DNA of 43,209 nucleotides from Flavobacteriales bacterium (lineage in GTDB: Bacteria > Bacteroidota > Bacteroidia > Flavobacteriales_D > Sanyastnellaceae), in assembly GCA_029238785.1 (NCBI GenBank), contig JAQWFN010000079.1, positions 1 to 43,209 on the forward strand, read 5' to 3'. The notes under the pieces are model-generated. The model was not told where the DNA came from, searched no databases, and was given only the letters and a program-made list of their open reading frames with translations. The position numbers were made by a program, and so were the translations under genes. Shown here in pieces: positions 1-43,209 of the stretch (position 1 is its first letter; every line of letters begins with the position of its first letter).

Positions 1-245
1 ATGTACAAATCATCTGGGTTCCCCGGATCAGTATCATCTAAGAGCCCATAAATTGCAGACAGACGATCGTCTTCATTCTCTACATTCACATATACTCTAT
101 AGGTGGCATATCCGTCCAAGTTGGTTGATCCAATTGTTCCATAATACGCCTGCACCATCTCAATTGAAATGTCGGTTATCTGTGCTAAAGCGAAAGTCGA
201 AATGCACATTGCAAATGCACAAAGGATTAACTTTTTCATCATCAT
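1..245 (-). CDS. Secreted protein, N-terminal fragment (runs off left edge)
   Basis: The minus strand is open from the left edge to 245. It begins with three consecutive ATG codons (245, 242, 239), then KKLILCAFAMCISTFALAQ, a clear Sec signal peptide with cleavage expected after ALA. About 60 mature residues are visible, containing YRVYVNVENEDDRLSAIYG, a stretch of the type seen at the start of large flavobacterial secreted proteins. No domain can be named because the rest lies outside the window. It is divergent from the truC-like gene, and a TAnnTTTG box on its own strand at 286-293 gives a leader of roughly 35 nt. The signal peptide and promoter make a real gene much more likely than the opposite-strand reading frames here. 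Which of the three ATGs is used cannot be told. Confidence 0.85.
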   Translation of the reverse strand, partial: MMMKKLILCAFAMCISTFALAQITDISIEMVQAYYGTIGSTNLDGYATYRVYVNVENEDDRLSAIYGLLDDTDPGNPDDLY

Positions 246-285
246 AGTTTCTTTTTCAAGACGAATAATAGGGTCTTGGAGCACT

Positions 286-293
286 CAAAAATA
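286..293 (-). promoter_or_regulatory. Candidate -7 box for the secreted protein at 1-245
   Basis: The minus strand reads TATTTTTG, matching the Bacteroidota consensus TAnnTTTG, about 40 nt before the ATG. No TTG lies at the expected -33 spacing, so the call rests on the single box and its position. Confidence 0.45.
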
Positions 294-343
294 CCAAACC
301 CTTTATAAAGTATCGCTTTTCGCAGCAAAAAAGTTGTTTGATT

Positions 344-351
344 TAGATTTG
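344..351 (+). promoter_or_regulatory. Candidate -7 box for the truC-like gene
   Basis: TAGATTTG matches TAnnTTTG and ends 28 nt before the ATG at 380. The -33 TTG is not at standard spacing (TTG triplets lie too close, at 334-340). The box faces away from the minus-strand box at 286-293, so the 134-nt gap is a divergent promoter region. Confidence 0.4.
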
Positions 352-379
352 AAATCGTCTGTGAAAATAGAATATTTGC

Positions 380-1144
380 ATGACATTTATGCAAGATCAA
401 CCTACTCCCTTTGAAGCATCTTGGATTCTTTGGCAAGATGATGATTATCTAGCCGCTTGGAAGCCTAACCATTTATTGGTTCACAAGACGCATTTGGATT
501 TTTATACCAAAGACAGTTTGCGCGACCGTATTCAGCTAGAAACTGGAGAAGCATGGGAGCCTTGTCATCGATTAGACAAGCCCACCTCTGGTATTGTTTT
601 GTTCGCCAAAGGAAAAGAAGTGCTTCATGATGTTCAAAAACAATTTATCGAAATGAGCATTAAAAAGCGTTACTTGGCCCTAATGAGGGGTTTTGTTCCC
701 GAGTGTGTTGAAAATGAGCGACCACTAAGGGCAGAAAATGAGCTCGAAGAAAAAAGTGCTCATACCATTTTCGAACAATTGGCTTCAATTGAACTCCCAT
801 GGTCTGTTGGGAAATACCCTCATTCTCGATATAGCCTTGTGAATGTTTATCCTCAAACCGGTCGATATCATCAAATTCGTCAACATGCGGCTCAACTGAG
901 GCATCCCATTATAGGAGATCATCGCCATGGTGACGTGAAGCACAATAGTTATTTCAAGACACATTTCACCCCAGGAGCATTATACTTACACGCATATCAA
1001 CTTGAATTTAAACACCACAATGGAAGCACGAAAAGCATCTCAGCACCACTCCCTTACTTTTGGACCCCGTTTTTCGAAGGTGCCGGCTGGATTGATCGTT
1101 TTGACTTTAAGTTTAACCCTTCTGGCTTCTTGTCACCAGAATAG
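380..1144 (+). CDS. truC: tRNA pseudouridine synthase, RluA family, TruC type
   Basis: RluA-family pseudouridine synthases isomerise uridine to pseudouridine in RNA; the TruC subgroup acts on tRNA position 65. The protein is 254 residues, close to the roughly 260 of E. coli TruC, with no S4 domain. It shows WKPNHLLVHKT near the N-terminus, the catalytic motif HRLDKPTSGIVLF (the Asp is the nucleophile), LALMRG, and the GRYHQIRQHAAQ / HPIIGDHRHGD region. The C-terminus extends about 20 residues past the usual end, and this extension overlaps the signal peptide of the next gene in another frame. ATG 380 is used; ATG 389 is also possible. Family membership is firm; position-65 specificity is inferred from length and overall similarity. 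Confidence 0.88.
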   Translation: MTFMQDQPTPFEASWILWQDDDYLAAWKPNHLLVHKTHLDFYTKDSLRDRIQLETGEAWEPCHRLDKPTSGIVLFAKGKEVLHDVQKQFIEMSIKKRYLALMRGFVPECVENERPLRAENELEEKSAHTIFEQLASIELPWSVGKYPHSRYSLVNVYPQTGRYHQIRQHAAQLRHPIIGDHRHGDVKHNSYFKTHFTPGALYLHAYQLEFKHHNGSTKSISAPLPYFWTPFFEGAGWIDRFDFKFNPSGFLSPE

Positions 1145-2105
1145 AACTTACGCTCCCCTGTCTTTTCAAGAAGCAAGAACTAGCCCTGCTCCTGACTATT
1201 CAGAATTAAGCTCTTGGGCTGCCCACCCATTGGTTAAAGATTTGAGCGACAGTCTGCCAAATGGTATTGAGCACCAAAATATTGAGCAAAGTGTTGATGT
1301 CTTTTTCATTCATCCTACAACCTTTTTAGAGAAGTCAGAACAATGGAATGCAGACTTAGAAGATCCTTCTATTAATTTATGGACTGACGAAGGTCCGATT
1401 AAACATCAAGCTTCCGTATTTAATGATGTCGCAATGGTTTATGCTCCTCGATATCGCCAAGCCCACCTCAAGAGTTACTTTACTTCTCCAGAAGATGCTC
1501 GCTTGGCTTTTGACCTCGCTTATGATGATGTTTCTAAGGCTTTTGAATATTTTTTGAGCATTCGAGAGCCCGATCGTCCGTTTATTCTTGCTTCTCATTC
1601 TCAAGGAACTACTCATGGAATCAGACTTATTCAAGATTATCTTGACGGAACACCGCTCAGCAAAAATATGCTTGCGGCATATTTGATTGGAATGACTGTT
1701 TTACCAGAAATGTTTGAGCATTGCAAAGCTTGTGAAGATTGGGAGGATAACTCTTGTTACATTACTTGGATGACTTACGACCGCGGTTATCACCCTAGTT
1801 TTTATAAAGATAAGATGAACGAGATTGTGGTATTCAACCCCATTCTTGGAAATATCAGCGATGCTGAAAACGATAAAATGCAGCATTTAGGAATCGTCAA
1901 CAAATCATTTCAACTGAAATATCGAGGGAGCATTCTTGCACAGCAAAAAGATGGACTCCTTTGGATACGAAAGCCTCGGGTACCTTTTGGTTTTTTAATG
2001 AGTAAAAACAACTGGCATATAGCCGATTACAATTTGTTTTACGAAAACATAAGGAAAGGATTACAGATACAAGTAAATCACTTCTTTGTTCAAAAAAGAG
2101 ATTAA
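1020..2105 (+). CDS. DUF3089-family alpha/beta-hydrolase-like lipoprotein
   Basis: This protein of about 361 residues matches DUF3089 from memory: SVDVFFIHPTTF, the VYAPRYRQAHL segment, and a nucleophile elbow ASHSQGT. That points to an alpha/beta-hydrolase fold with unknown substrate. A hydrophobic run GLIVLTLSLTLLASC ends in a lipobox Cys, so the protein should be lipidated and membrane-attached. The start is uncertain. ATG 1020 gives a long basic n-region; GTG 1080 or TTG 1092 would give a short signal without much positive charge. Any of these places the signal peptide inside the 3' end of the truC-like gene in another frame, an overlap of 50-125 nt. A conserved family running straight on from the overlap makes the gene itself secure. 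Confidence 0.82.
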   Translation: MEARKASQHHSLTFGPRFSKVPAGLIVLTLSLTLLASCHQNRTYAPLSFQEARTSPAPDYSELSSWAAHPLVKDLSDSLPNGIEHQNIEQSVDVFFIHPTTFLEKSEQWNADLEDPSINLWTDEGPIKHQASVFNDVAMVYAPRYRQAHLKSYFTSPEDARLAFDLAYDDVSKAFEYFLSIREPDRPFILASHSQGTTHGIRLIQDYLDGTPLSKNMLAAYLIGMTVLPEMFEHCKACEDWEDNSCYITWMTYDRGYHPSFYKDKMNEIVVFNPILGNISDAENDKMQHLGIVNKSFQLKYRGSILAQQKDGLLWIRKPRVPFGFLMSKNNWHIADYNLFYENIRKGLQIQVNHFFVQKRD

Positions 2106-2149
2106 AAAGATGTAAATTGTGCTCTTGTGACTTAACCAAAATTACACAA

Positions 2150-5100
2150 ATGAAGCATACTCTATCTTTGATAGGTCTAATGATAGGCCTTTTCTGCGGT
2201 GTTGAAACTTACGCTCAAAACGCAATTGAACTTAACTTAAGCACCGACTGTTGGGGTGGCGAGGTGAGTTGGAATATAACAGACAACAACGGAACTCAAG
2301 TTGCCAGTTCAGCGGGAACCACTTATGGGAATTCTCAGACCTACCTTATACCTTTAGATCTTCCAAACGGATGTTATTCATTTAACATTTCAGATTCATA
2401 CGGTGATGGAATGTTTGGTTCTCAATATGGATCTTGTTCTGTTGATGGTAATTACGCTATTCTAGACGCCGCGAGTAATGTTTTGGTTCAAATGACTGCT
2501 CCAAACGCTAACTTTGGCTCTGGAACTTCACATGATTTTGTTCTTCCTATTGATGGAGGGGCTGATGGATGTACTGATCCGCTTGCCCAGAATTATAATT
2601 CCTGCGCCACAAATGATGATGGATCTTGTACTTACGAGCCGGTTGTAGCGAGCTTCAATGTTAACTTAGGTTCCGGTTGTGCAGGAAGTACGTTCGACCT
2701 AGAAGACACTTCAACGGGAACTCCTACGTCATGGTCTTGGGATCTACCGGGGAGCAATATTGGAAGTTCTAGCGAGCAAAACCCAGTACTTTCTTATGCT
2801 ACTGCTGGTGAGTACACCATAACACTTACTGCAACGAACGATAATGGGAGTATTGATGTAAGTAGTCAAACGGTAAGTATTACCGATGGGATGATGATTG
2901 ACATCCAAATCGTGGCAGACAACTACCCTGCTGAAACATCTTGGGAATTGGCGAATGAAGCTGGTGATATTATTGCTAGCGGAGGTTCCACTGGAGGCAG
3001 CTACTGCATCGCTGATGAATGTCACCGCTTTACCATGTACGATACTTTTGGTGACGGAATTTGCTGTCAGTACGGTCAAGGTTCTTTCACCATTTTAATT
3101 GATGGTGTTGAAGTAGCTACAGGAGGTGAATTTGGCGATAGCCAAACGGTGAATGTCAACTGTCCTCCAGGAATTGATTGTAACAACGCGATTGCTATTG
3201 ATCTAGGAGAACACACCACACCTTTTGCAAACACTTGGTACACCTATACACCACCAAATAATGGTCAGTACAGAATCACCACTTGCAACCGCGCTTCTTG
3301 TGATACCAAAATCTGGGTTTACGATTACTGTAACATGCTGTTCTTTGGCGATGGACAAGAGGCTTGGATTACTTACAACGATGATTTTTGTGGTGTTCAA
3401 TCTGAGGTTACCCCAATTCTTTCTGGTGGAGTAACTTATTACTTCAGAGTTGGTGATACAGACAACGCTTGTAATGGTGGTGAAATTGGATTTGCTTTGG
3501 AATACGTAGGGCTTATTCAAGGATGTATGGACCCAACGGCTTGTAACTACTTACCAATTGCAGAAGAACCAGGAGAATGCTTCTTACCAGGAGATCCTGC
3601 GTGTCCTACAATAGGTCCAGATTTGGAAATTCTTGGTGATGTGTTCTACAACTCTATGTACTACACTACCCTCGTGAATAACGATGAGTGCTATATTAAT
3701 GAAGGCTGCATGCAAGGTTTTGGTGAGCGTCAAATTATTCGTTTCAGCACGCACATTAAAAACATTGGTACCGAAGATTACTTCATTGGCGACCCGAACG
3801 ATCAACCTGGTCAGTTCGAGTTTGATGCTTGTCACAACCACTGGCATTATGAAGGTTATGCTGAATATTCTTTGTTTGACGACGCTGGGGCTCAATTGCC
3901 TCAAGTTGGTTTCAAAAACGGTTTCTGTGTTCTTGATTTGGAATGTTCTGATGGTGGAACAGCAAAATACACTTGTGGAAACATGGGGATTACCGCAGGT
4001 TGTGGTGATATTTATTCTTCCGGACTCGCTTGTCAATGGGTTGATGTTACTGATGTAGACCCGGGTACTTATACCTTGGTGATGCGAACCAACTGGGATC
4101 AATCTCCAGACGCCAACGGTAGCTATGAGTTGAGCTATGATAATAACTGGGCGGCTGTATGTTTCTCTTTCGAGAGAGATGCCAATGGCGATGTAATCAA
4201 CTTCCAAAAATTTGCTGATTGTCCTGTTTCTTTTGACTGCCAAGGTGTAGCTTTTGGAAACTCCCAACCCGATTGTGAGGGGAACTGTAATGGTATTGTG
4301 GTGAAAGGTGATGTGGATGGTTCTGGTGACATTGAATCGGGTGATTCCGATGTTTATGTGCAAGACATCCTCGGATCAGACGCAATTGTTAGTCCGTGCA
4401 CGGATATGGACAACGACGGATCAATCACAGTTACCGATGCTGCTTTGATCGCAGGATGTGTATATTACGGTCCGGATTACATCGAGCCAGACGGAGTGCA
4501 CAATCATTGTATTTGGGATGATGAGATCACCAATCCAAACCATACAACAACTTTAAGTGTGGGCGAAATCAATACCGAGTTGTCTTATGTGGACATTCAC
4601 GTTTTGAACCCAGACAATGAAGTGGTTGGTTATGAGTTTGAGGTTTCTGGCATGACCATTTTGAGTGTCGAAAACTTGGCCGACCCAGCAGTTTACGACA
4701 TTGCTCCACAATCATCTTTGGGAGGTTCGAAAGTGATTGGTTTATCTTTTACTGATCAAACCCTTCCTAAAAACCTTACCCCTGTTCCTTTGGTTCGACT
4801 CTATTACTTGAGCTTAACCGCAGAAGAGGTGTGTATTTCTAATATCACTGATGTGGTTAATGAAGACTTCCACAATGTGATTACAGTTATCGGTGGTTGT
4901 CAACTAGCCGCTGCGGCTGATTTTGCTGATTTCACTTCTGATGTGATGAGCGTTTGCCAAGGAGAAAGTGTGAGTTTCTTTGATTTGAGCTCAGGCAATC
5001 CTGATTCATGGAGTTGGAGTTTTGGTGGTGGTACTCCTTCATCAAGCAACGAACAAAACCCCGTGATTACTTACAACGCACCGGGTGTTTACCCTGTTAC

Positions 5101-5554
5101 CTTAACAGCAACGAATTCCACTGGAACTGATAGTGAAACAAAAGTGGCTTACTTAACTGTTGACGCTGCGCAGATGTGGTATTTAGACAGTGACGCTGAT
5201 GGATTTGGTGATGTTAATTTCAGCATGTTTACTTGTGATACTCCTAGTGGTTACGTTTTAAATGCGGACGATTGTGACGATAGCAACGGGGATATGTATC
5301 CAAATGCTCCAGGCACATTCCAAGGCATTGATAACAACTGCGATGGAAATATAGCTGGCGACGAGCTATCACCAACTCCTTGTATGGGAGATTTGAACAA
5401 TGATGGTAATCGCGACATTACGGATCTCTTGATGATTTTACAAGATTTTGGATGTAATCAAGGGTGCAGCAGTGCAGATATGAATGGCGACGGCATTGTG
5501 AACAACAATGACCTTCTGGTATTCCTTCCTGGATTTGGAGTGGACTGCGAGTAA
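2150..5554 (+). CDS. Secreted multidomain protein with lysyl-oxidase-like domain and dockerin-like tail
   Basis: The protein has 1134 residues. ATG 2150 is chosen because a signal peptide (MKHTLSLIGLMIGLFCG...TYAQ) starts there; the frame's earlier start has none. In order: two copies of a roughly 110-residue beta module containing DSYGDGM or DTFGDGI, a Cys/Asp-rich GCTDP unit and a PKD domain between them (PKD about 166-245), a PPC-like region, then a lysyl-oxidase-like domain (about 490-690). That domain has the copper triad H562-x-H564-x-H566, K589 in GFKNGFCVLD and Y622 in DIYSSGLACQWVDVTD, the positions of the two residues that form lysyl tyrosylquinone in animal LOX. Next come dockerin-like calcium loops, a second PKD (about 923-1006), a MopE-like putative metal-binding motif (DSDADGFGD, DDCDDSN, GIDNNCDG) and a final double dockerin-like tail ending DCE-stop. 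No T9SS domain is present. Oxidation of lysine side chains outside the cell is the likely activity, but this is inference. Confidence 0.88.
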   Translation: MKHTLSLIGLMIGLFCGVETYAQNAIELNLSTDCWGGEVSWNITDNNGTQVASSAGTTYGNSQTYLIPLDLPNGCYSFNISDSYGDGMFGSQYGSCSVDGNYAILDAASNVLVQMTAPNANFGSGTSHDFVLPIDGGADGCTDPLAQNYNSCATNDDGSCTYEPVVASFNVNLGSGCAGSTFDLEDTSTGTPTSWSWDLPGSNIGSSSEQNPVLSYATAGEYTITLTATNDNGSIDVSSQTVSITDGMMIDIQIVADNYPAETSWELANEAGDIIASGGSTGGSYCIADECHRFTMYDTFGDGICCQYGQGSFTILIDGVEVATGGEFGDSQTVNVNCPPGIDCNNAIAIDLGEHTTPFANTWYTYTPPNNGQYRITTCNRASCDTKIWVYDYCNMLFFGDGQEAWITYNDDFCGVQSEVTPILSGGVTYYFRVGDTDNACNGGEIGFALEYVGLIQGCMDPTACNYLPIAEEPGECFLPGDPACPTIGPDLEILGDVFYNSMYYTTLVNNDECYINEGCMQGFGERQIIRFSTHIKNIGTEDYFIGDPNDQPGQFEFDACHNHWHYEGYAEYSLFDDAGAQLPQVGFKNGFCVLDLECSDGGTAKYTCGNMGITAGCGDIYSSGLACQWVDVTDVDPGTYTLVMRTNWDQSPDANGSYELSYDNNWAAVCFSFERDANGDVINFQKFADCPVSFDCQGVAFGNSQPDCEGNCNGIVVKGDVDGSGDIESGDSDVYVQDILGSDAIVSPCTDMDNDGSITVTDAALIAGCVYYGPDYIEPDGVHNHCIWDDEITNPNHTTTLSVGEINTELSYVDIHVLNPDNEVVGYEFEVSGMTILSVENLADPAVYDIAPQSSLGGSKVIGLSFTDQTLPKNLTPVPLVRLYYLSLTAEEVCISNITDVVNEDFHNVITVIGGCQLAAAADFADFTSDVMSVCQGESVSFFDLSSGNPDSWSWSFGGGTPSSSNEQNPVITYNAPGVYPVTLTATNSTGTDSETKVAYLTVDAAQMWYLDSDADGFGDVNFSMFTCDTPSGYVLNADDCDDSNGDMYPNAPGTFQGIDNNCDGNIAGDELSPTPCMGDLNNDGNRDITDLLMILQDFGCNQGCSSADMNGDGIVNNNDLLVFLPGFGVDCE

Positions 5555-5576
5555 GAGAAGCCATTAAGCTATTATA

Positions 5577-5610
5577 AAGTCCTTTGAGCAAGTTGTTCAA
5601 AGGACTTTTT
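5577..5610 (+). terminator. Rho-independent terminator after the lysyl-oxidase-like gene
   Basis: AAGTCCTTTGA (5577-5587) pairs perfectly with TCAAAGGACTT (5597-5607) and runs into seven T residues. It sits 22 nt after the stop and directly against the stop codon of the convergent hydrolase gene. Confidence 0.85.
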
Positions 5611-6423
5611 TTATTCCCTGTTTAACCACGCTTTTAAGCGTTCTCTGAAAATCGGATAGACCGCTAGGTTATTGTGTTTTCCGTCTGGTATCGTGACCAT
5701 TTCGTTCTTAGGGTCGTTGGAGATCAGTGAAAAAAGATCGAATGCTGATTGAAAGGGAACCAGTTTATCTCTTGTGCCATGGAAGATCAGGATCGGTGCT
5801 TTCACTTCAGTAATTTTCCTATCGGATCTCATGGGATAGCGAATTAACCATTTTACTGGGATAAAGGGCGCGTGGTGAAAAGCCACATGGAGCAAACTCA
5901 AGAAGGGTGTTTCAAGAATTAGTGCATTGCAATCGTTATTTGCAGCTAGCGGAATCGCAAAACCACTACCAAGGCTTCTGCCATAGATGATGTGTTTTTC
6001 GTATTTGAAGTTCTCCTTCACCCAGAAAAAAACCGCTTGAACATCTTCTTGCATGAACGTTTCTCTCAATTTACCCTTGCTTTTCCCATAGCCTCTGTAG
6101 TCCATTACCAAAACATCATAATCAAAATCACAAAGTTCTTGCCCCATGTGCGACCAACGTTGCATTGAGCCCGTGTTTCCATGAAGATAGAAGATGAGTC
6201 CTTTCGGCTTATTGCTTGCCGCTTTTATCAGCAATGCGTGAATGCTGCCATTGTTGGGGGTGGCGATATTGAATTCCTGAAACTCCTTAGTGAGCGCCAG
6301 AGAACGGGAACTTTTTCGATGAACAGGGATAAAAATCAAGCGCTCTTGAAAAAGGTAATACGCCAGGCACAAAAGGAGATAAAGTCCAAAAATAAGCGCA
6401 GATGTGAACAGAATCAAATACAT
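5611..6423 (-). CDS. Membrane-anchored alpha/beta hydrolase (S33-like)
   Basis: The protein has 270 residues from ATG 6423; an in-frame TTG at 6438 is less likely because it falls in the preceding gene's terminator. A hydrophobic N-terminal helix (MYLILFTSALIFGLYLLLC) suggests inner-membrane anchoring. The hydrolase part shows the oxyanion-hole motif YLHGNTGS, MDYRGYGKSKG, the nucleophile elbow GRSLGSG, the acid region ILIFHGTRDKLVPF and a late His in PDGKHNN, so the triad is complete. This is the YfhR/ABHD13-17-like group of alpha/beta hydrolases; the substrate cannot be read from sequence. It converges on the lysyl-oxidase-like gene and follows an unrelated membrane-protein gene after a terminator. 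Confidence 0.85.
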   Translation of the reverse strand: MYLILFTSALIFGLYLLLCLAYYLFQERLIFIPVHRKSSRSLALTKEFQEFNIATPNNGSIHALLIKAASNKPKGLIFYLHGNTGSMQRWSHMGQELCDFDYDVLVMDYRGYGKSKGKLRETFMQEDVQAVFFWVKENFKYEKHIIYGRSLGSGFAIPLAANNDCNALILETPFLSLLHVAFHHAPFIPVKWLIRYPMRSDRKITEVKAPILIFHGTRDKLVPFQSAFDLFSLISNDPKNEMVTIPDGKHNNLAVYPIFRERLKAWLNRE

Positions 6424-6436
6424 GAAGCCATGATAC

Positions 6437-6465
6437 AAAAAAGCCCCGTAAGAAACAGGGCTTTA
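6437..6465 (-). terminator. Rho-independent terminator (minus strand)
   Basis: Reading the minus strand, AAAGCCC and GGGCTTT flank a roughly 10-nt loop and end in TTTTTT. It lies between the gene at 6487-7224 and the hydrolase start at 6423, so the hydrolase gene probably needs its own promoter or read-through. Confidence 0.75.
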
Positions 6466-6486
6466 TTAAAGAATACTATTTTGAGT

Positions 6487-7224
6487 TTAGAAGTCCTGTT
6501 TGAAAAATGGATTATCCCATTCGTTGGCGCTCACATTTTTAAAGAAAGCAAATCCAACATAAGTCACCATTGCCGTAATGCATACCATGAACCAAGAGAA
6601 AAAGGCAAAGCGAGCAAATTGTTCTGAGGTGTTCGCCATATTGAAAATCTGGTCAACAGGAATAATTAGCGCAATAATCAAAGACAAGAGTGCGATGCTT
6701 CCACCCAAAGTATAGAAGTTTCTCAGAGGAAATGCTGTGAAAGGCTTCCACCATGCCAAGTCATTACCCCATTGATGCACCAAATAATAGTATCGATCAC
6801 TGAGTTGAATAAAAAGCAAAGGATCTTTATCGCAATCTTCGAGCACAAAACGCTCGCTCGGTGCTGCGATCATGAAGTTACTTAGCTCCACTCCTACTGT
6901 TTTTTGTACTTCTTTGATTTTTCTGATTCCCTCTTCTGGAATTTCTCCTTTGAATTGACGTGAATCAAGAAAACGCAGACGGTAGTTCAAGCACATTTCG
7001 CGAATCTCATTCTTGCTGAAAACCAATGTTGGATTTAAGTTGGTCCACTTCACCTTTGGTTGTTCACCGTTGCGCGCTTTTATGGCTTGCTTGATTTGAT
7101 TCTCCTTGTACACTTCATCACCAAGGATTTCAAAAGCATCTTTTACAAATTCTTCCGCTGCTTGCAGGTCACTTGAAGTACGCTTTTCTATGAGAGCATC
7201 GCGCAGGTTGATGTTTTTGAACAT
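6487..7224 (-). CDS. Unrecognised protein with two C-terminal transmembrane helices
   Basis: The protein has 245 residues and starts at ATG 7224 (MFKNINLRDALIEKR). I do not recognise a family. Residues 1-165 are soluble, mixed charged, with WWKPFTAFPLRNFYTLGG leading into two hydrophobic helices (about 170-190 and 205-230). The soluble part should therefore face the cytoplasm, with a short C-terminal tail. It has no signal peptide and no catalytic motif I can see. It is flanked by its own terminator downstream and lies divergent from icmF, with a 160-nt gap upstream. Codon usage and size support a real gene. It may be a lineage-restricted flavobacterial membrane protein. Confidence 0.75.
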   Translation of the reverse strand: MFKNINLRDALIEKRTSSDLQAAEEFVKDAFEILGDEVYKENQIKQAIKARNGEQPKVKWTNLNPTLVFSKNEIREMCLNYRLRFLDSRQFKGEIPEEGIRKIKEVQKTVGVELSNFMIAAPSERFVLEDCDKDPLLFIQLSDRYYYLVHQWGNDLAWWKPFTAFPLRNFYTLGGSIALLSLIIALIIPVDQIFNMANTSEQFARFAFFSWFMVCITAMVTYVGFAFFKNVSANEWDNPFFKQDF

Positions 7225-7333
7225 GATTTTCTGTTTTTTCTTTAATTTATAACAAAATATAGAAAATTTTGTTGGCAGTGTATTAAAGTTCAGAACGATT
7301 TAATGCCTGTATGTATTGTTTCGAGGTATGAAC

Positions 7334-7364
7334 TTGGTATGGCACTAGAAATGGAATAAATTTG
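7334..7364 (+). promoter_or_regulatory. Promoter of icmF
   Basis: TTG (7334-7336), a 20-nt spacer and TAAATTTG (7357-7364) match the Bacteroidota housekeeping promoter (TTG, 19-21 nt, TAnnTTTG). Transcription should begin near 7371, giving a leader of about 14 nt before the ATG at 7385. Confidence 0.75.
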
Positions 7365-7384
7365 CCACACAATCTGCAACAACT

Positions 7385-10300
7385 ATGGAAAATCAAACTC
7401 CTTATAAACCCAAGAATAAAGTCCGAATTGTAACAGCCGCCTCTCTATTTGATGGGCATGACGCAGCGATCAATATCATGCGAAGAATCATCCAATCTAC
7501 GGGTTGTGAGGTGATTCACCTTGGGCACGACAGGAGTGTTGAAGAGGTTGTTGATTGTGCCATTCAGGAAGATGCTCAGGCGATTGCCATGACCTCCTAT
7601 CAAGGTGGACATATAGAGTACTTTAAGTATATGCACGACCTTTTGCAGGAAAAGGGAGCCAATCATATCAAGATTTTTGGTGGTGGTGGTGGAACCATTC
7701 TTCCTAGTGAGATTGAAGAGCTCCACGCACATGGAATTACCCGAATTTATCATCCAGACGACGGCAGATCTATGGGGCTTCAAGGAATGATTAATGACCT
7801 GGTAATGCAAAGCGACTTCCCTACAGGGAATGATCTTTCAGGAGCTATCGATGGCATTAAAAACAAGACAAGTGTTGATTTGGCTCGCCTTATTTCAGGA
7901 GCGGAAAACTTTCCTGAAGCATCGAAAGCTGTGCTTGACGAAGTGCACGAGATGGCTAGCAAATCATCCACACCTATCCTTGGAATTACAGGTACAGGTG
8001 GTGCCGGTAAATCGTCGATGGTTGACGAATTGGTTCGTCGCTTCCTCATTGATTTCGAAGATAAAACCCTTGCCATTGTAAGTGTTGATCCTTCAAAAAG
8101 AAAAACAGGCGGTGCTTTGCTGGGCGACCGAATCAGAATGAATGCCATTAAAAACTCAAGGGTGTACATGCGTTCATTAGCCACAAGACAGAGCAATTTG
8201 GCTTTATCCAAGCACGTTTCAGAAGCTTTGGCTGTTTTAAAAGCGGCACAATTTGACCTTATTATTTTGGAGACCTCGGGGATTGGACAAAGTGACACTG
8301 AGATCATGGACCATTCTGATGTGGCTTTGTACATTATGACTCCTGAATTTGGTGCTGCTACGCAGTTGGAGAAAATTGATATGTTGGATTTTGCCGACAT
8401 GGTAGCCATCAACAAATATGACAAACGCGGTGCACAAGATGCGCTCCGTGATGTGAAGAAGCAGTACCGCCGAAATCATCAGCTTTGGGACGCCGATGAT
8501 GAGACGCTTCCCGTTTATGGAACCATTGCCTCGCAATTCAACGATCCCGGAACGAACAGGCTCTACAAGGCCTTGATGGACACCATCGCTGAAAAGACCA
8601 AGGCTCCTTTAAAAAGCACTTTTGAGATTAGTGATGAGATGTCGGAAAAAATCTTCGTCATCCCCCCTAAACGCGTGCGTTACCTCTCTGAAATAGCAGA
8701 AAACAACCGTTCTTTTGATGAATGGGTGAATGTTCAAGCTGAAATTGCAGACCAACTGTACAGCATCAATCGTTCTATTGAAACCATTGGTGCTAGTGCT
8801 TTGGAAGATAAAGACCGCCTGCTCAAAGGACTTGAAGAAAGTAAGTCGCATTTGCTTTTGGACCTCGACCCTAGAAACCTTGAACTCATCAAGAACTGGG
8901 AAGACAAAAAAGCCCTTTACAGAGCACCTGAATACGTGTTTAAGGTGCGCGATAAAGAAATTAAAATTCAAACGCATACCAAGTCTTTAAGTCATTCAGA
9001 CATTCCAAAGGTAGTTTTGCCGAAGTACAGATCTTGGGGAGATATTCTTCGTTGGAGTTTACAAGAGAACATCCCAGGGGAATTTCCTTACACCTCAGGT
9101 ATTTATCCTTTCAAACGCGAAGGAGAAGATCCAACGCGAATGTTTGCTGGAGAAGGCGGACCCGAAAGAACTAACAAGCGTTTTCATTACGTGAGTTTGG
9201 GCATGCCTGCAAAACGTTTGAGTACGGCATTCGACTCTGTTACGCTTTATGGGAACGACCCGGCGTATCGTCCAGATATCTATGGTAAAATTGGTAACTC
9301 TGGTGTAAGTATTTGTTGTTTGGATGATGCCAAGAAACTCTACAGCGGATTCGACCTCGCCAATGCAAAAACTTCCGTGTCAATGACCATTAACGGTCCG
9401 GCACCAATGCTCCTCTCCTACTTCATGAACGCTGCCATCGATCAACAATGTGAGCGTTACATTAAAGCGCAAGGCTTGGAGTCTGAGGTAGAAAAAGTAC
9501 TCCAAGCCAAGTGGGATGATCGCGATTTTGCTCGTCCGAGTTACCAGGGCGACCTTCCTGAAGGAAACGATGGTTTAGGCTTGATGTTGCTTGGAACCAC
9601 AGGAGACGAAGTGCTACCTGCCGATGTTTACCAAAAGATTAAAGAAGAAACCATAGCCGTAGTTAGAGGAACAGTTCAAGCTGATATTTTGAAAGAAGAT
9701 CAGGCTCAGAACACCTGTATTTTCTCTACTGAATTTGCGCTCCGTTTGATGGGAGATGTTCAATCGTACTTCATTGAAAACAGCGTTAGGAATTTCTACA
9801 GTGTTTCCATTTCAGGATACCACATTGCGGAGGCGGGCGCCAACCCCATTACCCAGCTTGCCTTCACCCTAGCCAATGGTTTTACCTATGTGGAGTACTA
9901 CTTGAGTAGAGGAATGGACATCAATGCTTTTGGTCCGAACTTAAGCTTCTTCTTCTCGAATGGGATTGACCCTGAATATGCCGTTATTGGTAGGGTTGCT
10001 CGAAGATTGTGGGCCAAAGCTTTGAAGCAGAAATACGGTGCTAATGCCCGTGCTCAGATGTTGAAATACCACATCCAAACTTCGGGAAGATCTTTGCACG
10101 CTCAGGAGATTGACTTTAACGATATTAGAACCACGCTTCAGGCGCTTTATGCTATTTACGACAACTGTAATTCACTGCATACCAACGCTTACGACGAAGC
10201 CATTACCACGCCTACTGAAGAATCGGTGAGACGTGCAATGGCCATTCAGCTCATCATCAATAAAGAGCTTGGTCTTGCTAAGAATGAAAACCCATTGCAA

Positions 10301-10765
10301 GGATCATTCATTATTGAGGAATTAACTGATTTAGTTGAAGAAGCCGTTCTTACCGAATTCGATCGCATCACAGAGCGAGGTGGTGTTCTTGGGGCGATGG
10401 AAACGATGTATCAACGTGGGAAAATTCAAGAAGAGAGCTTGTACTATGAGACTTTGAAACACAACGGAGAGTTCCCAATCATTGGGGTAAATACCTTCTT
10501 GAGTTCTAAAGGGAGTCCGACGATTGTTCCTCAAGAGGTTATTCGTGCCACAACGGAGGAGAAAGAATATCAGATTAAAATGCTCGAACAACTTCAAGCT
10601 TGTAATGCTGATGAAACACAAGACGTCTTGAGAAAAGTTCAGCGCGCCGCCATTCAAAATGAGAACATCTTTGAGCATTTGATGGAAGCTGCCAAGTATT
10701 GTAGTTTAGGACAAATAACAAGTGCATTGTTTGAAGTTGGTGGTCAGTACAGAAGAAACATGTAA
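7385..10765 (+). CDS. icmF: Fused isobutyryl-CoA mutase (IcmF)
   Basis: The protein has 1126 residues in the IcmF order: B12-binding domain, MeaB-like G-protein chaperone, mutase barrel. The cobalamin motif DGHDAA is at residues 23-28. The P-loop GTGGAGKSS is at about 203-211, with GTPase motif NKYD further on. The mutase part has [25 protein letters not shown] and [10 protein letters not shown]. Gln775 in AQNTCIF sits where methylmalonyl-CoA mutases have Arg (VRNTYIY), which favours isobutyryl-CoA over methylmalonyl-CoA. IcmF interconverts isobutyryl-CoA and n-butyryl-CoA (some homologues also use pivalyl- or isovaleryl-CoA) using adenosylcobalamin, with the G-domain gating cofactor loading. 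The gene stands alone with its own promoter and terminator. The assignment is strong; exact substrate range is inference. Confidence 0.93.
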
Positions 10766-10787
10766 TCCACAGCTATTCTAATTCATT

Positions 10788-10830
10788 CAGCTCGTTAAAG
10801 GTAAAAGAGGCCTTAGCGAGCTGTTTTTTT
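10788..10830 (+). terminator. Rho-independent terminator after icmF
   Basis: CAGCTCGTTAA (10788-10798) pairs with TTAGCGAGCTG (10813-10823) with one G-T wobble, then seven T residues. The T-run overlaps the stop codon of the convergent transporter gene. Confidence 0.85.
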
Positions 10831-11686
10831 AGCGACCTATGTTCTTCTTGTCGAAAAGGCGTTTGTTCAAGGTATTTAAAGTAACGCCTGTAATCACGAG
10901 TGCGATTCCAAGAAGCGAGAGTGGACTGAGTGCTTCGTTAAAGTAGAAGTAACCAATGCTCACTGCGAAAATGGCTCCAATGTATTTTATTGGGGTGATG
11001 ATGGCTGCATCTTCTCGAAGAATCGCCATTGCCATGAGTACTTGGGCAAGCACGGAGAACACACCAATGATGATGCCCAGTCCCCATTCATAAGCCCCAA
11101 TAGCTTCCCAAGAACCGATGCTCACTCCTCCCATTACAGGAGTTGCTATGACGTGAAAGTACATCACAATCGTCACAGGGTGATCGGTGGTTTTACACTT
11201 CATCGTAGCGAAGTAGGCCACCGCTGCTAAAAATGCAGAGAGGGTTCCAATCGCCAAGAAAGTAATCGATACTCGGGGGTCAAAGCCCTTTACCAGGACA
11301 ATTCCAAGCATTGCTATGGCTAAGAAAAGCCATTGAATTTTACGTACTTTCTGCCCTAAGAAGAGCATCGCTAAAATCACGGTAAATACCGGCGACAAGT
11401 ACTGTATTGTGGTGGCACTAGCAAGCGGAATATTCTGGATGGTGTAGAAGAAAAGACTGAGTGCAATCATCCCGAAAAAACCACGGATCAGCAACCATTT
11501 CTTATTCACCCCGAAAAAAGGAGATTTTAAACGGCTCACATAAATAGCACAGAGCACTAATGAAACAAGGGAACGCATGAACACCAACTGTGTTGTGGGA
11601 AGAAAAGAGAGCTCTTTTACGCAAACGTTCGCCAGAGTGAAGAGCACTACGGAAAAGAACATTTGGATAATTGGACCCCATTTCAT
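10829..11686 (-). CDS. EamA-family (DMT superfamily) transporter
   Basis: The protein has 285 residues with about ten hydrophobic helices in two similar halves, as in EamA/RhaT drug/metabolite transporters. Recognisable parts are the first helix with MFFSVVLFTLANVCVKEL, the conserved LVFMRSLVSL, PLASATTIQYLSPVFTVILA and, in the second half, ITPIKYIGAIFAVSIGYFYF followed by LLGIALVITGVTLN. It should export or import a small metabolite across the inner membrane; the substrate cannot be inferred. The start ATG 11686 lies only four nt after a TACCTTTG box. It has no operon partner: icmF converges on it and the CotH gene upstream has its own terminator. Confidence 0.88.
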   Translation of the reverse strand: MKWGPIIQMFFSVVLFTLANVCVKELSFLPTTQLVFMRSLVSLVLCAIYVSRLKSPFFGVNKKWLLIRGFFGMIALSLFFYTIQNIPLASATTIQYLSPVFTVILAMLFLGQKVRKIQWLFLAIAMLGIVLVKGFDPRVSITFLAIGTLSAFLAAVAYFATMKCKTTDHPVTIVMYFHVIATPVMGGVSIGSWEAIGAYEWGLGIIIGVFSVLAQVLMAMAILREDAAIITPIKYIGAIFAVSIGYFYFNEALSPLSLLGIALVITGVTLNTLNKRLFDKKNIGR

Positions 11687-11690
11687 GCTT

Positions 11691-11698
11691 CAAAGGTA
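11691..11698 (-). promoter_or_regulatory. Candidate -7 box directly before the EamA transporter
   Basis: The minus strand reads TACCTTTG, matching TAnnTTTG, and ends four nt before the ATG. If used, the transcript would be leaderless or almost so. There is no TTG at -33, so it may be coincidence. Confidence 0.35.
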
Positions 11699-11743
11699 AG
11701 TTCCTTAAATTGATATCTCGCTTTAAATCGGTATTTCGGAAAA

Positions 11744-11773
11744 CAAAAACGGGAACATCCCTGCTCCCGTTTG
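11744..11773 (-). terminator. Rho-independent terminator after the CotH gene
   Basis: On the minus strand AACGGGA and TCCCGTT (11748-11754 with 11765-11771) form a stem followed by TTTTGTTTT. It lies 25 nt past the stop at 11798. Confidence 0.75.
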
Positions 11774-11797
11774 ATCTATTTTGATGTCATTAAGAAA

Positions 11798-14700
11798 CTA
11801 TCGAATAACAGTAATGTGTCCGTCGATAACCTTTTCTTCAATTTCATGCACCGGTTTCACTTTCAATTTGAACATGAAAATTTCATCACCGATATAATAT
11901 TCTCCACCTTGGAATGAGCCGTTCCATGCTTCCATTGGGTCTGTGCTATGAAAGACCACTTCTCCCCATCTATTGAAGATCATGAGCTCGTACTTATCTA
12001 CATCATAGCTTCTACCAATAGGCAAGAACACGTCGTTTTTACCATCGTTATTTGGCGTGAAGCTGTTAGGCAAGTACATAGTAAATTCTTCCTGAGCGAA
12101 ATTTGCGATGATGGTATCGTTCTCCATAATCGTATACACTACGCTAGGGTCTTGATTTGAAGGAACTGCGTTGTGATTTCTCGCTTCCCATGTATCGAAA
12201 GTATAGTAATCTCGTGGGTAGGCGTTAAAATCAAATGGAATTCCACCTTCAACGGTTGCTGTCCATTCGTCGTTCACTATTGTTCCATCGTCAAGAACAA
12301 CGTATCCCGACAAGGGTGGAAAGATCTGAACCGTCAAGTCAAAGTGAGGGATTTCGTCATACACCGCCACAATTTCATCTGTGCTTGAAAGGTTGATGAT
12401 CATGTCGGCAGTAAACTCATCTGGAGTAAGTACATGGTTGTTGACTTCCCAGTGTGAGAAAGCGTACCAAATATCACTTGCCATAGTTACAAAGTTCCAG
12501 TCGATACCGCCTTCAAGTTCGCCCGTCCATGGATAGCTTGCCATTGGGGTTCCGTCTAATTCAATTGTTCCGGCACCTGCAGGTTGAACATCAACCGTTA
12601 CTGTATAGTGTTCGATCGCTGTAAATACAGCAACTACGGTATCCGTTTGAGACACAAAAATTTCAGCAGGAAGCGCAAATTCATCTGGCGTAGGGTCGGC
12701 ATTTAAGATTTCCCAGTGATCGAAAACAAACCATTGGTTGCTAGGAACTACATCTAAGTTGTGCGTTCCTGGGTCTACCAATAGGGTGTTTGGGTAAGGT
12801 CCCATAATGTCACCGTCCATCAAGATATCTCCTGCACCTGCCGGTTGAACATCGAACATCACCATTTGGGGATCGAGGTTTTCAGCGAAGTGAGCGATGA
12901 GCACCACGTCTCCATCAATAATGATTTCTTGATTAGGATCGTTTGGGTCTGGGAAAATAACATTTCCACTTTGCACTTCCCAGAACAAGAACACGCCTAG
13001 ATCAGTAGTAGCTTCGAGTGTAATAGGCACATCAATCCAATAGATTCCGTCCCAAGGCGACATATCTTGATTGATGTCTGCTTCATTGATATTCACCTCA
13101 CCAATGCCATCGATAATGATGGTTACCGTAGCCGGTTCAACATCGTAACATTCGGTCATCCCTTCGATGATGTTATCGTTACAGCGGTCTTCAATAAAAT
13201 CGCGCATTTCTTGCACAGCAGCTTCCCAACCTGCGTAAGTACCACCCCAGCGATCAACTTGGCGTTGCATTTCAGGAGCTATTCGTCCGGTCATCTCATC
13301 CAACAAAGCAATCATGTAGTCGCAAGAGAAATAGGTGTTCGACATGGAAGCCCAACGGTTGTAGTACTCTGCTTGGAAATCTGGGTTATCGAGAAGTGCG
13401 TTAAATACCGGCACGTGACCTTGTCCACCAACATCTCCCATACCTTCAGGATCACATGGATCTGCGTTTGGTGAAGTATCTGGAATACCTGTGTAGTTGA
13501 TGTAGTGTCCGAAAGAAGCATCACAATCCCAAAGCGCGTATTTCCAACGTTTGGCTCCTCCGTCTGGGTGTCTTCCCCTCCACCATGCGGTGTTCCAGTT
13601 CAGCCAGTCCATGGACACGATATATGAGTTCAAGATCATGTAATCGATCAAGCTTGTTTGGTTGTACACACTGGTTACGTAGTCGTAGTTTGCGGGGTCC
13701 GACATGTCATTGGTAGTTATAAAATCTACCAAATCATACCAATCATCGCCAGAACCGTATTCTTCCCATGTACCTCCCCAAGTTTTGAGGAAATCCACAA
13801 AGTTTCTTGGTTGATTGTAACGGTCTAGAGTAAAATCAATATCATCCACTTTTTCGCGGTATTCGTAAACACCCCAATACTGACCGTTGATGTAAACAAT
13901 ACAATTTTCGCTCGTTCTTTCATCGAGTTTCATTCCAGAGAGCTCACTGATGGTATGCACGTAGGCATCTCTAATGTGCGCCCCATTTTCAAATGAATAG
14001 TTATCGTTTGCCGCAGCTTTAAAGATGAGACGTTGAAAGTCGTCACGATCAGTAAGGTTGAACAACTGCGCCAAAACCGCCCAATGTTGCCCCATTTGAT
14101 CGCGGGTTACAAAGTCAAAACCACGCTGACCGTATGCATTACTATCATTACCGTGCTCGTTAGAATCACCAGTAGATTCCACCCAAAACGCTCCATTTTC
14201 GTCAAAAAACTCAATGGCAGTTAACTCATCGCCGTTCCATGCCCCATCGTTCAGTGTGTTACCAGCAATATTTACTACCGGAATGGTGTGTTGATCGATA
14301 CCGAAGAAATAAGTATTGGTTAAAATGTTTGATGGAAGAATGATTCCGTCTGCGCTGTAGGCAATAGCTCTTAAAGTTGATGTAGCATTGAGGTTGATTG
14401 GACCAGCATAAACGTTGGAACCGTTTGTTGGACGATCGCCGTTTGTGGTGTAGTAGATCGTTGCTCCTGGTTCTGTTGTATTTAGAGCGACATTAATAGC
14501 AGCTCCATAATATCCTGATTCAATATCTGCTGTTACTTCTTGAGCGTAGGCTGTTCCTGTTGGTCCTCCATTTGCAGCACCTGGACTTGGGTTTGTAAAG
14601 ATCACCCAATCTGCCGCACCGTCTGTTGATCTTCCGTAGGAGTGATTCATTTGGTTTGGTTGGATGTCTGCTATGTACGTAAACTCGCTCAAAACCACCC

Positions 14701-15082
14701 CTGCAGGATCAGCGAAAATCACTGATTCCGGTTTCGTTTGCGTTATTCTGAAACTTGTATTCAGGTATCCGAAAGTCATTGGATCTAACTCATAAAATCC
14801 GGTGCAGATGATCACAAGGTATCCTCCTGCAGGCACAATGTTTCCATTTGGGATTTCGAATTTCTGAGGGTCTGTGGGATCATCTGAGAGAAAGTAACCT
14901 CCAGCGTCAATGGCGGCTCCAGTTGGATTGTAAAGCTCAATCCAATCTTCATACTCATCATCCCAACCCGCACCAACGTTCCAATCGCTGTAATTCGCGG
15001 CTGTAAATTCGTTCAATTGAAGTTGTCCAAAAGTGAGCGATGCCCAACAAATAAGACCAGTGATTAGCAGGATTCTTTTCAT
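11798..15082 (-). CDS. CotH-domain surface protein with T9SS type B sorting domain
   Basis: The protein has 1094 residues. ATG 15082 begins a signal peptide (MKRILLITGLICWASLTFGQ); the upstream in-frame extension has no such feature. In order: lamin-tail-like domain (about 20-150, LQLNEFTAANYSDWN), chitobiase C-terminal-like domain (about 190-270, TIYYTTNGDRPT), CotH kinase-like domain (about 280-650) with YGQRGFDFVTRD, NGQYWGVYEYREKVDD and ALWDCDASFG, then several InlB-B/Listeria-type repeats (VQPAGAG...FDHWE), and a type B gliding-motility C-terminal domain (LPNSFTPNNDGKNDVF...MIFNRWGEVVF). CotH is a spore-coat protein kinase in Bacillus. LTD plus CotH plus chitobiase-like domains recur in secreted Bacteroidota proteins of unknown function. 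Type B domains usually direct T9SS export and surface retention. Kinase activity here is not established. Confidence 0.92.
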   Translation of the reverse strand: MKRILLITGLICWASLTFGQLQLNEFTAANYSDWNVGAGWDDEYEDWIELYNPTGAAIDAGGYFLSDDPTDPQKFEIPNGNIVPAGGYLVIICTGFYELDPMTFGYLNTSFRITQTKPESVIFADPAGVVLSEFTYIADIQPNQMNHSYGRSTDGAADWVIFTNPSPGAANGGPTGTAYAQEVTADIESGYYGAAINVALNTTEPGATIYYTTNGDRPTNGSNVYAGPINLNATSTLRAIAYSADGIILPSNILTNTYFFGIDQHTIPVVNIAGNTLNDGAWNGDELTAIEFFDENGAFWVESTGDSNEHGNDSNAYGQRGFDFVTRDQMGQHWAVLAQLFNLTDRDDFQRLIFKAAANDNYSFENGAHIRDAYVHTISELSGMKLDERTSENCIVYINGQYWGVYEYREKVDDIDFTLDRYNQPRNFVDFLKTWGGTWEEYGSGDDWYDLVDFITTNDMSDPANYDYVTSVYNQTSLIDYMILNSYIVSMDWLNWNTAWWRGRHPDGGAKRWKYALWDCDASFGHYINYTGIPDTSPNADPCDPEGMGDVGGQGHVPVFNALLDNPDFQAEYYNRWASMSNTYFSCDYMIALLDEMTGRIAPEMQRQVDRWGGTYAGWEAAVQEMRDFIEDRCNDNIIEGMTECYDVEPATVTIIIDGIGEVNINEADINQDMSPWDGIYWIDVPITLEATTDLGVFLFWEVQSGNVIFPDPNDPNQEIIIDGDVVLIAHFAENLDPQMVMFDVQPAGAGDILMDGDIMGPYPNTLLVDPGTHNLDVVPSNQWFVFDHWEILNADPTPDEFALPAEIFVSQTDTVVAVFTAIEHYTVTVDVQPAGAGTIELDGTPMASYPWTGELEGGIDWNFVTMASDIWYAFSHWEVNNHVLTPDEFTADMIINLSSTDEIVAVYDEIPHFDLTVQIFPPLSGYVVLDDGTIVNDEWTATVEGGIPFDFNAYPRDYYTFDTWEARNHNAVPSNQDPSVVYTIMENDTIIANFAQEEFTMYLPNSFTPNNDGKNDVFLPIGRSYDVDKYELMIFNRWGEVVFHSTDPMEAWNGSFQGGEYYIGDEIFMFKLKVKPVHEIEEKVIDGHITVIR

Positions 15083-15292
15083 TCTTTTTCGGTTTCGGTA
15101 ATAAGACCAATTCTCTTGTAACAAGGTTGCGTCGGAAAGTAATTTTTCGAACTTCTGCGAGTTCCAGGCGCAAGAAAACGACAACATCAATACAATAAAT
15201 TGTTTAATAACCCTATTTCGGCTTATTAAGGGCACAATATACATTGATAGATTCACATTTTCACGCCGTAGTTTGGGTCTAAATTGGAAAGC

Positions 15293-15318
15293 AAAAAAGG
15301 GCCACCAAAAGGCAGCCC
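15293..15318 (-). terminator. Orphan minus-strand terminator, 211 nt upstream of the CotH gene
   Basis: On the minus strand GGGCTGCC (15318-15311) pairs with GGTGGCCC (15306-15299), including two wobbles, around a TTTT loop and is followed by CTTTTTT-like sequence. No coding gene ends here, so it either terminates a small RNA or attenuates a long leader of the CotH gene. Confidence 0.6.
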
Positions 15319-15476
15319 TACAACACTTAAACTAATTTATTTAGTCGCATCTTGTTCCCAAGCGCTTCTTCTAATTTAAAAGGTATTTCACTTTCTCATG
15401 GCCCTAGGGGGATAAAGCACTGATTTGAAGGTATGGTGTGATCATAAAAGCGAATTCATTTTTCTTTTGGTGATGG

Positions 15477-15507
15477 TTGCGTGTTTTTATCAAGTGGCGT
15501 ATTTTTG
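15477..15507 (+). promoter_or_regulatory. Promoter of the 38-residue membrane protein
   Basis: TTG (15477-15479), exactly 20 nt, then TATTTTTG (15500-15507) match the Bacteroidota promoter. The expected start of transcription near 15514 leaves about 10 nt before the ATG at 15524 and rules out an earlier in-frame ATG at 15425. Confidence 0.75.
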
Positions 15508-15523
15508 CACAAAACAAATCCAC

Positions 15524-15640
15524 ATGGCGCACGATCACGATCACTCAGAACCAGAACAAAATGAAATTGGCGGACCAGTTACATTTGCGATATTCTGTTT
15601 TGTTGTTGCAATTGTAATCATCTATTTCCTAAGCGCTTAA
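15524..15640 (+). CDS. Small His-rich single-helix membrane protein (38 aa)
   Basis: The peptide begins MAHDHDHSEPEQNEIGG and continues into one hydrophobic helix (PVTFAIFCFVVAIVIIYF) ending LSA. Start 15524 is set by the promoter directly upstream; the longer frame from 15425 would place promoter elements inside the coding region. The acidic/His-rich N-terminus could bind metal, and single-helix proteins of this size are often subunits of membrane complexes such as terminal oxidases, but there is no direct evidence for either. Its TAA overlaps the stop codon of the convergent gene at 15637. I do not recognise a family. Confidence 0.7.
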   Translation: MAHDHDHSEPEQNEIGGPVTFAIFCFVVAIVIIYFLSA

Positions 15641-16413
15641 GCTTTAGAATCTAGAATAATCTTCTTGCCCTTTTGCGTCAAATAACGCTCTCGCGCCGTC
15701 ATTTGAAAGATATTGGCGGCCTCATTGGTCTTGTCTATCGTTTTCTTTATTTCACGCTGAAGTCCTGTGAAAAACCATTGTTTTTTCTGTTCGGGAGCGA
15801 GACATGTATACTGCTTCAGGCCAGGATATTCAAGTACCAAATCAATTCGGGCTAAAAACTTGGGGTGGGCTTTTTGCATTCGTTCCCACAAATCAGAAAC
15901 ACGATCAAAGACTAAGACCCTCGCACCACTATCGGCGATATCTTCGGCGATGTTGAGTATATCTTCATCACTCACCAGACTATTTAGATTAGCCTTTCCT
16001 AATAATCCAAAATGAAATTCTTTTTGACTCAGCAAGTGCGTTGACAAAAGATCAGAAGCTGGAAGGTCGGAGATATAGTACATTTTCCTCCCCTTGTCTT
16101 GCATCACGTCCATTACTCCACTAAAAAAGTGTTTTGCATCTATTTCATTATGAAAAGCTTTGCCTGATAAGACAGAAGCAATGTAAAGCATGCGTCCAGT
16201 ACCAATAGCTTTCCAGGGAGAACATGATTTCCACTTCAGGCAGCCAAGGTCTTTAGCAAAGTTCATGACCGTTGACGAATCCAGTATTCGTAGGTACTGA
16301 AATTCCTGATTATCGAGTGATTCTTCTAATTGAAGCAGCGTATCGTATATCCCGGTTCTAATGAACGGAATACCGAAAAGCGTGTTCTCTTGCCGTGGTG
16401 AGGATAAAGTCAT
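15637..16413 (-). CDS. Unrecognised soluble protein (258 aa)
   Basis: The start is ATG 16413. There is no signal peptide or membrane segment. The middle alternates beta-strand-like and helical stretches (GTGRMLYIASVL, GRKMYYISDLPASDLLS, ARVLVFDRVSDLWERM), followed by a basic, helical C-terminus (QREIKKTIDKTNEAANIF, ARERYLTQKGKK). The order GTG...YYISDLP...VLVFDRV recalls the Rossmann-like WecG/TagA/CpsF glycosyltransferases, but the diagnostic residues are not clear, so no function is claimed. Two features argue for a real gene: a TATGTTTG box 25 nt upstream and a length uninterrupted by stops. It lies between the small membrane protein (convergent) and the DPP11 gene, 90 nt away. Confidence 0.72.
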   Translation of the reverse strand: MTLSSPRQENTLFGIPFIRTGIYDTLLQLEESLDNQEFQYLRILDSSTVMNFAKDLGCLKWKSCSPWKAIGTGRMLYIASVLSGKAFHNEIDAKHFFSGVMDVMQDKGRKMYYISDLPASDLLSTHLLSQKEFHFGLLGKANLNSLVSDEDILNIAEDIADSGARVLVFDRVSDLWERMQKAHPKFLARIDLVLEYPGLKQYTCLAPEQKKQWFFTGLQREIKKTIDKTNEAANIFQMTARERYLTQKGKKIILDSKA

Positions 16414-16437
16414 GTTAATAGTTTGATGTTTTCAAAT

Positions 16438-16445
16438 CAAACATA
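16438..16445 (-). promoter_or_regulatory. Candidate -7 box for the gene at 15637-16413
   Basis: The minus strand reads TATGTTTG (TAnnTTTG), 24 nt before the ATG. No TTG is present at -33. If used, this gene is transcribed separately from the S8-DPP11 unit upstream. Confidence 0.45.
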
Positions 16446-16503
16446 GACAGAGAAAAACGCTTCTTTGTCAGCCCAACACCTATGCCTTTTGTAAGACCTT
16501 TAC

Positions 16504-18696
16504 CTACTTTGCCATTTCTAAAGGAGCTATTTCCATTTCTGGAAGCTCCTCCCCTACAACCAAGGTCATTTCATCAATTAAGCGCTGAGCATTAGCATAT
16601 TTATCCACGATAAACAAAATGTAACGGATATCCACCATAATGTTTCTGCATCGAACAGGATCAAACAAAATATCGCTCATGGTGCTTTCCCATGTTCTGT
16701 CAAAGTTAAGGCCAATCAACTGCCCTTTGCTATTGAGCGCCGGACTCCCTGAATTCCCACCAGTAGTGTGGTTTGACCCCGTGAAACAAACATGCAATTC
16801 GCCGTCTTCCGCAGCATAAATTCCGTAATCTTCTTTTGACAGCAACGCTACCAAATCCGCTGGCAAGTCGAAATCAGCATCGCCCGGAATGTACTTCTCA
16901 ATAATTCCATCAGCGGTGGTGAACGACTTGTAAACGATACCGTCTCTAGGTGTACTTCCTTCTGCTTTGCCGTAGGTTAATCGAAGCGTGCTGTTGGCAT
17001 CAGACCAATACGTTTTGTTCGGAAAAAGTAGCATCATGTTTTTTACATAGTGATGCATCTTTTCTTCAATCTCACCATTCAATTCATTGTAGGTAGGTCT
17101 AACTTTCGCATAATATCCGCTCACAAAACTTTCACCAATCTTGAAGATCGGATCTTTAGCCAATTTCTTTTTCCACTTTTTGGTGTTCCCTTGCGCAAGG
17201 TCATTGAGCATGTTATCCAGCTCCTTCTCGTTGGTGAAGATGCTCTTTTTATAGGCCATTTGGCGATAGGCCTTTACCTCACCTTTAAACTTGTCTTGCA
17301 ATACTGAAAAAGCATTTGGTTGAAGGTCCTTTCTGATGTGTTGAACATAAAGCTCCGTGAGCACATCAAATATTTTCTCATCAATTTCCTGATTGTAATC
17401 TTTAAAAAATGCCTTGTTCGCCGCTTTCATGGCAGCGATTCTTCCTTCAAGCTCCCCTTTTTCTTTAAGCACCTCGTAATTGTTAATCACATCATTGAAG
17501 CCCCAAGCAAAAGACGGAAGCTCTGGTCCGTAATAGTACCATTCAATAAAGCCGTCTCTCGCCAATTGATAATCATGGTTTTTTAAAGCAAGCGCGTTGA
17601 TTTGTGCTGGCAATTCAGCTGCTTCCAAGCCTTTTACTTCGGCCAGTTTCACATAACTTTTTTCCAATTCTTTTTTCTGGTCGATGGCCTTCAACTCAAT
17701 CAAACCTTTGTTTTGACCAATCCATTTTTTGTAAGCATTACTAATTCCTGATTGCTTGGCTGCATATTGAATTCGAATTTTGTCGCTGCTTCTCATCGCT
17801 CTATCGATGATGTCCAAACTGGCTTCACGCATGGCCAAACGCATGGGGTTGGCTCGTTCAACCACGTATTCCACTTGAGTAGACAAAAGGTGTTGTTCCG
17901 TTCTTCCCGGAAAACCGAAAACCATGGTAAAATCGCCTTCTTTCACCCCGTTCAAACTTACCTCTAGGTGGCGTGGGGCTTCGTAGGGCTGATTGTTTTC
18001 CTTGTATTCTGCCGGTTCATTTTTATCGTTAGCATAGATTCTGAACATGGAGAAATCTCCCGTATGTCGCGGCCAAACCCAATTGTCTGTATCGCCACCA
18101 AACTTTCCAACTGCTGAAGGCGGTGCACCTACCAAGCGAACATCAGAAAAGGTTTTGGTGATGATCATAAAGTAGCTGTTTCCGTAGTTGAACGGACGAA
18201 TAACGGCTTCTTCGAAAGCACTTCCTTTCAAACGTTCTGCAATTAACTCCGCTTTCTTCTTTTCAAAGGCCTCTGGATTTGAGAAGGCCAAATCAATTAA
18301 AGCATCGCTCACATCCATCATTTCAACAATAAAGGTTGCGGTCAATCCTTTATTAGGAAGTTCTTCGCCAAAGTTCTTCGCCCAGAAACCATTTTTAAGG
18401 TAATCGTTTTCGAGTGATGAATGAGATTGAATCTGGCTGTAACCGCAGTGGTGGTTGGTTAACAGTAAGCCTTGACTAGAAATCACCTCTGCAGTGCATC
18501 CTCCACCAAAATGCACTATGGCGTCTTTTAAAGAGCTTTTATTCACACTGTAGATATCTTCAGCGCTTAATTCACAGCCAAAAGACTGCATGTCGCTTTC
18601 CACCGCTTCAAGCAGTGTTGGTATCCACATTCCTTCAGTTGCTCGAACATTAAAGCTCAAAGCGATTAACAACAAAAGCACAATTCTTCTATACAT
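16504..18696 (-). CDS. S46-family dipeptidyl-peptidase, DPP11 type
   Basis: The protein has 730 residues with a signal peptide (MYRRIVLLLLIALSFNVRA). S46 enzymes are periplasmic or surface serine exopeptidases that release N-terminal dipeptides. The catalytic His lies in LLTNHHCGY (H83) and the Ser in TTGGNSGSP (S649); GGDTDNWVWPRHTGDFSMFR is typical of the family and contains the Asp region. Eighteen residues past the Ser is Arg667 (GLNFDRTWE). In Porphyromonas gingivalis numbering this is position 673, Arg in DPP11 (prefers Asp/Glu at P1) and Gly in DPP7. An acidic-residue-specific enzyme is therefore predicted. It is the last gene of the overlapping unit, sharing eight nt with the J-domain gene. 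Confidence 0.92.
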   Translation of the reverse strand: MYRRIVLLLLIALSFNVRATEGMWIPTLLEAVESDMQSFGCELSAEDIYSVNKSSLKDAIVHFGGGCTAEVISSQGLLLTNHHCGYSQIQSHSSLENDYLKNGFWAKNFGEELPNKGLTATFIVEMMDVSDALIDLAFSNPEAFEKKKAELIAERLKGSAFEEAVIRPFNYGNSYFMIITKTFSDVRLVGAPPSAVGKFGGDTDNWVWPRHTGDFSMFRIYANDKNEPAEYKENNQPYEAPRHLEVSLNGVKEGDFTMVFGFPGRTEQHLLSTQVEYVVERANPMRLAMREASLDIIDRAMRSSDKIRIQYAAKQSGISNAYKKWIGQNKGLIELKAIDQKKELEKSYVKLAEVKGLEAAELPAQINALALKNHDYQLARDGFIEWYYYGPELPSFAWGFNDVINNYEVLKEKGELEGRIAAMKAANKAFFKDYNQEIDEKIFDVLTELYVQHIRKDLQPNAFSVLQDKFKGEVKAYRQMAYKKSIFTNEKELDNMLNDLAQGNTKKWKKKLAKDPIFKIGESFVSGYYAKVRPTYNELNGEIEEKMHHYVKNMMLLFPNKTYWSDANSTLRLTYGKAEGSTPRDGIVYKSFTTADGIIEKYIPGDADFDLPADLVALLSKEDYGIYAAEDGELHVCFTGSNHTTGGNSGSPALNSKGQLIGLNFDRTWESTMSDILFDPVRCRNIMVDIRYILFIVDKYANAQRLIDEMTLVVGEELPEMEIAPLEMAK

Positions 18697-19246
18697 CCTG
18701 GTCGGTTTTTAACACGAATAAAAAATAATACACCCCATAAGTAAAGGCAAGGCCAAAGATCATGGGAATAAGATAATCGTAAACTGGTCGAACCTCAATT
18801 TCGGGGTTAGCAACATCATTTCTGTAAGCCAGCAAAGGTAAGAACACCACAACAATTCCTAGTCCGATAAAAAAGTAATTACTAAACTTATTGATCACCA
18901 TGGCTGTTTTGAAAAGCCTTGACTTTTCGAACTTAGCGTACTCACAATCGGCTAATTTTGCGGCTCTTTTTCGGGCTGCTTGCTGTTGATTTTGAATCCA
19001 CTGCTGGTAAATGAGCTCACGCCTTCTTCGTTCTGCCTCGTTGAACTGGCGCTTTCTGTAGCTCAGTCTTCTTTCGTTGTCTGACAAAAACATGTAGGCT
19101 TCATTCACTTCAATAAAGCGATCAGCCGCCCACCTTTCAGGGTTTCTGTCGGGATGATATTGTTTCGCAAGCTCTCTGTACGCCGCTTTTATCTCGTTTA
19201 GCGTGGCATCTTCATCAAGTCCCAATATGTGAAAATAGTTCACCAT
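18689..19246 (-). CDS. Membrane-anchored J-domain protein
   Basis: The protein has 185 residues. A J-domain occupies residues 2-65 (NYFHILGLDEDATLNEIKAA, the HPD motif in KQYHPDRNP, then FIEVNEAYMFLSD). A basic coiled-coil-like stretch follows (EAERRRRELIYQQWIQ), then two hydrophobic helices (about 120-140 and 155-178). It lacks the Gly/Phe region, zinc fingers and client-binding domains of true DnaJ, so it is a class C J-protein that would recruit and stimulate DnaK at the inner membrane. It starts inside the stop of the beta-barrel-like gene (TAATG) and overlaps the DPP11 start by eight nt, consistent with translational coupling. Its client is unknown. Confidence 0.87.
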   Translation of the reverse strand: MVNYFHILGLDEDATLNEIKAAYRELAKQYHPDRNPERWAADRFIEVNEAYMFLSDNERRLSYRKRQFNEAERRRRELIYQQWIQNQQQAARKRAAKLADCEYAKFEKSRLFKTAMVINKFSNYFFIGLGIVVVFLPLLAYRNDVANPEIEVRPVYDYLIPMIFGLAFTYGVYYFLFVLKTDQDV

Positions 19247-19974
19247 TAAAAAGAGAGGTCTAAACCAATGATTAGTCTGCTAAATTCGTCAAAAGCCCGC
19301 CCATTATTTACATCTTCGCTTGCTTTCCACAAATCGCTCATTCGGTAGCGTGCAAACAGAGCAAACTTGTTCATCCCAATTCGACAAGAGAGATTGCTCT
19401 GAAAACGCGAGACATAATTGAGTTGCTTGAATCGGTATTCTTGACTTCCGCTGCCCATCAATTGCGAAGCAGGATCTTTCCGCTCAATAAACTTGTTCAC
19501 CCAAGCACCATATTCAAGGTCGGCCATGAGCATGAGGAAGTTCCCCCGAGCATTGCCTGTTTTGCCCAATTGAAAGCGCATGCCTGCAGAGAGTCTGAAA
19601 TTATTCCAAGTAAAGCGCTCTTGCTTGTGCTCTTGCCCGAGTGAAAAGAGGTTCATCAAGCTGTCTTGCTTAATTCTGTAGCTTTTTCGATTGTACTCCA
19701 AGCCCCAAACGCCAGATAGCAAGCGGTTAAATTTCACTGTCCCTCTGGTTCCATAGGCAAACATAAAAGAACCGAAAACCGTTTGAGCGCTGTCTGTTTC
19801 ACCAAGAGACGGGATAAGCCCGTAAGCGAGATAGCCTTCTTGGAAATAGTTGGTATTCGGACCTTTTTGTTTGAGGTTCAGGCGCGACTGATCGCTTTCG
19901 AACACCGTGCTTTGCGCTGTTATTTGTCCGAAGGCCATCATCAGCCAAAAAAGAAACAAACTAATTCTCATCAT
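19246..19974 (-). CDS. Outer-membrane beta-barrel-like protein of unknown function
   Basis: The protein has 242 residues and begins [21 protein letters not shown], a signal peptide. The mature part alternates short amphipathic strands rich in Tyr, Phe and Arg (GSFMFAYGTRGTVKFNR, FALFARYRMSDLW) and ends in IIGLDLSF, with a C-terminal Phe typical of barrel proteins. Size would suit eight to ten strands. I do not recognise a named family. It overlaps the S8 protease gene upstream by 14 nt and touches the J-domain gene downstream. The first of two adjacent ATGs (19974, 19971) is used here. Confidence 0.75.
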   Translation of the reverse strand: MMRISLFLFWLMMAFGQITAQSTVFESDQSRLNLKQKGPNTNYFQEGYLAYGLIPSLGETDSAQTVFGSFMFAYGTRGTVKFNRLLSGVWGLEYNRKSYRIKQDSLMNLFSLGQEHKQERFTWNNFRLSAGMRFQLGKTGNARGNFLMLMADLEYGAWVNKFIERKDPASQLMGSGSQEYRFKQLNYVSRFQSNLSCRIGMNKFALFARYRMSDLWKASEDVNNGRAFDEFSRLIIGLDLSF

Positions 19975-21583
19975 AAAGTCTATAGGTATTCATGTATCCT
20001 GAGTAAAATACTTGCAAATAATTCTCTTTGTTCAAAAAACCGCTGGGGATACTGGCTCCAAGCTTGCCTTCGGGCAAAACTACCGCGAAATGCTGTGTTC
20101 TTCCTTCTTTGCCCACCACTTTCCAAAACACGTACGGAGGATGTTCGCTCATTTTAACTTGATCGCTGCTGACTTCATCCAAAAGGAGTACTTCAATGGA
20201 ATTGATGTTTCGTTTAAATTCAAACTGTGGATCTACTTCCAAAACGCCATCAAAAAGGCGATTTGCCGACGGAACGCCATACCCGTGCACTTCATCGAAA
20301 TACGGGTAAAGGTGTCCAGAACGCTGCACCAAATCAAACATTTCTTGCCAGCTTAAATTTGGAAAAGCTTGTTTTGCGCAAGCCACAAAACCGGCGGCAA
20401 GTGGCGAAGCAAAAGAAGTACCGGGCATCAAGCTGATTTCATTTTCTTTACCATCTGCACACATGGCGTAGGCGAAAGCGCTGATATTGGGTTTCGAAAT
20501 CCCGGCAGCATTCGGACCAAAAGAGCTAAAGCTTGCAGCAAAGCCCGTCCAGGGAGATATTCCTCCAATGGCCAAGACGCTATCTGCATCGGCCGGTGCG
20601 CCAATGATTTGCCAAGGGTCATCTCCATCGTTTCCTGCAGAGCTCAATACTAAAATCCCTTTTTTCGATGCCATGTTCGCCGCCCTAGAAGCCAGCGATG
20701 TTTGCCCGTCCATATCTTCCCAGAAATAGCGGTTTTTGGTGTATCCCAAGCTAGAGTTGATAAGATGTGCGCCATTTCTATCTGCCCATTCTGCAGCTTC
20801 TAGCCAATGCTCTTCCTCTGAAGCGAATTCCCAAAAATTACGCTCTGTTCTAGCAAGTAGGAAACTCGCATCTACCGCCAGGCCCATGATTTGGTCGCCG
20901 TAGTTTCCCGCAATACAAGAAAGCACGGCAGTTCCGTGTCCGCTTCCATGGTAGGGATTCTCATCTTTGCCAACAAAGTCATACGCCTTCTCTATTTGTC
21001 CGCTTTCAAACAATTTCTGCAAACATTGATGTGTGTTCGCCCCTGTAAACCCAGCGTCTAAAACAGCAACTCTAACGCCCTTCGCCCCTATTCCTTCTTG
21101 TCTAAAACGCGCCAAGCCAAGCAACTCCGTTTGAGCTTTTAATACTTCTTCATATCGTGCGGCAAGGTTCAAGTCGTCTATCTCTTGAGGCATTTTTTCT
21201 TTCTGGCTGATGTGAACTTCGCTGCTGCTCATCAAACGCAGTTCTGCCACAAAGGGAAGTGCTTCGATTTGGGCAATTTGATCTTGATTCGCAAAGCAAA
21301 CCACGGCATTCAACCACCTTGAAGTCATGCTAATGCTATCAACCAGGGCTGTGATGGCTTGAAAATAAATGGGGGAAACAGGAAAATCTGTAGCATCGTA
21401 AAAATCTAGTCCTTCCCGTTTTCTGCGTTCGATGGCATCGGGATGAAGTTCTTCAAAAGGATTGTATTTCGCTCCTTGTTTATCTGTAAAAGCGAGCCAA
21501 TACTTATCTTGCGCCCTCAAAGAACTCGAGCAGAAAAAAAGCAACAGCAAGGATGCGAGCGTAAATAAGATAATTCGATTCAT
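19961..21583 (-). CDS. Secreted subtilisin-like serine protease (S8 family)
   Basis: The protein has 540 residues from ATG 21583, where a signal peptide begins ([21 protein letters not shown]); an upstream frame extension has none. The S8 triad is complete: D176 in [11 protein letters not shown]216 in [11 protein letters not shown]390 in [11 protein letters not shown], with the oxyanion Asn in SSAGNDGDD. An N-terminal region of about 150 residues resembles an inhibitor-like prodomain. About 110 residues follow the catalytic domain without a recognisable T9SS domain, so its final location is uncertain. It heads the overlapping unit with the beta-barrel-like, J-domain and DPP11 genes and is divergent from the threonine aldolase gene with only 21 nt between start codons. 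A role in extracellular or periplasmic protein breakdown is likely. Confidence 0.9.
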
Positions 21584-21604
21584 TTCGATGGTAAATATAA
21601 GGAT

Positions 21605-22624
21605 ATGATAGATCTCAGAAGCGACACAGTAACTCGTCCTACGAAGGGGATGATTGAAGCGATGATGAAGGCTAAAACAGGCGATGATGTTTTTGGTGAA
21701 GACCCCACTGTAAATGAACTTCAGGAGCGTTTGGCATCGGAATTTGCTCAGGAAGCCGGACTCTTTTGTCCGTCTGGAACCATGACCAACCAAATTGCCA
21801 TCAACGTGCATACGCGTCCTGGAGACGAGGTGATTTGCGATCGCTTATCTCACATCTACAATTACGAAGGCGGCGGAATTGCGCGCAATTCGGGCTGTTC
21901 TGTGCGTTTGCTGAACGGAGAGCGCGGTAGGTTTGGTGTTGAAGCGGTTAAAAGCAACATCAACCCTAGCGACAGTCATTACTCCAGAACAAGTTTGGTT
22001 TGCATCGAAGACACCGTTAACAAAGCCGGTGGAGCGGTTTACGACTTTGAGCAAATCAAGGCGCTTTCCTCCTTTTGTAAAACCCTTGAGTTGCCTTTTC
22101 ATTTGGACGGTGCCCGGGTGGTGAATGCCTTGCTTGAAAACGGTGTTGATTGGAAAACTTATGGGGGTCAGTTTGACAGCATTTCTGTTTGTTTATCGAA
22201 AGGACTAGGAACGCCGGGGGGCTCTGTTTTGCTTGGAAGCCGAGATTTCATCAAGGAGGCTCACCGCACTCGAAAAGTCATGGGTGGAGGAATGCGTCAG
22301 GTAGGGATTTTAGCTGCAGCCGGCCTCTATGCTTTGGACCACAACGTAGAACGAATGCGTGAAGACCATCAAAGAGCAAGACAGCTGGGAAAAAGCCTTT
22401 CTGACTTGTCTTGGGTATCTCAGGTGGAAGACGTTGATACGAACATTGTTATTTTTAAGCTTCGCGAAGGATTACTGGCTGTAGATTGCATGGAAGCATT
22501 AAAAAAGGAGGACATCTTTGCCCTCCCTTTTGGTATTGATCAAATGCGTTTTGTAACACACTTGGATTATTCTGAAAGCGACCTAAATGCTACAATTGAG
22601 GCATTAAATCGATTAAAATTCTAA
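21605..22624 (+). CDS. ltaE: Low-specificity L-threonine aldolase
   Basis: The protein has 339 residues, the usual family length. It is a PLP enzyme splitting L-threonine or L-allo-threonine into glycine and acetaldehyde. It shows [12 protein letters not shown] at the N-terminus, [16 protein letters not shown], the [16 protein letters not shown]-phosphate region, [10 protein letters not shown] and the PLP-lysine site [14 protein letters not shown]. Everything expected is present, so the assignment is strong. It is divergent from the S8 protease and ends two nt before the stop of the convergent T9SS protein gene, with no terminator between them. Confidence 0.94.
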
Positions 22625-22626
22625 GC

Positions 22627-24492
22627 TTACAACTTCACGAAAAGTCGTTGAGTACTTCTTCCTTCGCCTAAAACGTAGCGCAAGAGGTATGTACCTTGAG
22701 CTAAGTCGCCCACCGCAATTGTGCTTGAAAAGTCGCTCAGTTTTTGAGATTTGATGAGCTGACCAGAAGTGCTCCAAAGGAAAACCTCTCCTGATGCTTC
22801 TGTACTGGTGATGGTAATTTGATTTTCAGCGGGATTTGGATAGAAATCAAAGTTAGCTAAGGCCTCTTCGATGTTGTCGCAAACATCAATATTCACTGTA
22901 ATTGCGTCTAAAGCACTACAAGCAAATTCATTTTCTACACTAAGGATGAAAGAATGAGAGCCTAACCCGTACTCAGCAGCATCAACGATGAAAAACTGAT
23001 TCGTGCTTTCATCTTGCCATGAGTAGTTATAGCCCAGCGGACCACTAAGCACCAATTGATCGTCGATACAGATTGTGGTATCATTACCCAGAAAGAGCTC
23101 TACTTCATTCAAAGCTGTTAGGTTCACATTTGCGTTGAAAGGACAGCCATTATCGTCTTGAAGTTCTAGCGCGTATGCTCCCTCGTTTAGGTTGTTGTTT
23201 ATTCCATCAACCGACACAAAACCGTCTGGTCCTTCCCAGAAAAACTCATAAGGAGCCGTTCCTCCTGTGACATTTGGTGTGATGCTTCCATCTTCGGAAA
23301 GCGGACAATCAGGATTCTCGATTGAAAAAGAAACTTGAATTGGTGCTGGATTGATGATGGTATAAGATTGTGTAAGGACGTTTCCGCAAGCATCTGTAGC
23401 TGTGAGCGAATATTCACCAGCATTCAAATCAACCAGGTCTTGGTTTTGACTAGAGAAACCGTTTGGACCGGTCCACTCACAGGTGAAATTTTCACCACCA
23501 CCGTTGATGTATGGGAATATAGAACCATTTCCACTTTCCCCTTTGTCTGGTGCGCAAGTAACACTGTTCACTTGCGCGTTTAAGCTAGGTTCCAGGTTTG
23601 AAGTTGTTGCAGTAACAAAAACGTTACCCGTATCGCCATTCCAACCGTCCACTTGCAAGTAGTACGTTTCTCCTTCCACCAAACAAGAGGTGTAGAAGGT
23701 GGAGGCGAAACCATTTGCAATACCACAACCACCATCGTCGTTAGCTCCAATCAGCATGAAGGTGCTAAAATCCAGGCAGTCTTCAACTTCATACAGCGCC
23801 AATTGGGTATCGAAATCGGTTCCCACAACGCAGCTTGTGATCAACAAAGGGTCAGAACTTGTTGCTGTAATGGCGAACCAAATGGTGTTGTTTATTCCTC
23901 CTTCACACCAGTTACCTAGCAAACCGCAGTTGCCTCCTTCTGGGGCGGGTTCTCCGTTTTGAACACCTGCAGACTCGTTATTCCCTTCTGCGGGCGCTCC
24001 ATCAACAAACAAGGGCGTTGCTCCACAAGGAAAATCGAGAAGTGGTCCTTCTGGCAAAGCTGCAGTAAAGAAAAAAGTATTTCCCGATCCTGTGCCTTGG
24101 AATGAACCAACAGGAATATTTCCAAACAAGATATCGAAGTTAAGGCCACCATCACCCCAATCGTCGACATAATGGATCGCGTATTCTTCGCCTTCAATGA
24201 GGCAAACATCTTCCAAAGTAATTGTCGTGTTATTTGGATAACCGTTACCTCCGCCTGAGACTTGGCTCCCTCCAGAATTGCAATCAACTTGAGCAAGGTT
24301 TCCTTCAATAAGAATTGGATTGGCATCGCAATCGTCAGTAGCCAATGTAAGTTGCCAATAGGCTTCGTAACCCCAAGCGTCAGTGTTCATCACAAAAGTA
24401 ATGGGCACTTCTCCAGGGTCGCATTGCGCATAGCTGAACAGGGCTTGGAAACACAAGAATATTGTGCCCAAAGCATAAAGTGATTGTTTCAT
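22627..24492 (-). CDS. Secreted adhesin-like protein with T9SS type A domain
   Basis: The protein has 621 residues from ATG 24492, where a signal peptide begins (MKQSLYALGTIFLCFQALFSYAQ). A beta module with DDWGDGGLNF follows, then a PPC-like region rich in Cys and Gly (CVVGTDFDTQLALYE), SprB-like repeats (GSIFPYINGGGENFTCEW; GSITPNVTGGTAPYEFFW) and a C-terminal type A sorting domain (FYPNPAENQITI, WSTSGQLIKSQKL, LAQGTYLLRY, RLFVKL). It has no catalytic domain I can see, so a structural or adhesive role is likely. The first module resembles modules in the lysyl-oxidase-like and M43 proteins of this window. It converges on ltaE with two nt between stop codons. Confidence 0.9.
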   Translation of the reverse strand: MKQSLYALGTIFLCFQALFSYAQCDPGEVPITFVMNTDAWGYEAYWQLTLATDDCDANPILIEGNLAQVDCNSGGSQVSGGGNGYPNNTTITLEDVCLIEGEEYAIHYVDDWGDGGLNFDILFGNIPVGSFQGTGSGNTFFFTAALPEGPLLDFPCGATPLFVDGAPAEGNNESAGVQNGEPAPEGGNCGLLGNWCEGGINNTIWFAITATSSDPLLITSCVVGTDFDTQLALYEVEDCLDFSTFMLIGANDDGGCGIANGFASTFYTSCLVEGETYYLQVDGWNGDTGNVFVTATTSNLEPSLNAQVNSVTCAPDKGESGNGSIFPYINGGGENFTCEWTGPNGFSSQNQDLVDLNAGEYSLTATDACGNVLTQSYTIINPAPIQVSFSIENPDCPLSEDGSITPNVTGGTAPYEFFWEGPDGFVSVDGINNNLNEGAYALELQDDNGCPFNANVNLTALNEVELFLGNDTTICIDDQLVLSGPLGYNYSWQDESTNQFFIVDAAEYGLGSHSFILSVENEFACSALDAITVNIDVCDNIEEALANFDFYPNPAENQITITSTEASGEVFLWSTSGQLIKSQKLSDFSSTIAVGDLAQGTYLLRYVLGEGRSTQRLFVKL

Positions 24493-24516
24493 CCAGGTTT
24501 TGATTTTGGTTTCCCT

Positions 24517-24524
24517 CAAATTTA
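24517..24524 (-). promoter_or_regulatory. Candidate -7 box for the T9SS type A protein gene
   Basis: The minus strand reads TAAATTTG, 24 nt before the ATG at 24492. No exact TTG is found at -33. The opposing box at 24560-24567 makes this 84-nt gap a divergent promoter region. Confidence 0.5.
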
Positions 24525-24559
24525 GAAAACTATTTCAAAGTGTTTCAGAAAGGAGTTCA

Positions 24560-24567
24560 TACCTTTG
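24560..24567 (+). promoter_or_regulatory. Candidate -7 box for the cvfB-yaaA-FKBP-mtfA unit
   Basis: TACCTTTG matches TAnnTTTG and ends nine nt before the ATG at 24577, implying a leader of only a few nt. No TTG is at -33. An in-frame TTG at 24565 lies inside the box and is therefore not a plausible start codon. Confidence 0.5.
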
Positions 24568-24576
24568 CCCCTGCTT

Positions 24577-25428
24577 ATGACTCAACCTGGTAGAATACAA
24601 GAACTCCCTATTTTACGCATTGAAAGGAATGATGCGTGGTTAGGAGAAGAGGAAAATGAAGTGCATTTGTCGCTGGCAGAACTGCCCGTCAAGGCCAAAG
24701 AAGGTGACCTTATTGAGGTATTTGTGCATTTTGATGCTGAAAAAAACCTCATTGCAACAACAAAATTCCCCGAAGTAAGCGTTGGAAAATTAGCCTTCTT
24801 GAGGGTGAACCACATCAACAAGGAATTGGCATATGTTGATTTGGGATTCGAAAAGGACTACATCATCCCGCCAAAACATCAGCCCGACCGTATTATCGAA
24901 GGAAAGAAGTACCACATGACCATGTTGTACGACCCGAAGGATAAAGAATTAGTGCTTTCTGCAGACATGAACGCTTATTTGAGAAAGAGCGCTCGTGACT
25001 TGAAGGAGGGCGACCAAGTTGAGATTGATGTTTGGAAGCAATTAGACAATGGAGCTAAATGCATCATTCAAGAGCGTTTTTGGGCTTTTTTGCCGAAAAT
25101 GGAACAGGTATTCCTCGTTAAGCGTGGCGATCACCTCAAAGCTTGGGTGAAAGAAGTTAAAGGTCGTGATGTCTATCTATCGCTACAAGAACAAGGCGAA
25201 GAACGCATGGAAAACGCTTGTAAAAAGCTGCTCGACATGCTCGAAATGCACAATGGTTATGTGCGTTTGAACGACAAAACAACTCCAGAAGAAATTCAAT
25301 TGCGTCTTCGCATGAGCAAAAAAACCTTCAAAAAAGCAGTCGGAATGCTCTTAAAAGAAGGAAAAATTGCCCAAACACCAAGGGCCATCAAATTGATTAA
25401 AACCGACAAATCGACGACCCCATCATGA
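24577..25428 (+). CDS. CvfB-like S1-domain RNA-binding protein
   Basis: The protein has 283 residues, a length typical of the CvfB/YitL family. It has several S1-like beta-barrels (GRIQELPILRIERN; VSVGKLAFLRVNHINKELAYVDLGFEKDYIIPP; GDHLKAWVKEVKGRDVYLSL) and a C-terminal winged-helix segment (EEIQLRLRMSKKTFKKAVGMLLKEGKI). Family members bind RNA and affect virulence-factor expression or translation in Firmicutes; the role in Bacteroidota is unclear. Start ATG 24577 is set by the promoter box just upstream. Its stop overlaps the yaaA start by four nt (ATGA), so translation is probably coupled. Confidence 0.87.
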   Translation: MTQPGRIQELPILRIERNDAWLGEEENEVHLSLAELPVKAKEGDLIEVFVHFDAEKNLIATTKFPEVSVGKLAFLRVNHINKELAYVDLGFEKDYIIPPKHQPDRIIEGKKYHMTMLYDPKDKELVLSADMNAYLRKSARDLKEGDQVEIDVWKQLDNGAKCIIQERFWAFLPKMEQVFLVKRGDHLKAWVKEVKGRDVYLSLQEQGEERMENACKKLLDMLEMHNGYVRLNDKTTPEEIQLRLRMSKKTFKKAVGMLLKEGKIAQTPRAIKLIKTDKSTTPS

Positions 25429-26201
25429 TTGTACTTTTATCACCTGCCAAAACACTGGATTTTGAGTCAGAAGCAGTGACAAGCAGTGCTAGTCAGCCAG
25501 AATTTCTTGAAGAAGCCAGTCAGCTCATCGCGAAGCTGAAAAAATTAAGCTCAAAGCAGATTCAAAGCTTGATGAGTGTTAACCCAGACATTGCTGAGCT
25601 CAATGTTCAACGTTTTCAAACTTGGGAAACTCCTTTTCACAACGGAAATGCCAAACAAGCCATGCTCTCTTTTACAGGAGAAGTCTATCGCGGTTTGAAC
25701 GCCAATACCTTTAACGAACCTGATTTTGAATTTGCTCAAGCACACATCAGAATCCTCTCCGGATTGTACGGTGTTCTTAAACCCCTCGACCTCATTCAAC
25801 CCTACCGTTTAGAAATGGGAACTTCGTTAAAGTACAACGCAAAATTGAGCAATCTTTATCAATTTTGGGGAGATAAAATAAAAGATTACTTCGAGTCAGA
25901 AAACATTGAAAATCAAGCAATAATAAACCTCAGCTCGAATGAATACTTTAAGTCAGTTCGGCCCAAAGAAATCAAGAATAGAATCATCCATTGCCATTTC
26001 AAAGATTTCAAAAACGGTGAGTACAAAATGCTCATGACCTACGCTAAGAATGCTCGTGGTGCAATGGCCAGATATATCGTCAAAAATCAAATCGAAAGCA
26101 TCGAAGGATTGAAGGGCTTTGATTTGAATGGCTACAGTTTTAATGCGAATTTATCAGATGAAACCAACTTCACGTTTACGCGTGATCAAATACTAAATTA
26201 A
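25425..26201 (+). CDS. yaaA: YaaA family protein (peroxide stress, iron)
   Basis: The protein has 258 residues and matches YaaA (UPF0246): MIVLLSPAKTLDF at the N-terminus, the LMSVNPDIAELNVQRFQ region, SGLYGVLKPLDLIQPYRLEMG, and NLSSNEYFKSV near residue 165. E. coli YaaA lowers intracellular free iron during peroxide stress, reducing Fenton damage; DNA binding has been reported for family members. It overlaps the CvfB-like gene by four nt and the FKBP gene by one (TAATG), so it is in the middle of a coupled unit. Confidence 0.93.
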   Translation: MIVLLSPAKTLDFESEAVTSSASQPEFLEEASQLIAKLKKLSSKQIQSLMSVNPDIAELNVQRFQTWETPFHNGNAKQAMLSFTGEVYRGLNANTFNEPDFEFAQAHIRILSGLYGVLKPLDLIQPYRLEMGTSLKYNAKLSNLYQFWGDKIKDYFESENIENQAIINLSSNEYFKSVRPKEIKNRIIHCHFKDFKNGEYKMLMTYAKNARGAMARYIVKNQIESIEGLKGFDLNGYSFNANLSDETNFTFTRDQILN

Positions 26202-26899
26202 TGATCAAAAAAGGACTACTCTTTATTGTTGGCGCGGGCCTAATTATGGCTTCTTGCAGTACAACAAATCAAACTACACCAAGCTCTTCGAGCTTAAACA
26301 CTGAAAACGATTCTTTGAGCTACGCCATTGGTGTGTCTATGGGTGGAATGATGAAAGCTCAGGGCTTGGATTCATTGGATACAGATCTCATTGCTCTAGG
26401 TATCCGTGAATTGTATCAAGACACTGCTGTTATGACTCCTGAATCGGCTGATGCTTACACCCGAAATCAACTTCAAAAGCGACAAGATGCTCGCGATATG
26501 GCTGCAATGGCTGAGGGCTTGAATTGGTTGGCTGAAAATGCTACTCAGGAAGGCGTTATTACTTTGCCAAGCGGACTACAATACAAGGTGATTACAGAAG
26601 GAACTGGTGCTTCTCCTGATGGAAACGACCGTGTTACTGTTGATTACAGAGGTACCTTAATTGATGGAACCCAATTCGACAGTTCTTACGATAGAGGAAA
26701 CCCAGCAACATTCCAATTGACGCAAGTTATTCGCGGATGGACAGAAGGAATTCCAACCATGACAGAAGGTGGAAAAACCATGTTCTACATCCCTTCTGAT
26801 TTGGCTTATGGAAACCGTGCTGCCCCGGGCGGACAAATTCCAGCGAATTCTATTTTGATTTTCGAAGTTGAATTGCACAATGTTGAATCAGTAGATTAA
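26201..26899 (+). CDS. FKBP-type peptidyl-prolyl isomerase lipoprotein (FkpA/Mip-like)
   Basis: The protein has 232 residues. A lipoprotein signal (MIKKGLLFIVGAGLIMASC, Cys19) is followed by a Ser/Thr linker, a helical dimerisation region like that of Mip/FkpA (SLSYAIGVSMGGMMKAQGLD) and a C-terminal FKBP domain (about 125-230). That domain has the expected VTVDYRGTLIDGTQFDSSY, VIRGWTEGIPTMTEGGK, IPSDLAYGNRAAPGGQIP and SILIFEVEL. It catalyses cis-trans isomerisation at proline and probably chaperones folding of exported proteins in the periplasm, which suits an organism with many secreted proteins. Start is inside the yaaA stop. Confidence 0.93.
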   Translation: MIKKGLLFIVGAGLIMASCSTTNQTTPSSSSLNTENDSLSYAIGVSMGGMMKAQGLDSLDTDLIALGIRELYQDTAVMTPESADAYTRNQLQKRQDARDMAAMAEGLNWLAENATQEGVITLPSGLQYKVITEGTGASPDGNDRVTVDYRGTLIDGTQFDSSYDRGNPATFQLTQVIRGWTEGIPTMTEGGKTMFYIPSDLAYGNRAAPGGQIPANSILIFEVELHNVESVD

Positions 26900-26907
26900 T
26901 TGCCCTT

Positions 26908-27696
26908 ATGATTGGAGGCGTCATCGCGATTTCTGTAATTGTGCTCGTCATCTGGCAAGTGCTTTACTTCGCGAAGAAAAGAAAGCTTCGCCAATCTTCA
27001 GTTCCAGAAAATTTCCCACCCGCTTGGACCGACTTCTTGGTCAAGCGGGTGGCTTTTTTTAGAGGGCTTAACGAAGTTCAAAAACGCGACTTCGAACAAG
27101 CCGTATTGGGCTTTTTTCGGGAGGTAATTATTAGTCCCGTCAAAACCAAAATCACCCAAGAAGACCGCCTTTTGGTAGGTGCTGCAGCCATCATTCCCAT
27201 TTTCTTTTTAGGAGAGCGCTCCTACCCTAACTTGCGAGAAGTCTTAATCTACCCCAGCGCCTTTGATGAGAGGCACCAGTTTGCAAACAAACAGGGTCGA
27301 ATTGCAGGTATGGTTGGAAACGGTTACATGAACGGCACCATGATCCTCTCAAAAACCAGTATACTAGGTGGTTTCATGAATAATAAAGACGGCAACAATA
27401 CCGCCATTCATGAATTTGTGCACCTCATCGATGGATGGGATGGTGAAATTGATGGAATTCCCAGCGCCATCATAGATAAGCCGCTTATTCTTCCTTGGAT
27501 TGACGCCATGAAACAGGGCATTGACGACATTCGCAAAAACGAAAGCAATATCGACGACTATGGAGGAACCAACAGTGCTGAATTTCTTGCTGTTTGTTCA
27601 GAATACCTTTTTGAGAACCCTGCCCGCCTCAAAAGAGAACATCCCGAAGTGCATCGTTTGCTCCACAAAATGTTTCATCCAGAGCTTAATAAATAG
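26908..27696 (+). CDS. MtfA-like M90-family zinc peptidase with N-terminal membrane helix
   Basis: The protein has 262 residues. An N-terminal membrane helix (MIGGVIAISVIVLVIWQVLYF) precedes an M90 peptidase domain. It shows the zinc site HEFVHLID and the downstream AEFLAVCSEYLFE, whose Glu is the likely third ligand. Typical elements include ITQEDRLLVGAAAIIPIF and NLREVLIYPSAF. E. coli MtfA binds the Mlc repressor and has aminopeptidase activity; Bacteroidota homologues are unstudied as far as I know. The gene starts eight nt after the FKBP stop and closes the probable operon. Confidence 0.9.
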   Translation: MIGGVIAISVIVLVIWQVLYFAKKRKLRQSSVPENFPPAWTDFLVKRVAFFRGLNEVQKRDFEQAVLGFFREVIISPVKTKITQEDRLLVGAAAIIPIFFLGERSYPNLREVLIYPSAFDERHQFANKQGRIAGMVGNGYMNGTMILSKTSILGGFMNNKDGNNTAIHEFVHLIDGWDGEIDGIPSAIIDKPLILPWIDAMKQGIDDIRKNESNIDDYGGTNSAEFLAVCSEYLFENPARLKREHPEVHRLLHKMFHPELNK

Positions 27697-27770
27697 ACCC
27701 TTTTTGGTGTAACCTCCTAGGTACTTCTTCAGTATACCTTGTAACGGCAAAATTAAATGTCGTCACTAAA

Positions 27771-30700
27771 ATGAAGCAATTCCTCCTTCTCACCAGTATA
27801 TTTTTCATCGCTACAGGCCTTGGTTTTTCGCAAGCACCAACTTCTTCTTGTGGTTCGGATCAAGTGATGCAGCGCATGATGGATGCCGATTCTAACTACG
27901 TCAGAAACATCTTCATTCTGAACAAACGTGCCCGTGCTTTAGATAGATTACCGGCCAATGAGCGGAGCAATGAAATCCATACCATTCCGATTGTTTTTCA
28001 CATCATTCATGAAGGAGAAGCTGTAGGTCAAGGTTCAAACTTATCCGATGAGCAAGTCTTGAGTGCACTTACTGCCTTGAATGAGGACTTTAGAAAGATT
28101 CAAGGATCGAATGGAGATGGTGATGGTGCAGACGTAGGGATTGAGTTTTGTTTGGCAAAAAGAACCCCAGAAGGAGATGCTACAAATGGCATTGTTCGCG
28201 TTGATGGCAGCGTGGTTCCAAACTACGCCGAAGAAGGAATTCGCGCATCAGGTGATCAAGGAGCACCTGAACTTGAGGTAAAAGCACTTTCCACTTGGCC
28301 AAGAGAAGACTACCTCAATATTTGGGTAGTGAATGAGATTGAAAACAATGATGCTTTAAACGGCATTCAAGGATATGCTTACTTCCCAATTAATAATCCC
28401 GTAGACGGCGTTGTTATGCTTCATAACGCAGTGGGAACCATTGGGAACATCAAGCCAAATACCGCACTTAATAGAACTTTGAGCCATGAAGTTGGGCACT
28501 ATTTAGGGCTCTACCATACTTTTCACAACACCAACGATTGTGCTGCAGAAGTGAATTGTGAAAGCCAAGGCGATCGTGTTTGCGATACGCCTGTTACCAC
28601 ACTAGCTGTTAGTTGTGCCAATCCTGCTTGCGGTGGAACACAACAAACCGAAAATTACATGGACTACACGGCAGAATCTTGCCGAAACATGTTCACTGAA
28701 GGACAAAAAACAAGAATGAGAAGCACCTTGGAAAATGAGCGTACCTCAATCCTTTCAAGTGCTGGATGTGTTCCTGTAACAGATTACGATCTTGCAATTA
28801 CCGAAATTACCTCACCTACGCAAAGTTCTTGTTACAATGAAATTACACCGCGCGTTAGAATGACCAATTACGGTAATGAAAACATCAGCGCAGCGAGCAT
28901 TACTTATGGCATCGATGGTACTTATGATTTTAGCTTCTCTTGGTCGGGTAACTTGACGAGTGGAAGTTCAATTCTTATCGACCTACCTAGCATTACCAGT
29001 CCGGTAGGAACCCACTTCTTCAATGCACGCACAAACAACCCATCTGGTCAGCCCGACCAAAACGAAAGCAACGATGCGCTTAGCGGAGAATACACCATTG
29101 CTAATGGTGCAACCTTTGATCTCGCGGTTTCTTTAGATTATTTCGGTACAGAAAACACCTGGAGCATTGTTGATGAAAACGGAACCGAAGTGGCAAACGG
29201 CGGACCTTACATCAATAATAATCAAGGACTTGTGATGAACGAATCTGTTTGCCTCAATACCGGCTGTTATACACTATGGTTTTTCGATGTTTATGGTGAT
29301 GGGATGAGTTTCACCAACGGATCTTACACCTTTACTGATGCCGACAACAACATTATCGCCTCCAATTCTGGAAACTTTGGAGATGAAGCCTCACACCCGT
29401 TTTGTGTAGAATTTGAAAACCCTGCTGTTGCACTCCTAGCAGATTTCAGTGCAAGCCAGACGACGATTTGCGCCGGAGCTTCAGTGAACTTCCAAAACGC
29501 TAGTCTTAATGAACCGAGCACCTGGACTTGGAGTTTCCCTGGAGGAAGTCCATCAAGCAGCTCACAAGTCAACCCACAAAACATCACTTACGCCACAGCG
29601 GGCACATACCAAGTTAGCCTCACCGTGAGCAATGACGCAGGTACAGATACAGAAACGAAAACAGCTTTTATTACAGTTGGCTCGGCTCCAAACATTAGTG
29701 TTAATGCGCTTAACCCAAGTTGTGCCGGACTCAATAATGGAAGCATTAGTCTTAGTGGAGTTCCATCTGGAAGCACCGTTTCTTGGAATACAGGAGCAAG
29801 CGGAAACAACTTGAGCGGATTAGCTGCTGGCACCTATACAGCAAACATTAATACCAGTAATGGCTGCACGGCAAGCGTAAATGCAGGTCTTAGCTCTCCA
29901 ACAGCCTTAAATGCAAACCTCAGCGCAAACGCTCCTTCTTGTTTTGGTGAGAATGACGGAAGTATACAAGCCAATGTTAGTGGTGGAACATCACCTTATT
30001 CCTTTAACTGGAGCAATGGTGGCAGCAATAATCAAATCACAAATCTAATTGCTGGAAACTACTCTTGTAATATTAGTGATGCCAACGGCTGTAGCACAAC
30101 ACTGAATCAAGTTTTGAGTGAACCAAATGAGTTGGAAGCCAACTTGAGTGTTTTAAACATCTCTTGTGATGGATCTTTAGGTTCGGCTAGCATTGCTCCA
30201 ATTGGAGGAACACCACCTTACACTGTCTTTTGGAGTACCAACCAATCATCTATGGGAATTGATCAACTTCAAGCAGGTAGCTACACCGTAAGTATTTTTG
30301 ATGCTAATGCCTGTAATACCAGCGAAAGCTTCACTATTGTTGATGGAAACGAATTGAACATCATCCCAAGCATTACGGGCGTTTCTTGTTCTGGTAATAA
30401 CGATGGGGCCATAAGTATCGACATCTACGGCGGAAATGGTAATTACAGCATTTCTTGGTCGAATGGAGGCAACAGCACAAGCATCAACAACCTGAGCGCA
30501 GGAACATATAATGTTAATGTAATTGATGGTAATGGATGTATGGGTGAAGCAAGCTTTGTGGTAGCTCAAAGCAATCCCATCAACATGAGTATTTTTAAGT
30601 CAGACATCTCATGCAACGGCTTAAGTGATGGAGAAGCGCAAGCAAGTATCAGTGGTGGAACACCTCCATATGATTTAACTTGGTCTAACGGCTCCACTAA

Positions 30701-31895
30701 TTCAAGCATCTCCAACCTCAGCGCAGGCAGCTACAACCTTCAAGTGACCGATGCCAATGGCTGCGAGAGCAATGAATCAATCACGATTGTTGAACCAAGT
30801 GTATTGAATGCGTCTATTTCTTTGTTATCGAATGAGACTTGTGTTGGAAACGACGGTTCTCTTGCAGTTAACATCCTTGGAGGAACTCCAGCTTACACCA
30901 TCACTTGGAACACAGGAGCAAACGGAACTACCCTTCTCAACCTTAGTGCAAATACCTACTCTGCAACTATTGTTGATGGTGGTGGCTGTAGCACAAATGC
31001 AAGTGGAACAGTGAATTATGATTGCGTTAATGAACTTCAATCTTCGATGTTGATTGATGAAGATTGTGGAGCCATGGACCTTCAATTGAGTGAATACATC
31101 ACCTGTGAAGCAGTTGAAGGAGCGGAAATGTACCAGTGGAAAGTAGAAAACCTCGCTGCTGGTTTATATAGCGAAAGCTACACGATGGGAAACAATCCGA
31201 ACCTCCTTTTGAGTGAAATTGATGATTTTGAATATGGCATGAATGCACAAGTAAGCATCCGTGTTCAGAAACAAGGAAATTGGTCGGCATACGGCGAAGC
31301 ATGCACCATTGCTACAAGTCAAGATGTTCCAATGAGCTTGCTGTTCAAATCAGACTGTGGTGCCATTTTGGAATTACAAGACCAGTTGAACTGCACTCCT
31401 GTTGCGGGAGCATACGCTTATGAATGGGAAATTTCAAGTGCTGAAGAAAGCGCGATTTACCAGAGCTATGTGAATTTGCTCAATCTTGATCCAAGCATGG
31501 GATTCCTTCCTGGAGGAGAGTACGATGTTCGTGTTCGTGTACAGGTTGGAAATCTTTTTAGCGAATGGAGCAGCGCATGTACCATTAGCTTTGAGAACAC
31601 TTCTGACCTTGAAAATTTAGGTGATAACACCAGTGGATTCCGAATTTATCCTAATCCATCAAATGGAGAAGAAATTTCTTTCGAAATGTGGAACCTTTCA
31701 GGAAGCCTTGACGTAATAGTATTCAAGGTCTTCGATACAGGAGGAAAGTTGATTGAAAACATTCAGCTTTCTCCGATGGGAGCCCCCAAGTTCACCACCA
31801 CCTACCGCTTTGGTCGACGCCTCGCAGCGGGAATGTACTTTGTACAATACCAGCTTGGAAACGACCTCAAAGAGGAGAAGTTGATTGTTAGATGA
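27771..31895 (+). CDS. Secreted M43 metalloprotease with SprB-like repeats and T9SS type A domain
   Basis: The protein has 1374 residues with a signal peptide (MKQFLLLTSIFFIATGLGFSQ). The M43 (pappalysin/cytophagalysin) domain spans about 60-330, with zinc motif SHEVGHYLGLYHTF (H239, E240, H243, H249) and a Met-turn region ENYMDYT. A CARDB-like segment, a DVYGDGM beta module and a PKD domain (about 550-640) follow. Six roughly 70-residue SprB-like repeats come next (GGTSPYSFNWSNG, NLIAGNYSCNISDANGC and similar). The end is a type A sorting domain (FRIYPNPSNGEEISFEMW ... KLIVR). It should be exported by the T9SS and held at the cell surface or released. The protease acts on extracellular proteins; the repeats may serve adhesion. 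Both are inference from family. Confidence 0.94.
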   Translation: MKQFLLLTSIFFIATGLGFSQAPTSSCGSDQVMQRMMDADSNYVRNIFILNKRARALDRLPANERSNEIHTIPIVFHIIHEGEAVGQGSNLSDEQVLSALTALNEDFRKIQGSNGDGDGADVGIEFCLAKRTPEGDATNGIVRVDGSVVPNYAEEGIRASGDQGAPELEVKALSTWPREDYLNIWVVNEIENNDALNGIQGYAYFPINNPVDGVVMLHNAVGTIGNIKPNTALNRTLSHEVGHYLGLYHTFHNTNDCAAEVNCESQGDRVCDTPVTTLAVSCANPACGGTQQTENYMDYTAESCRNMFTEGQKTRMRSTLENERTSILSSAGCVPVTDYDLAITEITSPTQSSCYNEITPRVRMTNYGNENISAASITYGIDGTYDFSFSWSGNLTSGSSILIDLPSITSPVGTHFFNARTNNPSGQPDQNESNDALSGEYTIANGATFDLAVSLDYFGTENTWSIVDENGTEVANGGPYINNNQGLVMNESVCLNTGCYTLWFFDVYGDGMSFTNGSYTFTDADNNIIASNSGNFGDEASHPFCVEFENPAVALLADFSASQTTICAGASVNFQNASLNEPSTWTWSFPGGSPSSSSQVNPQNITYATAGTYQVSLTVSNDAGTDTETKTAFITVGSAPNISVNALNPSCAGLNNGSISLSGVPSGSTVSWNTGASGNNLSGLAAGTYTANINTSNGCTASVNAGLSSPTALNANLSANAPSCFGENDGSIQANVSGGTSPYSFNWSNGGSNNQITNLIAGNYSCNISDANGCSTTLNQVLSEPNELEANLSVLNISCDGSLGSASIAPIGGTPPYTVFWSTNQSSMGIDQLQAGSYTVSIFDANACNTSESFTIVDGNELNIIPSITGVSCSGNNDGAISIDIYGGNGNYSISWSNGGNSTSINNLSAGTYNVNVIDGNGCMGEASFVVAQSNPINMSIFKSDISCNGLSDGEAQASISGGTPPYDLTWSNGSTNSSISNLSAGSYNLQVTDANGCESNESITIVEPSVLNASISLLSNETCVGNDGSLAVNILGGTPAYTITWNTGANGTTLLNLSANTYSATIVDGGGCSTNASGTVNYDCVNELQSSMLIDEDCGAMDLQLSEYITCEAVEGAEMYQWKVENLAAGLYSESYTMGNNPNLLLSEIDDFEYGMNAQVSIRVQKQGNWSAYGEACTIATSQDVPMSLLFKSDCGAILELQDQLNCTPVAGAYAYEWEISSAEESAIYQSYVNLLNLDPSMGFLPGGEYDVRVRVQVGNLFSEWSSACTISFENTSDLENLGDNTSGFRIYPNPSNGEEISFEMWNLSGSLDVIVFKVFDTGGKLIENIQLSPMGAPKFTTTYRFGRRLAAGMYFVQYQLGNDLKEEKLIVR

Positions 31896-31927
31896 TATAG
31901 GGTGGAGACCAATTTACTTGGTCAAAG

Positions 31928-31964
31928 AAAGGCCCGCTTTTCCTTACGGAGAGCGGGCTTTTTG
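31928..31964 (+). terminator. Rho-independent terminator after the M43 gene, possibly bidirectional
   Basis: GCCCGCT (31932-31938) pairs with AGCGGGC (31952-31958), followed by TTTTT on the plus strand. The minus strand has a weaker T-rich tail, so it may also serve the convergent SRPBCC gene, which ends at 31991. Confidence 0.8.
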
Positions 31965-31990
31965 ATGCTTATACTTTTTTCTTATCGAAG

Positions 31991-32992
31991 CTACTCTATA
32001 GGGTAGACAATCAGGGTTTCGTATTCTTCCGGACCATTAAGATCGGCTGGATCATTGATGTAGGCCTCGTATGGAGAGTGGCGGATTTGAAAGCCATGCT
32101 TCATCACATAGTCGTCAAGTTTCTCCCAAGTGCTTGCAGTTGTTTCATACGGACCAACATGCAAAGCGCTAAGGGCTCTTCCTCCAGCAATAAAACCTAA
32201 GTGAAAACTGGAATCGATGGATACACTATCAGCAATTGGAAAAGCGAATTCGGCGTCCATGCTTCCCTCCTTATACTCATGAACGATGAACATTGGAGCA
32301 CCATTCATTTGTCCTTCAGCCAGAGCCAAAGCTTCGCCAAGTTTTCCATAAGCCATTTCATACATTGTTCCGTCCATCAAATCACTCTCCAAAACTTCCT
32401 TCATCCTTAAGCCGATGTACCACTGGTCTTGAAGCACCATCATATCGCCCTCAAATCGTTCCTGACTTTCGATAAAGGCTTTTAATTGTTCGAGACTGTG
32501 TTTATAATCTTTACGCACATTTTTCTCCACTTGAAAGGCCATCATAAAGAACCTACCCACAAATGGAATGTCTTCTTGATCCATGGTCCAAGTTACTTCG
32601 CTTCCCCCATCCTTCTCTTCAATCCACCATTCAGCAAAACTCGAATCTTCCATCCCCTCAAACTTCATTTCCATTTTCATGTGTTTGCCCGGACTTGCTT
32701 CTATAATGGTTTGCGTTCCATTGCCTTCGTTCGCGCTTTTCCAGGTATTGATCGCCCCCAGCCCTTTCTCTGACCCCGAATATTCATGAATCATAGCAGT
32801 GTCTCTGGTTTGCCAAGCGCCCCATTCTTCCCAAGTTTTAAGGTCTGAAATGGTTTGATAGACTTCCATGGGCGATGCTTCTATTTGCACGCTTTCTTTA
32901 ACATGCATTGCTTTTGGTCCGGCCGCTGCGATAACAAGAAATGCCAACACAATCACAGCCAAAACCATGAGGATGATTTTTAATACTTTCAT
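31991..32992 (-). CDS. Membrane-anchored SRPBCC plus GyrI-like ligand-binding protein
   Basis: The protein has 333 residues from ATG 32992. An N-terminal hydrophobic helix (MKVLKIILMVLAVIVLAFLV) is followed by a SRPBCC/polyketide-cyclase-like domain (about 30-175: EASPMEVYQTISDLKTWEEWGAW, ending FMMAFQVEKNVRKDYKHSLEQLK). A GyrI-like small-molecule-binding domain follows (about 180-333: GGRALSALHVGPYETTASTW and the ending YETLIVYP). Both parts form hydrophobic pockets, so binding of a lipid or other small ligand is a reasonable guess. This pairing is common in Bacteroidota but its role is not established. The gene is divergent from the DUF819 gene, with 88 nt between starts. Confidence 0.88.
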   Translation of the reverse strand: MKVLKIILMVLAVIVLAFLVIAAAGPKAMHVKESVQIEASPMEVYQTISDLKTWEEWGAWQTRDTAMIHEYSGSEKGLGAINTWKSANEGNGTQTIIEASPGKHMKMEMKFEGMEDSSFAEWWIEEKDGGSEVTWTMDQEDIPFVGRFFMMAFQVEKNVRKDYKHSLEQLKAFIESQERFEGDMMVLQDQWYIGLRMKEVLESDLMDGTMYEMAYGKLGEALALAEGQMNGAPMFIVHEYKEGSMDAEFAFPIADSVSIDSSFHLGFIAGGRALSALHVGPYETTASTWEKLDDYVMKHGFQIRHSPYEAYINDPADLNGPEEYETLIVYPIE

Positions 32993-33039
32993 TTTAATGG
33001 GTTTAAGGTGTTTAAAACGAATGTAGTAAAACTCCATTA

Positions 33040-33068
33040 TACATTTGCAAGACAAGAATCTAGCTTTG
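33040..33068 (+). promoter_or_regulatory. Two candidate -7 boxes upstream of the DUF819 gene
   Basis: TACATTTG (33040-33047) and TAGCTTTG (33061-33068) both match TAnnTTTG. The second ends 12 nt before the ATG at 33081. Neither has a well-spaced TTG. Confidence 0.4.
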
Positions 33069-33080
33069 TAACTTGCCGCT

Positions 33081-34379
33081 ATGGAAGAAACAATTGAAAA
33101 GATACCACCGTTGATCACTAATGATGCCGTGGTTTTAGGAATTCTACTCGTTATACTTGGTGGTTTATTCTACCTCAACAAGCTAAAGGCCTTTCAACAA
33201 TTCTTTCGCTTTGTTCCCTTATTACTCCTGTGCTATTTCATTCCTGCAATAGTTAATAGCTTGAATATTATTGATGGTGAAACTTCCAATCTCTATTTTG
33301 TTGCTTCGCGATATTTACTTCCAGCAGCGCTTATTTTACTCTGCTTGAGCATTGATTTGAAGGGAATTATTTCTCTCGGACCGAAAGCCATTATCATGTT
33401 CTTCTCGGCAACCGTGGGTATTGTAATTGGTGGTCCGATAGCTCTTTTAGCTGTTTCTGCCATTGAACCCAGTGTTCTGGGCGGAGACGATCCTGAGGCT
33501 TATTGGCGCGGTTTAAGCACCATTGCGGGCAGTTGGATTGGCGGTGGCGCAAATCAAACCGCCATGAAAGAGATTAGTGAAACTACCGACACCCAGTTTT
33601 CTGCAATGATTATTGTTGATGTGGTTGTGGCGAACATTTGGATGGCTGTTCTGCTCATTGGAGCGGGAATGAGTGCTCGTATTGATCGCTGGTTTAAAGC
33701 TGATAACTCGGCTGTTGAAAACCTTAAATCGCGCGTAGAATCGTATCAAGCAAGCATTCAACGCTACACCACGTTCCCCGATTTAATGGTGATTGCTGCC
33801 ATTGCCTTTGGTGGTGTGGCTGTGGCTCATTTGGTGGCTGATGGCCTTTCACCAAGCATCTCAAAAAACTTCAGCGCTATCCTTTCGGAGAACCCTGATT
33901 CTTGGGTTCAGTACTTGAGCTCTCTTGAAAGCGGTTTCTTCTGGCTCATCATTACGGCCACCCTTGTGGGTATTGCTCTGTCGTTCACGAAGGCCCGAAA
34001 TTATGAAGGTGCCGGCTCGTCTAAAATTGGATCGGTATTTCTTTATGTTCTTGTTGGAACCCTCGGAATGAAAATGGATTTGCCCGAGTTGATTAACAAT
34101 TGGGACCAATATTGGGCGGTGATTCTTATTGGTTTGATTTGGATGTTCGTTCACATTGTTTTCTTGCTGATCATGGCCTACATCGTAAAAGCGCCGTTTT
34201 TCTTTGTTGCCGTTGGTAGTCAAGCCAACGTTGGTGGTGCTGCTAGCGCCCCTGTTGTGGCTTCTGCCTTCTCTCCTGCTCTTGCGCCTGTTGGTGTGTT
34301 ATTGGCAGTTCTAGGCTACGCTGTTGGAACAGTTGCAGCGATACTTTGTATGGGAATCATGCACTCCGTTTCGATGTGA
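33081..34379 (+). CDS. DUF819 (YjcL-like) integral membrane protein
   Basis: The protein has 432 residues with about eleven hydrophobic helices and no signal peptide. It matches DUF819 from memory, with the family signature TIAGSWIGGGANQTAM about 150 residues in, and late GSQANVGGAASAPVVASAF and GVLLAVLGYAVG. The Gly-rich paired motifs in the two halves suggest an inverted-repeat transporter. Substrate is unknown. The stop at 34379 is 41 nt before the start of the FrnE-like gene, so the two may be cotranscribed. Confidence 0.88.
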   Translation: MEETIEKIPPLITNDAVVLGILLVILGGLFYLNKLKAFQQFFRFVPLLLLCYFIPAIVNSLNIIDGETSNLYFVASRYLLPAALILLCLSIDLKGIISLGPKAIIMFFSATVGIVIGGPIALLAVSAIEPSVLGGDDPEAYWRGLSTIAGSWIGGGANQTAMKEISETTDTQFSAMIIVDVVVANIWMAVLLIGAGMSARIDRWFKADNSAVENLKSRVESYQASIQRYTTFPDLMVIAAIAFGGVAVAHLVADGLSPSISKNFSAILSENPDSWVQYLSSLESGFFWLIITATLVGIALSFTKARNYEGAGSSKIGSVFLYVLVGTLGMKMDLPELINNWDQYWAVILIGLIWMFVHIVFLLIMAYIVKAPFFFVAVGSQANVGGAASAPVVASAFSPALAPVGVLLAVLGYAVGTVAAILCMGIMHSVSM

Positions 34380-34420
34380 ACATGAGCCGCAAGGCTTTGT
34401 TTTCATATGCAAACAAGAAG

Positions 34421-35131
34421 ATGAAAATAGAAGTGTGGAGCGATACGATTTGTCCGTTTTGTTACATCGGAAAACGCAAGCTAGAAAAGGCTTTGGCGAA
34501 GTTCGGGCATCAAGATGAAATCGTAGTGCTGTGGAAGAGTTTTCAGCTCAACCCTAACATTCCCAAAGATCTCCCTAAATCCACAAACATGATCGCTTAC
34601 TTGGCGGCATCGAAGTCTTGGAGTATCGAAGAATCAAAAGCAGCTCACAAGCATGTGGCTGAGATGGCGGCAAAAGAAGGGCTTAATTATGACTTTGATA
34701 ATGCCATCGTTGCTAATTCTATGGACGCCAATCGTTTCATCCACCTTGCACAACGCTTCGGAGTTCAGAACGAAGCCGAAGAGCTTTTGTTTAAGGCCTA
34801 TTTCACAGAAGGAAAAGACATCGCTGATCTCGAAACCTTGGTTCAAATTGGTGGTGAACTTAAGATTGAAGCTGATGTGGTAAGAGAAGCCATGAATTCT
34901 GATGCCTTTCAACACGCCGTAAACCAAGACATTCAAGAGGCCCAAGCAATTGGTGTTAGGGGTGTTCCCTTTTTTGTTTTTGATCGGAAATTTGCCATTT
35001 CAGGTGCACAAGCCGATGCTGTTTTTGACGATACACTCAAGAGTGCCTTCGAATCGTGGAAGGGGGAAGAACAAACATTCATCAGTCCTGAAAACCAAGG
35101 AGATGCCTGTAGCGTTGATGGCGATTGCTAA
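34421..35131 (+). CDS. DsbA-family oxidoreductase, FrnE-like
   Basis: The protein has 236 residues. ATG 34421 is chosen because the family starts MKIEVWSDTICPFCYIG; an in-frame ATG at 34382 would add a non-homologous leader. The active site is C-P-F-C in a thioredoxin-like fold with a helical insert, and the cis-Pro loop is GVRGVPFFVF followed by ISGAQ. The C-terminus holds a second Cys pair in ACSVDGDC, reminiscent of the extra Cys pair in FrnE. There is no signal peptide, so it should act in the cytoplasm on thiols or disulfides. It lies just downstream of the DUF819 gene. Confidence 0.88.
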   Translation: MKIEVWSDTICPFCYIGKRKLEKALAKFGHQDEIVVLWKSFQLNPNIPKDLPKSTNMIAYLAASKSWSIEESKAAHKHVAEMAAKEGLNYDFDNAIVANSMDANRFIHLAQRFGVQNEAEELLFKAYFTEGKDIADLETLVQIGGELKIEADVVREAMNSDAFQHAVNQDIQEAQAIGVRGVPFFVFDRKFAISGAQADAVFDDTLKSAFESWKGEEQTFISPENQGDACSVDGDC

Positions 35132-35211
35132 TCAGATTTCTCTTACAAACCTTCATGTAACCTATAAGTAGTTCCTGCGTAAACCTCAGAGAAACAAGAA
35201 ATTGTCTGATT

Positions 35212-35645
35212 ATGCGCACCATCCTCACCACGCTCGCATTGATGTTCTTCTTTTTGAACACTGTGCAGTCAAAACACCATTATACCTTCCACTCTATCGT
35301 GAGCCTAAGCGCTCCTGAAGTGAAAGAGGTCCAGTTCTTCATTGAAGCTCAACTTCTGCTTGGCGACAGGTGTCGATACTCCAGCAACTTGACCTCATGG
35401 CCGTCTTCCCCAACCCAGGAAGTGGGAAATTTAAAGTTTTGTTCCGCATGTTTGATGCTTCACCCATTCAACTCATTGTGCACGACTTAAGTGGCAGAAT
35501 AATTCATGACGAAGCATTGAAGACGGAAGAAGGTGTAAATGACCTCATTCTAGACTTGAGTGATGCGCCTTCGGGGACCTACTTTTTGAAGTTTGTTGAT
35601 CATTACGGAAGTACTTTAAATCAAAGTAGAATTAGCATCAAATAG
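35212..35645 (+). pseudogene. Frameshifted short T9SS type A protein
   Basis: ATG 35212 begins a clear signal peptide (MRTILTTLALMFFFLNTVQS) followed by about 35 residues. The frame then loses meaning, while a second frame one nt back carries a complete type A sorting domain (MAVFPNPGSGKFKVLF, IVHDLSGRIIHDE, APSGTYFLKF, SRISIK) ending at 35645. The distance from start to stop is 434 nt, so a single missing nt would join them into about 144 residues. The break must lie between 35346, just after a stop in the second frame, and about 35397. I see no slippery heptamer that would favour programmed frameshifting. Even repaired, it would have almost no cargo between signal and sorting domain. It may be a decayed remnant, or an error in the sequence. 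Confidence 0.72.
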
Positions 35646-35690
35646 TCTAAAAATTCATGAACTTAGCGGGCTATTCCTTGTTTTTTACAC

Positions 35691-36596
35691 GTGTTTAAAA
35701 TTGCCTGGCATCCTATTTACGCTCACCCACTTCCAGAGAATCATCGATTCCCTATGGAGAAGTACGACCTTTTGCCTCAACAATTGATGCATGAAGGATG
35801 CATCGATCAGGCGCAGCTTTTTGAGCCCAGCGGACTCCTTCTCGAGGACGAAATTCTTCGAACCCACCAAGAAGCTTATTGGCAAAAGCTCAAAACACTA
35901 TCTCTAAGCAAACAAGAAATCAGGAAAACCGGCTTTCCATTAAGCCAGCAATTGATTGATCGGGAGCGTTTGATCATGCAAGGCACCATAGATTGCGCGC
36001 AACACGCCTTGAAAGACCGAATATCAATGAATATCGCTGGCGGCACGCATCATGCTTATTCTGATCGTGGAGAAGGCTTTTGTTTATTGAACGATCTCGC
36101 CCTTGCAGCAAATCACCTCTTGCATCACCAAAAAGCCAAAAAAGTAATGATTATCGACCTCGATGTGCATCAAGGGAACGGAACTGCAGCAATTTTCAGG
36201 GATGAAGAAAGGGTATTTACGATGAGCATGCACGGAGAGAAAAACTATCCTTTACATAAAGAAAAAAGCGACCTCGATATTCCTGTTTGGGATGGAATCG
36301 ATGATCGCTCGTATCTTGATTTGCTTGGTTCACACCTTGAAAGTACAATTGACCATTTCCAGCCCGACTTTTGTTTCTATCAATGTGGTGTGGATGTATT
36401 GGCCAGTGACAAACTTGGTCGATTAGGATTAAGTATCGAAGCTTGTAAGGCACGAGACAGACAGGTGTTTGATGCCGTTCTAGAACGAAACATCCCCATC
36501 GTATGTGCCATGGGTGGAGGCTACAGCGAAGACATCAAAGTGATTATTGATGCCCACGCCAATACATTTCGCTTAGCAGACCAATTGTTTTTCTGA
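35691..36596 (+). CDS. Histone-deacetylase-family (acetylpolyamine/HDAC-like) hydrolase
   Basis: The protein has 301 residues. The start is GTG 35691, chosen because the family begins with the pattern KIAWHPIYAHPLPENHRFPM immediately after it; no ATG is available there. Catalytic and zinc residues are visible: GGTHHAYSDRGEGFCLLNDLA (active-site His pair and the Asp region), DLDVHQGNGTA (Asp and His zinc ligands) and CGVDVLASDKLGRLGLS (third ligand Asp). MGGGYS closes the pocket. GGTHHA is the class IV-like form. These enzymes deacetylate lysines or small acetylated amines; bacterial substrates are mostly unknown. It converges on ribA with a 12-nt gap. Confidence 0.9.
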   Translation: MFKIAWHPIYAHPLPENHRFPMEKYDLLPQQLMHEGCIDQAQLFEPSGLLLEDEILRTHQEAYWQKLKTLSLSKQEIRKTGFPLSQQLIDRERLIMQGTIDCAQHALKDRISMNIAGGTHHAYSDRGEGFCLLNDLALAANHLLHHQKAKKVMIIDLDVHQGNGTAAIFRDEERVFTMSMHGEKNYPLHKEKSDLDIPVWDGIDDRSYLDLLGSHLESTIDHFQPDFCFYQCGVDVLASDKLGRLGLSIEACKARDRQVFDAVLERNIPIVCAMGGGYSEDIKVIIDAHANTFRLADQLFF

Positions 36597-36608
36597 TTGT
36601 TGATCTGG

Positions 36609-37184
36609 TTATGAGTCCAACATGTGTCCCATACTCTCCTTCTTAGTTCGAAGGTAAGGTGCGTTCTCATTGTCTTCAGCCACAATAATTGGAATGCGCT
36701 TCATCACTTTAATACCAGAATTGTCGAAAGAAGCTATCTTTTCTGGATTGTTGGTGAGTAAGTTAATTTTTGAGATCCCTTTCGATTTTAGGTATTCAAT
36801 GGCCGGCGTGAAATCGCGATCATCAGCGTGGAAGCCTAGAGCTAAATTAGCTTGAATCGTATCCATCCCCTGATCTTGGAGATTGTAAGCTCTAAGCTTG
36901 TTTTCAAGACCAATACCTCTACCCTCTTGACGAAGGTAAATCACTACTCCTCCATTAGACTCGATGTACTCGCTCGAGCGGTGCAGTTGTTCTCCACAAT
37001 CGCAACGCAGTGACCCGAAGACATCTCCAGTCATGCACTCACTATGTATTCTAACGTTAATTACCTCTCCAACGAGGGATTTTACCAATGCTAAATGAGG
37101 GAAATCAGGAAATTCGCTAGCGAATGCTTCTAATTTAAATGTACCTCTCGTACTCGGTAAACGGGCTTCTGTTGTTTTTATCAC
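36609..37184 (-). CDS. ribA: GTP cyclohydrolase II
   Basis: The protein has 191 residues, close to the E. coli RibA length of 196, and is not fused to RibB. It opens GTP to 2,5-diamino-6-ribosylamino-pyrimidinone phosphate, the first step of riboflavin synthesis. It shows the zinc site HSECMTGDVFGSLRCDCG, the LRQEGRGIGL substrate loop, DTIQANLALGF and LLTNNPEKI. The start is GTG 37184 (VIKTTEARLPS), as no ATG precedes the conserved region nearby. A TAACTTTG box on the minus strand at 37237-37244 would give a leader of about 45 nt. I see no FMN riboswitch. No other riboflavin gene is in the window. Confidence 0.93.
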   Translation of the reverse strand: MIKTTEARLPSTRGTFKLEAFASEFPDFPHLALVKSLVGEVINVRIHSECMTGDVFGSLRCDCGEQLHRSSEYIESNGGVVIYLRQEGRGIGLENKLRAYNLQDQGMDTIQANLALGFHADDRDFTPAIEYLKSKGISKINLLTNNPEKIASFDNSGIKVMKRIPIIVAEDNENAPYLRTKKESMGHMLDS

Positions 37185-37236
37185 CTTATTCTTTCTAGGT
37201 ACATATAAAAAATGAACACGGAAAATGTTCTCAGTA

Positions 37237-37244
37237 CAAAGTTA
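37237..37244 (-). promoter_or_regulatory. Candidate -7 box for ribA
   Basis: The minus strand reads TAACTTTG (TAnnTTTG), 52 nt before the GTG start. No TTG is found at the standard -33 position. Confidence 0.45.
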
Positions 37245-37305
37245 AATATTCTGATTGAGTTGATTTTTTCTTCACACTACTTAACCTTTAGGACTTCACC
37301 AAGCA

Positions 37306-37340
37306 GCAAAAAGCCGCTAGCATTCGAATACTAGCGGCTT
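37306..37340 (-). terminator. Rho-independent terminator after the eight-module protein gene
   Basis: On the minus strand AAGCCGCTAG and CTAGCGGCTT (37311-37320 with 37331-37340) form a perfect 10-bp stem followed by TTTTTGC. It lies 18 nt past the stop at 37359. Confidence 0.88.
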
Positions 37341-37358
37341 GATTTGTACAATTCAATA

Positions 37359-40300
37359 TCAGTTACATGCTACTCCGTAAAGGCCAAGGAAGATGACCAA
37401 ATCAGCGGCATTCACAAAGCCGTCTAAGTTAAGATCTACTGGACAAGGATTCGCAACGGCGAAGGTACAAGTGCCGTTATCCATGTTTGCTTGGGGGTTG
37501 TAGTTCTCTGCTTGAGGATAGGTACATCCATTTAAAATTGGCGTTGCACAAGAACCATCATCACTTCCTGCGAAAGGATTAAATTCTAGTGTGAAAGGAT
37601 TGGTACAACCGCTGCACGCTTCACAAGCCTCATAGCAAACTACATCGAGAACAAGCGAGGTATTTCCAAGCACCAGTTCTCTATTATTTGAGCCAAAACC
37701 GTTCTCAACCGCGCAAGGTGCTGGTACCAATTCATCTTCACCAAACTCATCGCCGTTTACAAACTTGTAGAAGTAGCTTGTATTGGCATTCAGTTGAACG
37801 CTGTACTCATAGATACCATAGCCCAAGTAGGTCATTGGGGTTGCTGCAGGGTCCCAACTTTGAAAGTTTGCGGTAAGATGAACTCCTTCTGGTGCAAGCG
37901 TCTCATTTGACATATCAACTCTGAAGGTCACCGTTACTTGAGGAGGTACACATGCAGAACAGGTCCCAAAGCACACCAAAGGTTGCACCTGATCGCTTGA
38001 CGCCAGTGTAAGCAGCCTGTTGTTATTCTGAGCGCATGCCCCAGTAAGGCTTTCTGCTTGTGGAGCGGAATTACCATTTATAAAGAGATATTCAAAAGTG
38101 CTTTGTTCTTCTAAGAAGATAGTTGTTTCCCAAATGCTTCCTCCTACATTCGTCAACGGATTGGCTGTTGGATCCCACGCATTGAAATCACCAAAAACAT
38201 AAACTCCGTTTGGGTCAACATTTTCGTTCACCATATCGACGCTAAAGGTGACTGCAAAGCTTGGTGGTGGACAGGCAGCACAAGAGGCAAAACAAACCGC
38301 CTCTAGGTTGATGTCAACTTCCGCTGTAGCCAAGAATCTATTGCCATTTACAGCGCATTCCGCAGGAATAGACTCATCCAGACCAAAGGCATTTCCATTA
38401 ATAAATTTGTACTCAATCGCACTGTTCTGTGGAAGCTCTAAAGTTAGTGTCCAAATCCCAGCTCCTTGATCAATCATCGGGTTTGCCGCAGGATCCCAGC
38501 CTTGAAAACTTCCCGCTAAATGTACTCCATTGACATCAACAACTTGCTCGCTCATGTCTACTTGAAAGGTCACTAAAACTGTTGGAGGATTGCATACAGC
38601 ACAAGATGCGAAGCAGTGCAGAGGAATCGTTTCATCAGCAAAACCAATGGTATAGCTTCTATTGAATGCCCCAAAGCCATCATCAACACCACAGGTAGCA
38701 GGAACACTTTCTTCGTTTAGGAAGTCTGTACCATTGATGTATTTGTATTCAATGCTTGACCCTGCTGGAAGCGTAAGTTCGTAGGTCCAAACACCATTAC
38801 CTTGGTCAGTTAATGCATCAACACCCGTAAGCCAAGGCGTAGGATCTTGAAAACTACCTGCGATATAAACACCATTCGGGTCTACTGTTTCGTTACTCAT
38901 GTCTACTTGAAAAGTCAAGGTAACATCTGGAACGATGCAGGTATTGCAGCTCGAGAAGCAATGTAAGGGCAAGGTTTCATTACTTGTTGGTGCCGTAATC
39001 ACACGATTAAAGCCACCGTTAGCGTCGTCTTCGCCACAGTTTGAAGGCGCCAACTCAAGTCCTGAAAAATCGTTACCGTTAATGTACTTATAAGTATACA
39101 CCTCACCTTGATTAAGCACTAAAGTTGTTGTCCAAATTCCATTCCCTTGATCGGTCAGCGGTTCAGCTGTAGGGTCGAAGCCATTAAACGATCCCGCCAA
39201 GTGAACTCCATTCACAGAAACTAGCTCATCGCTCATATCCACTTGAAAAGTAACTTCAACACTCGTGTCCACACAAGCCGCGCACTCAGCAAAACAAACT
39301 ACAGGTAGCACTTCATCGACACTAGCGAAAACGTGCGTTCTGTTCGAATTTGGCGCGCATGCTAGTGGAAGTTGTTCATCTTCACCCCAAGCATTTCCAT
39401 TGATAAATTTGTATTCGTAGGTATTCAATTCAGCTAAGGTGAGTGTTACCTCGTAAATACCATCTAAATCTGGGTCAAGCATTTCTATACTGCTCGGATC
39501 CCATTGCGCATAAGCTGGGTTGTCGATAGTTCCATCATTGTTAGGGTCTGCGAAGTTCCCTGCCAGGTGCACACCGTTTGGAGAAAGCACTTGTTGGTTC
39601 ATGTCTACTTGAAAAGTAAGATCATAGCGCGTGATGGGAATGCTTACCGACCAAAACGAACTTCCATAATCATTCTGTCCCCCATTAAAGGTATAAGGTG
39701 CAAGCCCCACTACCGTATTTAGTGCATCGTCCCAAACACCAGCACTAAGAGCTACAGAAACATTTGCATTGTTTGCTGTTCCCCATTGCATGTAGTCAAC
39801 TAAGTCGTTAGGGTCGGGGAAATTACTGCTAGAATAAAGTCCAATTTCTCCGTTATCGTCAGTACATCCAGGCCAAGAAAGCGTAAGAACTTGGTTCGGA
39901 GAGAGTTGCAAGCTACCGCTCAATACTGTAATTGTAGACAACTGATTGAACACTGGGAAATTGTTTAAATAGTAGCTGCTCAAGTCGATACTTGCTGTTC
40001 CAAGGTTTTGGATTTGTACTTCTTGGTTGTCTGGATTCACAGAAATAATTCTAGGATCAGCTTGTGGGCTGAAACAAGCAGAACAAGAGTTCCAGCAGAA
40101 CGGACCATAATTTGCGTCTGCTTGAACATCAATTCTTCTATTAAAAAAACCTCCACTGTTGAACACACAGCTTTCGTTACCGTTAAAGTTCTCTTGGTTG
40201 GCTAGATTATCAACAGAAAATTTAAAGTCCTGAACTCCTGCAGGAAGCGTTAGGGTGATATTATAAATGTTGTCGAATTCAGGGTCAGCTAAGACATCGC

Positions 40301-40850
40301 AATTCCCGCAGAACCCGTTCCAGCTTCCACCAATAGCTACATTAGTGAATACGCCTGGGTATTGCGACATGTCTACTTCAAAGGTAATGTCGTAGGAATA
40401 CGTGCAAGAACCATCATCCTCCACAGCGTTAGCGTCGTAATTATCTGCATTAATATCGGTACAAGCGCTTGGAATTGGACAAGTAAAACAAGTTCCAAAG
40501 CACACGGGGTCCAGCACAAGCGCACTTGATGCTGTATTTAGAAATCGATTCCCATTAGATGCACATTCAAAAGGAACTTGTTCATCGTTTCCCCATGCAT
40601 TTCCATTGATGAACTTGTATTCAAAGAAAGCAAGCTCATCCAATTGCAGAATGATTGACCAGATTCCATTTCCAGTATCAGTCAATGGTGTTGCAGCAGG
40701 ATCCCAATTTTGAAAAGACCCTGCGAGATGAACTCCATTCAGGTCGACAGTTGTTTGCGACATGTCTACTTGAAAAGTAACATCAACTGTTTGAGCGCTA
40801 AGACTAAGGCTGAATAAAGCCGCAAGCGCGAGTAGATAAAGCGTTTTCAT
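37359..40850 (-). CDS. Secreted protein of eight tandem CBM20/48-like modules with dockerin-like tail
   Basis: The protein has 1163 residues from ATG 40850, where a signal peptide starts (MKTLYLLALAALFSLSLSAQ). It contains eight modules of about 105-120 residues. A typical module starts VTFQVDMS, continues NGVHLAGSFQGWDP, then GNGIWTLTL, EYKFINGNAFG, a Cys-containing NxNR segment, and ends in C-x3-C-x2-C (for example CFASCAAC). The core resembles starch/glycogen-binding CBM20/CBM48 E-set domains. Module 2 is divergent, and a lamin-tail-like domain lies between modules 2 and 3. One GCTDP-type unit follows module 1 and two follow module 8. The last 30 residues are a dockerin-like half (DLNLDGFVNAADLVIFL) ending in ACN-stop. 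There is no enzyme domain and no T9SS domain. Binding a glycan is the likely role, by inference only. The next gene upstream is a sugar-type MFS transporter. Confidence 0.9.
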   Translation of the reverse strand: MKTLYLLALAALFSLSLSAQTVDVTFQVDMSQTTVDLNGVHLAGSFQNWDPAATPLTDTGNGIWSIILQLDELAFFEYKFINGNAWGNDEQVPFECASNGNRFLNTASSALVLDPVCFGTCFTCPIPSACTDINADNYDANAVEDDGSCTYSYDITFEVDMSQYPGVFTNVAIGGSWNGFCGNCDVLADPEFDNIYNITLTLPAGVQDFKFSVDNLANQENFNGNESCVFNSGGFFNRRIDVQADANYGPFCWNSCSACFSPQADPRIISVNPDNQEVQIQNLGTASIDLSSYYLNNFPVFNQLSTITVLSGSLQLSPNQVLTLSWPGCTDDNGEIGLYSSSNFPDPNDLVDYMQWGTANNANVSVALSAGVWDDALNTVVGLAPYTFNGGQNDYGSSFWSVSIPITRYDLTFQVDMNQQVLSPNGVHLAGNFADPNNDGTIDNPAYAQWDPSSIEMLDPDLDGIYEVTLTLAELNTYEYKFINGNAWGEDEQLPLACAPNSNRTHVFASVDEVLPVVCFAECAACVDTSVEVTFQVDMSDELVSVNGVHLAGSFNGFDPTAEPLTDQGNGIWTTTLVLNQGEVYTYKYINGNDFSGLELAPSNCGEDDANGGFNRVITAPTSNETLPLHCFSSCNTCIVPDVTLTFQVDMSNETVDPNGVYIAGSFQDPTPWLTGVDALTDQGNGVWTYELTLPAGSSIEYKYINGTDFLNEESVPATCGVDDGFGAFNRSYTIGFADETIPLHCFASCAVCNPPTVLVTFQVDMSEQVVDVNGVHLAGSFQGWDPAANPMIDQGAGIWTLTLELPQNSAIEYKFINGNAFGLDESIPAECAVNGNRFLATAEVDINLEAVCFASCAACPPPSFAVTFSVDMVNENVDPNGVYVFGDFNAWDPTANPLTNVGGSIWETTIFLEEQSTFEYLFINGNSAPQAESLTGACAQNNNRLLTLASSDQVQPLVCFGTCSACVPPQVTVTFRVDMSNETLAPEGVHLTANFQSWDPAATPMTYLGYGIYEYSVQLNANTSYFYKFVNGDEFGEDELVPAPCAVENGFGSNNRELVLGNTSLVLDVVCYEACEACSGCTNPFTLEFNPFAGSDDGSCATPILNGCTYPQAENYNPQANMDNGTCTFAVANPCPVDLNLDGFVNAADLVIFLGLYGVACN

Positions 40851-40969
40851 AATGAGTCGTTCAGTTAAAGGCAAACAACTGTGGTTCACCCATTTGAGAA
40901 TAAAAACATACAAAATATAAGTGTCCGAATTACACTTTAAAGCCAAGATTCGACAAGTGCAGGACCTTT

Positions 40970-42418
40970 TTATTCAGTATCTCCTTGGTAAGTAATCGCG
41001 GCTTTATTTACGATAAGCAAATTTGCTAGTGCTGCAATAAGCAGTGAAACTCCAGCGAGGAGCATTGCATTAATTGCTCCTGGCCCGAAAACACCTTCAT
41101 AAATTGGGGTGAGCGCCGTTGCCGCCATGATTTGAGGTATCACAATAAACATATTGAATAGGCCCATATACACTCCCATTTTTTTCGGGTTGATGAAGGA
41201 CGACAGCATCGCATAGGGCATGGATAAAATAGAACCCCATGAGACTCCAATACAGATAAAAGAGAAAATGAGATGTTGTGGGTTTGTGATAAAATACATG
41301 CTTAAGAAACCAACAGCTCCGAGCATGAGACTGAGCATGTGAACATACTTTCTATTGATTCTTCTTTTTGAGGTATATAAAGTAAGCAGCAATGCAAAAG
41401 CCATTGAGCTTAATCCATACATTCCCATATAAGACCCAACCAAATCTGCTGCATTATTAAAGGCTTTATCTTGGTCAACATAGTCAATCGTAGCTGCGAA
41501 GTATTGTGCATTTTCAGCTTGAAAGAATGCAATTGCATCTAAAGACTGCTCATCAAAGCTTTCCATCATTGGTTTTTCTGGTAAGCTTGGTTTTGGCGCT
41601 TTAAAAATATGTTCGGTTAAAGCAGGTGTTGCTAAAGACCACATGGCAAAGAATGCAAACCAAGAAAAAAACTGAACCACTCCCAGTTTTTTCATAGTTA
41701 GTGGCATGTTTCCTATGTTTTTAATCACTTCCATTGAAGCTTTGATCAAGCCGGCATTTTCTTTTTTCTCTCTTTCAAAAGCATCCATGTCTTCTGGAGG
41801 ATATTCATCTGTTGTGAAAACGGTATATAGAATTGAGCCTAAAAACACTACTGCCCCAATAGCAAAGGCAATCTTAACTGATTCAGGTACAACACCTGGT
41901 TCCGCTTCATTACTCACCCCAAACTGATTCACCAACCAAGGCAAATTCGATGCAATGTAAGTTCCAATTCCGATGATTAGGGTCTGCATCACAAAACCGT
42001 AAGAGCGCTGAGAATCGGGCAATTTATCTGCAACCAAGGCTCTAAAAGGCTCCATTGAAATGTTTATCGATGCATCTAGGATCCACAAACTACCAGCGGC
42101 AATCCAAAGTGCCGAACTATGAGGTACAAAGAAGAGGGTTATTGAACTTAAAATTGCTCCAATAAGAAAAAACGGTCTTCTTCTTCCCCATCTAGGATGC
42201 CAAGTATTATCTGAAAGGTGACCAACAATTGGTTGAACTAAGAGTCCGGTTAATGGAGCAGCAATCCATAGCATGGGAATATCGTGTTCATTAGCTCCTA
42301 AGGTTTGGAAGATTCTGCTCATAAACCCGCCTTGCAATGCGAATCCAAACTGAATTCCAAGAAATCCAAAACTCATGTTCCATATCTGGAAAAAACCCAA
42401 TTTCTGCTGCTTTCTCAT
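40970..42418 (-). CDS. MFS transporter, SLC45/GPH-like sugar transporter
   Basis: The protein has 482 residues with about twelve hydrophobic helices. ATG 42418 is chosen because MRKQQKLGFFQIWNMSFGFLG fits the family start. It has WIAAPLTGLLVQPIVGHLSD followed by RWGRRRPFFLIG, the signature loop of SLC45-type sucrose/maltose transporters, DASINISMEPFRALVADKLP and, later, GVSWGSILSMPYAMLS. A periplasmic or cytoplasmic insert of about 60 residues, rich in acidic and aromatic residues, sits between the two halves. Proton-coupled disaccharide uptake is a reasonable prediction. It precedes the eight-module CBM-like gene by 119 nt with no terminator between, so they may be cotranscribed. Confidence 0.88.
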   Translation of the reverse strand: MRKQQKLGFFQIWNMSFGFLGIQFGFALQGGFMSRIFQTLGANEHDIPMLWIAAPLTGLLVQPIVGHLSDNTWHPRWGRRRPFFLIGAILSSITLFFVPHSSALWIAAGSLWILDASINISMEPFRALVADKLPDSQRSYGFVMQTLIIGIGTYIASNLPWLVNQFGVSNEAEPGVVPESVKIAFAIGAVVFLGSILYTVFTTDEYPPEDMDAFEREKKENAGLIKASMEVIKNIGNMPLTMKKLGVVQFFSWFAFFAMWSLATPALTEHIFKAPKPSLPEKPMMESFDEQSLDAIAFFQAENAQYFAATIDYVDQDKAFNNAADLVGSYMGMYGLSSMAFALLLTLYTSKRRINRKYVHMLSLMLGAVGFLSMYFITNPQHLIFSFICIGVSWGSILSMPYAMLSSFINPKKMGVYMGLFNMFIVIPQIMAATALTPIYEGVFGPGAINAMLLAGVSLLIAALANLLIVNKAAITYQGDTE

Positions 42419-42483
42419 GTTCTCATTGTTTGAAGGTGGAAGATAATAAATCAAGTGTAATTACTACACTAACGAAAATTAAT

Positions 42484-42524
42484 CAAAAAAAAGACCCCTT
42501 CTCATGGTTGAAAAGGGGTCTTTT
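42484..42524 (-). terminator. Rho-independent terminator after the repeat protein
   Basis: On the minus strand AAAAGACCCCTT and AAGGGGTCTTTT (42489-42500 with 42513-42524) form a 12-bp stem followed by TTTTTTTT. It lies 14 nt past the stop at 42539 and ahead of the MFS gene. Confidence 0.88.
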
Positions 42525-42538
42525 AAAGGTCTTATTTA

Positions 42539-43209
42539 TTACTCGCAAATCGTTCCAAGAACGGCCAAGAAGATCAAAAGATCGGCAGCATTGATAATTC
42601 CATCTGCGTTGAAATCGCCAGCACATGATGCCGGAGAGAAGTCGCAAGAACCGTCATCAACGTTCGCATAAACATTGTAATTATTGGCAAGAGGGTCTGT
42701 ACATCCAGGTCTTGAGTAAACGCAAGAACCATCATCGATTGTTGCATTCGAATTGTAGTTATCTGCTAAAGGATAAGTACATCCGTTTACTTGACTGAAG
42801 GTACATGAACCATCGTCGTTGTTTGCTGCTGGGTTGTAGTTGTCTGCTAATGGGTTCGTACATCCTGAGATGATACAAGAGCCATCGTCGTTGTTCGCTG
42901 CTGGGTTGTAGTTATCTGCCGCTGCATTCGTACATCCTGAAATCACACAAGAACCATCGTCGTTGTTCGCTGCTGGGTTGTAGTTGTCTGCTGCTGCATT
43001 CGTACATCCTGAGATCACACAAGAACCATCATCGTTGTTCGCTGCTGGGTTGTAGTTGTCTGCCGCTGCATTCGTACATCCTGAAATCACACAAGAGCCA
43101 TCGTCGTTGTTCGCCGCTGGATTGTAGTTATCTGCTGCAGGGTTTGTACATCCTGAAATCACACAAGAGCCATCATCGTTGTTCGCTGCTAGGTTGTAGT
43201 TGTCTGCTA
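42539..43209 (-). CDS. Repeat protein of GCTxP/DDGSC units with dockerin-like tail (N-terminus outside window)
   Basis: The minus strand is open to the right edge at 43209, so the start lies outside. About 223 residues are visible: one partial and seven complete units of about 24 residues (ISGCTNAAADNYNPAANN then DDGSC), each with two Cys and an Asn/Asp-rich stretch. The first units are nearly identical; the last three diverge (GCTYPLADNYNSNATIDDG, GCTDPLANNYNVYANVDDG). It ends with a single dockerin-like half (CAGDFNADGIINAADLLIFL) and ICE-stop. The same units occur in the lysyl-oxidase-like and eight-module proteins. Each Cys pair could form a disulfide, and the Asp/Asn pattern suggests calcium binding; neither is shown. 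These are probably stiff spacer repeats of a surface protein. Nothing can be said about the missing N-terminal part. Confidence 0.87.
   Translation of the reverse strand, partial: ADNYNLAANNDDGSCVISGCTNPAADNYNPAANNDDGSCVISGCTNAAADNYNPAANNDDGSCVISGCTNAAADNYNPAANNDDGSCVISGCTNAAADNYNPAANNDDGSCIISGCTNPLADNYNPAANNDDGSCTFSQVNGCTYPLADNYNSNATIDDGSCVYSRPGCTDPLANNYNVYANVDDGSCDFSPASCAGDFNADGIINAADLLIFLAVLGTICE
42859..43209. repeat. Tandem 72-bp repeats (coding)
   Basis: Nearly identical 72-bp units begin (in the marker sequence TACATCC) at 42859, 42931, 43003, 43075 and 43147, and continue past the edge. Differences between units are few and mostly third-codon changes. They encode the 24-residue units of the gene on the minus strand. 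Confidence 0.9.

Follow-up and report, generated by a model that had tools for sequence, protein, structure and literature searches.

Many predicted exported proteins of the bacterium studied here and of its relatives end in a short Cys-capped tail. It closes the protein and is made up of a dockerin-type EF-hand unit, or at times of two, flanked by Cys on both sides. Since many exported proteins end in this way and some relatives carry a T9SS tag at the same place, we regard the tail as a probable alternative tag for sorting or anchoring at the C-terminus, used in one family of what are probably uncultured Flavobacteriales where others carry a T9SS domain. The tail unit reads C-x-x-D-x-N-x-D-G-x-x-x-x-x-D-L-L-x-F-L-x-x-F-G-x-x-C, after which the stop usually comes within 0-2 residues. 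According to the available excerpts of two papers (PMC10202324, PMC12618676), T9SS domains fall into the types A, B and C, and PorV and PorP/SprF-like proteins act as shuttles.

The window, i.e., the whole stretch of 43,209 nucleotides that was analysed, is an entire contig (C104). It contains three tailed proteins as well as two comparison proteins with a T9SS domain in the C-terminal slot:

2117..5554, plus strand: open reading frame of a predicted exported lysyl-oxidase-like protein (PF01186, 103.9 bits)
5381..5452, plus strand: lysyl-oxidase-like protein, the first of the two Cys-bracketed EF units in its tail
5465..5554, plus strand: lysyl-oxidase-like protein, terminal Cys-bracketed EF unit, CSSADMNGDGIVNNNDLLVFLPGFGVDCE and stop; the last Cys is followed by one residue and the stop
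37359..40946, minus strand: open reading frame of a predicted exported multi-CBM20/48 protein
37359..37445, minus strand: multi-CBM20/48 protein, single-unit Cys-bracketed half-dockerin tail, CPVDLNLDGFVNAADLVIFLGLYGVACN and stop; ends CN, stop
42539..43209, minus strand: GCTDPxAxNY-repeat protein, truncated by the contig end
42539..42625, minus strand: GCTDPxAxNY-repeat protein, single-unit Cys-bracketed half-dockerin tail, CAGDFNADGIINAADLLIFLAVLGTICE and stop; ends CE, stop
11798..15256, minus strand: comparison, CotH-domain protein with a T9SS type B domain in the C-terminal slot (TIGR04131, 43.7 bits, cut-off 35)
27771..31895, plus strand: comparison, M43 peptidase/SprB-repeat protein with a T9SS type A domain in the C-terminal slot (TIGR04183, 39.5 bits, cut-off 23)

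The lysyl-oxidase-like protein likely starts at an ATG around position 2150 with the signal peptide MKHTLSLIGLMIGLFCGVETYAQ, and its upstream and terminal units together provide four Cys in the tail. For the multi-CBM20/48 protein the likely start is around 40850 (signal peptide MKTLYLLALAALFSLSLSAQ), and the N-terminus of the GCTDPxAxNY-repeat protein lies outside the contig. An earlier note on this DNA had claimed that the three proteins share one Cys-capped terminal pattern, that they lack a T9SS domain and that a type A or B domain is present instead in other large exported proteins of the window. All three tails indeed read as described, the T9SS type A, B and C models have no match to the three tail proteins at E up to 1, and the two comparison proteins score above the cut-offs of the type A and type B models.

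Ahead of its tail (42626-43207, minus strand), the truncated protein is built of GCT-D-x-x-A-x-N-Y...DDGSC repeats with their own Cys pair each. Such repeats are present in many tail proteins, and no Pfam family scores over its cut-off for the repeat protein of the window. A gene for an MFS transporter (40970-42454, minus strand) lies between two of the tail genes and has no visible tie to the tail. The type B protein (11798-15256) resembles an 'orphan' type B protein because an EamA transporter gene (10829-11686, minus strand) and not a PorP/SprF-like shuttle is located downstream.

The position of the tail is nearly invariant. Distinct tails across the loci, with the phylum of a record labelled Rhodopirellula left out, comprise 199 terminal cases, two internal ones and one that runs off its piece. 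Both Cys are present in 199/199 terminal tails with a spacing of 26 in 185 of them, and in 194/199 the stop follows the last Cys after 0-2 residues; the final residue is most often E (79/199). The one-unit form accounts for 167 of the 199 tails, and the two-unit tails (28 aligned) contain four Cys. In the 185 tails with spacing 26, the Ca2+ loop has D at positions 1 and 12 in every case and D at position 5 in 177. All 130 open reading frames with a tail match of at least 20 bits in the window and 80 loci end at most nine residues past the match, and the DNA patterns behind the 80 loci did not require a stop. This terminal position rules out chance or internal matches as an explanation. Because the tail profile was built from capped tails, it could overlook relatives that lack the caps; of the terminal matches under the threshold, the best three have both Cys caps too. 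The tails are also clustered by kinship, as 91 of 181 comparable bodies fall into one cluster and 38 into another.

The two internal cases differ from each other. In L230 (G006:C31), the sole internal capped tail seen in the family, an esterase-like stretch can be read by eye behind the tail. In L219, the segment is uncapped and, again by eye, a type A-like end follows. The earlier note had asked whether hits of a profile made from the three tails are always C-terminal; with 199 terminal tails and these two internal ones, they nearly always are.

A profile of the three window tails yields 36 matches at E up to 10 in the whole genome of the bacterium. Of these, 31 fall in 23 proteins, all of which end 0-5 residues after the last Cys. 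The five other matches are weak (E 0.066 to 1.8): two are inside a cohesin protein on contig C40 and the others are on C76, C89 and C29. Two-unit tails are found in nine of the 23 proteins and single-unit tails in 14, so that one unit is more frequent than two, a point that goes beyond the earlier note. One tail match (L281, G000:C119:5739-5822) belongs to a 46-residue frame that lacks any visible body, for which a broken gene, a frameshift or an assembly fault is possible.

The bodies ahead of the tail are diverse. We take this variety from the bacterium's own genome because clustering of bodies by BLAST is skewed by shared repeats and by the bias of the A3 query. Pfam recognises lysyl oxidase, CBM48/20 arrays, GH16, peptidyl-arginine deiminase, trypsin-like and subtilisin-like peptidases, glucose/sorbosone dehydrogenase, lamin-tail domains, LVIVD repeats and endonuclease I, and 9/19 own-genome tail proteins scanned have no Pfam match at E 1e-4. 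According to a simple rule, a signal-peptide-like start is present in 15/19 own tail reading frames with an upstream stop, and the four misses include two with a hydrophobic leader by eye and one 46-residue frame. By this one rule, 79/100 tail reading frames (130 before those without an upstream stop were dropped) have such a start compared with 59/358 other reading frames, the latter including non-genes. Inspection by eye shows a leader in many of the 21 tail reading frames that the rule misses; two of the 21 are masked. Judged by these starts, the tail proteins are likely exported. The earlier note had asked whether a signal peptide is always present; the rule finds such a start in 79 of the 100 and fails to find it in 21.

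As sampled, the tail is restricted to one family. All 37 sampled genomes of this family, the bacterium's own included, match the tail profile at E 0.001 with 1 to at least 112 matches each, and two of 23 genomes from other families of the order match it, once each. In these counts a two-unit tail can count twice, and the values for G006, G007, G013, G026 and G032, with 138 candidates scored, are lower bounds. We call genomes with fewer than 15 matches tail-poor (13 genomes of the family) and those with at least 27 tail-rich (24 genomes); no genome of the family is in between. In a draw across the phylum, 4/395 genomes match the tail at E 1e-4. Two of the four belong to the family, one (G044) is from another family of the order and has one terminal tail, and one has an internal uncapped match before a type A-like end. 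A scan of named genomes yielded 137 stretches; among 80 of these, the titles are nearly all of Flavobacteriales, Bacteroidetes, Bacteroidia, Crocinitomicaceae or Cryomorphaceae MAGs. Four loci (L130, L091, L085, L102) stem from records labelled Rhodopirellula, Euryarchaeota and Chryseobacterium gleum. These tail loci are Flavobacteriales-like and perhaps represent misbinned or mislabelled contigs.

The relation of the tail to dockerins is suggested by both sequence and predicted fold. The tail profile finds dockerins (PF00404) by sequence with a best E of 5.3e-10. The two-unit tail is predicted with a pLDDT of 92.2, and its best PDB match is the dockerin 2y3n_B (TM 0.88, rmsd 0.9), with a weak Foldseek E-value (1.4e-3) for this short chain. 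In the model of a single unit together with the repeat before it, there is one helix and the end is poor, the last three residues having a pLDDT <50. Against PF00404, the two-unit form scores 35.7 bits (cut-off 22.9), with two F-hand repeats and the predicted dockerin fold, and the half form of the CBM protein scores 13.3 bits, which is under the cut-off. The description of the tail as dockerin-like in the earlier note suits the two-unit form, by its predicted fold and its nearness to the GC-type dockerin. Dockerin type I and the tail have the Ca2+ loop and, for the two-unit form, the two-helix fold in common. In contrast to dockerin type I, the tail is often a single repeat, is Cys-bracketed and has no matching set of PF00963 cohesins.

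The GC-type dockerin (NF041540, C-terminal, 67 positions) resembles the tail in its terminal dockerin repeats, the Cys before the first Ca2+ loop and the many copies in some genomes, and in both the last Cys is 0-2 residues from the stop. NF041540 matches 8/9 own two-unit tails at E 0.001, and two of these eight reach the cut-off of 29 (30.6 and 29.9). The score of the two-unit tail of the window is 23.9 bits for the whole protein, 30.6 in the scan of the genome and 29.1 for a 110-residue piece, and a profile comparison of NF041540 with the window two-unit type gives 97.7% probability. At E up to 1, NF041540 does not match the two window half tails.

In the phylum of the Rhodopirellula-labelled record, NF041540 matches 11 of 199 genomes, five of them over the cut-off. 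Four of the 199 genomes have at least 28 scored matches each and 135-223 first-look candidates. Of 21 GC-type tails read, 16, all from these four abundant genomes, end with Gly-Cys and 0-2 residues and contain two Cys, 53 residues apart, around two EF units. This Cys plan is taken from the 16 aligned tails and not from the NF041540 documentation; five GC-type tails from other genomes are without the plan of one Cys pair. Unlike NF041540, the tail described here has a Cys pair per unit (four Cys if two-unit) rather than one pair round two units, its single-unit form is unmatched by the model, and the genomes of the host family also have a T9SS. Thus, fold and position make the window tail type a relative of the GC-type dockerin, and descent perhaps does so too. 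As the GC-type tail is abundant in some genomes of another phylum and the T9SS is described as a system of the FCB superphylum in the accessible part of PMC11205867, the GC-type tail need not be a T9SS signal. In the open-licence literature, no paper was found on the GC-type dockerin or on dockerins and PEP-CTERM, and the titles and abstract beginnings of that literature on T9SS and dockerins contain no description of such a tail.

T9SS type A (TIGR04183), type B (TIGR04131) and type C (ChiA) domains have the slot in common with the tail and carry similar cargo. Dockerins are alpha-helical. The tail differs from the T9SS domains by an EF-hand rather than an Ig-like fold (type A domains being Ig-like according to an excerpt of PMC12618676), by a length of ~28 or 55-60 residues compared with ~70-90, and by its two or four Cys. 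The difference in fold speaks against the tail as a tag used in place of these domains.

Relatives that carry either tag allow a direct comparison of the C-terminal slot. In the lysyl oxidase survey, 111 of 249 genomes of the order have a match, and 71 pieces provided 59 ends from 53 genomes after lysyl oxidases with open, masked or duplicate ends were dropped. In the endonuclease I survey, 44 of 60 genomes have a match, and 51 pieces provided 49 ends from 42 genomes, again with open ends dropped. Added regions (40 from 36 genomes, and 20 for endonuclease I) were picked for genus spread and not at random. The end labels were set by hand, and a pattern rule reproduces the totals with two endonuclease I ends classed as neither by hand.

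The lysyl oxidase ends divide into 16 tails and 43 type A-like ends, and TIGR04183 matches 42 of the 59, known as a total and not per member. Endonuclease I has 19 tails, 28 type A-like ends and two ends of neither kind; here TIGR04183 matches 27 of the 49, likewise as a total and not per member. All 35 tails in both protein families (16 and 19) come from the host family. Lysyl oxidase tails make up 0/13 ends outside the family, 0/10 in tail-poor and 13/21 in tail-rich family genomes, and 3/15 in family genomes without a tail count. The corresponding values for endonuclease I are 0/16 outside the family, 1/12 in tail-poor and 18/21 in tail-rich genomes, a contrast that is mostly one between subfamilies because the tail-poor type A proteins sit in another subgroup. 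Lysyl oxidases of both kinds occur together in four genomes (G003, G011, G026, G030), at a distance of ~6-8 kb in G011 and G030. The earlier note had expected the tail and TIGR04183 to exclude each other, and the proteins read agree with this, relatives having one tag or the other in the common slot.

In a quick tree of the oxidase domain, calculated without bootstrap, the tail and type A states need three changes, at least two of which are forced by well-supported branches, and a group of five tailed proteins is nested in a well-supported group whose other members are all type A. The endonuclease I tree, of the same quick kind without bootstrap and flagged for long branches meeting, needs two changes, at least one of them forced. 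All 19 endonuclease I tails are in one subgroup of 21 proteins, and the other two are type A and from outside the family. By eye, five endonuclease I tails are two-unit and 14 single; therefore, both forms replace each other. The genome counts are not independent because the trees show few changes. Replacement between T9SS domain and tail is real in both protein families and rests on few events. The trees themselves give no direction, and the type A domains outside the family suggest that the tail came later.

T9SS type A domains persist alongside the tail, with at least 32 matches in every genome of the family, tail-rich ones included; in some small tail-rich genomes they are less dense. Based on loose first-look counts, the densities of tail and T9SS type A domains are weakly opposed across the 37 family genomes (Spearman -0.31, p 0.06). 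For the 18 genomes of at most 2.6 Mb, the value is -0.62 (p 0.006), with a cut chosen post hoc and kinship uncorrected.

These replacements might alternatively mean that Ca2+ and a disulphide merely stabilise the C-terminus of proteins that have lost their T9SS domain, so that the tail has no sorting role and the proteins stay periplasmic or leave the cell otherwise. The few replacements of a T9SS domain by the tail that the trees need, in two protein families, would agree with such a structural cap. The same is true of the Cys-bracketed GCT...DDGSC repeat that lies within ~75 residues ahead of 54/167 single tails, where the tail looks like the last module of a Ca2+-binding stalk. However, a plain cap would be expected internally or ahead of a T9SS domain too, whereas the tail is attached to many kinds of bodies and is nearly always last, only 2/201 closed cases being internal. 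Moreover, the two tags were swapped more than once on the trees. We thus consider a purely structural cap unlikely.

A second alternative, also raised in the earlier note as a cohesin-binding tag, is that the tails dock enzymes on a cohesin scaffold in a cellulosome-like or 'planctosome'-like assembly. The two-unit tail qualifies as a dockerin by predicted fold and sequence, and freshwater Planctomycetes have been proposed to have a cohesin/dockerin 'planctosome', as stated in the part of PMC6461901 that was available. In addition, two cohesin proteins are linked to tails. The only PF00963 match of the bacterium's own genome (29.4 bits, cut-off 24.1) is the protein on contig C40 (L031:1165-4179, minus strand). 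It has a Ca2+ loop motif as in the tail but, like L219, has it in an internal uncapped dockerin-like segment with, as read by eye, a type A-like end after it. The adjoining gene (L031:360-773, minus strand) encodes a 137-residue protein with a two-unit Cys tail, the body of which (..WTFGEAVINSF..LTCGFHQG) presumably resembles small proteins that usually have a type A domain. In G010:C45, a cohesin protein (L063:436-2439, minus strand) itself ends in a two-unit Cys-capped tail and is a possible adaptor. Against a cohesin scaffold, PF00963 was found in just 5/37 family genomes (one of them under the cut-off) and in 4/23 genomes outside, with no co-occurrence with tails. It is absent from the seven genomes with at least 71 tail matches (G006, G007, G011, G013, G022, G026, G032). 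Furthermore, the single unit is the commoner form, while classical dockerins have two repeats. Docking on a cohesin is thus improbable and rates below the structural cap.

Other partners were searched for as well. The earlier note had suggested a dedicated processing enzyme that co-occurs with the tail; neither such an enzyme nor a shuttle emerged from the searches made. The genomes own a T9SS, which the earlier note had not included: the PorV family is present in 60/60 genomes, with 2-7 copies in the family and 2-8 overall. An extra PorV copy as the shuttle was rejected since the copy number is not raised in tail-rich genomes. PorP/SprF-like reading frames beside tail genes amount to 0 in 97 tail-bearing pieces, some of the own pieces being short; the control recovered 12/12, four of which built the model, and divergent members could be missed. 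Among the neighbours of tail genes, no recurrent one was recognised, and the top clusters, for which 80/81 pieces stem from a single query and many pieces are kin, look by eye like housekeeping or antisense frames. Four family genomes and two others have a single match, and a dedicated machine is therefore not suggested.

In eight tail-rich genomes, a tail gene is located ~11-15 kb from porV. A link to a T9SS locus was considered and dropped, because the neighbours of the large tail gene are not T9SS-like and the porU-porV-porP/sprF block occurs in tail-poor genomes as well. This reading covered the porV region of six tail-rich, four tail-poor and two outside genomes. We assigned porV by family search; the other names of the block are putative and follow gene position.

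Taken together, the tag role proposed in the earlier note retains the terminal position, the varied and mostly exported bodies and the slot shared with T9SS domains, and loses the cohesin partner and the processing enzyme. For a sorting or anchoring tag, we propose the following route. A tail protein would leave the cytoplasm through Sec. Under the oxidising conditions of the periplasm, a disulphide would lock the EF unit with its bound Ca2+, either within the unit or, in the two-unit form, head to tail as in dockerin clasps. The rigid tail end might then be recognised by a putative outer-membrane or surface receptor, most likely a part or partner of the T9SS, which would take the protein to the surface or the medium. 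According to an excerpt of PMC4728124, dockerins can clasp head to tail, and by analogy such a clasp would fit a disulphide between the first and the last Cys of the two-unit form. The similar Cys spacing in each unit would fit a disulphide within the unit.

A half-dockerin is half of a pseudo-symmetric pair. Such halves could pair across proteins, or with the two-unit form on another protein, and swap disulphides to yield covalent dimers or a surface mesh, which the head-to-tail clasp of dockerins and the Cys kept at both ends of each half (199/199) would permit; still, the Cys spacing within the unit is equally consistent with an internal disulphide, and we regard pairing in trans as very unlikely.

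Returning to the tail as a sorting or anchoring tag, a more specific version is possible but tentative: the T9SS or a parallel outer-membrane route may accept a Ca2+/disulphide-locked half-dockerin, and a Cys-closed dockerin end may also be used on many proteins by some members of another phylum. If this applies, Cys-capped dockerins would serve beyond cellulosomes as a general tag for sorting to the outer surface. Neither of the two window half tails reaches the cut-off of any T9SS or two-repeat dockerin model. Provided that the tail is a sorting tag, inventories of secreted proteins in this family that are based on T9SS domains or two-repeat dockerins would hence miss tail proteins. The tail would then also be a tag of 28 residues that depends on Cys and Ca2+, and the term 'dockerin' would be separated from 'cohesin partner'. 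Finally, the relatives that have either tag are natural pairs, which lead to the question of what reads the C-terminus of T9SS-type cargo.
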